From NCBI GenBank assembly GCA_030603685.1, contig JAUVXG010000011.1, positions 1-51,112 of the forward strand: 51,112 nt of DNA, in the 5' to 3' direction. The notes beneath the pieces were generated by a model that was not told the origin of the DNA, did no database searches, and saw only the letters and a program-made list of their open reading frames with translations. This document shows, in pieces, positions 1-51,112 of the stretch. A program made the translations under genes and the position numbers. Every line of letters starts with the position of its first letter. The first letter of the stretch is position 1. This DNA is from Pleomorphomonas sp. (GTDB lineage: Bacteria > Pseudomonadota > Alphaproteobacteria > Rhizobiales > Pleomorphomonadaceae).

Positions 1-143
1 GAGATCGTCGCGCGCAGCACTTCCTCGTCGGCCCTGAGGCGCGTCAGGCGGCGGTTGAGGATGGCGCAGTAGACGATGGTGAGCGCGAGAAGGATGGCAA
101 CGACGATCTCGATCGCCACGCCAAGATTGAGGCCGGAAATCAT
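1..143 (-). CDS. N-terminus of small membrane protein downstream of fliM (DUF6468-like), partial
   Basis: About 47 codons can be read before the window edge; the rest lies outside. The product begins MISGLNLGVAIEIV and has one hydrophobic segment at residues 5-28, followed by a basic NRRLTRLR stretch and a start of helix, so it looks like a single-pass inner-membrane protein with a cytoplasmic helical tail. Its ATG overlaps the fliM stop in an ATGA arrangement, which implies translational coupling and an operon fliL-fliM-this gene. In many alphaproteobacteria a DUF6468 flagellar-locus protein sits exactly here; that identification rests on position and the membrane start only. A GGAGATG stretch about 10 bases before the ATG serves as ribosome binding site. 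Confidence 0.6.
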   Translation of the reverse strand, partial: MISGLNLGVAIEIVVAILLALTIVYCAILNRRLTRLRADEEVLRATI

Positions 144-1357
144 GTGTTCTGCATCTCCTTCTGAACCGCGCGCTCGAAAGCGGCCAGCGTCATGCGCGGG
201 CGCCTCAGATTCCTGTTGACCTTGACCGATACCTTGTCGCCGAGACGGCCGATATTGCCCGAGGTGATATGCACGTCGCCACACTTGATCGCCACCGGGT
301 CCTCCGGCGACACCCCGAACAGCAGCGTCTGCCCCACCTCGAGGTCCATGACCATGGACAGCGGCAGTTCTTCCTCGACCAGAACGGCGTCGACCTCGAT
401 GTCGGCGTTGTAGATCTCGGTGGCGAGATGGCCTTCCCAGATGTTGTCGCGGCCGAACTTCTCGCCCATGATCATCTGCAACAGAAGATTGCGGATGGGC
501 TCGATGGTCGCGTAGGGCAGCAGCATTTCGACGATGCCGCCGCGATCTTCCATATCGACGCGGAACTGGATCAGGATACAGGCGTTGGCCGGACGCGAGA
601 TCGGGGCGAAGCGCGGATTGGTCTCGAGGCGCTCCAGCGTGAAGTTGATCTGGGTGAGCGGCGCGAAGGCCTTCTCGCAGTCGGCGAGCAGCAGGTCGAT
701 CATGCGACGGACGAGGTTCATCTCGATCGTCGTGTAGGGCCGCCCCTCGACGCGGATCGCCGAGGTGCCGCGGCCACCACCGAGCAACACGTCGATGATC
801 GAATAGATGAGCGAGGAATCGACCGTCATCAGGCCGTAGTTGTCCCACTGCTCGGCCTTGACCACCGCGAGGATGGCCGGCAGCGGGATGGAGTTGAGAT
901 AATCGCCGAAACGCACCGACGAGATGCCGTCGAGCGACACTTCGACGTTGTCGGAGGTGAAATTGCGCAGCGTCGTCGTCGTTTCCCGCACAAAGCGGTC
1001 GAAGACGATTTCCAGCATCGGCAGGCGTTCGTAGGAAACGAGCGCCGAGTTGACCAGCGACCGGATGCCGCTCTGGTCGTTGGAGACGTGATCCTCGACG
1101 TTGAAGCCGAGGAGGTTGTCGATTTCTTCCTGGTTGAGGACGCGGTCGGCGCCACGGCTCGACGCATCGAGCTCGGCATCGTTGTCGTCGATCATCGCCG
1201 CCCACTGGGCAGCCACCGCGTCGGCGTTCTCGACGCCCTGCTCTTCGAGCGCCGCGCCCCACTCGGCGGCGAGGTCGTCCATGTCGTCGCCGCTGTCAGC
1301 CCGTTGCTCGGCCAGTGCCGCGCCCCAGTCCGCCGAAAGGTCGTCGTCGTCAGCCAT
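140..1357 (-). CDS. fliM: Flagellar motor switch protein FliM
   Basis: FliM forms the middle of the cytoplasmic C-ring and binds phosphorylated CheY. The CheY-binding signature LNQEEIDNLLGF follows an unusual acidic N-terminal extension of about 75 residues. Then come the CheC-like middle domain (with LLGGGRG) and a C-terminal SpoA domain over roughly the last 80 residues. The extension contains three copies of a short motif (DWGAALAEQ, EWGAALEEQ, QWAAMIDDN) resembling the N-terminal helix of FliN proteins. I prefer the ATG at 1357 (MADDDDL, 405 residues) over the one at 1366, because AAGGA lies 8 bases before the former and directly abuts the latter. The gene follows fliL closely and overlaps the next gene by 4 bases. 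Confidence 0.95.
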   Translation of the reverse strand: MADDDDLSADWGAALAEQRADSGDDMDDLAAEWGAALEEQGVENADAVAAQWAAMIDDNDAELDASSRGADRVLNQEEIDNLLGFNVEDHVSNDQSGIRSLVNSALVSYERLPMLEIVFDRFVRETTTTLRNFTSDNVEVSLDGISSVRFGDYLNSIPLPAILAVVKAEQWDNYGLMTVDSSLIYSIIDVLLGGGRGTSAIRVEGRPYTTIEMNLVRRMIDLLLADCEKAFAPLTQINFTLERLETNPRFAPISRPANACILIQFRVDMEDRGGIVEMLLPYATIEPIRNLLLQMIMGEKFGRDNIWEGHLATEIYNADIEVDAVLVEEELPLSMVMDLEVGQTLLFGVSPEDPVAIKCGDVHITSGNIGRLGDKVSVKVNRNLRRPRMTLAAFERAVQKEMQNT

Positions 1358-1368
1358 GCTCGACATCC

Positions 1369-1878
1369 TTATTGCACGATGACGTTCTTGAAGAGCACGT
1401 CGTCGACACGGGCCGGATAGACCGCGATGTTGACGCGCCGCTGCAGCTCTTCCTTCAGGCGGAACAGTCCGGCCGAACCCTGCAGATCGGAGGCCCTGAG
1501 CTCGCGCATGTAGGTCTGGAAGGCATCGAGCACGCGCGGCAGATTGGGCTTGATCACCTCCAGCATCTTCTCGTCGCTGACCTCGAGGGCGATCTCCATC
1601 TTGACGAAGGTCGGCCGTTCGTCGGCCGTCGACAGATTGAGGATCATCATCGGCAGGTCATAATAGTAGGCATGCGGCTGGGAAGCCGCTTCGACGGCGG
1701 CGACATCGCTCACCGCCGGGGTCGCGGGCGTGCCGCCCATCAGAAAGAAGGCCGCGCCGCCACCGACCAGAACCACCGCTGCGGCCGCACCGCCGATGAT
1801 GAACAGCTTCTTCTTGGAAGAACCGCCACCGGCCTCGCCGCCATCCTGTTCACCGTCTGCTTTCGGGGTTTTGGCCAT
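1369..1878 (-). CDS. fliL: Flagellar basal-body associated protein FliL
   Basis: FliL is a single-pass inner-membrane protein that surrounds the stator and supports torque. The product has 169 residues: a short polar cytoplasmic start (MAKTPKADGEQDGG), a lysine stop (SKKK), one transmembrane segment at about residues 25-48, and a periplasmic domain with the family motif YYDLPMMILNLSTADERPTFVKMEIALEV. It ends in DDVLFKNVIVQ, typical of the family. The reading frame is open further upstream, but the ATG at 1878 gives the normal length and has AAGG upstream. It is the first gene of the minus-strand operon fliL-fliM, divergent from flgF. Confidence 0.95.
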   Translation of the reverse strand: MAKTPKADGEQDGGEAGGGSSKKKLFIIGGAAAAVVLVGGGAAFFLMGGTPATPAVSDVAAVEAASQPHAYYYDLPMMILNLSTADERPTFVKMEIALEVSDEKMLEVIKPNLPRVLDAFQTYMRELRASDLQGSAGLFRLKEELQRRVNIAVYPARVDDVLFKNVIVQ

Positions 1879-2222
1879 GGCCCTTGGCGCCTGCTCCGGA
1901 ATCGGGGAAGCCGAACGCCTCCACCTCAAAGCTATGGGTCGGCCCCTTCCCAGCGACAACGATTCTTTGCCGGTGCCCACAGCCCTTTCATTGGCCTTCA
2001 GGATAGTTAACGATTGGTTGATAATTGGTTAACGGCCCGGCAAAAGTTACCGCCCAGGCATGGCGTTTCTTGCCGGGCGGCAAGCTCGATGCAGCGGTGA
2101 CAATACGATAACTCATTGAAATACATGTAAACTCAAGTTGGCACGTTCCCTGCGATACAGGTTTCGGGCAGCGGCGCTGGGGAGCGTGACGCCGCCCGAC
2201 TGGGACTTGGGAACGATTTGCC
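1879..2222. promoter_or_regulatory. Divergent intergenic region between fliL and flgF
   Basis: About 340 bases without a gene between divergent operons. It holds an AT-rich stretch with two GTTAAC palindromes (2006-2011 and 2028-2033), an inverted repeat around a TTGCCGGGCGGCAA-type sequence (near 2070-2084), and a strong sigma-54 promoter directed at flgF. No equally good promoter was seen for fliL. Confidence 0.6.
2138..2153 (+). promoter_or_regulatory. Sigma-54 promoter of flgFGAH
   Basis: TTGGCACGTTCCCTGC matches the sigma-54 consensus (TTGGCACG, 4 free bases, TTGC) except for one base in the -12 element. The invariant GG and GC dinucleotides have the correct 12-base phase. It sits about 70 bases before the flgF start, so transcription should begin near 2165. 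In Caulobacter, middle flagellar genes use sigma-54 with FlbD and FliX; a fliX gene lies in this window. Confidence 0.85.
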
Positions 2223-2966
2223 ATGCAGAATGCAACTCTGGTGGCGCTGTCGAGTCAGGTTGCGCTGAGGCGCAAGCTGGACGTCATCGCCAACAACGTG
2301 GCCAACATGGACACCGCCGGCTTCAAGCGCGTTTCGCTCGACTTCGAGGAAACGACGATGCCGAAGGCGTCGGCAACGCTCTTTCCTCGCCGCGACCGCG
2401 ACAACCGCTTCGTCCGCGAGCTGGCCACCGTGCACGATTTCTCGGCCGGTTCGGTCGAGATGACCGGCAACGACCTCGACGTGGCCATCGAGAGCGACAA
2501 CAGCTTCTTCGTTGTCAACACGCCGGCCGGCGAGCGCTACACCCGCGCCGGCGACTTCGCCATCGACAACACCGGCCGCCTCGTCACCGCCGACGGCAAG
2601 CCGGTGCTCGGCGACGGCGGCGAAATCGTCTTCGGCAACGAAGAAACCAACATCGCCATCGCCCGCGACGGCACGATTTCCTCCAGCGCCGGCCTCAAGG
2701 GCGCCCTCCGCATCGCCTCCTTTCCGGACACCACGGTACTCTCCAAGGACGGCGAGAACCTCTATTCGGCCAGCGCGGTGCCCCAGGCGCCCGCCAGCAT
2801 CCGCGTCCGCCAGGGCGCCCTCGAGAAGTCCAACGTCTCGGGCGTCGAGGAACTCACCGCCATGCTGGACGTCCAGCGCGCCAACGAGCGCATCTCCAAC
2901 ATGGTGAAACAGCAGAACGACCTCAGTGCCAAGGCGATCGAGCGCCTCGGCTCCGTCAACGCCTGA
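2223..2966 (+). CDS. flgF: Flagellar basal-body rod protein FlgF
   Basis: FlgF is a component of the proximal rod. The 247-residue product has the N-terminal rod/hook motif (KLDVIANNVANMDTAGFKR, residues 19-37), the central motif GNDLDVAIESDNSFFVVNTPAGERYTRAGDF in shorter form typical of FlgE/F/G proteins, and a C-terminal coiled-coil helix (SNVSGVEELTAMLDVQRANERI). Axial proteins of this class have no signal peptide and use the flagellar type III apparatus. It is first in the operon flgF-flgG-flgA-flgH and is preceded by the sigma-54 promoter. Confidence 0.96.
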   Translation: MQNATLVALSSQVALRRKLDVIANNVANMDTAGFKRVSLDFEETTMPKASATLFPRRDRDNRFVRELATVHDFSAGSVEMTGNDLDVAIESDNSFFVVNTPAGERYTRAGDFAIDNTGRLVTADGKPVLGDGGEIVFGNEETNIAIARDGTISSSAGLKGALRIASFPDTTVLSKDGENLYSASAVPQAPASIRVRQGALEKSNVSGVEELTAMLDVQRANERISNMVKQQNDLSAKAIERLGSVNA

Positions 2967-2983
2967 TCCGGGAACGACCGCAC

Positions 2984-3772
2984 ATGAAAGCCCTGACCAT
3001 CGCCGCCACCGGCATGAAGGCCCAGGAGACCAACGTCTCGGTCATCTCCAACAACATCGCCAACATGCGCACCACCGGCTACAAGAGCCAGCGCGCCAAC
3101 TTCCAGGATCTGCTCTACCAGACCCTGCGCCGGCAGGGCTCCACCACGTCGGACGCCGGCACCCAGGTGCCCGCGGGTGTGCAGCTCGGCTCGGGCGTCC
3201 GCGTGGTCGCCACGCCACGCAACATGACGCAGGGCGACCCCGAGTCCACCGGCAACGACAAGGACATCGCCATCCGTGGCGAGGGCTTCTTCCAGATCAA
3301 CCTGCCCGACGGCCGCACCGCCTACACCCGCGATGGCGCCTTCGAACTCGATTCCACCGGCACGCTGGTGACCGCCGACGGCTACACCGTGCAGCCGGCC
3401 ATCACCGTGCCGCAGAACGCCAGCGACCTCACCATTTCCAACACCGGCCAGGTGCAGGCCAAGATCGGCAACGCCACCACGGCCACGGTGCTCGGCCAGA
3501 TCGAACTCGCCCGCTTCGTCAACAAGAACGGTCTCGAGCCCATGGGCGACAACCTGTTCCTCGAGACGGCGTCGAGCGGCGCGGCCCAGACTGGTAACCC
3601 CGGGGACGCCGGCTACGGCACCCTGCTGCAGAGCTACCTCGAGTCCTCCAACGTCGAGGCGGTGAACGAACTGTCGTCGCTCATCTCGGCCCAGCGGGCC
3701 TACGAGATGAACTCCCGCATCATCACGGCCGCCGACGAGATGTCCCAGACGACATCCAACCTTGGCAAGTAA
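2984..3772 (+). CDS. flgG: Flagellar distal rod protein FlgG
   Basis: FlgG builds the distal rod that passes through the P and L rings. The product has 262 residues, the usual length, beginning MKALTIAATGMKAQETNV. It carries the rod motif NNIANMRTTGYKSQRANF at residues 22-39 and a C-terminal helix ESSNVEAVNELSSLISAQRAYE near residues 220-241. The frame is open far upstream, but the ATG at 2984 is the family start. It lies 17 bases after flgF and 8 bases before flgA. Confidence 0.97.
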   Translation: MKALTIAATGMKAQETNVSVISNNIANMRTTGYKSQRANFQDLLYQTLRRQGSTTSDAGTQVPAGVQLGSGVRVVATPRNMTQGDPESTGNDKDIAIRGEGFFQINLPDGRTAYTRDGAFELDSTGTLVTADGYTVQPAITVPQNASDLTISNTGQVQAKIGNATTATVLGQIELARFVNKNGLEPMGDNLFLETASSGAAQTGNPGDAGYGTLLQSYLESSNVEAVNELSSLISAQRAYEMNSRIITAADEMSQTTSNLGK

Positions 3773-3780
3773 GGCAAACC

Positions 3781-4767
3781 ATGATGCCCGCCATCGTCCT
3801 TAGGATCGTCCTTGCCGCCGCACTTGCCACGCTGGCAGCCGGCTTCATTGCCACCCACCAGGCCGCGGCGGCCGAACTCCGCCCGCGCGTCGAGATCGAC
3901 GCCGCCATCGTCACGCTCGGCGATCTGTTCGACGGAGCGGGCGAGCTTGCGGACCGCGCCGTGTTCCGGGCGCCCGAGCTCGGCGTCACCGGCGCCCTGC
4001 CTGCCAACGAGGCGGTCAAGGCCGCCGTCGCCGCTGGCCTCGCCGTCGACCGTCTGCCGACCTTCGCCAGCGTCACCGTCGTGCGCCGCGCCGTCACCAT
4101 CGACGACGCCACGCTCAAGGCCCAGGTCGCCGACGCCGCTGCCGGCCGGCTGGGCGCTGCCGTCGACACCATCGACGTGACCCTGGACGAGCCGGTTGCC
4201 CCGATCATTGCCGCCACGACCGCCTCGACGCCGATCGCACTTGCCGATTTCGTTCTGCAGCCGGCGTCCGGCCGCTTCAGTGCCACCTTCACCGTCGATG
4301 TGGGCAACGGCAACCACTCCGTCATGCTGACCGGCCGCGCCGTCGAGACCCTGGCCATTCCCGTGCTCAACCGGCCGATCGACCGCCGCGCCGTCATCCA
4401 TGCCTCCGACGTGACGACCGTCCGCATCGACAAGCGTCGCGTGCCGGGTTCGGCCGTCATCGACGCCGACGAAATCGTCGACATGGCTGCAAAGCGGCCG
4501 CTCCGGGCCGGCGAAGTGATCGCCAACTCCGATATCGAGCCACCTCGCATCATCATGCGCGGCGACCTCGTCACGCTCCAGTACACCCGGCCCGGCCTGA
4601 CCCTCTCCGCTCGCGGCCGCGCCCTCGCCGACGGCGCCAAGGGCGACATCGTCTCCGTGCTGAACGAGCAGTCCAAGCGCACCATTCAGGGCATCGTCAC
4701 CGGCGCCGGCATCGTCTCGGTCACCGCGTCGAGCGCCCCGGTCGTCGTCAAGACGGCAATGAACTGA
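3781..4767 (+). CDS. flgA: Flagella basal-body P-ring formation chaperone FlgA
   Basis: FlgA is a periplasmic chaperone for P-ring assembly by FlgI. The 328-residue product has a signal peptide at residues 1-30 (hydrophobic AAALATLAAGFIATHQAAAA) and C-terminal SAF-type motifs, with KRPLRAGEVIANSDIEPP and the end part VTLQYTRPGLTLSARGRAL, GDIVSVLNEQSKRTIQGIV. It is longer than enterobacterial FlgA (about 220) but normal for alphaproteobacteria. TAAGG lies 6 bases before the ATG. It is the third gene of the flgF operon. Confidence 0.93.
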   Translation: MMPAIVLRIVLAAALATLAAGFIATHQAAAAELRPRVEIDAAIVTLGDLFDGAGELADRAVFRAPELGVTGALPANEAVKAAVAAGLAVDRLPTFASVTVVRRAVTIDDATLKAQVADAAAGRLGAAVDTIDVTLDEPVAPIIAATTASTPIALADFVLQPASGRFSATFTVDVGNGNHSVMLTGRAVETLAIPVLNRPIDRRAVIHASDVTTVRIDKRRVPGSAVIDADEIVDMAAKRPLRAGEVIANSDIEPPRIIMRGDLVTLQYTRPGLTLSARGRALADGAKGDIVSVLNEQSKRTIQGIVTGAGIVSVTASSAPVVVKTAMN

Positions 4768-4787
4768 GCCAAACCGAGGATATTCAG

Positions 4788-5531
4788 ATGCGTTTGTCCA
4801 CCACCCTCGCCATCGCCCTCCTCGGCATCGGCCTTTCCGCTTGCGGCAGCACGATCGATCGCCTCTCTCAGGTCGGTCAGACGCCCAAGCTGACCGCCAT
4901 CGAGAACCCCACCGCCCAGCCCGGCTACAAGCCGGTGCAGATGCCGATGCCCACCGTGCAGCCCGTCGCCTACAGCCCCAACTCGCTGTGGCAGTCGGGC
5001 TCGCGCACCTTCTTCAAGGATCAGCGCGCTCGCAACGTCGGCGACATTCTCACCGTCAAGGTGGCCATCTCCGACAAGGCGGCCTTCGACAACTCCTCGG
5101 AGCGCTCGCGCGCCTCAAGCGACTCGACCGGCGTCGGCGGCGCGCTTGGCACGGCGATCGACAACATCATCATGCCGGCGGGCATGGCGGCCAGCGACAT
5201 CGCCTCGACCACCGGCGCCTCGTCCTACAAGGGAACCGGCACCATCGACCGGTCGGAAAGCCTGTCGACCAACGTCGCCGCCGTGGTGACCCAGCTGCTG
5301 CCCAACGGAAACCTCGTCATCGAGGGCCGTCAGGAAGTGCGCGTCAACTACGAGATCCGCGAACTGGTTGTGGCCGGCGTCGTGCGGCCCGAGGACATCG
5401 CCGCCGACAACACCATCGAGAGCACCAAGATCGCCGAGGCCCGCATCTCCTACGGCGGCCGGGGCCAGATCTCCGACGTGCAGCAGCCACGCACCGGCCA
5501 GCAGGTTCTCGACATCCTCCTGCCGTTCTGA
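4788..5531 (+). CDS. flgH: Flagellar L-ring lipoprotein FlgH
   Basis: FlgH forms the outer-membrane L-ring. The 247-residue product has a lipoprotein signal with lipobox LSAC (Cys19), the family segment SLWQSGSRTFFKDQRARNVGDILTVKV, and the conserved C-terminal part LPNGNLVIEGRQEVRVNYE plus VRPEDIAADNTIESTKIAEARISYGGRGQISD. A GAGGA ribosome binding site is 7 bases before the ATG. It is the last recognizable gene of the operon; 278 bases without a gene follow before the dksA stop. Confidence 0.96.
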   Translation: MRLSTTLAIALLGIGLSACGSTIDRLSQVGQTPKLTAIENPTAQPGYKPVQMPMPTVQPVAYSPNSLWQSGSRTFFKDQRARNVGDILTVKVAISDKAAFDNSSERSRASSDSTGVGGALGTAIDNIIMPAGMAASDIASTTGASSYKGTGTIDRSESLSTNVAAVVTQLLPNGNLVIEGRQEVRVNYEIRELVVAGVVRPEDIAADNTIESTKIAEARISYGGRGQISDVQQPRTGQQVLDILLPF

Positions 5532-5756
5532 CGGCACGCCCATCGGCTCGCGCTCCCCAAGCATCCCAAGCGAGCCGTATCGCCGAAGGACCGCTCCCCA
5601 ATTGGTCCGAGGCGATCCCGCCGGCCCCTTCCCAAATCCGGGCCGGCTTTCCCCGAGCGGCGCGACCTCCCTTCCCAAGTCATCACGGAGGTCGCGCCCA
5701 GGCGGCATCATCCGATCAAGAGATCGTGGAACCATTTCTCAGAGCGACAACAAGAA

Positions 5757-5782
5757 AAGGGGCACCCGCGAGGACGCCCCTT
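5757..5782 (-). terminator. Intrinsic terminator of dksA
   Basis: AAGGGGC pairs with GCCCCTT around a 12-base loop. Read on the minus strand, the stem is followed by TTTTCTTG, so it ends dksA transcription. It may also end flgH transcripts from the other side. Confidence 0.75.
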
Positions 5783-5809
5783 CGTCTTGTTCCCGGAAGG
5801 CGACAGCCT

Positions 5810-6226
5810 TCATTCGTCGCGGTAGACTTTCTCGCGTCGCTCGTGGCGCTCCTGCGCCTCGATCGACAGCGTGGCGATCGGGCGGGCGTCGAGGCGCTTC
5901 AGCGAAATCGGTTCGCCGGTTTCCTCGCAGTAGCCATAGGAGCCATCCTCGATCCGCTTGATGGCCGCCTCAATCTTGGAGATCAGCTTGCGCTGACGGT
6001 CGCGCGCCCGAAGCTCGATCGACCGGTCGGTTTCCGACGATGCCCGGTCGGCAATGTCGGGAAGGTTGGTGTTCTCGTTCTGAAGGTTCTGGAGGGTCTC
6101 CTTGCTTTCGCGCAGGATGTCCTCCTTCCACTGAAGCAGTTTGCGCCGGAAGTATTCGCGCTGGCGATCATTCATGAACGGCTCGTCGTCGGACGGCCGG
6201 TAGTCATCCGCAAGCTCAATCGACAT
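5810..6226 (-). CDS. dksA: RNA polymerase-binding transcription factor DksA (zinc-site degenerate type)
   Basis: DksA enters the secondary channel of RNA polymerase and, with ppGpp, tunes transcription initiation. The 138-residue product has the coiled-coil tip motif DIADRA (DxxDxA), the helix segment ELRARDRQRKLISKIEAAI, and the zinc-finger region GYCEETGEPISLKRLDARPIATLSIEAQ in split form. Only the first of the four zinc cysteines of E. coli DksA remains; the others are Thr, Ser and Ala. Such C-T-S-A forms occur in alphaproteobacteria and should fold without zinc. GAGGA is well placed before the ATG. It stands alone between flagellar units. Confidence 0.93.
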   Translation of the reverse strand: MSIELADDYRPSDDEPFMNDRQREYFRRKLLQWKEDILRESKETLQNLQNENTNLPDIADRASSETDRSIELRARDRQRKLISKIEAAIKRIEDGSYGYCEETGEPISLKRLDARPIATLSIEAQERHERREKVYRDE

Positions 6227-6390
6227 CGACGGTCCTCACACACCACGAAGGCGGGCGGAATATAGCTATCTGACCTCCGCCCTACAACGGCAAATGCAAG
6301 AAAATCACCAAACCTTGTAGGGATGGCGTTTACCATTACATATCAATCGATTAAGCCAAACGCACCGTTAGCACCGCCCGTCGCGGCGCC

Positions 6391-6813
6391 TCAGCTTCGG
6401 AAGTAGCCGAGCTTTGCAAGCTCCACTTCGGCCCTGAGAGCGATGTCCTCCATCAGCTCGTCGAGGCGCGGATCGCCGGTCGGTTCGGTCTCGTCGAGAA
6501 GGCTCAGGATCCGGGCGATCGCCTCGCCCGAGAGCTGCCCCGATAGCAGTCCGATGCGAATTTCATCGAGACGATCAAGAAGGTCGCGCCCTCGCTTCAC
6601 CGCCTTCCGCTTCTTGCGCGGCGCGTCGGCATCGACCGCCTGCAGGGCGATGAGAGCGTCGAGCCCGGCCAACGCGTGGGTCGCCGTAGCGGTGGCCGTC
6701 TTCGGAGCCCCACCTTCGGACTCCGACGGCAGCGCGAACCCCGACCCATCGGTTCGCTTTGTCTGCGACCCCGAGGAAACACCCCCGAGGCGGTTCGGAC
6801 CCTGAATGCGCAT
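6391..6813 (-). CDS. fliX: Flagellar assembly regulator FliX
   Basis: FliX couples early basal-body assembly to FlbD, the sigma-54 activator of middle flagellar genes in Caulobacter. The 140-residue product has a flexible N-terminus (MRIQGPNRLGG), a segment HALAGLDALIALQAVD, a basic KKRKAVKRGRDLLDRLDEIRIGLLSG stretch in the family style, and the end LRAEVELAKLGYFRS. The frame continues upstream, but the ATG at 6813 has AAAGGA 8 bases before it and gives the family length. It is divergent from flgI, whose promoter is sigma-54 dependent and therefore a likely target of the FliX/FlbD circuit (inference). Confidence 0.9.
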   Translation of the reverse strand: MRIQGPNRLGGVSSGSQTKRTDGSGFALPSESEGGAPKTATATATHALAGLDALIALQAVDADAPRKKRKAVKRGRDLLDRLDEIRIGLLSGQLSGEAIARILSLLDETEPTGDPRLDELMEDIALRAEVELAKLGYFRS

Positions 6814-6988
6814 CGATCGTCCTTTGAAGCTGACCCGGCAGTTTCGACCTGCCAAGGTTACCGCTTCCCCACTCGCCCGGCAAGAAATGCCGGTTCGAAA
6901 ACGCGAGCTGCCTTCCAGAGCCTTGATGGCTCCGATAATTCATATTCAAAATCAGCTACTTAACCAGACGTCGCGTCAAGTTGAGAGT

Positions 6989-7004
6989 CTGGCACGACCA
7001 TTGC
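6989..7004 (+). promoter_or_regulatory. Sigma-54 promoter of flgI operon
   Basis: CTGGCACGACCATTGC matches the sigma-54 consensus at every conserved position of both elements. It lies about 40-50 bases before the flgI start, with transcription expected near 7016. Confidence 0.9.
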
Positions 7005-7042
7005 GATTTCCCCATCGGGAAGCCGTGTCGGGAAACACGGGG

Positions 7043-8164
7043 ATGATGACAATGCGGATTAGGATTCTCGGCGCACTGGGCGCCCTCATGATTGGCCTGA
7101 TGAGCGCCGAAGCGGCGATGGCTGCCTCGCGCATCAAGGACATCGTCGATGTCGAGGGCGTTCGTGAGAACCAGCTCATCGGCTACGGCCTTGTCGTCGG
7201 CCTGCAAGGCACGGGCGATAGCCTCAACAACTCGCCCTTCACCAAACAGAGCCTGCAGGCCATGCTGGAGCGCCTCGGCGTCAACGTGCGCGACTCCACC
7301 ATGCGCACCGCCAACACGGCCGCCGTCATGGTCACAGCCAAGCTGCCGGCCTTCGCGGCCCAGGGTACGGCCATCGACGTGACCGTCAGCGCGCTCGGCG
7401 ACGCCAAGAACCTTCAGGGCGGCCAGTTGCTGGTCACGCCGCTGATGGGCGCGGACGGTGAAGTCTACGCCATCGGACAAGGCGCCATCGCCGTCGGCGG
7501 CTTCGACATCCAGGGCGAGGGAGCCAAGATTTCCCGTGGCGTCCCGACGCAGGGGCGCATCAGCAACGGCGCCGTCATCGAGCGCGAGCTGCCATTCAAG
7601 CTAGCCGACCTCGGCGCCGTCCGCCTGTCGCTGCGCAACCCCGACTTCACCACGTCGCGCCGCATCGCGCTGGCCATCAACGACCTCTACGGCGCACCGG
7701 TCGCCGAGCCGACCGACCCGTCCACGGTTCGCCTGTCGATGCCCCCGAAGTTCAAGGGCAACATCGTTGACCTCCTCACCGACGTCGAACAGTTGATCGT
7801 CGAGCCGGACCTGCCGGCCAAGGTGGTGGTCGACGAGGCCACCGGCATCATCGTCATGGGCCAGGAAGTGCGCGTGTCGACGGTCGCCGTCGCCCAGGGC
7901 AATCTCACCGTGATGATCACCGAGGACCCGCAGGTGTCGCAACCAGAGCCGCTGTCGGACGGGGAAACCACCGTGACGCCCAGCACCCAGATCCAGGTCG
8001 CCGACGGCAAGGAACACCAGCTCGCCGTCGTCCGCTCCGGCGTGACGCTGCAGGAACTGGTCGACGGCCTCAACGCACTCGGCCTCGGCCCGCGCGACCT
8101 CATCTCCATCCTCCAGGCCATCAAGGCGGCCGGCGCGCTGCAAGCCGACGTGGAGGTGATGTGA
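7043..8164 (+). CDS. flgI: Flagellar P-ring protein FlgI
   Basis: FlgI forms the periplasmic P-ring around the rod. The product is 373 residues from the first ATG; the ATG at 7052 (MRIRILGALGALMIGL, 370 residues) is equally good because GGGG sits 9 bases before it. A signal peptide ends near AMAA, followed by the family start SRIKDIVDVEGVRENQLIGYG. Later motifs include VVGLQGTGDSLNNSPFTKQ and the C-terminal VRSGVTLQELVDGLNALG with ISILQAIKAAGALQADVEVM. It is first in an operon with a rod-binding protein and an FlgN-like gene; its TGA shares a base with the next ATG. Confidence 0.96.
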   Translation: MMTMRIRILGALGALMIGLMSAEAAMAASRIKDIVDVEGVRENQLIGYGLVVGLQGTGDSLNNSPFTKQSLQAMLERLGVNVRDSTMRTANTAAVMVTAKLPAFAAQGTAIDVTVSALGDAKNLQGGQLLVTPLMGADGEVYAIGQGAIAVGGFDIQGEGAKISRGVPTQGRISNGAVIERELPFKLADLGAVRLSLRNPDFTTSRRIALAINDLYGAPVAEPTDPSTVRLSMPPKFKGNIVDLLTDVEQLIVEPDLPAKVVVDEATGIIVMGQEVRVSTVAVAQGNLTVMITEDPQVSQPEPLSDGETTVTPSTQIQVADGKEHQLAVVRSGVTLQELVDGLNALGLGPRDLISILQAIKAAGALQADVEVM

Positions 8165-8484
8165 TGGAAGCGAACAACCTTTCGTCCGTCGCCACCGCCT
8201 TCGCCTCGAAGACCTACTCGGGCATGGACAAGAGCGCCGTGGCCAAGAAGGCCCATGAGGTCGCCGCCGACTTCGAGTCCGTCTACGTCGCCGATGCCTT
8301 CAAGGCGATGTTCAAGGATATCTCCGTCGATCCGCTGACCGGCACCTCCAACAACTCCAACGAGACCTGGCGCGACATGCTGATCGACGAATACGCCAAG
8401 GATTTCGTCAAGAAGGGCGGCATCGGTATTGCCGACGGCATTGCCGCGCAGCTGATCAAGATACAGGAAGGGCACCTCGGATGA
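8164..8484 (+). CDS. Rod-binding protein (FlgJ N-terminal domain only; CheL-like)
   Basis: The 106-residue product corresponds to the rod-capping N-terminal half of FlgJ: AHEVAADFESVYVADAFKAMF and WRDMLIDEYAKDFVKKGGIGIADGIAAQL. The muramidase half of enterobacterial FlgJ is absent, as is usual in alphaproteobacteria. It should cap or scaffold the growing rod in the periplasm. Its ATG at 8164 overlaps the flgI stop (TGATG) and its stop overlaps the next ATG, so all three genes are translationally coupled. A GTG at 8161 is an alternative start. Confidence 0.9.
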   Translation: MEANNLSSVATAFASKTYSGMDKSAVAKKAHEVAADFESVYVADAFKAMFKDISVDPLTGTSNNSNETWRDMLIDEYAKDFVKKGGIGIADGIAAQLIKIQEGHLG

Positions 8485-8960
8485 GCCTAGCGTTGCAGGA
8501 GAACCGCCCGAAGCTCGTCACCAGCCCGGAAATCGCAGGCAAGCTGGTCGAGAAGCTCGGCTCCGCCATGGAAGACCTTCTCGTGCTGCTCCGCCAGGAG
8601 ACTGCCCTGGTCAAGGACGGCAAGCTCCGCCAGGCCGGCGAGCTCGCCATGGACAAGGAAGAGAAGGCTGCCCTCTACACCCGCCTGATGCTCGCCGCCC
8701 GCGACGAGATCGAAACGCTCAAGGCCTACGTGCCGGTCGAGACGGCGGCGCTCCTCAAGCGCCACGAGCTGTTCCGCTCCGAGGTGCAGATCAACCTCGC
8801 CGTGCTCGACACGGCCCGCGACGTCGCCGAGGACATCCTGCGCACGGTGGCAAACGAGGTCGGTCGGGCCGAGACACCTTCGGTCTACGGCCGCAGCGGC
8901 CACCCCCAGGCCGCCTACGCCGTGAGCGCGCGCGGGGTCGCCATCAATCGCAGCCTCTGA
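8481..8960 (+). CDS. FlgN-like flagellar export chaperone (FlbY-like)
   Basis: The product has 159 residues with a long helical core (KLVEKLGSAMEDLLVLLRQE, then ELAMDKEEKAALYTRLML) and the tail AAYAVSARGVAINRSL that is common in alphaproteobacterial FlgN/FlbY proteins of this operon. FlgN chaperones hold hook-junction proteins FlgK and FlgL before export; both genes are in this window. The start overlaps the preceding stop by ATGA. Identification rests on helical pattern, tail and position, so the exact family is less certain than its neighbours. Confidence 0.75.
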   Translation: MSLALQENRPKLVTSPEIAGKLVEKLGSAMEDLLVLLRQETALVKDGKLRQAGELAMDKEEKAALYTRLMLAARDEIETLKAYVPVETAALLKRHELFRSEVQINLAVLDTARDVAEDILRTVANEVGRAETPSVYGRSGHPQAAYAVSARGVAINRSL

Positions 8961-9303
8961 CGGCTTGAGGGTTGGGCCAGGCCCGTCCACGCGCTTCATC
9001 CTGGGCCCTGCCCTTCCGGTGCGGGCGGCGAACAGCACCACCACTACGTGTTGTTGCGAATTGTCAGTCTTTCCATGGCTGCGCCGCCGTTTCTTTCGCT
9101 CTTTGTTAAGACTTGGGCCCTTATCTGGACCGGCCGGAGGAGCGACAGCCCGTACTCTCCCACACAACTCGACCATCTTAAAAACCTGCGGAAAACGCCG
9201 GATCGATAAAACTTTACCGATTTCCTAAACGCCGCCTTTATTTCTCGATGCTAACGTCCTTTCCAGGCGAACCCTATGGGATTCGCGCGAAAGGACTTAG
9301 GTC
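8961..9303. other. Non-coding region between flgN-like and flaG-like genes
   Basis: About 340 bases. No gene was found. It contains a GC-rich imperfect inverted repeat (GGGCCAGG with CCTGGGCCC, about 8974-9008) that may end the flgI operon, and an AT-richer part at 9170-9250 where a promoter for the next gene would be expected. No sigma-54 site was found. Confidence 0.5.
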
Positions 9304-9687
9304 ATGGATATCGGCAGCGTGAGACCGGTCATACCCGGCATGAACGCGCCGGTGCCGAGAGCGCCGGCGGCGGCGGAACAGGCGGCAAGCACCGACCTTC
9401 CGGTCGGGTCGGCTGTCGTCAAGACCGACGAAACGGCCCGCCCCGGCAATGACACGCGCGGCGGCGCCAATCAATCTCAATCCTCCGTCTATTCGTCAAA
9501 CCTCAAGTCCACGGTCACCCGGGACGAGGAAGCCGATATCATCGTCTATCGCCAGATCGACAAGACGACGGGCGACGTCGTCGACCAGATTCCCGACGAA
9601 AGCCGGCTGCGCCTCAGGGCGATGATCAACGCCTGGACCGAGGCGGTGCAGAGCCCGACGACGTCGGCGGCGAGCACCTTCGTCTGA
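9304..9687 (+). CDS. FlaG-like flagellar protein
   Basis: The 127-residue product has a variable Ala/Pro-rich first half and a conserved second half, EEADIIVYRQIDKTTGDVV followed by DQIPDESRLRLRAM. This matches the C-terminal signature of FlaG proteins (VxVxDxxTGEVIRQIPxE). FlaG proteins affect filament length in other bacteria; the role here is not shown. It lies convergent to flaF with a shared terminator between them and has AAAGGA 8 bases before the start. Confidence 0.7.
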   Translation: MDIGSVRPVIPGMNAPVPRAPAAAEQAASTDLPVGSAVVKTDETARPGNDTRGGANQSQSSVYSSNLKSTVTRDEEADIIVYRQIDKTTGDVVDQIPDESRLRLRAMINAWTEAVQSPTTSAASTFV

Positions 9688-9734
9688 AGAGAGACGACGT
9701 GCGCCTACGCGAACAGCAGAGCCCATAAACGACA

Positions 9735-9757
9735 AAAGGCGCCTCCTGGGCGCCTTT
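9735..9757. terminator. Bidirectional terminator between flaG-like gene and flaF
   Basis: AAAGGCGCC pairs perfectly with GGCGCCTTT around a 5-base loop. An A-run before and a T-run after make it active for both convergent genes. Confidence 0.85.
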
Positions 9758-9788
9758 CTCAGTTCCAGGGATCTCCCCCCCCCCTCGC

Positions 9789-10163
9789 CTATTCCTCGTC
9801 GGCCTGCCCACGCAGCCCCTGAGCCAGCGAGCGGTTGATGGAGATCAGCGCCGACAGCTTCTCGGGCGACGGATCGTCCATGATCTCCAGCGTACGCTTC
9901 AGGACGAACACGGTGAGATTGCCGATGTTCTCCTTGATGGCATCCGGCAGCGGATTGCTTTCGTCTGTCGCCGACGTGCCGAGAATGGTCCAGAGCTTGC
10001 GGTTCAGCATCAGGGCTTCCGCAACGGCACTCTCGTCATATGACCAGTTGTCCTTGAACGACTGCAACTGAGCCGCCGCCTTGAGCAGCAAGTGCGCTTC
10101 CAGCTGGCGCGGACCCAGTGTCGTCTGGACCCGCTGGTACGCCGACGCTCCATACCCGTTCAT
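9789..10163 (-). CDS. flaF: Flagellin biosynthesis regulator FlaF
   Basis: FlaF acts with FlbT in alphaproteobacteria to adjust flagellin synthesis and secretion. The 124-residue product starts MNGYGASAYQRVQTTLGPRQLEAHLLLKAA in the family style, with LMLNRKLWTIL and ENIGNLTVFVLKRTLEI further on and an acidic end. It is on the same strand as, and downstream of, the two flagellin genes, with a terminator in between. A 10-base C-run (9775-9784) lies just beyond its stop codon. Confidence 0.95.
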   Translation of the reverse strand: MNGYGASAYQRVQTTLGPRQLEAHLLLKAAAQLQSFKDNWSYDESAVAEALMLNRKLWTILGTSATDESNPLPDAIKENIGNLTVFVLKRTLEIMDDPSPEKLSALISINRSLAQGLRGQADEE

Positions 10164-10507
10164 CGAACAAACACTCCCCGGTGTTTTCGGGCCTGTTGGC
10201 CTGCCGGCCAGGGCCTGTTATCAGTCCACCCCGCCATGCAGCAGCCATCGGCCCTCATGATGGGCGGCTTCGTTCGCCGCGATCCGGTGTCCGGAGACCC
10301 GGTTCGAACCGGCTCCTCCATTGTCACAACTAGACACCCATCACGGTTAACAACTAGTTTCCCCAAAGAAACTTAAAAACAAACGAAGTTAACGACTCGC
10401 AAATCTGCTTCACTCCAGAAACAAAGCAAGCATTTCTTCAACCAGCAAAAGAAAAAGGCGGACCTTTCGGCCCGCCCTTGTACTTCTCTTGCGCTTTCAG
10501 CCCAGCC
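10164..10507. other. Non-coding region between flagellin A and flaF
   Basis: About 340 bases without a gene. It holds the flagellin A terminator and, nearer flaF, two GTTAAC palindromes (10346-10351, 10388-10393) in an AT-rich stretch that may carry the flaF promoter. A GC-rich inverted repeat (GGCCTG/GCCGGCC segments, about 10190-10216) lies in the presumed flaF leader. Confidence 0.5.
10451..10476 (-). terminator. Intrinsic terminator of flagellin A
   Basis: On the minus strand GGCGGGCC and GGTCCGCC form a stem (with one G-T pair) around a GAAA tetraloop, followed by TTTTTC. Confidence 0.9.
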
Positions 10508-12304
10508 TCAACGGAGAAGCTGCAGCACGTTCTGGTCGGCCTGGTTGGCCATGGAGAGCGAAGACGTCGCCAGCGACTGCCGGGTCTGCAATGCCACCAT
10601 ATTGGCCGCCTCTTCGTTCATGTCGGCCAGCGTCAGGTTGCTGGCGCCACCCTGCAGGGTGTTCATCATCTTCTTGGTGAAGTCCTGGCGGTTCTCGACG
10701 ACCGACAGGTTGGAGCCGAAGGTCGACGCCTGGGCGCGGACCTGGGTGATCGCAGCCTTCACATCGTCCAGAAGCGAGTCGATGCCGCTGTCGGTATCAA
10801 GATCCTTGGCGACCATGGTGGTCGGCAGGCCGAGCTCGGTGGAGTCCACCGACTTGCCATCCTTCACCTGGATGTCGATTGAGGACGTTCCGGTCTCGTT
10901 GAAGGTGATCTTCAGCTTGTCGCCGCGCAAAAGGTTGACACCGTTGAACGAAGCGTCGTCGGCCATCTTGTCGAGCTGGTCACGCAGAACGTTGAACTGG
11001 TCCGCAAGCCCGGAACGAACAGAGTTTCCGTCCACCACCGAACTGTCGCTGCTGTCGCCCGTAGCCTTGCCGGACGTGTCGGTGCCCTGCACGGTCAAAT
11101 CCTGAGTCGACAGGTTCTGAATGCGCAGCTTACCGTCGTCGTTGGAGGCCTTGATGATCCCCTTGGTCGTGGCGTTGTTGTTGATTTCGGCAACGAGCGT
11201 GTCGATGGTCTTCATCACGACGAGCGCCGCATCCGTCGTACCGGCGACGCTGGTGACATCCGGCGTCGCCGAGAAGATATCGGCGTCGGCGCCGGTAACC
11301 TGAAGAGCGCCGGCATTGGTCGTGGCGCCCTGAATCTGCAGCGTCGAGCCGGGTCCGATGACCGCCTTGAACTTCGAGCCAGCCGATGCAAGCTGGCTGT
11401 TGACGTTCTCGACCGCCGTCGTCACGTCAGAACCGGTCGTGGAGTCGAGCGTGATAGCGACACCGTTCACCGAGAACTCATACTTGCCGGACGCGCCGCT
11501 CACGTCAGCCGCGCCACCCGTCAGGAAGTTCGCGATGTTGCCGGTCGTGGTGATATCGCTGTTCACGGTGTCCTTGGCCTGCAACTGCAGGGTACCACCG
11601 ACCAGCTTGGCCTCCAGCTTGCCATTGAGATCGCTGCCGGCGATCGCCTGGTTGATCGTGGTAACGACGTCGGTCGCATCCGTGTTGGCCGCATAGTCGC
11701 TGAGCGTGACGGAGACCGATTTGCCCTGATAGGTGATCGTCGACACGCCGTTACCGGTAATGGTCGCGGCTCGGGCATTGGTCAGATCGACGGCGCTGTT
11801 CAACGTCGCCTTGGCCGCCGTCGCAGCCGGTGCCGTGTAGGCGGCATTCGAAACTACTTTCTGGCCGGACGCGGTCGTGGTCAGATCGATGGTCGGGGTG
11901 GATGTTCCGAATGCGCCACCGACCAGGGTCAGCTTCGCCGCACCGGCGGTCAGCGAAACGTTGGCCGGAGACAGGGAGTAGGATGCCGTCTCGAAGGTCT
12001 TGTCCTGGCGGGCCTGGCGCAGCGTCGACTGCATCGACTCCAGCGTCTTGGTGATCGAGGTCAAGCCGTTATCCGCCGCTTCCAGTGTCTTCACGCCGTT
12101 GTTCATCGAGTCCAGCAGGGCATCGAGTTCGCCGGCTCGCGAGTTGAGCGAGGACGCGGTGAAGAAGTTGGTCGGATTGTCGAGGGCCGTGTTGACCTTG
12201 TTGCCGGTTGCCAGACGATTTTGCGTCGTCGCCATCAGCTTGGCGGTGTTCTGCAGAGACAGAAGATTCTGGCGAACTGCCTTGGTCAGATTGATGTCGC
12301 TCAT
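10508..12304 (-). CDS. Flagellin (copy A)
   Basis: Filament subunit of 598 residues, exported through the flagellar apparatus without a signal peptide. The D0/D1 N-terminus reads MSDINLTKAVRQNLLSLQNT, with LATGNKVNTALDNPTNFFTA and the helix LESMQSTLRQARQD. The C-terminal D1/D0 contains NRQDFTKKMMNTL, LADMNEEAANMVALQTRQ and ends NVLQLLR. The middle has Flagellin_IN-like segments (GKYEFSVNGVAITLDS and others). The frame is open upstream to 12382, but the ATG at 12304 gives the same N-terminus as copy B. The leader AAGGAAGTGGGATGCAGAA is shared with copy B and may be a FlbT target. It is much longer than the short (about 280) flagellins of Caulobacter. Confidence 0.95.
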   Translation of the reverse strand: MSDINLTKAVRQNLLSLQNTAKLMATTQNRLATGNKVNTALDNPTNFFTASSLNSRAGELDALLDSMNNGVKTLEAADNGLTSITKTLESMQSTLRQARQDKTFETASYSLSPANVSLTAGAAKLTLVGGAFGTSTPTIDLTTTASGQKVVSNAAYTAPAATAAKATLNSAVDLTNARAATITGNGVSTITYQGKSVSVTLSDYAANTDATDVVTTINQAIAGSDLNGKLEAKLVGGTLQLQAKDTVNSDITTTGNIANFLTGGAADVSGASGKYEFSVNGVAITLDSTTGSDVTTAVENVNSQLASAGSKFKAVIGPGSTLQIQGATTNAGALQVTGADADIFSATPDVTSVAGTTDAALVVMKTIDTLVAEINNNATTKGIIKASNDDGKLRIQNLSTQDLTVQGTDTSGKATGDSSDSSVVDGNSVRSGLADQFNVLRDQLDKMADDASFNGVNLLRGDKLKITFNETGTSSIDIQVKDGKSVDSTELGLPTTMVAKDLDTDSGIDSLLDDVKAAITQVRAQASTFGSNLSVVENRQDFTKKMMNTLQGGASNLTLADMNEEAANMVALQTRQSLATSSLSMANQADQNVLQLLR

Positions 12305-12828
12305 TTCTGCATCCCACTTCCTTGGGGCTGACGGGTTTCTTTCACCCCGAAAACGAACCGGACCTGACCGTCGACCATCCATGTTGGGAGGACGCGGCGG
12401 TGCCTTTCACGTGGGAGTTAACACCCGACATGGTTAACAAAAAGTTTCTCAGTCGCGTTTTGCAACGAAGCGGAATTAATTCCGATAAACTCTTGTTAAC
12501 CGGCGCAAAACCGAACGGCGCCTGCCGGCAGGGCGCGGGACCACACCCCACCTGCCCGGCAACCGGCGAATCCAGATGGACAGCCGGCTCCTGGAGTCGG
12601 GGCGGACCAAAACGACGTTGATTTTATTGAATTTCTCGCACAATCGCAGACCAATCCGGCCAACGCGGGCGCCAACGCCGTGAGATCTCCTGCACGGGGG
12701 AGCGAAACAACTCGTTAAGAAAGCAGAAAGGAACGTTTCCCACCCAGCCAGACGCGTGGGCGCAAAAAGAAGGGGCGGGCCTTCTGGCCCGCCCCAACTT
12801 CTGTCGTATGATTCGGCCAGACTTGGCG
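12305..12828. other. Non-coding region between the two minus-strand flagellin genes
   Basis: About 520 bases. From the flagellin B side it holds that gene's terminator (12772-12795). Closer to flagellin A it holds three GTTAAC palindromes (12417-12422, 12433-12438, 12495-12500), a perfect 14-base palindrome CGGAATTAATTCCG at 12471-12484, and the flagellin A leader. This is the expected place of the flagellin A promoter and operators. No coding region was supported. Confidence 0.6.
12772..12795 (-). terminator. Intrinsic terminator of flagellin B
   Basis: A perfect 10-base-pair stem (GGGGCGGGCC with GGCCCGCCCC) and 4-base loop, followed on the minus strand by TTCTTTTT. Confidence 0.93.
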
Positions 12829-14640
12829 TCAGCGGAGAAGCTGCAGCACGTTCTGGTCGGCCGAGTTGGCCATGGAGAGCGAGGAGGTCGCCAGGGACTG
12901 GCGGGTCTGCAGCGCAACCATGTTGGCCGCTTCCTCGTTCATGTCGGCGAGCGTCAGGTTGCCGGCGCCCGTCTGCAGGGTGTTGATCATGTTCTTCGAG
13001 AAGTCCTGACGGTTCTCGACGACCGACAGGTTCGAGCCGAAGGCCGAGGACTGCGAACGGACCGTGTTGAGGGCCGTCTTCACCTTGGCCAGGGTGGCGT
13101 CGATGTCGCTATCGGAGTCCAGGTCCTTGGCGGTCAGCGTGGTGGGCACGCCAAGTTCGGTCGAGTCGACCGACTTGCCATCCTTGGCCAGGATGTCGAT
13201 GGACGAGGTACCGGTCTCGTTGAACGTGATCGTCAGCTTGTCGCCACGCAGCAGGTTGATACCGTTGAACGAGGCGTCGTCGGCCAGCTTGTCGAGCTGG
13301 TCGCGAAGTTCGTTGAACTGGTCAGCGAGGCCCGAACGAACCGAGTTGCCATCGATCGTCGCGCTGGAGCTGTTGCTGCCGGTGATTTGACCCGAAGCGT
13401 CGGTGCCCTGAACCTGCAGGTCCTGGGTCGACAGGTTCTGGATGCGCAGCTTGCCATTGTCATTGGAAGCCTTGATCAGTCCCTTGGTCTCGCTGCCGTT
13501 GTTGATTTCGGCGACGAGCGTGTCGACGGTCTTGAGCAGGGTCAGCGCGCTGTCCTGCGTGCCGGCGACGCTGGTGACGTCGGCGGTGGACGAGAACAGG
13601 TCTGCATCGGTTCCGGTGATCTGAAGGGCACCGGCATCGGTGGTGGCGCCCTGGATCTGGATCTTGCTGCCGTTCGCAACCGCCTTGAACTTCGAGCCAG
13701 CCGTCTCGAGCGTATCGTTGATGGTCTTGAGGGCAGACGTCAGAGTGGTGTCGGTCGAGTCGAGGGTAATCGCCGTGCCGTTAACGGAGAACTCATACTT
13801 GCCCGAAGAACCAGCCGTGTTGGTGGCGCTAGCCGTGGCTGCGGTGCCGAAGTAGGCGGCAGCAATGCCGGCATCCGAACCCGTGAAGTCGATCGCGCTG
13901 TTGTCGTTGCCAATCGCCTCGATCATGACGCCGGTTCCGGCCGTGTTGTCGCTCGCCTGCAGCTTGTCAGCGAGATCGCTGCCTGCGATGGCCTGCTGAA
14001 TCTCCGACGCGATATCCGAAGAGTTCGTGCCAGCAGCAGAACCAATGGACGACAACGTCACCGAGACACTCTTGCCGGCATAGTTGATCTTGAGTGTACC
14101 ACCGGTGATGGCGGTCGCAGCGTCAAGATCAATGCTGCCCTCGGCCTTAGCCTTGGCGGCAGTGGCCGGAGCCGCATAGTTCTGGTCGGAAACGACCTTC
14201 TGGCCCTTGCCCGTCGTGGTCAGATCGATCTCGGGAGTGTCGGTACCGAAGGCGCCGCCGATCATCTTCAGCTTGTCGTTGCCGTTGAGGGAAACATTGG
14301 CCGGAGACAGGCCAAACGATGCCGTCTCGAACGACTTGTCCTGACGGGCCTGACGCAGGGTCGACTGCATCGACTCCAGGGTCTTGGTGATCGAGGAAAG
14401 GCCGTTGTCGGCGGCTTCGATGGTCTTGATGCCGCTCGCCATCGAATCCATCAGGTTGCCGAGATCGCTGGCACGAGAGTTCAGCGACGCGGCCGTGAAG
14501 AAGTTCGAGGGATTGTCGAGCGCTGAGTTGACCTTGTTGCCGGTGGCCAGCTTGTTCTGCGTCTTCGCCATCATCGAGGCGGTGCCCTGCAGCGTGAGCA
14601 GGTTCTGACGGACGGCCTTGGTCAGGTTGATATCAGACAT
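12829..14640 (-). CDS. Flagellin (copy B)
   Basis: A 603-residue paralogue of copy A. The first 85 residues and last 150 residues are nearly the same (MSDINLTKAVRQNLLTLQGT, LATGNKVNSALDNPSNFFTA; end LADMNEEAANMVALQTRQ and NVLQLLR), while the outer domain diverges (AAYFGTAATASATNTAGSSG is specific to this copy). Both carry the GKYEFSVNG and DLFSSTADVTSVAGT-type segments. The start at 14640 is preceded by AAGGAATGGGATGTAAAAA, close to the copy A leader. Its own strong terminator and the long gap to copy A imply two separate transcripts from an older tandem duplication. Confidence 0.95.
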   Translation of the reverse strand: MSDINLTKAVRQNLLTLQGTASMMAKTQNKLATGNKVNSALDNPSNFFTAASLNSRASDLGNLMDSMASGIKTIEAADNGLSSITKTLESMQSTLRQARQDKSFETASFGLSPANVSLNGNDKLKMIGGAFGTDTPEIDLTTTGKGQKVVSDQNYAAPATAAKAKAEGSIDLDAATAITGGTLKINYAGKSVSVTLSSIGSAAGTNSSDIASEIQQAIAGSDLADKLQASDNTAGTGVMIEAIGNDNSAIDFTGSDAGIAAAYFGTAATASATNTAGSSGKYEFSVNGTAITLDSTDTTLTSALKTINDTLETAGSKFKAVANGSKIQIQGATTDAGALQITGTDADLFSSTADVTSVAGTQDSALTLLKTVDTLVAEINNGSETKGLIKASNDNGKLRIQNLSTQDLQVQGTDASGQITGSNSSSATIDGNSVRSGLADQFNELRDQLDKLADDASFNGINLLRGDKLTITFNETGTSSIDILAKDGKSVDSTELGVPTTLTAKDLDSDSDIDATLAKVKTALNTVRSQSSAFGSNLSVVENRQDFSKNMINTLQTGAGNLTLADMNEEAANMVALQTRQSLATSSLSMANSADQNVLQLLR

Positions 14641-14968
14641 TTTTTACATCCCATTCCTTGGGTGAACTCATCTTCCCCTTTCTGAGGAAGTGGGCCGACC
14701 CTAGCGCCCAGGTGTTGCCGAGGCGTTAATGGATTGGTTCAAATGCCGTTTCGACCGTCGAATTTCGCGCAAACAAGACTTTGGTCGCAGAGGCCGCCAC
14801 GTGCCGGCCGGATAAAAGGTTAATGACGGAAAACACAAGATTCGGCCGATTTTTCGGGCTGTTCCCGTCTTTTCTTCGCGCCTTGAACAGCTATTTTTAA
14901 CGAATCGGACGTTATGATTCTCAAATTGCAACGAGCAGCTCCCTGGGGCATCCACGAAAGACACGCGC
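14641..14968. other. Non-coding region between divergent flagellin B and flagellin C
   Basis: About 330 bases between divergent flagellin genes. It must contain promoters for both directions. An AT-rich part at 14818-14925 and the conserved flagellin leader (14641-14666) are visible. No match to the sigma-54 consensus was found. Confidence 0.5.
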
Positions 14969-16438
14969 ATGGTCGACATTTCCCTGACGAAATCGCTGCG
15001 CAGCACCGTCGCGACGCTGAACTGGGTAAGCGAGGAGTCCGCCGCCGCCAACCAGCGTCTGACGAGCGGCGTCAAGATCCAGTCGGCGCTCGACGACCCC
15101 AGCACCTTTATTTCAGCCAAGAGCCTGTCGTTGCATGCCGCAGCGCTCGACAAGTATCTTGAGCGCCTGGATCAGGGACTCGGCGTCATCAACGCAGCCG
15201 ACAACGGCCTCTCCTCGATCAGCGACAGCATCAACACGCTGAAGGGCGTGGTCACGCGGGCCGCCGCCAGCAAGAACGCCTTCGAGCGAGCCGACCTCGT
15301 CAAGGAATACAACGACATCCTCGACAAGATCGTCGATACGGCGAAGGACTCTTCCTACAACGGCAAGAACTTGTTGCTCGGCGACGGCAACGATCTGACG
15401 CTGTTCCTGTCGACCGACCAGAACGAGTCCGTCACGATTGAAGCGGTGGACTTCACCGATCTTCTCAATACGCTCGGCCTCAAGAAGCTCGACGAGGGCA
15501 AGCTTGCCACCTACGAGACGAAACTGACCGACGGCGGAGCCCCCGCGAAGCCGCTGAAGACGACCAGCAAGCTCGTCGAGTCTCCGGAGTATGCCGTCGG
15601 CGACGAGATTGCCGTCAAGGATGCCTCCGGCACCATCATCAGCACGCTGAAGATCACGGCCGACACCACGGCAGGCGACCTGGTCACTGCCCTTTCCCTG
15701 CCCGACAAGGGGCTGCGGGCCACGCTCGGCAGCGACGGCGTTCTCAACGTCGAGTCGGCAAACAAGATGACCGTCGACGTCACGCGCGCCGCCGACACGA
15801 TTGCCTCGGCCGGTGCGCCTCCCTCCGCGACGACCGCCCCGCTGATGATCGGCGCGACGCCTGCCACCGGAGCCGACCTGTTGACGGCAACCGGCCAATA
15901 CAAGGAAGGCGACGTTATCTCCATCCGCCAGGGGAACACCGTCGTCGGGTCGCTGACGGTCGGCGCCGCCACGACGGTGGGCGACCTCGTGAACGCGTTC
16001 AACGTTCCCGCGTCTGGCCTCAGCGCCACGCTGGATGCCGCCGGTGTCATAATGGTCGATTCCGTGTCGGCAGCTTTCGCAATCGACAAGTCCTCGATCT
16101 CGGCGGACCTGACCACGGCCACGGCTTCCTCCTGGGTGAAGCGCACCGACGCCGAGGACGCGCAGCAGACCGTCACCGATGCTCGTCACGCCGCCGAAAA
16201 GCACGCCACGAACATCGGCATCGGTCTGACTCTTCTGAAGAGTCGCGCCGAATATGTCGGCAGCTTTTCCGACATACTCGGCGCGACCGCCGAGTCGATG
16301 CGCGCCTCTGACAAGAACGAGGAGGCCGCCATCATGCTGGCGCTCGATACCCAGCAACAGCTTGCCATCAGTTCGTTCTCGATCACCCAGACCGCCGACA
16401 ACGGGATTCTCCGCCTGCTCGGCAGCAAACTCGGCTGA
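14969..16438 (+). CDS. Divergent flagellin-like protein (copy C)
   Basis: The 489-residue product has flagellin ends: N-terminal MVDISLTKSLRSTVATLNWV with NQRLTSGVKIQSALDDPSTF, and C-terminal RAEYVGSFSDIL, MRASDKNEEAAIMLALDTQQ and ILRLLGSKLG. It is clearly less like copies A and B than they are like each other. The middle holds two related modules at residues 208-270 and 311-373 (each GDxIxIxx, then TTxGDLVxA, then GLxATLxxxGV), which fit the Flagellin_IN motif. It is on the opposite strand and 23 bases upstream of flbT, so the two probably share a transcript. It may be a minor or basal filament subunit. Confidence 0.88.
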   Translation: MVDISLTKSLRSTVATLNWVSEESAAANQRLTSGVKIQSALDDPSTFISAKSLSLHAAALDKYLERLDQGLGVINAADNGLSSISDSINTLKGVVTRAAASKNAFERADLVKEYNDILDKIVDTAKDSSYNGKNLLLGDGNDLTLFLSTDQNESVTIEAVDFTDLLNTLGLKKLDEGKLATYETKLTDGGAPAKPLKTTSKLVESPEYAVGDEIAVKDASGTIISTLKITADTTAGDLVTALSLPDKGLRATLGSDGVLNVESANKMTVDVTRAADTIASAGAPPSATTAPLMIGATPATGADLLTATGQYKEGDVISIRQGNTVVGSLTVGAATTVGDLVNAFNVPASGLSATLDAAGVIMVDSVSAAFAIDKSSISADLTTATASSWVKRTDAEDAQQTVTDARHAAEKHATNIGIGLTLLKSRAEYVGSFSDILGATAESMRASDKNEEAAIMLALDTQQQLAISSFSITQTADNGILRLLGSKLG

Positions 16439-16461
16439 CCCCCAGACAGGATTGCGAAGAG

Positions 16462-16875
16462 ATGACCCTCAAGGTTGAACTGAAGCCCGGCGAGCGCATC
16501 ATCATCGGCGAGTCGATGATCACCAACGACGATCAGCGCACGCGTCTTTACATCGAGGGCAACGCCCCGATCCTGCGCGAAAAGGATATCCTGACCGTCG
16601 AGTCCGCCGACACGCCGGCCAAGCGGATCTATCTCGCGGTGCAGCTCATGTACCTGTCGCGCGAGGTCACCAAGTTCCAGGATAACTACTTCTCGCTCAT
16701 CCAGGACATCATGCAGGCCGCCCCGAGCACCATCCCCTTCGTGACCAAGATCAGCAACCACATCATCGCCGACCAGCTCTACAAGGCGCTGAAGGAAGCC
16801 CGCGCGCTGATCGAGCACGAGAGAAAGATCTTCGCCGCTCTCAAGCCGGCCGCCATGGCCGTCGAGGAGAAATAA
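16462..16875 (+). CDS. flbT: Flagellin mRNA regulator FlbT
   Basis: FlbT binds the 5' leader of flagellin mRNA in Caulobacter and reduces its translation and stability until the hook is complete. The 137-residue product reads MTLKVELKPGERIIIGESMITN, then RLYIEGNAPILREKDIL, PAKRIYLAVQLMYLS and a helical end, as usual for the family. GAAGAG lies just before the ATG. Lying next to flagellin C and near flaF, it completes the FlaF-FlbT-flagellin module. Confidence 0.95.
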   Translation: MTLKVELKPGERIIIGESMITNDDQRTRLYIEGNAPILREKDILTVESADTPAKRIYLAVQLMYLSREVTKFQDNYFSLIQDIMQAAPSTIPFVTKISNHIIADQLYKALKEARALIEHERKIFAALKPAAMAVEEK

Positions 16876-16910
16876 GGCAAGCGAGCACCGCAACATCGCG
16901 GCCGAAAACA

Positions 16911-16948
16911 AGCCGCCGACCAGGTCATCACAACCTGATCGGCGGCTT
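16911..16948. terminator. Bidirectional terminator between flbT and flgL
   Basis: AGCCGCCGAxCAGGT pairs with ACCTGATCGGCGGCT around a short loop, followed by TTTGTC. The stem is about 15 base pairs with one mismatch and serves the convergent genes flbT and flgL. Confidence 0.85.
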
Positions 16949-16972
16949 TGTCGTTCAAACTGTCCCCCTCGC

Positions 16973-18634
16973 CTACTTCATGTAGTTGAGCAGGCTGAGG
17001 TTGTTGAGCAGCATCGACGTGGTGTAGCTCGCTTCCATGCGCGTCTGCAGGGTCAGGATCTGCGCCGTCAGCTCTTCCTTGTTGATGCCTTCGACACCGT
17101 TCAGCATGACCTGGAGTGTCGTCTTGGAGTTGGTCTGCCGCTCGGCCGCGCTCTTGGCGACGTTGCCGGACACGGCGACCTCCGTGTGGATGTCGGTCGG
17201 CTTCTGGCTGCCGTCGGCGAAGGCCAGGACGCCGGCGACGCGCGAGGCCAGCGCCGAGTAGCGCGCCCTCTCGACCTTGAGGTTCTGTTGCCGCTCGGCA
17301 TCGGTGGTGGCGTTGGGGTCACCCAGCGTGCCAGCCTTCGGATCGAACTCGGCAATGGTCATGACGGCAAGCGAGCGCACCATTTCAGCATAGGCCGACT
17401 CGTTGGCCCGAACGCCGTAACCGACGTCGATGTTGCTGTCGACCCGCGCGACCACGTCGTTACGCGGCGAGGTGGCGCTGTCGCTGGGATCGATCGTCGC
17501 GTTGTAGCCGACGTACCACTCGACCGTGTCGGTGTCCGTGCCGGGACGGAGGTCGGTCGCGGTGGCCAGCTGGCTGTTGTCGGTGGGATCGGCGACATTG
17601 ACCCGCTGCGGCTTGCCGCCGCCGGCCGTGTCGAAGAAGGTCTCCGACGCCCGCATCATCGAGGCCGCCTGGAAGGTGGTCTTCGCCTCGATCTTCAGGC
17701 TGTTCTCGAGACGATCCTTGAAGTTGGCAGCCGTCGCCGCGGTGTCGACGGTCGGGGGCGTGGTGCTGGTATCCTGGGCGATGGTGAACTGCCCCTCGCC
17801 GGGCGGGCTGGTCAGCGTGGCCGTCAGCTTCACCGTCGACTTGGTGCCATCGGGATTTTCGAGCTCCAGCGACACGCTGTCGCCGGCCTGCAGATTGGCG
17901 CCGAACTGGACGCCATAGGCCGTGTTGACGGTCTTGCCGGCACTGTCGAGGCCGGTGGTCGGCGTCACCGAAATGTGGGTCGTGTCGGTCGTCGAGGCCG
18001 ACGCGGAGGCGATCTTGTAGCCGAACTCGGCCGAAGGCGGCGTGCCCTGGCGGGTGATCGTCACGGTATCAGGGGTCGCCGCGGGATTGTCGAGCTCGAG
18101 GCGACCGAGCTTGCCCGTGCCAAGGTCGGCCGTGTAGCGCTCCGCGACAACCTTCTGCAGCCCGTATTTGCTGCCGGTGCCGTAGAGCATGTCGTTCATG
18201 TTGACCACCGGCTTGGTGTCGGTGGTCTTGCCCGACATCAGGTAGCGGCCGTCGGCCTCGGAGTTCAGAAGGCCGATCACCTCGTTGAGGGCGATCTTGG
18301 CGCCCTTCTGTCCCGTGGTGGTGCCGGTCGAATCGATGTTGTAGGTGTTGGGATCGATGGCGGCCGACGCCTCGCTCGGAATGTCCTCCAGGCGGTTCAT
18401 CGCCTTGTCGAGCAGCGAGATGCGCATGTTCAGAACGTCGGTGTTCTGCAGGTAGCCGTCGATCTCGGAAATCTTCGAGCGGAAGGTGATCGATTGCGTG
18501 CGCCCGGCGCCGAGCGTGCCGTAGGTCGCCGCCTTCTGCCCGGTGCCGAGCTGGCGCTGCATGTCTTCCAGCTGCTCCCGCATGGTTGACAGGAGCGACA
18601 TGTTGGGACTGACGAGCACATTGTTGATCGGCAT
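16973..18634 (-). CDS. flgL: Flagellar hook-associated protein FlgL
   Basis: FlgL (HAP3) joins the hook-associated FlgK to the filament. The 553-residue product has the N-terminal motif MQRQLGTGQKAATYGTLGAG with RISLLDKAMNRLEDIP, a middle GLLNSEADGRYLMSGKTTDT segment typical of FlgL, and a C-terminal helix QTRMEASYTTSMLLNNLSLLNYMK. It is far longer than enterobacterial FlgL (about 317); the extra length is a central variable domain (about residues 180-420). It is the last gene of flgE-flgK-flgL. Confidence 0.92.
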   Translation of the reverse strand: MPINNVLVSPNMSLLSTMREQLEDMQRQLGTGQKAATYGTLGAGRTQSITFRSKISEIDGYLQNTDVLNMRISLLDKAMNRLEDIPSEASAAIDPNTYNIDSTGTTTGQKGAKIALNEVIGLLNSEADGRYLMSGKTTDTKPVVNMNDMLYGTGSKYGLQKVVAERYTADLGTGKLGRLELDNPAATPDTVTITRQGTPPSAEFGYKIASASASTTDTTHISVTPTTGLDSAGKTVNTAYGVQFGANLQAGDSVSLELENPDGTKSTVKLTATLTSPPGEGQFTIAQDTSTTPPTVDTAATAANFKDRLENSLKIEAKTTFQAASMMRASETFFDTAGGGKPQRVNVADPTDNSQLATATDLRPGTDTDTVEWYVGYNATIDPSDSATSPRNDVVARVDSNIDVGYGVRANESAYAEMVRSLAVMTIAEFDPKAGTLGDPNATTDAERQQNLKVERARYSALASRVAGVLAFADGSQKPTDIHTEVAVSGNVAKSAAERQTNSKTTLQVMLNGVEGINKEELTAQILTLQTRMEASYTTSMLLNNLSLLNYMK

Positions 18635-18669
18635 GGCATCCTACCCGTGTTCAGGCGGCATCCGGTCGC

Positions 18670-20565
18670 CTACTTGAACGTGTTCATCAGAACGTCCATC
18701 AGCTCCTGCGCCACGGTAAGCACCCGGGCGTTGGCCGAATAGGAGTTCTGAAGCTGGATGAGCGTCATCAGCTCGGTGTCGAGATCGACCGCGCGGCTGT
18801 TGTCGTAACGTTCCTTGAGGTTGGAGGTGACGACCTTCTGGCCGTCGGCGACATTCTGGGCGTCCTCGACGAGGGCGCCCTGGGTGTTGACGACCTGCGA
18901 CAGCAGGCCCTCGAACGTACCTCTGAACGGCGTCGAGGCCGAGCCGATACCGATCGAGGAGGAGTAGGAGTAGACGCGGCTGTCGAGCGCATCGAGGATG
19001 GCCTGCGGCCGCGTGCCGTCGCCCGACAGCGTGCTGCCGCTGTATTTCACCGTCAGCGACGGATCGGCCACCACCTTGGGATTGACCGAGATGCGGGCGG
19101 CGAGGCCGGTGATGGTGTCGGTGCCGTTGGTCAGGCCCGTGTAGGGCTTGCCGGTGGACCCGTCGAGGAACAGCGGGAACTCCTGGTAACCCGACTGCTC
19201 GGTGGGCGACGAGATCTCGCCGGTCACGCTGGTGATGCTGCCATGGCTGGCCGGCACCGTCGTCGCATTGATGGTGACCGACGTCGGAGCGGCCGGCGGC
19301 GCGGGCAGCGCCGAACCGGTGAAATCGGTGCCGCCAGTCGCCGTGTTGAGCGCGGCCGCGATCTGGGCGCCGATGTCGGTGCCGCTCGTGAGGTCGAGGC
19401 CGACGACGGTGTCGTTGGGGTCGGGCGTGAAGCCGTTGCCGGGAGCGGTGCCGCCATTGTAGGCGACGAAGGTGAGCGTGCCCTTGGCGCCGGACGCGTC
19501 GACATACTCGACCTTGAGGGTGTTGCCCTCGGTGAGGCCCGAGACGTCCAGCGTGTAACCTGCCGTGCCGGCGCCACTCACGGCAGTGCCCGAGGCCTGG
19601 CGCGTCGAGGTCGCCTTCGACAGCGTCGCGGCGATGGTGTCGAGCTGGGCCTGCGCATCGACCAGCGTCTCGTCACGCAGCTCCTTGTAGGCGGCGATCT
19701 TGCCCGAACGGATCGAACCGCTCTTGAACAGATCGATGCCGGCGCCGGGACCGTCGGTGATGGTGATGGTACCGAGCGAACGCTTGCTGTCATCGGTCGA
19801 GTAGGCGCGCGATGCGTCGACCACGCCCTGCTGGTCGAAGTTCAGCGTCACCGGCTCGTCGTCGTAGAGCTGTGTCCCGTCCGACAGCGCGATGGAAACG
19901 GCCCCGCCGATCTGGTCGCTGACGCGGATGTCCATGTATTCGGACAACTCGTCGATAGCGGCGTCCCGCTTGTCCTGCAAGCCGGCGGTGCTGTTCGTGC
20001 CACCGGCGCCGACGGCAACGATCTGCTTGTCGAGTTCGGAGATGGTCTGCAGCAGCGAGTTCACGCGGCTGACGGCATTGGCGATGTTGGACTCCGCCTC
20101 CTGGCGCAGCGACTGCACGTCGCCCGACAGTTGGTTGAGACGGCTGACGAGGTTCTGCGAGGCGGACACCGCGCTGCCCTGGTTTGCCGTGTCGCCCGGC
20201 GTCGTCGCCAGTTTCTGAAGCGTGGCCGTGAAGTTGCTGTAGACCGAGTTCAACGAACTGGCGCTATTGGGGGCGCCCCAGTAGTTGTCGAGCGCCGACA
20301 GCGCGGTGACGCGCGTATCGGCATAGGCGGAGTTGGCGGTGGACATCCGCCACTGCTTCTGCACGAGAAGATTGATCTCGCGCGTGACCTGGTTCGCCTC
20401 GACACCGTAGACGCGCGAGTTGGCAACCTGCGCCGTCGACGACATCGTCTGGCGGCTGTAGCCGGCGCTCTTGGCGTTGGCGATATTGGCCGACGTCACG
20501 CCCAGCTGTTGCTGGGTCGTCCTGATGCCGGACAAAGCCGTGGAAAGGGCACTCGATACAGCCAT
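18670..20565 (-). CDS. flgK: Flagellar hook-associated protein FlgK
   Basis: FlgK (HAP1) is the first hook-filament junction protein. The 631-residue product starts MAVSSALSTALSGIRTTQQQ with ANIANAKSAGYSRQ, and has a long coiled region LNQLSGDVQSLRQEAESNIA, the segment KRDAAIDELSEYMDIRVSDQ, and the C-terminal ELMTLIQLQNSYSANARVLT. All of these are family features. It starts 77 bases after the flgE stop and ends 35 bases before flgL. Confidence 0.95.
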   Translation of the reverse strand: MAVSSALSTALSGIRTTQQQLGVTSANIANAKSAGYSRQTMSSTAQVANSRVYGVEANQVTREINLLVQKQWRMSTANSAYADTRVTALSALDNYWGAPNSASSLNSVYSNFTATLQKLATTPGDTANQGSAVSASQNLVSRLNQLSGDVQSLRQEAESNIANAVSRVNSLLQTISELDKQIVAVGAGGTNSTAGLQDKRDAAIDELSEYMDIRVSDQIGGAVSIALSDGTQLYDDEPVTLNFDQQGVVDASRAYSTDDSKRSLGTITITDGPGAGIDLFKSGSIRSGKIAAYKELRDETLVDAQAQLDTIAATLSKATSTRQASGTAVSGAGTAGYTLDVSGLTEGNTLKVEYVDASGAKGTLTFVAYNGGTAPGNGFTPDPNDTVVGLDLTSGTDIGAQIAAALNTATGGTDFTGSALPAPPAAPTSVTINATTVPASHGSITSVTGEISSPTEQSGYQEFPLFLDGSTGKPYTGLTNGTDTITGLAARISVNPKVVADPSLTVKYSGSTLSGDGTRPQAILDALDSRVYSYSSSIGIGSASTPFRGTFEGLLSQVVNTQGALVEDAQNVADGQKVVTSNLKERYDNSRAVDLDTELMTLIQLQNSYSANARVLTVAQELMDVLMNTFK

Positions 20566-20642
20566 ATCCGTCTCGCAATCGACGATGGTCGCGGATTGGG
20601 GAGGCGGCCGTCACGCAACGAGCGCGGCGGCCGCCGAAAGCA

Positions 20643-22028
20643 TCAGCGGATGATCTGCAGGATGTCGGTCATCATCTGGTTGGCCGTGGTGATGACCTTG
20701 GAGTTGGCCGAGAACGCCTGCTGGGAGACGATCAGCTTGGTGAACTCCTCGGAGATATCGACGTTGGACGCCTCGAGCGCCGAGCTCGAGAGCGCGCCGT
20801 TGATATCGATCGGACCGCCGCTCTGGATGGTCTCGGTGTAGGCGCCACCATCCTCGGCCTTGAGATAGCTCGCGCCATTGAAGGCGACGATGGGGATCGA
20901 CCACTTCTTGACGGTCTGGCCGTTCGAGTAGTTGTAGCTCATGACGCCGCTGTTATCGTCGATCGACACGCCCTCGAACTCGCCGGTGGCGTAACCGTCC
21001 TGCGTCAGCTGGTTGGTGGTCGCCTGCCCGTTCTTGTCGGCGAACTCGGTGGCGGCAAGATCCATCGTGATCCCGGAAAAGCTCTTGCCCTCGATGGTGA
21101 TCGTGCCGAGATTGATGGACGAGGTGTCGTCCTGCTGAATGCCCTTGTCGTCGAAGAAGAAGGCGCCGCTGGCGAGAGCGCTGTTCGGGGTGGACGTCGT
21201 ATCCTGCGCGGCCGTCGTCTTGACCTGCTGCCAGGCGGGGTCGGTGCCGAGCGCGGGATTTTCCTCGGTGCGGTAGAAGAGGCCCCACTCGCTGCGACCG
21301 GTGCTGGACTCGGTAAACTTCGCCCAGCGAAGCTGAACGATCGACGGCGTGCCCTGCGCGTCGTAGATGGTTCTCGATCCGCCGGCGATCGAGTTGTCCA
21401 TGAAGGTGGACAGCTCGGACTTCGGCACGGTGCCCGCTGCGATGGCCGCTACCGACGCACTCGGATAGACTGCGGCCTTGGACGTCGTCGACGGCTCCGT
21501 CGGCAGGTTCAGCTTGTAGGTGATTTTCTCGGTCGCCTTGGCACTCTGCGACGTCTTGTCGATGGTGATGACCGTCTTGTCGCCGATCGGCTTGCCGGTG
21601 GTCGGGTCGATGGTCTGCCCCATCAGCGAGTAGCCGGAGCCGTTGCGGAGGGAGGTCTGACCGTTGCGCGAGTCGTAATACTGCTCGAAATCGCCGGCGC
21701 GGGTGTAGCGGGCGCCCAGGCTGCCATCGAGCGGATCGGCCGACACGCAGAAGAAGCCGGTGCCGTTGATCGCCATGTGGGTATCGACCTTCGAACCCTG
21801 AATGTCGCCATCGAGCGTGATGGTGGAGCGCGACCTGGCCGTGACGCCGCCGGACGTGACGCGGGAGGCATTGGTCGTGTTGGAGCGCACGAGGTCGCCG
21901 AAGCTGGTGTCCTTGCGCTTGAAGCCGGTTGTCGAGGAGTTGGCGATGTTGCCCGAGATATTTTCGAGGGCGAAGGACTGCGCTCCGAGGCCACCGACGG
22001 CCGAGTTCATTGCGGTCAGGATACCCAT
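20643..22028 (-). CDS. flgE: Flagellar hook protein FlgE
   Basis: FlgE builds the hook. The 461-residue product starts MGILTAMNSAVGGLGAQSFA and carries NISGNIANSSTTGFKRKDTS, the central AINGTGFFCV and YTRAGDFEQYYDSRN, and the C-terminal SNVDISEEFTKLIVSQQAFS. The frame is open for eight more codons, but the ATG at 22028 matches the family start. It heads the operon flgE-flgK-flgL behind a sigma-54 promoter at 22091-22106. Confidence 0.96.
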   Translation of the reverse strand: MGILTAMNSAVGGLGAQSFALENISGNIANSSTTGFKRKDTSFGDLVRSNTTNASRVTSGGVTARSRSTITLDGDIQGSKVDTHMAINGTGFFCVSADPLDGSLGARYTRAGDFEQYYDSRNGQTSLRNGSGYSLMGQTIDPTTGKPIGDKTVITIDKTSQSAKATEKITYKLNLPTEPSTTSKAAVYPSASVAAIAAGTVPKSELSTFMDNSIAGGSRTIYDAQGTPSIVQLRWAKFTESSTGRSEWGLFYRTEENPALGTDPAWQQVKTTAAQDTTSTPNSALASGAFFFDDKGIQQDDTSSINLGTITIEGKSFSGITMDLAATEFADKNGQATTNQLTQDGYATGEFEGVSIDDNSGVMSYNYSNGQTVKKWSIPIVAFNGASYLKAEDGGAYTETIQSGGPIDINGALSSSALEASNVDISEEFTKLIVSQQAFSANSKVITTANQMMTDILQIIR

Positions 22029-22090
22029 GCTCGTTTCCCTTACGATCTGCAACGCGGTCGGCCGGACGAATGGCCGCTACGAACCTAAGG

Positions 22091-22106
22091 GCAACGGGCG
22101 TGCCAA
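22091..22106 (-). promoter_or_regulatory. Sigma-54 promoter of flgEKL
   Basis: On the minus strand TTGGCACGCCCGTTGC is an exact match to TTGGCACG-N4-TTGC. It is 63 bases before the flgE ATG, so transcription should start near 22079. A GTTAAC palindrome lies further upstream at 22171-22176. Confidence 0.93.
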
Positions 22107-22235
22107 ACGGCACTTCCTAGTTTTTCCGTTTGTTTTCAGGAAACAGGCGCTTGGCCATGGTGAACGAGAAGTTAACGCCCCGGCAAGGTTCGGCTCACCG
22201 GGCAAATCCTGCCGGGTCGAACCGGCCACCCGGCA

Positions 22236-23234
22236 CTATTTGGCGCCCGGTGCGCGAATGCCGGCCATGATCTCGGAGATCACGGGACGCCGCCGTTCGA
22301 GGAATGGCAGGGGGCGGCAAACGTCAATGGCGGCGACGCCGACGCGAGCCGTGAGCAGCCCGTTGATCACCCCTTCGCCGAGGCGCGCCGACAGCTTGGC
22401 GGCAAGGCCGTGGCCGATCAGTTGTTGAGCGAGGCCGTCGCCGACGGCGATCGATCCGGTCACCGCGAGGTGGGTGAGAACGAGCCGGGTGAGCCGCGCC
22501 AGGCCCATGAAGCCGGGGCGCCCGCCATAGAGCGCGGCAAGGCGCCGGATCAGACCAAGCGTCGCCACCACAACGAACACCACGTCGATGGCGGCGCGCG
22601 GCGACACTGCCGTCACCACCGACACGCGGGCGGCGGCGTCCGACACCAGGCGACGAGCCGCCGCGTCGAGCGGAGCCAGCAGGTCCGCCTCGGCCAGCAC
22701 CAGCCGGTCGCGCCCGTCGATGACGTCGTCGACGCGTGCTTCGGTTGCCCTGCGGCCGGGCGCGAGGTCGATCCGGTCGGCATAGAGCACCATCAGCTCG
22801 CCCACCACCGCCTCGGCCTCCGGCCGGTCGTCACTCGCGGCGGCAAGGTCGGCGCGTCGTCGCATGCGGTCGATGCGCTTCAACCAGATCAGGCCGGCGA
22901 TCTCGCGCGCGGCGATGGCGACCACGGCAACGACGGCAAGCGCGATCAGGCCGATCGCCAGCCAGCCGAGCCAGTCCTCGCGGGCGAACAGCTCGCGGAC
23001 CAACTGGTCGAGCCAGAGCCCGATGGCCAGCGACAGGATGCCGACCACGGCGCCGAAGAACAGCCGCGACCAGGCGAAACGTCGACGGACGGGCGGCAGG
23101 GGGACGGGCAGATCCTCCGTCTCCGCAGCTTCCTCGACGATGACGCCGGTGGCGTCCGATGGAGACGCCTCGCCGGGACGAACATGGCTGACGTGGTCAG
23201 CCCCGAGATCGAAGGCGGTGGGACGGCGCGTCAT
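22236..23234 (-). CDS. YcjF/DUF697-family (UPF0283) membrane protein
   Basis: A 332-residue inner-membrane protein of unknown function. A polar N-terminus (about 65 residues) is followed by two transmembrane segments (LFFGAVVGILSLAIGLWL and WLAIGLIALAVVAVVAIAA), a basic RIDRMRRRADLAA stretch, and a C-terminal DUF697-like region with VSPRAAIDVVFVVVATLGLI and GVINGLLTARVGVAAIDVCRPLPF. Its ATG overlaps the ycjX stop (ATGA). The two are a conserved pair in proteobacteria, often linked to envelope stress. It is the last gene of sixA-ycjX-ycjF. Confidence 0.9.
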   Translation of the reverse strand: MTRRPTAFDLGADHVSHVRPGEASPSDATGVIVEEAAETEDLPVPLPPVRRRFAWSRLFFGAVVGILSLAIGLWLDQLVRELFAREDWLGWLAIGLIALAVVAVVAIAAREIAGLIWLKRIDRMRRRADLAAASDDRPEAEAVVGELMVLYADRIDLAPGRRATEARVDDVIDGRDRLVLAEADLLAPLDAAARRLVSDAAARVSVVTAVSPRAAIDVVFVVVATLGLIRRLAALYGGRPGFMGLARLTRLVLTHLAVTGSIAVGDGLAQQLIGHGLAAKLSARLGEGVINGLLTARVGVAAIDVCRPLPFLERRRPVISEIMAGIRAPGAK

Positions 23235-24694
23235 GCCAGGCGGTCTCCGATCAGGAAGTCGAGGGCGCGGTCGAGACGGATGTGCGGCAGCGACAGGCTG
23301 ACGCCCTCGGCCGTCACCTCCACCGGCGGCGGCCGGAAGCGCAGGAAGCGCAGCGCGTCGAACGCCGGATCGTCGGGCTCCGGCTCACGGAACAGTGCCT
23401 GCGGGTTCTCCGGAAGATCGCCGGGGAACAGCGCGATTTCTTCCTTGCCGTCATAGAGATGGTCGTCGAGCAGCTCGCCCTGCTGCGGCACGCCGAGAAT
23501 GCAGGGCAGGCTCTCGCCGTTGCGCCGCACCATCGCCTCGCGGGTCGCCCGCACGGCGGCGAGCGCCTTGACGTCCACCTCGGCGCCGGAGAACGAAGCG
23601 CGGGCGATCGCCCGGTCGGTGAGGCGACGCAGGATCAGCTCCAGCCGGTCGTGGCTGGCGTGGTGAAGGTGATCGGCCTTGGTGGCGGCGAACAGGATGC
23701 GGTCGATGCGGCGCGTCAGCACCTGCCCCAGCCAGGAGGAATGACCCGGCCGGAAGCAGGCGAGGATCTCGCCGAGCGCCACTTCGAGGTCGATCAGAGC
23801 CTCTCGCCCGCCATTCAGCGCCGCCAGCACGTCGACCAGCACCACCTGCCGGTCGAGCCGGGCGAAATGCGTGCGGAAGAACGGCCGGACGACCACGTCC
23901 TTGTAGGCTTCGAACCGGCTCTCCATCAGCGACCACAGGCTGTCACGCGGCGCCTCGCCCGTCTCCGGAAGGTCGAGCGGCGCGAAGGTCAGCGCCGGCG
24001 AGCCCGCCAGATCGCCCGGCATCAGGAAGCGGCCCGGCGGCACCATGGACAGCGACAGGCTGCCGCCGCGCGCCGCGCCGAGATAGGCCGCGAACAGCTC
24101 ATGCAGACGCCCTGCCGCCTCGTCGTCGGCCGGTCCCATGGGATCGATGCCCGACGTGTGGGTCAGCCAGTCGGCCGCAATGGCGGTGCGGCGCGGCTCG
24201 CGGGCCCGCTCCAGCGTCTCGGAGCAGAAGGCGCGGTAGGTCTTGGAGAGAAGAGGCAGGTCCAGCAGCCATTCGCCGGGGTAGTCGACGATGTCGAGAT
24301 CGAGCTTGCCGCGCCCGAGCGACCGGCCGAGGAAGGTGGCGCTCTCATAGGCGATGGTCAGGCGCAGTTCGGAGATCTGGCGCGTCGAGTCCGGCCAGAT
24401 GCGGGCGTCGGTCAGCTTGCGCACGTGGCCGCGGTAGTCGAAGGTCGGGACATCGGGATGGAGCTGCGGCCGGATATCGGCGCCGAGAAGGCGCCCCGCC
24501 CGCCACGGCTCGAACATCGGCAGCCGGCCACCGTGGATCAGGTTATGGATCAGCGCCGTGATGAAGACGGTCTTGCCGGCGCGGGACAGGCCGGTGACGC
24601 CGAGCCTCAGCGACGGCGAACCGAGGCTCCAGGCGAAATCGGCCATGTTGTCGAGCGCTATGCGCGCTTCGTCGGAAAGCGTGGTGAAGCTCAC
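23231..24694 (-). CDS. YcjX/DUF463-family P-loop GTPase-like protein
   Basis: The product has 487 residues from a GTG at 24694 (VSFTTLSDEARIALDNMADF). It carries the nucleotide-binding loop GLSRAGKT near residue 35, a DIVDYPGEWLLDLPLL segment (Walker B-like DYPGE), and the conserved SLSMVPPGRFLMPGDLAG and LVDVLAALNGGREA. The biochemical role is not established; the family is tied to phage-shock/sigma-32 regulons in gammaproteobacteria. The same frame is open far into sixA, but that part is sixA read out of frame. The start codon is inferred from the family beginning TTLSDEARIALD and lacks a clear ribosome binding site. Confidence 0.88.
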   Translation of the reverse strand: MSFTTLSDEARIALDNMADFAWSLGSPSLRLGVTGLSRAGKTVFITALIHNLIHGGRLPMFEPWRAGRLLGADIRPQLHPDVPTFDYRGHVRKLTDARIWPDSTRQISELRLTIAYESATFLGRSLGRGKLDLDIVDYPGEWLLDLPLLSKTYRAFCSETLERAREPRRTAIAADWLTHTSGIDPMGPADDEAAGRLHELFAAYLGAARGGSLSLSMVPPGRFLMPGDLAGSPALTFAPLDLPETGEAPRDSLWSLMESRFEAYKDVVVRPFFRTHFARLDRQVVLVDVLAALNGGREALIDLEVALGEILACFRPGHSSWLGQVLTRRIDRILFAATKADHLHHASHDRLELILRRLTDRAIARASFSGAEVDVKALAAVRATREAMVRRNGESLPCILGVPQQGELLDDHLYDGKEEIALFPGDLPENPQALFREPEPDDPAFDALRFLRFRPPPVEVTAEGVSLSLPHIRLDRALDFLIGDRLA

Positions 24695-24768
24695 GACTTC
24701 GTCGAACCTCGTCCGGCGCGGAAGGCGCCGCGCCTCTATGTAGGCACGGCCCGCGCGAGAACAATGGC

Positions 24769-25296
24769 TTAGTCCCCGTCGGGACCGCCAAGGTCGGCCG
24801 GCGTCACGAAGGAGATCAGCCGCCCGTCCCCCGGTCCGAGGTCGCGCCAAGCGCCGGAAAACTCGATCACGGCGAGCGAGGCGGTCGGAAACTTGGCGGA
24901 GAGTCTTGCCAGCAGGGCGCGGTCGCCCTCCCCGGGCAAGGTCGACGCCAACCGGTGGATCGATGGATTGTGCCCGACGACCAGAAGATTCTCCGATCTG
25001 TCGGCGTGGGTGGCGATCACCTTGAGCATGGCGCCGACAGAGGCCTCGTAGAGGTCGCGTACGAGATCGACGGCGACGCGCTCGGGCAGAAACGGCTTCA
25101 CCCCGTCGAGCGTCTCGCGCGTCCGCGCCGACGGCGAACAGAGCACCAGATCGGGCACGTATCCCGCCTCGGCCATATGACGGCCGACAGCCGGCGCGGC
25201 CTCCCTGCCCCGCGCGGTGAGTGGCCGGTCGAAGTCCTTCTGGCCGGAAACGGCCGGCGGCGACTTGGCATGTCGGAGAAGAAAAAGGCGTGGCAT
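24769..25296 (-). CDS. SixA-like histidine phosphatase
   Basis: A 175-residue protein of the histidine phosphatase superfamily. It has the catalytic RHAKS (R8, H9) at the N-terminus and the second histidine in LLVVGHNPSIH, with GRHMAEAGYVPDLVLCSPSA in between. SixA removes phosphate from histidine of phosphotransfer proteins; an orphan Hpt protein is 3.3 kb away, but a link is speculation. GGAGG lies 6 bases before the ATG at 25296, which fixes the start. It is the first gene of sixA-ycjX-ycjF and divergent from the glutamine synthetase gene. Confidence 0.88.
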   Translation of the reverse strand: MPRLFLLRHAKSPPAVSGQKDFDRPLTARGREAAPAVGRHMAEAGYVPDLVLCSPSARTRETLDGVKPFLPERVAVDLVRDLYEASVGAMLKVIATHADRSENLLVVGHNPSIHRLASTLPGEGDRALLARLSAKFPTASLAVIEFSGAWRDLGPGDGRLISFVTPADLGGPDGD

Positions 25297-25443
25297 TGGC
25301 GGCCTCCGGGACTCCCATCTCGCCGGACTTGGCGTAATGTCCAATCAGTCTAACCTGATTCCGGGCTGCCGACGCGGCCTCGACGATCCGCCGCCCCCTC
25401 GGGGCTCGCGAGTTCGGTCGGTCAGGTCGCCGAGGATCGCTTC

Positions 25444-26823
25444 ATGCCCACCTCTTCAGACGTCGCGCCACGTTTTTCCAACCAGGCCGACGCCATTCAC
25501 TGGCTCCGCGACCATCGCATCACCGAGGTCGAGTGCATCATTCCGGACATGAACGGCATCATGCGCGGCAAGATCGTGCCGCGAGAGGATTTCATCCGCA
25601 TCATCGACGCCGGCGTGCGGCTGCCGGAGTTCGTTTTCTTCCAGGCGGTGACCGGCGACAGCGCCGTCGAAAGCAAGATCGTCAACCCGCTCGACCGTGA
25701 CATCCGCTGCGTCCCCGATCTCCCGACGCTGCGCCTCGTGCCCTGGTACGACGAGCCGACGGCGCAGGTGATCTGCGACTGTCATTTCGCCGACGGCCGA
25801 CTTGTCGACTTCGCGCCGCGCTCGGTCTTGCGTCACGTCGTCGAGCTCTACGCCGCGCGCGGCATCCGGCCGGTGGTGGCACCGGAGGTGGAGTTTTACC
25901 TGACGGGCCAGAACGACGATCCCGACCTGCCGCTCGAGGTACCCATCGGTCTTTCGGGCCGCAAGGAGAGCGGCAGCCAGGCCTATGGCATCGAGCACGC
26001 CAACGACTACGATCACGTCGTCAACCAGATGTACGACTATTGCGAGGCTTCGCGCATCGAGATCGCCACCATGGCGCACGAAGCCGGCCCGGCGCAGCTT
26101 GAAATGAACTTCCGCCACGGCGATCCGATCGAGCTTGCCGACCAGACCTTCCTGTTCAAGCGCACCGCCCGCCTCGCCGCCCGCAAGTTCGGCATGGTGG
26201 CCACCTTCATGGCCATGCCGCACCAGGAAATGCCCGGCTCGGCCACTCACATCCACCAGTCGGTGGTGCGCGTCGCCGACGGCAGCACCCTCGTCTCGCA
26301 TGCCGACGGCACGGAGACCGACAAGCTGGGGCACTACATCGGCGGCCTGCAGCGCTACGTTCCGAAGTCCATGAGCCTGTTCTGCCCCAACGTGAACAGC
26401 TACCGCCGCATTCGCCTCGAAAGCGATGCGCCCATCAACGTCCATTGGGGCCGCGACAACCGAACCTGCGGCCTGCGCGTGCCGGACTCGGGGCCGGAGT
26501 CCCGTCGCGTCGAAAACCGGGTGATCGGCGCCGACAGCAATCCCTACATCGCCATGGCGACGACGCTGGCCTGCGGTCTGATCGGGCTTGAGGACAAGGT
26601 GGAGCCGGACGAGGTGGTGACGGTCGATGCCAAGACGCTCGGCGTGACGCTGCCCCTGCATCTGTCGGACGCTCTGATCGAGCTCGGCGAGTGCGAGCGC
26701 CTGAAGACGGTGCTGGGCTCCCGTTTCGTCGAGGCCTACATCGACGTCAAGCAGCTCGAGCTCAGGCTCTACAACCGCGTCATTTCCAGCTGGGAACGCG
26801 AGTACTTGCTGCTCAACGTCTGA
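25444..26823 (+). CDS. Glutamine synthetase family protein (gamma-glutamyl-polyamine synthetase-like)
   Basis: An ATP-dependent gamma-glutamyl ligase of 459 residues. It has the N-terminal ITEVECIIPDMNGIMRGKIV, metal-binding APEVEFYL, MAHEAGPAQLEMNFRHGDP, the PGSATHIHQSV loop, NSYRRIRLESDAP and RRVENRVIGADSNPY. The sequence type is nearer to PuuA-like ligases of putrescine breakdown than to housekeeping GlnA: the N-terminal beta-grasp is short and the adenylylation loop of GlnA is not seen. No other polyamine genes are adjacent, so the substrate is open. Its last 55 bases overlap the acyltransferase gene on the other strand. Confidence 0.85.
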   Translation: MPTSSDVAPRFSNQADAIHWLRDHRITEVECIIPDMNGIMRGKIVPREDFIRIIDAGVRLPEFVFFQAVTGDSAVESKIVNPLDRDIRCVPDLPTLRLVPWYDEPTAQVICDCHFADGRLVDFAPRSVLRHVVELYAARGIRPVVAPEVEFYLTGQNDDPDLPLEVPIGLSGRKESGSQAYGIEHANDYDHVVNQMYDYCEASRIEIATMAHEAGPAQLEMNFRHGDPIELADQTFLFKRTARLAARKFGMVATFMAMPHQEMPGSATHIHQSVVRVADGSTLVSHADGTETDKLGHYIGGLQRYVPKSMSLFCPNVNSYRRIRLESDAPINVHWGRDNRTCGLRVPDSGPESRRVENRVIGADSNPYIAMATTLACGLIGLEDKVEPDEVVTVDAKTLGVTLPLHLSDALIELGECERLKTVLGSRFVEAYIDVKQLELRLYNRVISSWEREYLLLNV

Positions 26824-27914
26824 GACCTGCCGATGCGCTTGGCGATCCTCGCCGCGAGGCGTTGGCCCGGCAGCTCGATGAACCGCCACGTGACCGCCGA
26901 CAGCGCCAGGACCCAGGCGATGTAGATCGCCGCGACCGCCGCCTCGCGCAACGCAATGGCGTCGGGCAGGAACTGGCTGACCGTCAACGACAGGCGCGGA
27001 ACGACATACGCGACCAGGAACAGGTGGGTCAGGTAGATCGAGTAGGAGAGACGACCGAGCCACTGCATCGGCATGGTTGCCATCAGGCGCGACAGCGGCC
27101 CGCGATCGCTGGCGTGGGCAAATACCAGGACGAAGAACACCAGCGGCCCGGCATAATGCGCGACCGGCAGCGACGCGGCGACCCAGAGCAGGACGACGGC
27201 GGCCAGCACCGAGGGGATTTCGGCCTTCCCATCGGCGAGGGCTGAGAACGTGCCCCTCCGGTGCAGCCACTCGGCGACGACGCCCGAGAAGAAGCCGAGG
27301 AGGCAGCGGACGATGCCGAACACGTCCGTGCTGAGCATGCCGCGGCCGGTGATGTCGACGAAGAGGATCAGCCAGGCGACGACCGCTATGGCGGCGGCGA
27401 CGATCACCCGTCGGCCGGAGAACCCGGCGGTGCGAAGGGCGACCAGCGCGAAGACGGCATAGGCCCAGATCTCCGCGGAAATGCTCCAGCTCGGAAAGTT
27501 CCACGTCAGCTCGGGCCCGAGCCGGGCCGTCTGCAGGAACAGCGCGATCGGCAGAATGTCCTGGGGATTGCGAGGCCCGGTGAAGGCTGCGTGCTCGGGT
27601 GCGAAACCCGTTTCGTTCTGGAGCGCCAGCTTCGCCAGTTCGACGGCGATGAACAGCGCCAGCATGAAGAGGTGGAGCGGCCAGAGACGGCCAAGCCGCC
27701 GAACCACGAAGACCGCGACCCGCTCGCCATCGACCAGATCGTCGGCATAGACGCGGGCCATGACGAAGCCGGAAAGAACGAAGAAGAAGTCGACCGCCAG
27801 GATCCAGGAGTCGAGCGACGGCGCCGAGGTCAGGTAGCCGTTGAGCTGCAGATGGATGAAACAGACGGCAAGCGCCCCGATCCCTCTCCAGCCGTCGAGT
27901 GCCTTCATGCGCAT
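26769..27914 (-). CDS. Acyltransferase family 3 membrane protein
   Basis: A 381-residue polytopic membrane protein with about ten hydrophobic segments. It starts MRMKALDGWRGIGALAVCFI, followed by AVDFFFVLSGFVMARVY, WNFPSWSISAEIWAYAVFAL and LGRLSYSIYLTHLFLVAY. These are the hallmarks of the OafA/NodX-type O-acyltransferases that acylate surface polysaccharides or lipids. GGAG is 7 bases before the ATG at 27914, which rules out the longer TTG start at 27986. Its last 17 codons are antisense to the 3' end of the glutamine synthetase gene. Confidence 0.9.
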   Translation of the reverse strand: MRMKALDGWRGIGALAVCFIHLQLNGYLTSAPSLDSWILAVDFFFVLSGFVMARVYADDLVDGERVAVFVVRRLGRLWPLHLFMLALFIAVELAKLALQNETGFAPEHAAFTGPRNPQDILPIALFLQTARLGPELTWNFPSWSISAEIWAYAVFALVALRTAGFSGRRVIVAAAIAVVAWLILFVDITGRGMLSTDVFGIVRCLLGFFSGVVAEWLHRRGTFSALADGKAEIPSVLAAVVLLWVAASLPVAHYAGPLVFFVLVFAHASDRGPLSRLMATMPMQWLGRLSYSIYLTHLFLVAYVVPRLSLTVSQFLPDAIALREAAVAAIYIAWVLALSAVTWRFIELPGQRLAARIAKRIGRSQTLSSKYSRSQLEMTRL

Positions 27915-28076
27915 GGCGACGCTCCAGTCCGCTGCCCGCATGCCGGAACCGGTCCGGCCATGCTGCGGCGACAATCCGACGAACAAACTCCGTCGGTAGG
28001 CTCATCTTTAATGCCGGCGGCCGGTTGGAAGCAATCTAAACAAGAAATTAAGGATAACGGCGCCTTTCGGTGCCGG

Positions 28077-28511
<435 letters not shown>

Positions 28512-28627
28512 TTACTGTTTCAACGTCGCATTCGAACTCGGCATCCGAAAGGGAGCCTGCGCCCGCACGACGTCGGTCACAGAGTTCGCTGCATCGGTAT
28601 CTGCACATATAGCAGAGTTGGCCGCCG

Positions 28628-28969
28628 TCAACCCCTGCCGCCGAGACGCGCCTCTATAAAGGCGACGGCGGCCGCAACCGCCTCCTTCAACCGGGCGAGA
28701 TCGGAACTGCCATCGGCGCCACGCAGCAGGGCGGCTTCCAGCGCCGAAGCCGCCTCGGCCACCTCCCTCGCCCCGATGCCGCGCGCCGACCCGAGGAGCA
28801 GATGCGCGGCGCCGGCGTCGGGCGCCGTCGAGAGCCGATGCAGACAGTCGCGACTTTGTTTCAGGAACAGGCGCAACACCTCGGCCTCGAGGTCGGCGTT
28901 GCCGAAGGTCTGCTCGGCGAGGTGCCTGAGATCGATGGGAGAGCCAGACATCGGCTCGTCGTCGTTCAT
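28628..28969 (-). CDS. Orphan Hpt-domain phosphotransfer protein
   Basis: A 113-residue helical protein resembling histidine phosphotransfer domains. The candidate phosphorylated residue is His56 in AHLLLGSARGIGA, where the usual family pattern is AHxLKGSAxxxGA. The lysine after the histidine is replaced by leucine, and the rest of the pattern is kept. GAGG is 8 bases before the ATG at 28969, which gives a clean single domain; the frame is open upstream but that part is not protein-like. No kinase or response regulator is adjacent. Confidence 0.75.
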   Translation of the reverse strand: MNDDEPMSGSPIDLRHLAEQTFGNADLEAEVLRLFLKQSRDCLHRLSTAPDAGAAHLLLGSARGIGAREVAEAASALEAALLRGADGSSDLARLKEAVAAAVAFIEARLGGRG

Positions 28970-29648
28970 CGCTGTCGCCTCGTTGTTCTCTCGGAGGGGC
29001 GGCCGTGCCTTTCGCATGGGCACCGACCGGCACTTGAAGTTGACGCGGTTGCTCCGAGGAGCGGTCGGAATTCTGAAGATATGGTTAACTCGCCGGATGC
29101 AATCCAAGCCTGTTGCCGCCGTGAAGCACTGCAAGGCTGCGCAAGGAGGCCGGGGACGCACCCGATACGGGCGATGACCGAGATCGCAACAACCGACAAG
29201 CCTGTCGGTAACCATATGTTTTAAGCCAATATTCAACTCGATGGCCTAGCGTCTTGACTGTGTCTGCACGGCATCTTCGTCACTTCGGACGCCGGCACGC
29301 GCACCAACGGCGAGGGATCGTCGGCCCATTGAACGTCCGCCCTCGGGTCCGGAAATAGCAACCAGAAGATGAATAACAATGTTCGACGCCTATTAGCGGC
29401 TTGTTAACAATACGGGCCGCCGGGGGAGCTTTCCTTGTTCGGAAGGGCCTGTTGTGCCATTACGTTTTATTAGGCATTCCTCGGCCGGCGTAGCCATTGC
29501 TGTCTCTTCAGGGGGCACGTGGCGGTCGGGAAGGCCCGAGTTCATGTCATTCGCCTAGGCCGGGCGGAGGCATGGTTCGACCGGGACGGCAACCGGGAGT
29601 ACGCTTCCGGGTACCGTCCGGCTTCAAGTATGCGGACATGAGGGTACC
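28970..29648. other. Non-coding region between hpt and the giant coiled-coil gene
   Basis: About 680 bases with no supported gene; the longest gap in the window. It holds an inverted repeat ACCGACA-AGCC-TGTCGGT at 29192-29209, GTTAAC palindromes at 29084-29089 and 29403-29408, and lower GC content from about 29210 to 29480. A promoter for the plus-strand giant gene is expected here. A small RNA cannot be excluded. Confidence 0.5.
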
Positions 29649-32600
29649 ATGGTAAAAAGCACCAAGGCATCGGATCCGGCGGAGGCCGCACTCTCCGCCG
29701 TCGAGGAGGCCCTGAAGATCGACTTCGGCGTCTCGGCCGATGAGCCGAAATCGCCCGACCAGGATACCTTCTCCGAAAGCTCTGACGCTGCTTCGCGCCA
29801 GCCGCTTGCCGACAACGCCGATACGCCGCGCACCTCGGCGCGCCCCGGTCGCGCCCCGGCCAACGACGACCGCCGGTCGGTCGCGACGCTGCTCTATCAG
29901 ATGCAGCGCCGGCCATCGGCTGCCCCCTTCTGGATTGCCCTCGCCGCTTCCGTCGTCTGGGTAGCCGGCGGCTTCTACGTCGCTCGCGCCGCCTTCGGCG
30001 ACTTTTCGGTTCTGGCCGACCCCGCCGCCCTGTTCGCCCGTCCCGACGGCTTTGCCCTCGTCGGCGGCATCGTCGCCCCGGTCGTGCTGTTTTTCGCCAT
30101 CGCCACGATGATCTGGCGCGCCCAGGACCTGAGGCTCGCCGCCCGCTCGCTCTCCGAAGTCGCGATCAAGCTCGCCGAGCCCGAGATGTCGGCCAAGGAG
30201 AACGTCGTCACCGTCGGTCAGGCCATCCGGCGCGAAGTCGCCGCCATGGGCGACGGCATCGAGCGTGCCCTCGCCCGCGCCAGCGAGCTCGAGGTGCTGG
30301 TCCACAACGAAGTCAGTTCGCTCGAGCGGTCCTACGCCGAGAACGAGATGCGCATCCGCAGCCTGGTCGAGGAACTGGTCAGCCAGCGCGAGAGCGTGAT
30401 CGCCAACGCCGAGAAGGCGCGCACCGCCATCTCCGGCGCCCATCAGAACCTCTCCGAGGAGCTGCGCACCGCCGGCGATCTTCTCACCAACCGCATCGAC
30501 GAGACCGGCCGCAACGTCACGCGCACCTTCGGCTCCAAGGCCGAGGAACTGGCGCTGGCCTTCGAGGCGGCCGGCAACTCGGTCACCGAGACGGTGGCCA
30601 AGCGCGGCGCCGACTTCCTGGCGACGCTGGGCGCCGAACGCGAAAGCCTGATCAGCGGTCTCGCCGAAACCGGCACCGCCATCAACGAGGCGATCTCCAC
30701 TCGCAGCGAAACGCTGACGCGCACCATCACCGAGGAAGGCGGCCGCCTCACCGCCGCCATCGGCAAGGAAACCGAGCAGCTCGGCAGCGAGCTCGCCAAG
30801 CGGTCCGACGAACTCGTCTCGACCATCGCCACCCGCGCCGCCGACCTGTCGGCCGCCCTCAGCGACGGCACCGGCGAACTGGCCTTCACGCTGGCCTCGC
30901 GCACCGAGGAACTGGTTTCCACGCTGACCGCCCGCTCGGACGAGCTGTCGTCGACCCTCACCGATCGCACCGCCGACATCGCCTTCACCCTGTCGGCCCG
31001 CACCGAGGAAATCGTCTCCTCCATCGCCGCCCGGTCCGACGAACTGTCGTCGACGCTGTCGGTCCGTACCTTCGAGCTCGGCAAGACGCTCGGCGAGAAG
31101 GCCGAGGAGATCGGCGCCACGCTGGAAAGCCGCACGGCCGAGTTCTCCACCGCGCTCGCCGAGAAGAGCGACGCCCTGGAGAGCACGCTCGCCCTGCGTT
31201 CGGCCCAGTTGGCCAGCACCATCGAGGCCCGCACCGGCGAACTCAGCGCCGAGCTGACCGACAAGACCCAACTGATCGACCAGACGATCTCCGGCCGCAC
31301 CAGCGAGCTCGCCGAGACGCTGTCGACGCGCGCGGAGCTGTTCGGCGCCACGCTCGCCGAGCAGTCGGCCAACTTCGACCGCACCATCGGCCACCGCGTC
31401 AACGAGCTGGTTTCGACCGTCGCCACATCGACATCGGTCATGGAAACGCAGCTGCTCACCCGCACCGACAATCTCGACAAGGTGCTGACCGAGCGGTCGC
31501 AGGAAATTGCCTCCGCTCTGGAGAGCCGGACCGGCTCCCTCGATACGCTGCTGCGCGACCGCAGCGACGCCATCATCTTCTCGATCGACACCACCGTGGC
31601 CGCCCTTGAGGAGAACCTCACGCTGCGCACCAAGGAGATCGACGAGACGCTGGCCCGCTCCGGCCAGACCTTCGCCGAGGACATCTCCCAGCGTGCCTTC
31701 GCCGTCAGCGAGCAGGTCGCCCGCACCACGGACGAAGCCTCCAAGGCGATGGCCGAGAAGATCGAGACCATCAACGAGACGCTGCGCTCCACGTCCGAAG
31801 GCGTGCTGCTCGACCTGTCGATCCGCGGCAGCGAGATCACCGACCGCCTCGACCAGACCGGCAACATGATCACCTCGACGATCACCGAGCGCGGCACCGA
31901 TCTCGTCAACAAGCTGGCCGTCACCGGTGAAGCGGTGCACACGGCGATCAACGTCAACGGCGTCGACCTCGCCGACCGCATCGCCGCCAGCGGCCATGAG
32001 GTCGCCCGCATGATGGACGACCGCACCACGTCGATCCGCGGCATCATCGACGGCGCCACGCTGTCGGTGGAGACGCTGCTCGCCGACAGCGGCAGCCTGT
32101 TCTCCGAACGCCTGTCGACCATCGGCGCCGAGATCGCCCGCGCCGTCAACGCCCGTGGCGAACGCGTCGCCGAGACCATCCTCGCCGCCGGCAGCCAGAT
32201 CGCCAACCTGCTCGACGATCGGTCGGACAGCATGTCGGTCAGCTTCGCCGAACGCATCCGCGTGCTCGACGAGATCATCAACGGTCGTGCCGCCGAGCTG
32301 GTGGAAAGCCTCGTCAGCCGCACTTCGATGCTCGACGGCTCCCTCGAAGAACAGATCGGCCGCATCGAAGCGGCGCTCGCCGAGCGCACGCTCACCATCC
32401 AGAACGCTCTCGCCGAGGGTACCAATGCCCTTGAGGCGACCCTCAGCGGCCGCTCCGGCGCCATCACCGGGCTCATCGACGAGCGCGTCGAGCGCCTCGG
32501 CACCGAGTTCGACAAGCGCTCCGGCGCTCTGGTCGAGACGCTGGATGGCCGTACCCAGGCGGTGCTCGCCTCGCTGGAAGGCCGCGCCGGCAGCTTCGGC

Positions 32601-34649
32601 GAAGCGCTGGAAGGTCAGCTCGCCGCCTTCGACGGCAGCGTCGGCAAGCGCCTCGAGGATGCCACCCGTACCTTCGCCGACAAGGCGGATTCGCTGACCG
32701 GCACCCTCGACAACCGCATCGAGCTGATCGACCACGCCCTCGACGGTCGTGCCCGCCAGATCACCGAAACGCTGATGGCCCGCACCCGCGATCTGGCCCA
32801 GGCCTTCTCGGCTGGCCAGTCGGAAATGGTCGACGCCATCGAAGGCCGCCTCGACGCCGTCGGTCGGTCGCTGCAGCGCAAGACCGAGGAGTTCACCGAG
32901 ACGCTGGCCGACAAGGTGGCCGAGATCAACGTGTCGCTCGGCTCCAAGGTGTTCGAGGTCGCCGAGACGCTCGACAGCCGCGCCAACTCGCTGGAGGTGT
33001 CGCTCACCCAGCGTCTCGCCTCCATCGTCGACATGCTCGGCAGCCAGACCGAGACGGCTCGCGAGGAGCTGGCCCGCGCCCTGATCAACGCCGCGTCCGT
33101 GCTCCAGAAGGAGAGCGCCCGCGTTCGCGAGGATCTCACCGGATCCGTGGAAGCGGCCACCGACAAGCTGCGCGTCGAGGCCGACCGGGCCAAGGAGATC
33201 GTCACCGAGGCCATGACCGCCATCGCCCACGAGATGGAAAGCGGTTCGGTCCGGGCGCGCGACGTGGTCGCCAGCGTGCTGGAAGGCATGTCCGAGCGCC
33301 TCGCCGGCGAGAGCGAGCAGGTTCGTGCCGTGGTCGTCTCCGCCATCGACGGGGCCGCGACGCGCCTTGCCACCGAGGGCGAGAACACCTCGCTCGCCGT
33401 CAGCCAGTCGCTGGCCGGCGCCGAGGATCGGCTCGCCAGCCTGCGCGACGAAACGCATGGCACGCTCAACGAACTGATCAGCACGCTGTCCGACGTGCTC
33501 TCCACCGAGAGCCAGAAGGCCCGCGAGAACGTCTACGAGGCGATCACCGCCGTCGAAGGCCGCCTCGTCGGCGAGAGCGAGCGCGTCCGCGACACCATCA
33601 TCGGTTCGGTCGACGACGTCACCGGCCGCATGGCAGCGGAAAGCGAGAAGGCGCGCGCCGGCCTGATCGGCGCCATCGACGAGGTCACCGACCGCCTGTC
33701 GGAAGAGACCGCTCGCGCCCGCTCCAACCTCATCGGTTCGGCGGAAGCGGTCACCGGCCGCATCGCCGGCGAGACCGAGCGGTCGAGCGAGATCCTGGCG
33801 GCGGCCATCGCCTCCGCCACCGAGCGCCTCGCCGACGCGACGCGCGATCTCGAGGCGGTGCTCAATGCCCGCACCGAGGCCGCCGCCGACGCCATGGACA
33901 GCCGCGCCGAGAAGGTGGTCGACGTCGTCACCCGCCGCATGGCCGAGCTGGCCGAACTGGTCGACGGCCGTGGCGGCGATCTGGCCAACGCCTTCCTCTC
34001 CGGCACCCGCGCCCTCGACGAGGCCGTCGGCAGCCGTGGCGAGGAAGTGGCCGGCATGGTCCGCAACGCCGCAAGCGACGTCCTGGCGGCGCTGGCCAAG
34101 GGTGGCGAGGGCGTCAGCCGCGCCATCACCCAGCGCGGCAACGACGCTGCCGAGGCGCTGAAGCAGGCGACCTTGTCGCTGATGGCCACCTTCGACGAAC
34201 AGGGCCGCGACGTCCTGCAGTCGCTCGACGACACCACGACGCGCGTCAAGACAGACGTCGTCGCCGTGCTGGGGCAGGTGGACGACGCCAACCGCGGCCT
34301 CCGCTCGCTCGTCGACCAGGCGGCCGGCAACCTTGCCCGCATCGAGCGCGGCCTCGAGCAGCAGACCGGCGACCTTCGCCTGTCGCTCGAGCGCGTCGTC
34401 GCCGACACCACCGCCTCCAGCACCACCGTCGCCGAGACGACCGAGGTGCTGCGCGAGGTGTCGCGCACCGTGCTGGCCGACATCGGCACCATCGCCTCCT
34501 CGCTCGCCGAGCAGACCGGCGATCTGCAATCGTCGGCCCGCGCCCTGTCGTCCGTCGGCGGCACGCTCCAGGACGTCATCGGCGATCGCCTCTCGGCGCT
34601 CGACGGCGTGGTCTCCACGCTGCAGGAGCGCAGCGTGACGATGTCCTAA
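29649..34649 (+). CDS. Giant membrane-anchored coiled-coil protein, GPR/RgsE-like (N-terminal part)
   Basis: A 1666-residue protein resembling growth pole ring protein GPR of Agrobacterium and RgsE of Sinorhizobium, which organise unipolar growth in Hyphomicrobiales. Residues 1-90 are polar. Two transmembrane segments follow (about 94-113 and 135-156). From about 253 to 1539 there are 11-residue repeats of the type [RK]-[STAG]-x-[ED]-[LIVF]-x-x-x-[LIV]-x-x in one register, about 117 units. The frame ends at a TAA (34647-34649) that is in frame with the next ORF, which supplies the C-terminal domain normally present in the same polypeptide. GAGGG precedes the ATG. The family assignment is from remembered architecture and length (GPR is about 2100 residues), not from a search. 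Confidence 0.82.
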   Translation: MVKSTKASDPAEAALSAVEEALKIDFGVSADEPKSPDQDTFSESSDAASRQPLADNADTPRTSARPGRAPANDDRRSVATLLYQMQRRPSAAPFWIALAASVVWVAGGFYVARAAFGDFSVLADPAALFARPDGFALVGGIVAPVVLFFAIATMIWRAQDLRLAARSLSEVAIKLAEPEMSAKENVVTVGQAIRREVAAMGDGIERALARASELEVLVHNEVSSLERSYAENEMRIRSLVEELVSQRESVIANAEKARTAISGAHQNLSEELRTAGDLLTNRIDETGRNVTRTFGSKAEELALAFEAAGNSVTETVAKRGADFLATLGAERESLISGLAETGTAINEAISTRSETLTRTITEEGGRLTAAIGKETEQLGSELAKRSDELVSTIATRAADLSAALSDGTGELAFTLASRTEELVSTLTARSDELSSTLTDRTADIAFTLSARTEEIVSSIAARSDELSSTLSVRTFELGKTLGEKAEEIGATLESRTAEFSTALAEKSDALESTLALRSAQLASTIEARTGELSAELTDKTQLIDQTISGRTSELAETLSTRAELFGATLAEQSANFDRTIGHRVNELVSTVATSTSVMETQLLTRTDNLDKVLTERSQEIASALESRTGSLDTLLRDRSDAIIFSIDTTVAALEENLTLRTKEIDETLARSGQTFAEDISQRAFAVSEQVARTTDEASKAMAEKIETINETLRSTSEGVLLDLSIRGSEITDRLDQTGNMITSTITERGTDLVNKLAVTGEAVHTAINVNGVDLADRIAASGHEVARMMDDRTTSIRGIIDGATLSVETLLADSGSLFSERLSTIGAEIARAVNARGERVAETILAAGSQIANLLDDRSDSMSVSFAERIRVLDEIINGRAAELVESLVSRTSMLDGSLEEQIGRIEAALAERTLTIQNALAEGTNALEATLSGRSGAITGLIDERVERLGTEFDKRSGALVETLDGRTQAVLASLEGRAGSFGEALEGQLAAFDGSVGKRLEDATRTFADKADSLTGTLDNRIELIDHALDGRARQITETLMARTRDLAQAFSAGQSEMVDAIEGRLDAVGRSLQRKTEEFTETLADKVAEINVSLGSKVFEVAETLDSRANSLEVSLTQRLASIVDMLGSQTETAREELARALINAASVLQKESARVREDLTGSVEAATDKLRVEADRAKEIVTEAMTAIAHEMESGSVRARDVVASVLEGMSERLAGESEQVRAVVVSAIDGAATRLATEGENTSLAVSQSLAGAEDRLASLRDETHGTLNELISTLSDVLSTESQKARENVYEAITAVEGRLVGESERVRDTIIGSVDDVTGRMAAESEKARAGLIGAIDEVTDRLSEETARARSNLIGSAEAVTGRIAGETERSSEILAAAIASATERLADATRDLEAVLNARTEAAADAMDSRAEKVVDVVTRRMAELAELVDGRGGDLANAFLSGTRALDEAVGSRGEEVAGMVRNAASDVLAALAKGGEGVSRAITQRGNDAAEALKQATLSLMATFDEQGRDVLQSLDDTTTRVKTDVVAVLGQVDDANRGLRSLVDQAAGNLARIERGLEQQTGDLRLSLERVVADTTASSTTVAETTEVLREVSRTVLADIGTIASSLAEQTGDLQSSARALSSVGGTLQDVIGDRLSALDGVVSTLQERSVTMS
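30405..34265 (+). repeat. 33-base-period coding array (about 117 hendecad repeats)
   Basis: Codons 253-1539 of the giant gene. Each 33-base unit encodes 11 residues with hydrophobic residues at positions 5 and 9 and a small residue at position 2. This 3-4-4 spacing is the hendecad pattern of right-handed coiled coils. Units checked at residues 385, 913 and 1287 are exact multiples of 11 apart, so I saw no insertion or deletion that breaks register. From about residue 1155 the units alternate in 22-residue pairs (ESxxARxxL-type followed by xxAATxRL-type). DNA identity between units is only partial, so these are old repeats. Confidence 0.85.
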
Positions 34650-35738
34650 ATGCTGCAGTCCATCGCCGGCCAGATCCAGGACACGCTGTCCAACGCCGAG
34701 CGCCGCGCTCGCGACGTGGGCTACCAGCTGGCCCGCAACGCCGAGACGGCCATGAACGGCGTCACCCAGCAGCTCGAGCAGCTGTCGGTCAGTGCCGAGG
34801 AAGAGGGCCGCAAGACCCAGGTGACCATCGAGCGGGTGCGCAGCGAGCTGATCTCCGAGATCAACGCCTCCATCGGTTCGGCGGTCGACCGCTTCGCCGG
34901 CGCCACCGAGGAAATGCGCAAGGCCACCCGCGCCGTCGGCCGGGAGCTGGAGCAGATCCGCGAGGATCTGAACCGCGGCGTCCTCGACCTGCCGGAGGAG
35001 ACCAGCCAGCACACCGCCGCCATGCGCCGCGTGGTCAGCGAGCAGATCCGCGCCCTGAACGAACTCTCCGAGATCGTTTCGCGCCAGTTGCCCGGCGAAG
35101 CCGTCTCCGACATGCCGGTCCGGGCCCAGGCTTCGGCGGCCCAGGCGCACCGCAGCCTGCCGGTCCAGAAGCCGTCGCAGCCGTCCGAGCCGCGCGCCTT
35201 CAGCCGCCAGCCGGCCAACCAGCCGCCCCGCCCGGCCGTCGCCGAACGCCGGCAGGAACCGGCGGCGCGCCAGCCGGCCTCCGAGGAGCGCAGCGAGCGG
35301 TCGAGCGGCTGGATCTCCGACCTGCTGCGCCGCGTCAACGACGAGGATACCCCGTCGCCGCGCCTGCCGTCGTCCGACCGCAACAAGGGCGGCAACCCGC
35401 TAGATGGCCTGGGTTCGCTGACCTCGGACATCGCCCGGTCGATCGACCCCGAGTCCTACACCGAACTCTGGGATCGCTACCGGCGCGGCGAAGGCAACGT
35501 GTTCACGCGTCGCGTTTACACGCTGCAGGGCCAGCAGACCTTCGACGAGGTTCGCCGTCGCTATGGCCGCGAGGCCGACTTCCGCGAGGCTGTCGACCGC
35601 TACATCGATCACTTCAGCGCCCTCTACGAGGAAGCCGTCCAGAAGGACCCGAATGGCCGCCTCGCCGAGAACTACCTGAACTCCGATACCGGCAAGGTCT
35701 ACACGCTCCTGGCGCATGCCAGCGGCAAGCTCGGCTGA
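34650..35738 (+). CDS. GPR/RgsE-like protein, C-terminal part (separated by an in-frame stop)
   Basis: A 362-residue ORF that begins with the ATG directly after the TAA of the preceding ORF and in the same frame. Residues 1-115 continue the helical region ([20 protein letters not shown]). Residues 155-255 are Pro/Gln/Arg-rich linker. The conserved C-terminal domain runs from about 270 to 355 with [38 protein letters not shown] and EFRxxVDxYIDxF-like helices, as in the ends of large Hyphomicrobiales polar growth proteins. No ribosome binding site is within 15 bases of the ATG (AGGAG is 21 bases off). So it may be made by reinitiation or readthrough, or the stop may be an assembly error or mutation. 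Confidence 0.8.
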
Positions 35739-35762
35739 GCCTGAGGAATCAAGCATCACGGG

Positions 35763-35788
35763 AAAGGGCGCCACGCGGCGCCCTTTTT
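35763..35788 (+). terminator. Intrinsic terminator of the giant coiled-coil gene
   Basis: GGGCGCC pairs with GGCGCCC around ACGC, preceded by AAA and followed by TTTTT. It separates this unit from the bufferin operon promoter about 50 bases later. Confidence 0.93.
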
Positions 35789-35838
35789 CGTTTCTGCCCA
35801 GAGCCGCAACCGATCACGCGTTCGTGATCACCCCGTCT

Positions 35839-35864
35839 GTAACAAAACACCCTCCGTCTCCGAG
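35839..35864 (+). promoter_or_regulatory. SigF-type ECF promoter of the buf operon
   Basis: GTAACA, exactly 16 bases, then CGAG. This resembles the promoter element I recall for Caulobacter SigF (GTAACC-N16-CGAA), with one mismatch per box. It is 50 bases upstream of bufA, and the operon encodes a SigF-like factor with its NrsF anti-sigma factor, so autoregulation is likely. Confidence 0.65.
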
Positions 35865-35913
35865 TACCGCATGTGCCCCGACAATGGCGCACGTCGAACC
35901 ACGGAGAACACGG

Positions 35914-36228
35914 ATGCTGAAGGCTTCGATTACCACTGCCATCCTCGCCGGCGCGGTCACCACGGCCCTCGCCACCCTTGCGAGCGCGAGCCCCCTGACC
36001 AAGGCCGAAGCGGATGCCGCGACCGCCGCCCACAAGGAGAAGTGCTACGGCGTGGCGCTCAAGGGCCAGAACGACTGCGCCGCCGGCCCGGGAACGACCT
36101 GCCAGGGGACGTCGATGAAGGACTTCCAGGGCAACGCCTGGAAATTCGTCCAGGCCGGCACCTGCGCCTCGCTGGAACTGCCCGGCGGCCGCCATGGCTC
36201 GCTCATGCCGCTCGACCGCGACATCTGA
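35914..36228 (+). CDS. bufA: Bufferin precursor, DUF2282 family (BufA1-like)
   Basis: A 104-residue secreted precursor peptide. The Sec signal peptide covers about residues 1-25 ([20 protein letters not shown]). The mature part has four cysteines, Cys44, Cys55, Cys63 and Cys84, in [19 protein letters not shown] and [16 protein letters not shown]. This is the DUF2282 pattern (EKCYGxxxxGxNDCAxxxxxCxGTS). Bufferins are ribosomal peptides whose cysteines are modified by an MNIO enzyme and which bind copper in the periplasm. The enzyme and partner follow directly. GGAG is 7 bases before the ATG at 35914; longer frames upstream are not supported. Confidence 0.9.
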
Positions 36229-36256
36229 CCCTGAAGACCGGAAAGCGGAGGTGGCC

Positions 36257-37180
36257 ATGGCCAAGGTCGATATGACTTCCAGCGATTCCGCGAGAGCGGA
36301 ACCAACACCCCGCTTTCCGGCATTGATCGTGACCGGACAGGCCGGCACCAGTTTCAAGCCGGAGCACCTTCAGGCGATCATGGCCGAGAGCGGCTCGCAA
36401 GGCTTCTTCGAGGTGCACGCCGAGAACTACATGGGCAACGGTGGTCCACCGCATCGGGCGCTCGAAAGGGTGAGGCGGGATCATCCCGTCTCGCTGCACG
36501 GCGTCTGCATGTCGCTCGGCGGACCGCAACCGCTCGACAAGGAACACCTCGCCCGCTTCAAGCACCTCGTCGACCGCTACGAACCGGCGCTCGTCTCCGA
36601 ACATCTCGCCTGGTCAACCCATCTCGACACCTATCTGAACGATCTTCTGCCGTTGCCCTATACGAACGCGACCCTCTCTCACGTTTGTGACCACATCGAC
36701 GAGATGCAGGCGGCGATCGGCCGTCCGATCCTCCTGGAAAACCCTTCGACCTACGTGCTCTTCGCGGCCTCATCCATGAGCGAGACCGAGTTCATCCGGG
36801 AGATCTCGCGGCGAACCGGCTGCGGGCTGTTGCTCGACATCAACAACGTCTTCGTCTCCGCCACCAACCACGGCTTCTCGGCGCTCGACTACCTCCGCGA
36901 CTTCCCGCTGGCGCAAGTTGGCGAGATCCATCTGGCCGGCCACGCCGAGCAGGAAGACGACGAAGGCGACCTGTTGCTGATCGACAGCCATGACGGACCG
37001 GTCGCCGATGCCGTCTGGCGCCTCTACGAGCTCGTCATCGCCCGCTGCGGCCCGGTCCCCACCCTGATCGAATGGGACAGCCAGATTCCCGATTGGCCGG
37101 TGCTGCGCGCCGAGGCGGAAGCGGCACAAGCCATCCTGGACCGCTATGCCCAAGGAGAGCCGTCCCATGCGCTCGGCTGA
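36257..37180 (+). CDS. bufB: MNIO (DUF692) multinuclear iron oxidase, bufferin-modifying
   Basis: A 307-residue TIM-barrel oxidative enzyme. Likely metal-binding and active-site segments are [63 protein letters not shown] and EWDSQIPDW, which is the full DUF692 set. MNIO enzymes convert cysteines of precursor peptides to thio-heterocycle-type products using iron and oxygen. GGAGG is 5 bases before the ATG at 36257. It lies 28 bases after bufA and overlaps bufC by 14 bases. Confidence 0.93.
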
Positions 37181-37979
37181 CATCCTGCCGCTCTATCCAA
37201 ACGGGATCGACTACGCCGGGTCGTTCTCGGCCGCCCTGCTTGCTCCCGACAGCCCGGCCCCGGCTCTAGTGACGGGGCCGCGCGGCAAGCGAGCCGAGGC
37301 GCGCTACAATGTCTACCGCAACAACGTCACCGTCAGCCTGATCGACGCCCTCGCCTCGATCTTCCCGGCGGTCGCACGCATCACGGGGGCGGACTTCTTC
37401 CGCGCCATGGCCCGCTTCCATGTGCGGGAGACCCCGCCAACCTCGCCCCTTCTGTTCGAATACGGGCGCGCCTTTCCCGATTTCATCGACCGCTACGAGC
37501 ATGCGGCGGACATGCCCTGGCTTTCGGACGTGGCGCGGATCGAGCGCTTGTGGCTCGACAGCTATCACGCTGCCGACGCCCCCGCCCTCACGGCCGAGAC
37601 GCTGTCGAGCGTGCCGCCCGAAGGGCTCGGGGCGCTCGTCTTTGTCCCGCATCCGGCAACGCGGTTGATCTCCTCGGTCCATCCGGCCATCACGGTCTTT
37701 GCCATGAACAGGAGCGCCGCCCCGGTAGGCCGCGTGCAAGACCGGCCCGAGGACGGACTGATCACGCGGGTCGACGACGAGGTGACCGTCCGTCTCCTGC
37801 CTCCCGGCAATCTCGTCTTCCTCAAGGCGCTGATTGCCGGACACCCCCTGGCGACGGCGGCCGGTGCAGCCTTCGCGGTCGAGCCAGCCTTCGATCTCTC
37901 CGACGCCATCGGCGGAATGATCGCGGCCGGCGCTTTCTCCCACGCCGAGATGGAGACCTCCAATGTCGAGCCTGCCTGA
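37167..37979 (+). CDS. bufC: DUF2063 partner protein of the MNIO enzyme (BufC-like)
   Basis: A 270-residue protein. The N-terminal DUF2063 domain (about residues 8-105) contains [40 protein letters not shown] and [20 protein letters not shown]. The C-terminal half holds [20 protein letters not shown] and [20 protein letters not shown]. In known pairs the partner recruits the precursor to the MNIO enzyme. AAGGAGA is 8 bases before the ATG at 37167, making it a better start than the ATG at 37146. It overlaps both neighbours, so bufB-bufC-bufD are translationally coupled. Confidence 0.9.
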
Positions 37980-38484
37980 TTCAATGCCTCGCCATGGTGC
38001 GCGCATCTCCCTCGCCAGGGTCGTGACGTCGGCTGACGGCCTCGTTGGCAGGATGGCGCAGCCGGACATCGTGCAGGCCGTCCTCCGCGTTGCCCTTGCC
38101 GTTCCCTTCTGGCAGTCCGGCATCCTGAAATGGGATGGCTTCCTGCGACTGAACGACACGGCGGTCTATCTGTTCAGCCAGGAGTTCATGCTGCATCTGC
38201 CCGGAGGGCCCTACCCTTTCCCGGCACCGGAAGTGGTGGCGTTCCTGTCCGGCTGCGGCGAGGTCGTGCTTCCGGTGCTGCTCGTTCTGGGGCTAGGCGC
38301 TCGCTTCGCCGCCCTTGGCCTGCTTGTGATGACGGCCATCATCCAGATCACGGTCCCCGATGGCTGGCCGATCCACCTGACATGGGCGGCGATGGCACTT
38401 GCCCTGATGCGGCACGGGCCGGGGCGCCTCTCCCTCGACCATCTGATCGCGAGGATCTCTTGCCGCGGCGCTCGTCCATCGTGA
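37963..38484 (+). CDS. bufD: DoxX-family membrane protein (BufD-like)
   Basis: A 173-residue inner-membrane protein with four hydrophobic segments: IVQAVLRVALAVPFWQSGI, VVAFLSGCGEVVLPVLLVLG, ALGLLVMTAIIQITV and LTWAAMALALMRHG. This fits the DoxX family often found as last structural gene in DUF2282-DUF692-DUF2063 operons. A role in quinone or redox coupling in the membrane is guessed for such proteins. It overlaps bufC by 17 bases and has GGAG 7 bases before the ATG. Confidence 0.85.
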   Translation: MSSLPDSMPRHGARISLARVVTSADGLVGRMAQPDIVQAVLRVALAVPFWQSGILKWDGFLRLNDTAVYLFSQEFMLHLPGGPYPFPAPEVVAFLSGCGEVVLPVLLVLGLGARFAALGLLVMTAIIQITVPDGWPIHLTWAAMALALMRHGPGRLSLDHLIARISCRGARPS

Positions 38485-38666
38485 CCGGGGCCGACACAGC
38501 TCTGGCGCTTTCGCCCTCCGGTTCGCCAGGGATGGAGCGCCGGTCGGGTTCTCTTGCCTTTTGCCAGTCGATGGGTTCATCTGGCGCCGGTGTCACCTTG
38601 TCGCCTCACAGGCGCCTGCCAAGCGGCGACAACGACGATGCCGGTCCGCGCGGGGGGACATGGCGG

Positions 38667-39233
38667 ATGAACCATTCGGCCCGGGAAGAGGAGTGGGCGG
38701 CCTGGATGTGCGCGGCGATGGCCGGCGACACGATGGCCTACCATCGCTTCCTGAAGGCCGTGACGCCCTATCTTCGATCGATCGCCAGCCGACGGTGCGC
38801 CCAATACGGAGCGCCGCCGAGCGAGGTGGAGGACGTGGTGCAGGAAGTCCTGCTGGCCGTTCACCTGAAACGCGGAACCTGGGATGTCTCGCGACCCGTC
38901 GGTCCCTGGCTGTCGTCCATCGTGCGCAACAAGCTGATCGACAGCCTGCGCCGACGCGGCCGCCAAGTCAGCGTTCCCATCGATGACGTGATGGAAACCC
39001 TCGAGGCCGCGCCACAGGCCGAAGCCGCCGAGCACGTCGACGTCGACCGCATGGTGGAAAGCCTGCGGGACCCGCAACGCGAGATCGTGCGATCCATCTC
39101 GCTCGGTGGCGCAGGCATTCGCGAAACGGCCGAGCGATTGCAGATGACGGAAGGCGCCGTACGGGTGGCGCTGCACAGGGCATTGAAAGGGCTGGCCGCC
39201 CTCTATCGGAGCGACGGACGTGCAAACGGATGA
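38667..39233 (+). CDS. sigF: ECF sigma factor, SigF-like
   Basis: A 188-residue extracytoplasmic-function sigma factor. Region 2 lies at about residues 20-95 (EVEDVVQEVLLAVHLKRGTW, GPWLSSIVRNKLIDSLRRRG). Region 4 lies at 125-180 (RDPQREIVRSISLGGAGIRE, TAERLQMTEGAVRVALHRAL). It should direct RNA polymerase to the promoter before bufA. The ATG at 38667 lies 183 bases after bufD, a gap without a gene; an own promoter there was not recognised. Its end overlaps the anti-sigma gene by 14 bases, which ensures balanced synthesis. Confidence 0.9.
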   Translation: MNHSAREEEWAAWMCAAMAGDTMAYHRFLKAVTPYLRSIASRRCAQYGAPPSEVEDVVQEVLLAVHLKRGTWDVSRPVGPWLSSIVRNKLIDSLRRRGRQVSVPIDDVMETLEAAPQAEAAEHVDVDRMVESLRDPQREIVRSISLGGAGIRETAERLQMTEGAVRVALHRALKGLAALYRSDGRANG

Positions 39234-39855
39234 TCTGATCGAACTGCTGGCAAAGGATGCCAAGGTGCGCGTCCGCTTCGGACACGTCTTCCTGGTCGCG
39301 CTGGCGATCGGTCTCACGATCTCCGCCGGCCTGCTACTGTCGACCTACGGCATCCGGGACAACATGTCCGACGCGATCGAGACACCGCGCGTCATGTTCA
39401 AGCTCGGCCTCACCCTGCTGCTGGCGATCGCCTCCACCCGCCTCGCCTTCCTCATCGGCAAGCCCGGGCTATCCCTCCGCTCGGCGGCCTTCTCACTCTT
39501 CTGGCCTCTGCTCGTCCTGCTCGCCGGTGTCGCGACCGAGCTGACCGTTCTGCCGCAAGGCGCATGGGAGACGAGCCTGAAAGGGCAACACTGGAGCTTC
39601 TGCCTGGTGTTCGTGCCCACCCTTGCGATCGCACCTCTCGCCGCCCTGCTCTACTCGGTCCGCCAGGGCGCGCCGGAAAGCCCTGGACTGGCTGGCGCGG
39701 CGGCGGGACTCGCGGCAGGCGGCATCGCTGCCGCCATCTATGCCTGGCACTGCCCCGACGACAGCCCGCTGTTTGTCGCGACCTGGTACACCATCGCCAT
39801 AGCCATCGTGACCGCGATTGGCTTCCTGCTCGGCCGCCGCATCCTTCGCTGGTGA
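39220..39855 (+). CDS. nrsF: NrsF/DUF1109 membrane anti-sigma factor
   Basis: A 211-residue protein from a GTG start, with six hydrophobic segments, which should hold the sigma factor at the inner membrane. Two cysteines stand at 128 (HWSFCLVFVPTLA) and 178 (WHCPDDSPLFVATWY). The pair is 50 residues apart, as in Caulobacter NrsF, where two conserved cysteines are needed for response to heavy metals. This suggests that metal stress releases the sigma factor. The ORF ends 18 bases before the convergent lipoprotein gene. Confidence 0.9.
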   Translation: MQTDDLIELLAKDAKVRVRFGHVFLVALAIGLTISAGLLLSTYGIRDNMSDAIETPRVMFKLGLTLLLAIASTRLAFLIGKPGLSLRSAAFSLFWPLLVLLAGVATELTVLPQGAWETSLKGQHWSFCLVFVPTLAIAPLAALLYSVRQGAPESPGLAGAAAGLAAGGIAAAIYAWHCPDDSPLFVATWYTIAIAIVTAIGFLLGRRILRW

Positions 39856-39873
39856 AGCGACTGCAACGCCGAA

Positions 39874-40497
39874 CTACAGCGTCGACGCCGTCCAGGTCAC
39901 CACGTCGGCCACCGCCGCCGACACGGCCTGGTCGATGGCGGCGATGGCATCCTTCGGTCGATCGGATGCCGATGGACGGCTGACGTCGAACACGCGGCTT
40001 GCGCGCACCCTGCCCGTCCGCTCGTCGAGCAATTTGACGCCGAACGCCACGTGCGCGGCGGGAGCGCCGGTGACATCCAGCTCGAAGGCGCGAATGTCGA
40101 CGATCACCTGATCGTCGATGGCGAGGCTCTCGCCCGGCTTGCCGACGGCTTTCACCCGGCCCGAGTTCTCGAAGGCCCGGACCATGATCGTCTGCACCAG
40201 CGGCGGCAGTTCGTCCGACCAGGACACACCCGGCAGGTAGGAGATCGCGCCGCCGTCGGAGCGCACGGCGATCAGCTCCGACGCCAGCGCATCGTTGGCG
40301 CTCGGCAAGGGCACGAGAATCTGGGCAGAAGACCGTCTGGCCGCACCGTCGAAGGCCGTGGGAGCGGCGAGATCGTAGATGTCATCGGGTTTCGGCGTCG
40401 TCCCCAGACCGAGCGTCGAACAGCCAGCGAGCGCGATCGCCAGGCAGAGCGCAGCAGCGGAAACCAATCGCCGTCCCGGATGAGCTGAAACCAACAT
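39874..40497 (-). CDS. ABC-type transport auxiliary lipoprotein (PqiC/LptE-like)
   Basis: A 207-residue lipoprotein with lipobox LAGC (Cys26) after a hydrophobic signal. The mature part has YDLAAPTAF at the start and SWSDELPPLVQTIMVRAFEN and VDIRAFELDVTG further in, the pattern of the auxiliary lipoproteins coded with MCE-domain transporters. It lies 104 bases after mlaD and likely belongs to the same transcript. It would link the MlaD complex to the outer membrane. AGGAGG is only 2 bases from the ATG, so the adjacent TTG codon might be the real start. Confidence 0.82.
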   Translation of the reverse strand: MLVSAHPGRRLVSAAALCLAIALAGCSTLGLGTTPKPDDIYDLAAPTAFDGAARRSSAQILVPLPSANDALASELIAVRSDGGAISYLPGVSWSDELPPLVQTIMVRAFENSGRVKAVGKPGESLAIDDQVIVDIRAFELDVTGAPAAHVAFGVKLLDERTGRVRASRVFDVSRPSASDRPKDAIAAIDQAVSAAVADVVTWTASTL

Positions 40498-40601
40498 AGC
40501 CTCCTAGAGCATCTGCCCGAACCGCTGCGGCCCTTTCGAAACGGCCGGATGCGCGAGATACAACGCACAAGGCCGAAAGCCGTTGCGATCCATGGTCCCC
40601 T

Positions 40602-42254
40602 TTAGCGGCGCGGTGCGTATTGCGGCACGCCCTGTCCGCCGAAGATGAACTGCTGCGGATTCTTTTCAACGCCTTGCAGCACGCGGTCAAGCCGTGCCAA
40701 CGCCTGCCGCCCCTGCTCGGCCAGCGCGACGAAACTGTCGAGCCCGCGACCGGAGAACTTCGACACGTTGGCCGTGATCGGTCCGACCTGGGCATTCAGC
40801 TTGTCGGCCACCTCGCGGATCGACTTCGCCGCCGCCGTCGCTTCGGCAACGAGCCCCTGCCCGTCACCGGTGACGTAACCGTCCACCTTCTGGAGAATGC
40901 CGTCGGCCCGCGCTGCGATGCCGTTCAGCTGCTCGGCGAGCGTCCGCGTGTCGCGCACGATGCGGTCGACGTCGGGCGTCCGCGCATCGATGGTATCGCC
41001 AAGGTTGGCAAGACTGGCCGAGGCGCGGTTGACGTCGGCCATGATGGCGTCGAGCTGCGGCTTGTAGCCCTTGAGCATGGCGGCGAAATCGCTGACGTCG
41101 GTCACCGTCGACCGGACCTTCGCCGGATCGACCGCCTCGACGACGCCGCGCGCCGCGCCGAGCGTCTGGCGCGCATCATCGACCACCATGCCGAGCGAAC
41201 CGGACGCCGCCGCGATGTTCTGCGAGGCGGTATCCACCGCCGACACCACCGACCGCACCTTCTCGGTGTCGACCGCCGCCAGGAGTTCGTCGGCCCGGGC
41301 GGCGGTGGCGCGCAACTCGTCGGAGGTGGCGGTGATGCTCGCCACAAGACGGTCGACTTCCTGCGGATCGACCGCCGTCAGGATCGCCTTCGCCTGGGCG
41401 ACGGTCTCGTCGAGCGTCTTTGCGGCGTCGGCGATGTTGTTGACGACGCCATTGACCGCTTCGGGGTCGATGCCATCGGCGATCACCTTCGCACGCTCCA
41501 GCACGGCGGTCAGCCGCTCCGAGGAGGCTGTGAGCCGCTCGGTGATCTCCGTCACCCGCTGCGGATCGACGGCGTTGAGGATCCGCGTCACCTGCGCCGC
41601 CGCGCCCTTGAGGTCGCGCGAGATGTCGCCGATGGAGTCGGCCGCCGACGAGATCGAGCCCATTGCCTTGGAAATGTTGTCGGAGTTGTCGGCGAGCGCC
41701 GCCGAGAACTTCTCCACGTTGTTGACGGTGCGATTGAAGGCGGGGCCGTTCTCCGTCACGAAATCGTCGATCGCCGCCATGGCGCTGTCGGCGCGCGTCA
41801 GCACGTTGCGCGCGCTCTCGAGAATGTCCTGGAAGGGAGAGATTTCGCCCAGCATGGTCGGCATGCCGTCGGGCGCCACATCGAACACACCCGGCGCGTT
41901 GCGCGAGCCGCCCTCCAGCTGAAGCGTCGCGGCGCCGGTCAGCCCCTGATAGGACAGCATGGCGCGGGTATCGGTCTTGAGCGGCACGTCGCGGTTCACG
42001 CGGATGATGGCGATGACGGTGCGCGGATCCTTCTCGTCGAGCCTCAGCTCGCGCACCTCGCCGATCTTGATGCCGTTGAACAGCACCCCCGAACCGGTGG
42101 AAAGGCCGGTGACGGCGCCCGAGAACACCACGCGCACCTCGGCCTGCCGCTGGCTTTCTCCGGCGTTGCCGAGCCAGCCGAGGAACGCGAGGCCAAGCGT
42201 CAGCATGACCAGGACGAAGGCGCCGATCACCGCGTAGTTGGCCCGAGATTCCAT
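40602..42254 (-). CDS. mlaD: MlaD-like MCE-domain phospholipid transport protein, long form
   Basis: A 550-residue periplasmic substrate-binding subunit of an Mla-type lipid transporter. It has one transmembrane anchor (residues 7-29) and an MCE domain at about 38-116 (EVRVVFSGAVTGLSTGSGV, FNGIKIGEVREL). A very long helical C-terminal region follows, with five [IV]DPxxV-type motifs beginning at residues 225, 258, 291, 324 and 371; the first four are exactly 33 residues apart. E. coli MlaD has only about 183 residues, so this resembles the long-helix MCE proteins that make a tube. AGGA is 6 bases before the ATG at 42254; the end is VPQYAPRR. Confidence 0.92.
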   Translation of the reverse strand: MESRANYAVIGAFVLVMLTLGLAFLGWLGNAGESQRQAEVRVVFSGAVTGLSTGSGVLFNGIKIGEVRELRLDEKDPRTVIAIIRVNRDVPLKTDTRAMLSYQGLTGAATLQLEGGSRNAPGVFDVAPDGMPTMLGEISPFQDILESARNVLTRADSAMAAIDDFVTENGPAFNRTVNNVEKFSAALADNSDNISKAMGSISSAADSIGDISRDLKGAAAQVTRILNAVDPQRVTEITERLTASSERLTAVLERAKVIADGIDPEAVNGVVNNIADAAKTLDETVAQAKAILTAVDPQEVDRLVASITATSDELRATAARADELLAAVDTEKVRSVVSAVDTASQNIAAASGSLGMVVDDARQTLGAARGVVEAVDPAKVRSTVTDVSDFAAMLKGYKPQLDAIMADVNRASASLANLGDTIDARTPDVDRIVRDTRTLAEQLNGIAARADGILQKVDGYVTGDGQGLVAEATAAAKSIREVADKLNAQVGPITANVSKFSGRGLDSFVALAEQGRQALARLDRVLQGVEKNPQQFIFGGQGVPQYAPRR

Positions 42255-42262
42255 GGCGTTTC

Positions 42263-43057
42263 CTATCCGACGGTAAAGTGCTCGGCGCGCGGGCCGTTGA
42301 AGTAGGCGCGCACCCATGGGTGGTCGAAGGACTTGAGCTCGGCGAAGGTCCCGTCGACGAGAACGCGACGATTGCCGAGCACGGCGATGCGGTCGGTGAT
42401 GGTCACCAGGCTGTCGAGATCGTGCGTGACCATGAACACCGTAAGACCCAGCGTGTCACGCAGTTTCAGGATCAACTGGTCGAACTCGGCGGCGCCGATG
42501 GGATCGAGGCCGGCCGTCGGCTCGTCGAGGAAGACGATGTCCGGATCGAGCGCCAGCGCGCGCGCCAAGGCCGCTCGCTTGATCATGCCGCCCGACAGTT
42601 CCGCCGGATACTTGGCGCAGGCATCGGCCGGCAGACCGGCCATCTCGATCTTCAGCCGCGCCAGCTCGTCGGCCAGCTTCTCCGGCAGTCGCATGTGCTC
42701 ATGAAGCGGCACCGCCACGTTCTGCAGCACCGTGAGCGAGGAAAACAGCGCGCCCTGCTGGAACAGCACACCCCAGCGCCGGCCGATGTCCTGCCGCTCC
42801 TGGCCGGAGATGTCGTCGAAATCCTTGCCGAACACCTGGATGGTGCCGGACGAGGGCCGGTTGAGACCGATGATCGTTCTGAGCAGCACCGACTTGCCGG
42901 TGCCCGAGCCGCCGACGACACCCAGGATCTCGCCGCGCCAGACGTCGATGTCGAGGTCTTCGAGGATCGGCTCGCCTGAAAAACCGACCACGAGCCCCCG
43001 GGCGGTGATCACCGCCTCGCGCTCCTTCTCACCCTGCCGCGTCGCCTCGCCGTTCAT
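42263..43057 (-). CDS. mlaF: MlaF-like ABC transporter ATPase
   Basis: A 264-residue ATPase of the lipid transporter. It has Walker A GGSGTGKS, the Q-loop in LFQQGALFSS, the signature LSGGMIKRAALARALALDP, Walker B DIVFLDEPTAGLDP and the switch histidine in MVTHDL. A short charged extension of about 15 residues precedes the fold. It is 3 bases after mlaE and 8 bases before mlaD. The ribosome binding site of the ATG is weak, in line with coupling to mlaE. Confidence 0.95.
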   Translation of the reverse strand: MNGEATRQGEKEREAVITARGLVVGFSGEPILEDLDIDVWRGEILGVVGGSGTGKSVLLRTIIGLNRPSSGTIQVFGKDFDDISGQERQDIGRRWGVLFQQGALFSSLTVLQNVAVPLHEHMRLPEKLADELARLKIEMAGLPADACAKYPAELSGGMIKRAALARALALDPDIVFLDEPTAGLDPIGAAEFDQLILKLRDTLGLTVFMVTHDLDSLVTITDRIAVLGNRRVLVDGTFAELKSFDHPWVRAYFNGPRAEHFTVG

Positions 43058-43060
43058 CCG

Positions 43061-44176
43061 TCAGATTCCGATCGTCGCGAAGATCATGGCGAAAACGCCG
43101 TCGGTGACCACCACCATGAAGATGGCCTTCACCACCGCCGCCGTGGTGTGCTCGCCGAGCGACTCGGCCGAGCCTTTCACCTTCATGCCCTCGACGGCTG
43201 CGATCAGGCCGATGATCGCAGCCATGAACGGCGCCTTGGCAAGGCCGATCAGCACGTAGGTGATGGTCAACGCCGCCTTGAGGCGATCAAGGAACACGTC
43301 GGTCGGAATGCCGATGTAGAAAAGCCCGACCACCCAGGCGCCGGCCAGCGCCGCCAGGTCGGACACCAGCGTCAGGATCGGCAGGGCTATGACCAGCGCC
43401 AACAGGCGCGGCAGCACCAGCACCTCCACCGGCGACAGGCCCAGCACCTTCAGCGCGTCGACCTCCTCGCGCATCTTCATCGAGCCGATCTCGGCCGTAT
43501 AGGCCGCGCCGGAACGGCCGGCGATCATGATGGCGGTGAGAAGCACGCCGATTTCACGGCAGGTCAGCACGCCGACGAGATCGACGACCAGCAGGTCGGC
43601 GCCATAGGTGGAGAGGTAAAAGCCGCCCTGCTGGGCGATGATCATGCCGATCAGGAAGCTCATCAGCGCGATGATCGGGACCGCCTGGATGGAGGCGCGG
43701 CTGATGTTGTTGAACAGGGCCGCCCAGCGCATGCGCCGCCTGAGAAGCAGCACGTCGACGAAGGCGACCGACGCCTCCCCCAGGGTGGCCAGCAAAAGGA
43801 CGGCATCCTCGACGATGCCGGCCGCGCCGCGACCAACCTCCTCCAGCGTCCAGGTGACCGGATTGACGCGCGGCGGCGTCGGCAGTTGCTCGCGGCCGAG
43901 CGGATCGATCTCGGCGATCAGCGTCGCCGCCGGCTCGGAAAAGTCCTTGAGCTCGGACGAACCGCCGGCTTCCTCCTGCTGACGCATCAGCCCGATGAGC
44001 GCCCAGGCGCCAGCGGTGTCGAACCGCCCGAGTTCGCTGCCGTCGAATACGAGATGCCGGCCGGGCGCCACCTTGTCCGCGACGGAAGGCAACACCTTGC
44101 CGACGGTTTCCACCGTCCAGTCGCCGGCAATGCCGAGCACCGTCACATCGTCCCGCGCCCCATCTGCCGACCGCAC
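43061..44176 (-). CDS. mlaE: STAS-MlaE permease fusion
   Basis: A 371-residue fusion starting at GTG 44176, which AAGGAG precedes by 7 bases. The N-terminal about 90 residues form a STAS-like domain (VLGIAGDWTVETVGKVLPSV and FDGSELGRFDTAGAWALIGL), the function of separate MlaB in E. coli. The rest is the MlaE permease with RASIQAVPIIALMSFLIGMI, the CREIGVLLTAIMIAGRSGAA loop, EEVDALKVLGLSP and a final membrane helix. The transporter thus needs only E(B)-F-D plus lipoprotein. The reading frame continues to 44272 but without a suitable start. Confidence 0.93.
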   Translation of the reverse strand: MRSADGARDDVTVLGIAGDWTVETVGKVLPSVADKVAPGRHLVFDGSELGRFDTAGAWALIGLMRQQEEAGGSSELKDFSEPAATLIAEIDPLGREQLPTPPRVNPVTWTLEEVGRGAAGIVEDAVLLLATLGEASVAFVDVLLLRRRMRWAALFNNISRASIQAVPIIALMSFLIGMIIAQQGGFYLSTYGADLLVVDLVGVLTCREIGVLLTAIMIAGRSGAAYTAEIGSMKMREEVDALKVLGLSPVEVLVLPRLLALVIALPILTLVSDLAALAGAWVVGLFYIGIPTDVFLDRLKAALTITYVLIGLAKAPFMAAIIGLIAAVEGMKVKGSAESLGEHTTAAVVKAIFMVVVTDGVFAMIFATIGI

Positions 44177-44586
44177 GCCATCACTCCTTGAGCACTCTCG
44201 CCGCGCCAAAAGCGCCGCAGCCGAGCATCCCGCCGATCCTGTGACTCGGTAACGACGAATACAGGAACGCACGATACATCAGCGTCGGCCGCCGACGCCA
44301 GCCTCGAACGCGCTGTGCTTCGCTGTCGACGCGCGACCTCCGCCAGCTAGACCAAAGATAAGGGTTTCGACCTAGCGGCACCCCTTTAAGGATTCCCATT
44401 CGGCCTTGATATCTCTAGTCTGGGGCGTGATCGACCGCGGAGGTCGAGCGTCCGTGGACCAACTGATGGACAAAGTTGACTGAAACGGACAGTTGTTCGG
44501 TCCCCAAGATGGGACGCTTTTCCGGCGTCGTGCCGGCGGCATCCGTCGAAGCCGCCCGCCGCCGCGGAAATCAATGTGAGGTCGCC
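44177..44586. other. Divergent intergenic region between mlaE and the epimerase gene
   Basis: About 410 bases if the epimerase starts at TTG 44587. No gene of its own was found. The stretch 44330-44480 is less GC-rich and should hold promoters for both directions. Confidence 0.45.
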
Positions 44587-45567
44587 TTGCGTAAGCTCAG
44601 CATAGCCGTCGAGAGGTTTCCCATCGCCGGCACCTTCACCATTTCCCGCGGCTCCAAGACGGAGGCGGTCGTCGTGGAGGCCACCATCACCGAGGACGCC
44701 GTGTCGGGACGGGGCGAAGGCGTGCCCTACGCCCACTACGGCGAAACCGTCGAGAGCGTGATGGCGCAGATCGAGACCGTCCGCGACTTCATCGAGAAGG
44801 GTGGAGACCGCTTTGCCCTGCGCGCGGCCATGCCGCCCGGCGCCGCCCGCAACGCGCTGGACTGCGCGCTGATCGACCTCGAGGCCAAGGCGACCCAGCG
44901 CGGCGTCGCCCATCTGCTCGGCCTGCCGCCGCTCGAACCGGTCAATACGGCCTTCACCATCTCGCTCGACAGCGTCGACGCCATGGCGGAAGCTGCCAGA
45001 TCGGCCAGCGACCGGCCGACGCTGAAGGTGAAGCTCGGTGGCGACGGCGGCCGCGAACGCCTTGTCGCCATTCGCCGCGCCGCGCCGCGCAGCCGCATCA
45101 TCGTCGACGCCAACGAAGGTTGGACGCCGGAAATGTTCCCGGAAATGATGGAAGCCTGCATCGAGCTCGGCGTCGCCATGATCGAGCAGCCGCTGCCGGC
45201 CGGCGCCGACGACTATCTCGACGAGGCCAAGCGGCCGGTGCCCGTCTGCGCCGACGAAAGCGCCCATACCACCGCCGACATCAAGCGGCTCGTCGGCCGC
45301 TATGACGCCGTCAACGTCAAGCTCGACAAGACCGGCGGCCTCACCGAGGCGCTGGACATGATCGCCGCCGCCGAGGAGGAAGGGTTGATCGTCATGGTCG
45401 GCTGCATGGTGTCGAGCTCGCTGGCCATGGCGCCGGCCTTCGTCGCCGCCCAGCGCGCCCAGTATGCCGACATCGACGGCCCGCTCCTCCTGGCCCGCGA
45501 CCGGACCCCGGGCCTGATGTTCTCCGGCTCCATCGTCCATCCGCCCTACCCCGACCTCTGGGGCTGA
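44587..45567 (+). CDS. Dipeptide epimerase (L-Ala-D/L-Glu epimerase-like, enolase superfamily)
   Basis: A 326-residue enzyme expected to epimerise L-Ala-D-Glu from murein turnover. The enolase-superfamily sites are TLKVKLGG (Lys-x-Lys base), VDANEGW (metal Asp), the Glu in MIEQPLP, CADES (metal Asp) and VNVKLDKTGGL (second Lys base). The end is PGLMFSGSIVHPPYPDLWG. I choose the TTG at 44587 because GAGG is 5 bases before it and the product then starts RKLSIAVERFPIAG as in relatives; an ATG at 44509 is possible. The gene is convergent to the MFS gene with an 8-base gap. Confidence 0.88.
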   Translation: MRKLSIAVERFPIAGTFTISRGSKTEAVVVEATITEDAVSGRGEGVPYAHYGETVESVMAQIETVRDFIEKGGDRFALRAAMPPGAARNALDCALIDLEAKATQRGVAHLLGLPPLEPVNTAFTISLDSVDAMAEAARSASDRPTLKVKLGGDGGRERLVAIRRAAPRSRIIVDANEGWTPEMFPEMMEACIELGVAMIEQPLPAGADDYLDEAKRPVPVCADESAHTTADIKRLVGRYDAVNVKLDKTGGLTEALDMIAAAEEEGLIVMVGCMVSSSLAMAPAFVAAQRAQYADIDGPLLLARDRTPGLMFSGSIVHPPYPDLWG

Positions 45568-45575
45568 GGCCGAAG

Positions 45576-46775
45576 TCACCTGGCCGTGGCTTCTCCTGCG
45601 ACCACGCTGACGGTCGTCGTCGCGTCGTGCGCCGGCAGACGGCGGGCGCCGCCGCCGGCGGCCGTCAGGATGATCAGGCCGAGGATCGGGAAGATCGACA
45701 TCACCACGTAGATGTCCGAGCCGAGCGCCGGCACCAGCCGTCCGGCCAGTGCCGTGCCGAGCGCCATGGCAAGGCCGTTGAAGATGACGAAGGTGCCCTG
45801 CGCCGACGCCGCGCGCTCGGTCGGCACCACTTCGCGCAGGAAGCGCATCAGCCCGATGTGGGCGAGCGCGAAGGAACCCGCGTGCATCACCTGCAGCACC
45901 AGCGTCGGCAAGAGCGGCAGATCCAGCGAGAACAGCAGCCAGCGGAGGCAGCCGATCGCCGCGCCGCCGGCCATCAGCTTCAATGGCGAGACGACGCGGA
46001 ACATCCGTCCGGCCAAGGCGAACAGGATGATCTCGGCAATGACGCCGATCGCCCAGAAGATGCCGATGGTGAAGTCGGAAAAGCCGTTGGCACGCCACAG
46101 GATCGTGCCGAAGCTGTAGAGCGCGGCGTGTCCTGCCTGATTGACCGCGTGCCCGAGAAGCACGGCCAGGAAGGCCGGCTTGCGCAGCACGGTCAGCGCC
46201 GCCGCCGAGGACTGGGTGCTGGCCGGCGGAGGCGGTGGAATGGCCACCGTCGACAGCATGGCCACGGCAAAGCCGAACAGCACCAGGAGATACACCGCCG
46301 TCGACCCGGAGTGGTCCATGGCGTAGCCGCCGACCACGTTGCCCAGAATGAAGGACACCGAGCCCCAGAGCCGCATCTTGCCGTATTCGCCGAGGCCGTT
46401 GCGGTCCATGATCATGGCGAAGGCGTCGGCAAGCGGCCCGACGCAATACGACAGCACCAGGAGAACGGCGCCGACCGCCATGACCGCGATATCGCCATTG
46501 GCCATGCCGAACAAAAGGGCAAAGCCAAGCGTCAGGCCGATGACGCCGGCCATCACGTGGCGTCGGTCGCCCGCCCGGTCCGAAAGGCCGCTCACCACCG
46601 GCATGGTGAACATGCGCATCACCTGCGGCGTCGCCAAGACGAAGGCGATCTGTTCGCCGCTCAGCCCCTTGACCTGCAGCAAAACAGGAAAGAATGGGGT
46701 CATCACTCCATTGACGAAGAAGGCGATGGCGTAAAAAGCGCTCATCAAATAGGCGGGGGCAAATCGCCCGATCAT
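45576..46775 (-). CDS. MFS transporter (HcaT/PPP-like family)
   Basis: A 399-residue transporter with twelve hydrophobic segments. It starts MIGRFAPAYLMSAFYAIAFF with a MTPFFPVLLQVKGLSGEQIA motif, has the loop GLSDRAGDRRHVMAG between helices 2 and 3, and KMRLWGSVSFILGNVVGG in helix 5. This fits the family of HcaT-like (phenylpropionate or nucleoside) permeases. Substrate unknown. The pairing with the epimerase gene is convergent, so a joint role is not implied. Confidence 0.88.
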   Translation of the reverse strand: MIGRFAPAYLMSAFYAIAFFVNGVMTPFFPVLLQVKGLSGEQIAFVLATPQVMRMFTMPVVSGLSDRAGDRRHVMAGVIGLTLGFALLFGMANGDIAVMAVGAVLLVLSYCVGPLADAFAMIMDRNGLGEYGKMRLWGSVSFILGNVVGGYAMDHSGSTAVYLLVLFGFAVAMLSTVAIPPPPPASTQSSAAALTVLRKPAFLAVLLGHAVNQAGHAALYSFGTILWRANGFSDFTIGIFWAIGVIAEIILFALAGRMFRVVSPLKLMAGGAAIGCLRWLLFSLDLPLLPTLVLQVMHAGSFALAHIGLMRFLREVVPTERAASAQGTFVIFNGLAMALGTALAGRLVPALGSDIYVVMSIFPILGLIILTAAGGGARRLPAHDATTTVSVVAGEATAR

Positions 46776-46926
46776 TCTTGTCAACGGTGCAACTCGGCAT
46801 AAACTCGTTGTGAAGGATTCGCGGCGATGATGGCGGCTCGCCCGATTGAATCGCTTGCCTGTCTTCGGCCGGCGCTTTACCTGTAGCTTGGTCCGTTTAG
46901 TCTACAAAGGGGTCTGCGGCGAAAAT

Positions 46927-48300
46927 ATGGAAAATTCGCAAGCCCTCTCGCCCTTGCGCGAATCCGATTACGAGGCCATCGAAGCCGCCGTCATGGAGAC
47001 GGAAAAGGGCCGCTGGTTCCTCTTCGAATACGCACGGCGTCATCGGTCGGCCGATACCGATCTGGTGATGGGCGCCATAGGCCGCCTTGAGACCCTGCTG
47101 AAACGCGAGCGTCGCCCGGACGCCGACCGCATTCGTCTCGACATCGGCGAGATGAAGGACGCCATCGAGCGCACCAAGCTGGAGATCGCGCAGATCAAGA
47201 GCGACGGCCGTTCGCCGCTGAGCCGCTTCGACCGCGCCTCCAACGAGCTCGATGCCATCGTCGAGCAGACCGAGGGTGCCACTTCCGAGATCCTTGGCTC
47301 GGCCGAGAAGATTCAGGAGCTGGCCTGGACCATGCGCGAAGCCGGCGTCGACAACGCGCTTTGCGACGAGGTCGAAAACCTCACCACCAACATTTACATG
47401 GCCTGTTCGTTCCAGGATCTGACCGGCCAGCGCACGCAGAAGGTCGTGCAGGTCCTGCGCTATCTCGAAAACCGCATCAACGCGATGATCGAGATCTGGG
47501 GCATGGACGACGACGAGGTCCACAAGACCTCGATCGACCGCCGCGTCGAAGTCAACGCCCACGACAGCCGGCCCGATGCCCACCTCCTCAATGGCCCTGC
47601 ATTGGCCGGCGAAGGCATCGAACAGCACCTCGTTGACGATCTTCTGGTCGAGGACGCCGATGCCGATCGCGCGGCTCTCGACGCCGTCACCAGCCACGCC
47701 ATAGACGAGATGGACTTCGAGCGCATCGAGGCCATGGCAGGGCTCGGGCAGGCTCCTGCCCCGTCGATGGTCGGGGCCGACGGACAGATCGACTTCGACT
47801 CCATTCCCACCGACGCGCCCGAAGACGCCGCAGCGCTTGCCGACAGCATCGACTTCGACTCGATCGACACCGAGGAGAGCTTGCCGGAAGACGCGGCAGC
47901 CCTCGCCGACAGTATCGAGTTCGACGCCGTCGAAGCCGACGAAGACCCGGTCGAAGACGCTGCGACGCTTGCCGACAGCATAGAGTTCGACGCCATCGAG
48001 GCGAGCGAAGATCTGCCGGAAGATGCCGCGACCCTCGCCGACAGTATCGAGTTCGACGCCGTCGAGGCCGACGAAGATGCTACGACGCCCGCCGACAGCG
48101 TGGCGTTCGATGCCGCCGAGACAGACGAGCCGGAAGCCGAGGTTGAGCCGACCGACGAAGCGTTGGCCATCGCCTCGGATGCCGTCGATACGGCCATAGA
48201 GGCGCTGAAGGAAGTGTCGGACACCGTGCGTCAGGGCAAGGATTCCGACGATCCCTTCGCCAAGATGACCAAGGCCGAACGGCAGGCGCTGTTCTCCTGA
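46927..48300 (+). CDS. cheZ: CheZ-like chemotaxis phosphatase with repeat-rich acidic linker
   Basis: A 457-residue protein. Residues 1-190 are helical and hold the CheZ motif SFQDLTGQRTQKVVQVLRYL at 161-180. Asp164 and Gln168 match the CheY-P-binding Asp143 and catalytic Gln147 of E. coli CheZ. The linker (about 280-410) is strongly acidic and contains 22-residue tandem repeats. The end is DPFAKMTKAERQALFS, like the amphipathic CheY-binding tail of CheZ proteins. It should dephosphorylate CheY-P near the FliM switch. The ATG at 46927 has AAAGGGG 14 bases upstream, which is rather far. A longer frame to 46846 lacks a good start. Confidence 0.82.
   Translation: MENSQALSPLRESDYEAIEAAVMETEKGRWFLFEYARRHRSADTDLVMGAIGRLETLLKRERRPDADRIRLDIGEMKDAIERTKLEIAQIKSDGRSPLSRFDRASNELDAIVEQTEGATSEILGSAEKIQELAWTMREAGVDNALCDEVENLTTNIYMACSFQDLTGQRTQKVVQVLRYLENRINAMIEIWGMDDDEVHKTSIDRRVEVNAHDSRPDAHLLNGPALAGEGIEQHLVDDLLVEDADADRAALDAVTSHAIDEMDFERIEAMAGLGQAPAPSMVGADGQIDFDSIPTDAPEDAAALADSIDFDSIDTEESLPEDAAALADSIEFDAVEADEDPVEDAATLADSIEFDAIEASEDLPEDAATLADSIEFDAVEADEDATTPADSVAFDAAETDEPEAEVEPTDEALAIASDAVDTAIEALKEVSDTVRQGKDSDDPFAKMTKAERQALFS
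47818..48144 (+). repeat. 66-base tandem repeats within the cheZ-like gene
   Basis: Units start at 47818, 47884, 47950 and 48016, with a degenerate fifth from 48079. Each encodes 22 residues of the type PEDAAxLADSIEFDAVEADEDx. The fourth has 21 residues. Units 2-4 are very similar at DNA level, so copy number may vary between strains. The repeats place acidic residues and a regular SIEFDAxE helix in the linker. Confidence 0.85.
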
Positions 48301-48422
48301 GCCGGCTCAGCCCACCCTGCGCGCTTCCCCGGAGGCGCGAGACGTTCGTCTCGAGCCGCCCGTTGCCTTGGGCGCCCGGTTCTCGCTCCATCGACGCTAC
48401 CGGGCGTAACGACTTGTCAATC

Positions 48423-48450
48423 TTTCGGTCGCCTACTCTGGCGACCGGAA
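48423..48450. promoter_or_regulatory. Inverted repeat upstream of the YjfB-like gene
   Basis: CGGTCGCC pairs perfectly with GGCGACCG around TACTCT, extended by further pairs on both sides (one G-T). It lies 25 bases before the ATG at 48476 and is not followed by a T-run. So an operator or leader hairpin is more likely than a terminator. A second hairpin, CGAGACG-TT-CGTCTCG at 48338-48353, just after the cheZ-like gene, may mark its end. Confidence 0.5.
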
Positions 48451-48475
48451 CGACCAGCTGGCGCGAGGACCGAAT

Positions 48476-48664
48476 ATGGACATTGCGACGACCGCCTCGA
48501 CCATGCTGCAGGCCAGCGCCAAGAGCGATATCGGCATGGCTGTGATGAAGATGGCCCTCAAGTCCGACCAGTCCGCAGCCGACCTTCTGAGCAAGGCCGC
48601 GGAGTCGGCAGCGTCTGCCCCGCCGCCGGCCGGCATGGGCAAGAACGTCGATCTGACCGTCTGA
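48476..48664 (+). CDS. YjfB-like putative motility protein
   Basis: A 62-residue protein with two short helices (residues 4-30 and 33-46) and the ending MGKNVDLTV, which matches the small YjfB/putative motility protein family (ends GxxIDxxV). Sequence parts are STMLQASAKSDIGMAVMKMA and ALKSDQSAADLLSKAAESA. The function is unknown in the family; an export-related role is suspected because of small size and flagellar context. GAGGA is 7 bases before the ATG. It follows the cheZ-like gene, in keeping with a motility role. Confidence 0.8.
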   Translation: MDIATTASTMLQASAKSDIGMAVMKMALKSDQSAADLLSKAAESAASAPPPAGMGKNVDLTV

Positions 48665-48780
48665 ACGCCGCCTGGAGCCCAACCATGCAATCCGCTCCGA
48701 CAAGGGCGGGGCAAGGTTGATAATCCGGAATTTCTCGCAGAGAGCCAAACCTGCTGGCGAGCCAGCTTCGCCGGATTGGT

Positions 48781-49833
48781 CTACGCTGTCGCCGGTACGA
48801 AGGGCGCCTCATCCAGCGTTTCGCCGTTGGCAAGCCGGACATTGTCGAGAAACTGCATGGCCGCGCGCCGCCAACTGAAGGACAGCGCCAGCTCGCGCGC
48901 CGCTGCGGGGTCGATTTCGAGCGCGCCGAGGCAGGCGGCCCTCAGGTCTTCGTCGAGAATGCCGGCGTCGCTGTCGCCGAGTATGTCGAGAGGCCCCATC
49001 ACCGGATAGGCGGCAACCGGCAGGCCCGAGGCCAGAGCTTCGAGAAGCACGTTGCCGAAGGTGTCGGTCCGCGAGGGAAACACGAAGACATCGGCCGAGG
49101 CATAGGCGCGGGCGAGATCCTCGCCAATCCTGACGCCGGCGAAGTGGACGTTCGGGTAGCGACGTTCGAGGCTCGCCCGCTGCGGCCCGTCGCCCACCAC
49201 CACCTTGGAGCCCGGCAGATCGAGCGCCAGGAAGGCCTCGAGGTTCTTCTCGACGGCGACGCGTCCGACATTGATGAAGATCGGCCGCGGCAGATGATCG
49301 AACATCCCCGCCTCGTCCGGGCGGGGCCGGAACAGATCGGCGTCGATGCCCCGCCCCCAGCGCATCAGGTTGCGGAAACCGCGCGCCGACAGTTCGGCCG
49401 CCAGCGTGTCGGTGGCGACCATGCAGCCGGCGCCACCATTGTGGAAGCGACGCACCAGCGCGTAGAGCCAGGACTCGGGCACTGGCAGCCGTGCGGCGAC
49501 ATACTCGGGAAAGCGGGTGTGGTAGCTGGTTGTATAGGGCATGCCGTTACGACGGCACCACTTGCGCGCCTTGAGGCCAAGCGGCCCCTCGGTGGCGATG
49601 TGGACATAGGCCGGCTGGCCTCGCTCGATCTCGCGCGCCACGCGACGGTAGGTGGAGATGGCGACCCGGATCTCCGGGTAGCTCGGCAGCGGGATCGTCC
49701 GGAACAGGTCCGGCGTCACCATGGTGACTTCGGCCCCCATGGCGATCAGCTCGGCGTTGGTACGCTCGATCGAACGGACGACGCCGTTGACCTGCGGATG
49801 CCAGGCGTCGGTGACGACGGTGATGCGCGTCAT
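48781..49833 (-). CDS. GT4 glycosyltransferase, Agt-like
   Basis: A 350-residue GT-B glycosyltransferase. The N-terminal domain starts MTRITVVTDAWHPQVNGVVR. YTTSYHTRFPEYVAARL is in the middle. The C-terminal nucleotide-sugar domain has NVGRVAVEKNLEAFLALDLP, VVGDGP and VFVFPSRTDTFGNVLLEALA, with the family E-x7-E pattern. Its ATG overlaps the stop of the metallophosphoesterase gene. Pairs of this kind (PlcP-Agt) replace phospholipids by glycolipids under phosphate limitation in some alphaproteobacteria, with Agt adding glucose or glucuronate to diacylglycerol. The assignment to Agt is by pairing and is an inference. Confidence 0.82.
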   Translation of the reverse strand: MTRITVVTDAWHPQVNGVVRSIERTNAELIAMGAEVTMVTPDLFRTIPLPSYPEIRVAISTYRRVAREIERGQPAYVHIATEGPLGLKARKWCRRNGMPYTTSYHTRFPEYVAARLPVPESWLYALVRRFHNGGAGCMVATDTLAAELSARGFRNLMRWGRGIDADLFRPRPDEAGMFDHLPRPIFINVGRVAVEKNLEAFLALDLPGSKVVVGDGPQRASLERRYPNVHFAGVRIGEDLARAYASADVFVFPSRTDTFGNVLLEALASGLPVAAYPVMGPLDILGDSDAGILDEDLRAACLGALEIDPAAARELALSFSWRRAAMQFLDNVRLANGETLDEAPFVPATA

Positions 49834-50633
49834 TCCGCGGCCTCGGCGCGCGGCAGCATCAGCGGCTGCCGCCGTTCGTGCTCGAGACGGGTCCAGCGGA
49901 TGATTTCCAGGCTGCCGTCGTGGTTCTCGGCGATCGCCGTGCAACTCTCCACCCAATCGCCCGTGTTGACATAGGCGATGCCGTTCATGTCGCGCATGGT
50001 GGCGTGGTGAATGTGTCCGCAGATGACGCCGTCGGCGCCAACACGCCGCGCCTCGTAGGCGAGCGCATCCTCGAACGCACCGATGAAGTTGACGGCATTC
50101 TTTACCCGAAGCTTGGCCCAGGCCGACAGCGACCAGTAGGGCAGCCCGATGGAGCGTCTGGCCCTGTTGAGCCACGTGTTGATCCAGAGCGCCGTCTCGT
50201 AGGCCCAGTCCCCGAGATAGGCGAGCCAGCGGGCATGCCGCACCACCACGTCGAACTGATCGCCGTGGATGACCAGGAACCGGCGGCCGTCCGCCGCCTC
50301 GTGCAGGCAGCGATCCATCACCTCGACGCCGCCGAAATGGGTGCCGAGGTAGTCGCGCAGGAACTCGTCGTGGTTGCCGGGAATGTAGACGACGCGCGCG
50401 CCCTTGCGGGCCTTGCGCAACAACTTCTGGACCACGTCATTGTGGCTCTGCGTCCAGAACCAGGAGCGTCGCATCCGCCAGCCATCGACGATGTCGCCGA
50501 CGAGATAGATCGTCTCCGCCTCGTGGACCCGCATGAAGTCCAGCAGAAGATCCGCCTGGCAGTCGCGCGTGCCGAGATGAATGTCCGACAGGAACAGCGC
50601 TCTGAGGCTTCGGGTAGTATTGGCGTCGGTCAT
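49830..50633 (-). CDS. Calcineurin-like metallophosphoesterase (LpxH-like / PlcP-like)
   Basis: A 267-residue two-metal phosphoesterase. Metal motifs are LFLSDIHLGT (DxH), VGDIVDGW (GDxxD), PGNHDEF (GNHD), VIHGDQFD and GHIHHATM, ending with VNTGDWVESCTAI. Standard annotation would be UDP-2,3-diacylglucosamine diphosphatase. The tight coupling with an Agt-like glycosyltransferase and a possible Pho box suggest instead PlcP, the phospholipase C that frees diacylglycerol for lipid remodelling. The ATG at 50633 gives the family start; in-frame ATG 50657 and TTG 50684 remain possible. Confidence 0.83.
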   Translation of the reverse strand: MTDANTTRSLRALFLSDIHLGTRDCQADLLLDFMRVHEAETIYLVGDIVDGWRMRRSWFWTQSHNDVVQKLLRKARKGARVVYIPGNHDEFLRDYLGTHFGGVEVMDRCLHEAADGRRFLVIHGDQFDVVVRHARWLAYLGDWAYETALWINTWLNRARRSIGLPYWSLSAWAKLRVKNAVNFIGAFEDALAYEARRVGADGVICGHIHHATMRDMNGIAYVNTGDWVESCTAIAENHDGSLEIIRWTRLEHERRQPLMLPRAEAAE

Positions 50634-50641
50634 GGCAAACA

Positions 50642-50660
50642 AAGATGCGTGTCGCATCTT
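50642..50660 (-). promoter_or_regulatory. Perfect hairpin in the leader of the metallophosphoesterase gene
   Basis: AAGATGCG and CGCATCTT form an 8-base-pair stem with a 3-base TGT loop, 8 bases before the ATG at 50633. It would lie where a ribosome binding site is expected and covers the alternative ATG at 50657. Confidence 0.45.
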
Positions 50661-50720
50661 CTCCGAGACGGGAATCAACGGCAACTCGCCCTTCCCGTTT
50701 CCTCCTTTTGTCCCGACAGC

Positions 50721-50738
50721 TTCTCAGTTTTATGACAA
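50721..50738 (-). promoter_or_regulatory. Possible Pho box
   Basis: On the minus strand TTGTCATAAAACTGAGAA matches the PhoB box CTGTCATAAA-CTGTCAT type at 14 of 18 bases, with a good first half and a weak second half. It lies about 90 bases before the metallophosphoesterase start, fitting phosphate control of a PlcP-Agt operon. Confidence 0.45.
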
Positions 50739-50783
50739 GGCGGCCAATTATGTCACATCGAACCGCTCGACGCCCCACAAATG

Positions 50784-50810
50784 CAAAACGGCCCGGTCAA
50801 AACCGGGCCG
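50784..50810 (-). terminator. Intrinsic terminator after pgl
   Basis: CGGCCCGGT pairs with ACCGGGCCG around a 4-base loop (9 base pairs). On the minus strand TTTTGC follows, so it ends transcripts coming from the 6-phosphogluconolactonase gene. Confidence 0.88.
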
Positions 50811-50909
50811 CCAAAAGTTAGGGTCGCAGAAAGTTTGGCTCGAAACTCGCTGAGGCTCGGCAGAACTCGAAGCTAGATGCCCGGCTCAGTAGAGTTTCGG
50901 GCCGGACTT

Positions 50910-51112
50910 TCAAGGACACCAGAGAACCTTGACCAGCTTCTCCGACTTGAGAAGACTGCGCACCGGCATCTCCAGCACGTCGTCGCCGGCCACGGCCTTC
51001 TCGAAGGCGGCGCGCTTCTCGGCGCCCTCGATGTGCAGCAGGATTTCATCGGCACCCAACAGCAGCGGCAGGGTGAGCGTGATGCGCGGCTCGCCGGCGG
51101 CCTTGGCGTTGA
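50910..51112 (-). CDS. pgl: 6-phosphogluconolactonase, C-terminal end (partial)
   Basis: The last 67 codons of the gene are in the window; the start lies beyond the edge. The readable part contains RITLTLPLLLGADEILLHIE, GAEKRAAFEKAV and the end DDVLEMPVRSLLKSEKLVK followed by VLWCP. This matches the end of DevB/Pgl proteins, which hydrolyse 6-phosphogluconolactone in the pentose phosphate or Entner-Doudoroff route. The TGA at 50910-50912 is followed about 100 bases later by a strong terminator. Confidence 0.88.
   Translation of the reverse strand, partial: NAKAAGEPRITLTLPLLLGADEILLHIEGAEKRAAFEKAVAGDDVLEMPVRSLLKSEKLVKVLWCP

Follow-up and report, generated by a model that had tools for sequence, protein, structure and literature searches.

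What would a bacterial protein gain from more than one hundred 11-residue units in a row: a lipid-binding surface, a measuring device, a rigid strut, or nothing beyond the trace of duplicated DNA? This question is raised by a giant gene on the + strand of the 51,112-nucleotide stretch of a Pleomorphomonas sp. contig analysed here (the window). Its upstream open reading frame (29649..34649, +, 1666 aa) comprises the N-terminus, a transmembrane-like pair, a neck, the hendecad array, and the start of a post-array rod. A Kyte-Doolittle scan placed the two hydrophobic, transmembrane-like segments at residues 91-109 and 132-159 (29919..30125, +), and a neck identified as highly conserved by alignment (residues 160-246; 30126..30386, +) leads from the second of these to the array (residues 247-1533; 30387..34247, +). 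Beyond the array, sequence scanning revealed a proline-free rod with a period of about 3.6 (residues 1534-1781; 34248..34991, +), which contains a stop codon; in its first part (residues 1534-1666) the period peaks at 3.561, and lag 25 was the strongest among the lags tested. A downstream open reading frame of 362 aa in the same frame (34650..35738, +) carries the end of this rod, a proline-rich linker, and a conserved C-terminal helical domain (35403..35735, +), for which AlphaFold2 gave 10-residue block means of 84-95 from fragment residue 111 onwards, and for which a Foldseek search against the PDB returned 57 matches with E values of 10 or less, of which none was below 0.001. The longest stretch without proline spans residues 179-1781.

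A preliminary description of the locus had proposed about 117 hendecads in a single register, and this was borne out by an 11-phase Viterbi model in which slips or stops were allowed (segments shorter than 22 aa were ignored in the order-wide counts below). The array was recovered as one segment of 117.0 units with no slips, scoring 562 versus at most 0.08 in 20 whole-protein shuffles, and in control runs the same model detected all of 100 artificial insertions (1-10 residues) and reported no slips in 50 column-shuffled arrays. Fourier analysis identified the expected dominant period of 11/3 (power 31.3 versus a maximum of 1.77 in 100 shuffles, on a coarse period grid), hydrophobic autocorrelation was 0.54 and 0.61 at lags of 11 and 22, respectively, and across twelve 100-aa windows phase coherence at 11/3 was 0.988, with the hydrophobic phase deviating from its mean by no more than about 16 degrees; a hydrophobic period of 11/3 kept up along a helix is what characterizes a hendecad coiled coil. 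The units at residues 385, 913, and 1287, singled out earlier as exact multiples of 11 apart, are separated by 48 and 34 units, and 1287 residues at 0.15 nm each would form a single helix of 193 nm, close to the original estimate of 190 nm. The suggested pattern of small, hydrophobic, and hydrophobic residues at unit positions 2, 5, and 9 (counted over residues 253-1539) was likewise recovered: all 117 units carry I, L, V, F, or M at position 9, 84% have a large hydrophobic residue at position 5, and T, G, S, or A predominate at position 2. The hydrophobic seam is narrow, with large hydrophobic residues at 2 of 11 positions and one neighbouring position occupied by A, G, S, or T in 75%. Since the residue nearest the seam middle is always large, a tight dimer fits poorly. 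The array has no proline, a net charge of -86, and abundant T, S, and G, which is unusual for a coiled coil.

At the DNA level, the array includes a 99-bp tandem repeat (33 codons or three hendecads; 2.5 copies, 74% matches; 30805..31054, +) and a 33-bp tandem repeat (one hendecad; 2.6 copies, 71% matches; 32889..32973, +). Judged from its sequence, the 99-bp repeat is a trace of array expansion by whole units. These repeats, together with the higher similarity of units 14-26 to each other than among the rest, could suggest a drifting low-complexity expansion, in which tandem duplication produces the periodicity as a side effect and structure is not under selection. However, two units agree on average at just about 2 of 11 residues, whereas all 117 retain the core position, and we consider this explanation highly improbable.

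The overall architecture of the protein points to a family already known for its role in polar growth. GPR from Agrobacterium and RgsE from Sinorhizobium are likewise proteins of ~2000-2100 aa with two N-terminal transmembrane segments, a PF01442 helix, a conserved C-terminus, and an order-wide distribution, and RgsE is described as membrane-anchored with the remainder cytoplasmic (available parts of PMC8262873 and PMC7327166; topology from the latter). In the window, hydropathy supports the two N-terminal transmembrane helices (residues 91-159), and ten PF01442 stretches in the first open reading frame mark a long region predicted to be mostly helical, compared to about 1,588-1,700 aa in the published proteins (same parts of PMC8262873 and PMC7327166). 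The C-terminal part was found in 40 of 40 genomes (its own and 39 relatives) and, within the order, in 292 of 297 genomes sampled, mostly as a single match per genome. On these sequence features, the Pleomorphomonas gene is classified as a GPR/RgsE-type polar-growth protein, with Atu1348 and SMc00190 compared by published description. While the family itself is thus already known, the exact hendecad register of its rod appears to be undescribed: the GPR/RgsE papers instead speak of apolipoprotein-like domains and of coiled-coil pieces of 21 residues, and, in the parts available, the words hendecad, 11-residue, and periodicity are absent from PMC8262873 and PMC7327166, as are 11-mer and 22-mer from PMC8262873. 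No link between hendecads and GPR/RgsE was found in the open literature searched, although the 2019 PNAS paper on GPR and a 2023 J Struct Biol hendecad survey may hold more.

A published hypothesis holds that this region is a lipid-binding, apolipoprotein-like amphipathic helix, i.e., an 11/3 helix lying on the inner membrane or around lipid that organizes lipids at the cell pole. Consistent with it, the first open reading frame scored 236.1 bits against PF01442 (curated cut-off 90), the best PDB sequence match was apolipoprotein A-IV (E 4e-11), and deletion of two such regions led to shape defects (Zupan 2021; available part of PMC8262873). However, most of the PF01442 match persists after column or unit shuffling, and part of it when the sequence is reversed, whereas a full shuffle of residues yielded no PF01442 match. 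For a 440-mer, the native sequence scored 115.5 bits versus 91.9 and 88.9 after column shuffling, and the native score of segment B (59.1 bits) was exceeded by each of its three shuffles (63.9, 74.8, and 66.3 bits). Because it largely survives within-column shuffling, the match probably reports mostly periodicity. In favour of the lipid hypothesis, the native segment A and 440-mer scored 10-27 bits above 5 of 5 shuffles, themselves at 71.7-91.9 bits, and some apolipoprotein-like order may remain there. Against it, six relatives with other repeat lengths (see below) all fell below the PF01442 cut-off (three without match, two at 32.0 and 16.1 bits, and one with period 29/8 at 54.7 bits), and the large-hydrophobic face is narrow and the array strongly acidic. 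Apolipoproteins A1, A4, and E do have an 11- and 22-residue helical periodicity and share with the array a profile match above cut-off, but the array differs from them in its lack of proline, narrow seam, acidity, and largely unspecific PF01442 match. The apolipoprotein label most likely reflects a shared 11-residue helix geometry, not lipid carriage, and we regard a lipid-binding helix as unlikely.

Across the order, exact 11-residue geometry is widespread but not fixed. Among 197 scored proteins, a hand-picked sample biased to better-scoring, full-length genes, 61 had no slip, and the longest unbroken array reached 1770 residues. For this survey, 78 order genes were hand-picked among the listed better-scoring matches, mostly with long open frames; named loci were the best 80 of 571, from which L186, L201, and L205 (without a frame) were dropped, while L065 and L066 gave no array call and L141 was read yet kept outside the order counts. 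From one further set of 50 matches 20 were fetched, reading frames at class loci were located by profile search, and 36 of the 39 relatives were fetched (G015, G028, and G034 were left out). Homologues with register-breaking insertions, which the preliminary description had set against its own proposal, do occur; yet adjacent slips amount to one, two, or three heptads in 497 of 517 cases (slips shared by descent being counted repeatedly), so that the hydrophobic seam is kept. That almost all slips are heptad multiples further argues against mere drift. Gaps between homologues were multiples of 11 in 181 of 246 cases (55 hand-picked pairs within families) and in 19 of 21 for the 18 pairs with at least 85% identity, although aligners favour 11-residue gaps in 11-residue repeats. 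Proteins of Brucella, Falsochrobactrum, and Phyllobacterium studied in detail slip every 25-160 residues, and in the family nearest Brucella, which we take to include Agrobacterium as well, 27 of 27 fetched members slip, and their longest uninterrupted runs measure 154-993 aa.

The hendecad count could act as a molecular ruler that sets the ring diameter or the spacing of foci at the growth pole. Exactly 1287 aa are held by 9 of 12 full-length same-genus relatives, and the 193 nm of 117 units is near the 200-nm ring of Agrobacterium GPR (available part of PMC8262873). However, among the three other same-genus relatives one has 1265 aa, another 1389 aa, and the third 95 + 1380 aa separated by a single slip, the ten closest relatives are 90-99% identical over the array, such that equal length may merely reflect relatedness, and the family nearest Brucella has interrupted arrays. 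With array totals across the order ranging from 176 to 2136 aa, any ruler must yield different sizes per species, and we consider a ruler improbable.

Outside of the order, the family is mostly built on other repeat lengths. Distant RgsE homologues are known from Emcibacterales and Rhodospirillales (available part of PMC7327166). We collected 60 proteins sharing the C-terminal domain from 59 of 71 other-order genomes with a match (G520 gave two), the first 20 being picked partly for length. Based on the highest-power blocks, the best repeat was 25 or 50 residues (period 25/7) in 50 of the 60, and a few had period 29/8, a 29-residue beat resembling, by repeat length, the 29-residue, 8-turn repeat of the SF-assemblin type coiled coil. 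In ten proteins, chosen after their periods were known, the seam phase was held as coherently with these 25- and 29-residue beats as with hendecads, which again speaks against drift. These results may indicate that one alphaproteobacterial family of membrane-anchored giant rods re-gears its helix through the heptad:hendecad ratio, with 25/7 in most other-order members, 29/8 in a few, and 11/3 in Hyphomicrobiales, each beat staying in phase over 800-1770 residues, a proposal that we hold as plausible but short of probable. The natural helix period is 3.63 residues per turn, and 25/7, 29/8, and 11/3 lie respectively below, at, and above it, so that the supercoil would go from left-handed to straight to slightly right-handed. 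If true, this would represent an evolutionary tuning of rod mechanics that coincides with the order noted for its polar growth. The three beats within one family offer a natural series for how sequence period sets superhelix handedness. The 25-residue beat was unreported for the GPR/RgsE family in the open literature searched, although the 2019 PNAS paper or the 2023 hendecad survey may hold more, and repeats of 25, 29, or 18 residues are unmentioned, as phrased, in the available part of PMC9369452. Taken together, the array, the GPR/RgsE architecture, and the explanation of the Pfam match partly uphold the earlier proposal that 11-residue geometry is the principle of the family, while slips inside the order and the 25/7 or 29/8 periods outside it show that this geometry is not universal.

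The window copy is interrupted after the array by an in-frame TAA at codon 1667 (34647..34649, +), which the preliminary description did not mention. No stop was found inside the match in the genomes of 39 relatives, and intact copies exist in relatives. The locus may be a decaying or truly split gene, yielding two proteins or none, as the TAA is followed at once by an ATG and two more amino-acid changes relative to the nearest relative lie within about six codons of it. However, no second stop occurs in 2029 codons, and differences from the nearest relative are mostly synonymous both after (14 synonymous, 3 non-synonymous) and before the stop (158 and 25). A split or decaying gene, although compatible with a scaffold function of the family, seems to us somewhat unlikely, and an assembly error or very recent mutation is an equally likely source of the TAA.

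Among other known systems, a parallel by description is Scy/FilP of the Streptomyces polar cytoskeleton, which also places a very long hendecad rod in a polar-growth scaffold. Scy has more than 1000 residues, almost all hendecads, but belongs to another phylum and has a DivIVA-like N-terminal motif (available part of PMC9858780). The first open reading frame in the window had no Pfam match to DivIVA at E 0.1, its N-terminal part consisting of the two transmembrane-like segments, and its register runs without a break for 1287 residues (relatives reach 1770). Scy and FilP are not known to have a transmembrane anchor. ZorA, a membrane protein whose cytoplasmic tail is long and helical, gave a weak match (NF033914; 28.6 bits versus a cut-off of 190) to the post-array rod of one relative (L145), spanning just profile positions 305-611 of 619.

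Overall, the protein is probably a membrane-anchored GPR/RgsE-type scaffold with a coiled-coil strut, and not a lipid-wrapping apolipoprotein. In this model, two N-terminal transmembrane helices, supported by hydropathy here and reported for RgsE, would anchor the rod in the inner membrane, and the conserved neck would connect them to a cytoplasmic rod of ~1600 residues that lacks proline. In its main part 11 residues would make exactly three turns, which would leave the hydrophobic seam almost straight, and at least two chains may pack over ~190 nm into a nearly straight coiled coil with a very slight right-handed twist. A single-chain AlphaFold2 model of a 551-aa fragment contained helices of 274 and 209 residues at moderate confidence (mean pLDDT 66.9, pTM 0.23, one interruption around fragment residues 337-341). 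A brief stretch of rod repeating every 25 residues and the proline-rich linker would then connect to the conserved helical C-terminal domain, which probably links the protein to further subunits or to partners; deletion of 221 or 332 C-terminal residues reportedly blocks the function of Agrobacterium GPR. The array appears to gain or lose whole hendecads, and in many lineages to exchange whole heptads as well, which suggests that selection holds the seam in phase. The rod is probably a long strut or spacer, holding growth-pole machinery at set distances.

This has implications for the way GPR itself is pictured. A length of 600 nm was given for its 1,700 helical residues (Zupan 2021; available part of PMC8262873), which approximates a fully extended chain; at 0.15 nm per residue, an alpha helix of 1,700 residues would measure about 255 nm. 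As this is near the 200-nm ring, the case for a necessary folding-up of GPR is less strong than was stated. Coiled-coil predictors built on heptads should overlook most of the rod, which may explain why just 21-residue pieces were reported. The register also provides a rule for experiments, namely that insertions of 11 residues should leave function intact, whereas off-register insertions should not. GPR/RgsE organizes polar growth in a large bacterial group, and the lipid hypothesis for it rests partly on a Pfam match that probably reads mostly periodicity.

Residues 247-1533 of the GPR/RgsE-type polar-growth protein form a single segment of 1287 aa (117.0 hendecads) with zero slips, i.e., changes of register, according to a Viterbi model with 11 phases in which slips and stops were allowed. 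This model recovered 100 of 100 artificial insertions, and 50 column-shuffled arrays yielded no false slip. All 117 units have a hydrophobic residue at the core position, and the 11/3 period has a Fourier power of 31.3 vs at most 1.77 in 100 shuffles (coarse period grid), with a phase that stays between 60 and 92 degrees over twelve successive 100-aa windows (coherence 0.988). This confirms the slip-free array of about 117 units reported in the preliminary description, whose bounds of 253-1539 correspond to the same array cut six residues later. A two-unit (22-residue) preference was also seen, and the underlying DNA retains two tandem repeats, with units of 99 and 33 bp.

The array is encoded by the first (29649-34649, + strand, 1666 aa) of two ORFs, the second of which follows directly in the same frame (34650-35738, + strand, 362 aa). 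The second ORF was matched in 40 of 40 genomes (its own and 39 relatives), with no stop detected inside the match in any of them. To judge from sequence comparison, the two ORFs are one gene broken by one TAA in the present assembly, because the second-ORF region is the end of a single open frame of 2058-2267 aa in complete same-genus genes; the match in Pleomorphomonas sp. NRK KF1 (locus L145) reaches 99% over the query. The break is at codon 1667 (TAA), followed by an ATG codon (34647-34652, in frame). Relative to the nearest relative, the 1666 codons before the stop carry 158 synonymous and 25 non-synonymous changes and the 148 codons after it 14 and 3, respectively, while the stop and two amino-acid changes cluster within about six codons. 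The stop may be a recent mutation, an assembly error, or part of a real split gene encoding a two-part protein; gene copies without the break are present in relatives. A TAA within the C-terminal match was also observed in one relative from another order (G436:C61:29626-29991). Separately, an antisense open frame (29547-35150, - strand, 1867 aa, GTG start) spans nearly the whole rod gene and a second one lies at 30443-32515 (690 aa), both being probably by-products of biased, periodic codon usage.

Within the genus, the array is exactly 1287 aa long in 9 of 12 full-length relatives and 1265 aa in one, while the two most distant have 1389 aa and 95 + 1380 aa with one slip of +4. Across the window and its ten closest relatives, array identity is 90-99% and the alignment has a single gap within the array, of 22 residues, with numerous small gaps in the C-terminal linker. 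At the level of the order, we scored 197 of 199 distinct proteins (the window, 133 from sampled genomes, and 77 from named loci), a sample that was hand-picked, with good matches and full-length genes overrepresented; the following shares are therefore not rates. Within this sample, 61 proteins are slip-free, including named ones from most Bosea, Roseibium, Methylobrevis (1642 aa), and Phreatobacter, and unbroken stretches reach 1000 aa or more in 82 and 1287 aa or more in 39, the longest being 1770 aa. Pseudovibrio proteins have two or three slips flanking stretches of 1338-1614 aa, those of Aureimonas and Microvirga are more broken (longest stretches of 573-701 and 412-456 aa, respectively), and slips occur every 25-160 aa in Brucella, Falsochrobactrum, and Phyllobacterium. 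Family f23 was treated as that of Brucella because the best match of the L178 protein is the f23 member L100 (78% over 148 aa); slips are present in each of the 27 f23 members fetched, whose longest stretches measure 154-993 aa. Register breaks do occur among homologues, but most are whole heptads: among 517 slips between adjoining segments (mod 11), in which slips inherited in common enter more than once, 338 are +4, 133 are +8, and 26 are +1, i.e., 497 correspond to one, two, or three heptads replacing hendecads, vs 30% expected from an even spread over ten shifts. In addition, 181 of 246 gaps from a repeat-blind aligner (55 hand-picked pairs) are multiples of 11, although pairs at 85% identity or above (n = 18; 19 of 21 gaps) carry the weight here, since repeat arrays bias aligners towards such gaps.

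RgsE homologues have been described in every Rhizobiales family, with distant ones in two other orders (Krol 2020, PMC7327166). Of 193 genomes sampled class-wide, 74 matched a profile of the C-terminal domain, and 71 of these belong to other orders; all 35 matches in a phylum-wide sample of 150 genomes fell inside the class. We fetched 60 proteins from 59 of these 71 genomes. Their first 350 aa contain two TM-like segments in 45 cases, one in nine, three in five, and none in L258, whose frame runs off the contig. For the most part, the rods of these proteins are not built as hendecad arrays, so that the proposed 11-residue geometry is not the structural principle of the family as a whole. Instead, 58 of the 60 proteins contributed 189 windows (300 aa) with a power of at least 4, a value to be compared with at most 1.71 in 200 shuffles of one window; these peaked at a period of 3.57 (85 windows, plus 33 at 3.58 and 11 at 3.56), with a second pile at 3.62-3.63 (30), vs 3.66-3.67 for 746 of 1044 own-order windows, which also show smaller groups at 3.60 and 3.64-3.65. 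The strongest autocorrelation lag in the best block of each protein was 25 or 50 in 50 of 60, 29 or 58 in three, 11 in two, and another value in five; the best-block period was nearest 25/7 in 48, 29/8 in six, and 18/5 in six, and its median distance to the closest of the five rationals tested was 0.0018. Over 800-1600 aa, coherence was 0.79-0.99 at 25/7 (eight proteins) and 0.93-0.98 at 29/8 (two) for ten proteins picked after the fact, where ten random phases pass 0.77 once per thousand. Loci with 25/7 or 29/8 beats include L250, L258, L260, L262, L263, and L265, along with others among L245-L304; for L254 and L272, the best lag is 47. Strong positions in L250 are spaced 7, 7, and 11, and the 25-residue unit can therefore be described as two heptads plus one hendecad. 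Where own-order proteins have just one array segment, lag 25 is likewise the strongest in the 139 aa that follow it; in the window protein, residues 1534-1666 peak at a period of 3.561. The simplest reading would be an old 25-residue beat, to which the order of the window added a pure hendecad block by insertion or expansion.

Both ORFs match the apolipoprotein family PF01442 in Pfam (E 3e-70 for the first; weakly, at 24.6 bits, for the second). A native 440-aa stretch scored 115.5 bits, vs 91.9 and 88.9 for two decoys with residues shuffled within whole-array columns, 53.8 when reversed, and nothing after a full shuffle. For two 275-aa segments, native scores were 90.1 (segment A; column shuffles 79.9 and 71.7, unit-order shuffle 74.8) and 59.1 (segment B; shuffles 63.9, 74.8, and 66.3), so that the native score exceeds its own shuffles for segment A and the 440-mer. 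Among six relatives with other beats, three had no PF01442 match at E 0.01 and three scored 32.0, 16.1, and 54.7 (the last with a 29/8 beat), all below the cut-off of 90. Because shuffles keep most of the score and other-beat relatives fall below the cut-off, the score appears to reflect mostly periodicity and composition. The match thereby loses most of the weight it seemed to have as support, although this does not disprove common descent or lipid contact. The two large-hydrophobic positions are 33 degrees apart on an 11/3 wheel and a position flanking them is A/G/S/T in 75%, suggesting a seam that is narrow for a lipid-binding helix. Hendecads are described as almost unsupercoiled, with one core residue per repeat facing the axis, such that dimers require a small side chain there (PMC9858780); in the window array, the most central seam position is always large. 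A fragment of 551 aa, which starts ahead of TM1 and takes in about 34 hendecads, was predicted with modest confidence (mean pLDDT 66.9, pTM 0.23) to form TM segments as well as helices that are 274 and 209 residues long. The C-terminal domain was confidently predicted as a helical fold (block means 84-95), for which no solved counterpart was found at E 0.001.

Several other features were observed in and around the gene. Residues 1430-1653 of the window protein and 1445-1744 of the L145 protein (L145:3909-10037), in the rod after the main array, show sub-threshold similarity to the tail of the anti-phage protein ZorA (NF033914; 17.9 and 28.6 bits vs a cut-off of 190). A downstream cluster (36194-39852, + strand) encodes an MbnB/TglH/ChrH-type RiPP enzyme, DUF2063, DoxX, a sigma-70 factor, and an NrsF-type negative regulator of sigma F, and resembles a unit that responds to metals or oxidants under sigma-factor control. 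An MlaD/Mce-type protein (40605-42317, - strand) includes a weak DUF948-like helical stretch farther along the chain. The upstream end of a YcjX-like (DUF463) ORF (23234-25318, - strand) overlaps a predicted tRNA-Met (25123-25216, - strand); the actual start of this ORF probably lies more internally.

Taken together, the hendecad array itself is established and its initial interpretation supported in part. Scy already provides an example of a long hendecad rod in a polar scaffold, and the kind of structure is therefore not new; what appears new within the searched literature is the unbroken length, the quantisation of slips in heptads, and most of all the exact, lineage-specific beats within a single family. 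Agrobacterium GPR is reported to form a 200-nm ring with six foci, to contain five apolipoprotein-like regions, and to lose complementation when 221 or 332 aa are deleted from its C-terminus (Zupan 2021, PMC8262873), and RgsE is reported to be a membrane-anchored cytoplasmic protein located at the growing pole, with TolQ, RgsA, and RgsS as partners (Krol 2020, PMC7327166). The published length of 600 nm, given for 1,700 helical residues, seems to be that of an extended chain, the helical value at 0.15 nm per residue being 255 nm. GPR fusions carried GFP at the N-terminus, and the foci may therefore mark that end only, in which case rods could span between foci. Given this pole ring, membrane anchoring, C-terminal requirement, and set of partners, we favour a reading in which the protein would act as a long strut by which the pole machinery is spaced or linked.
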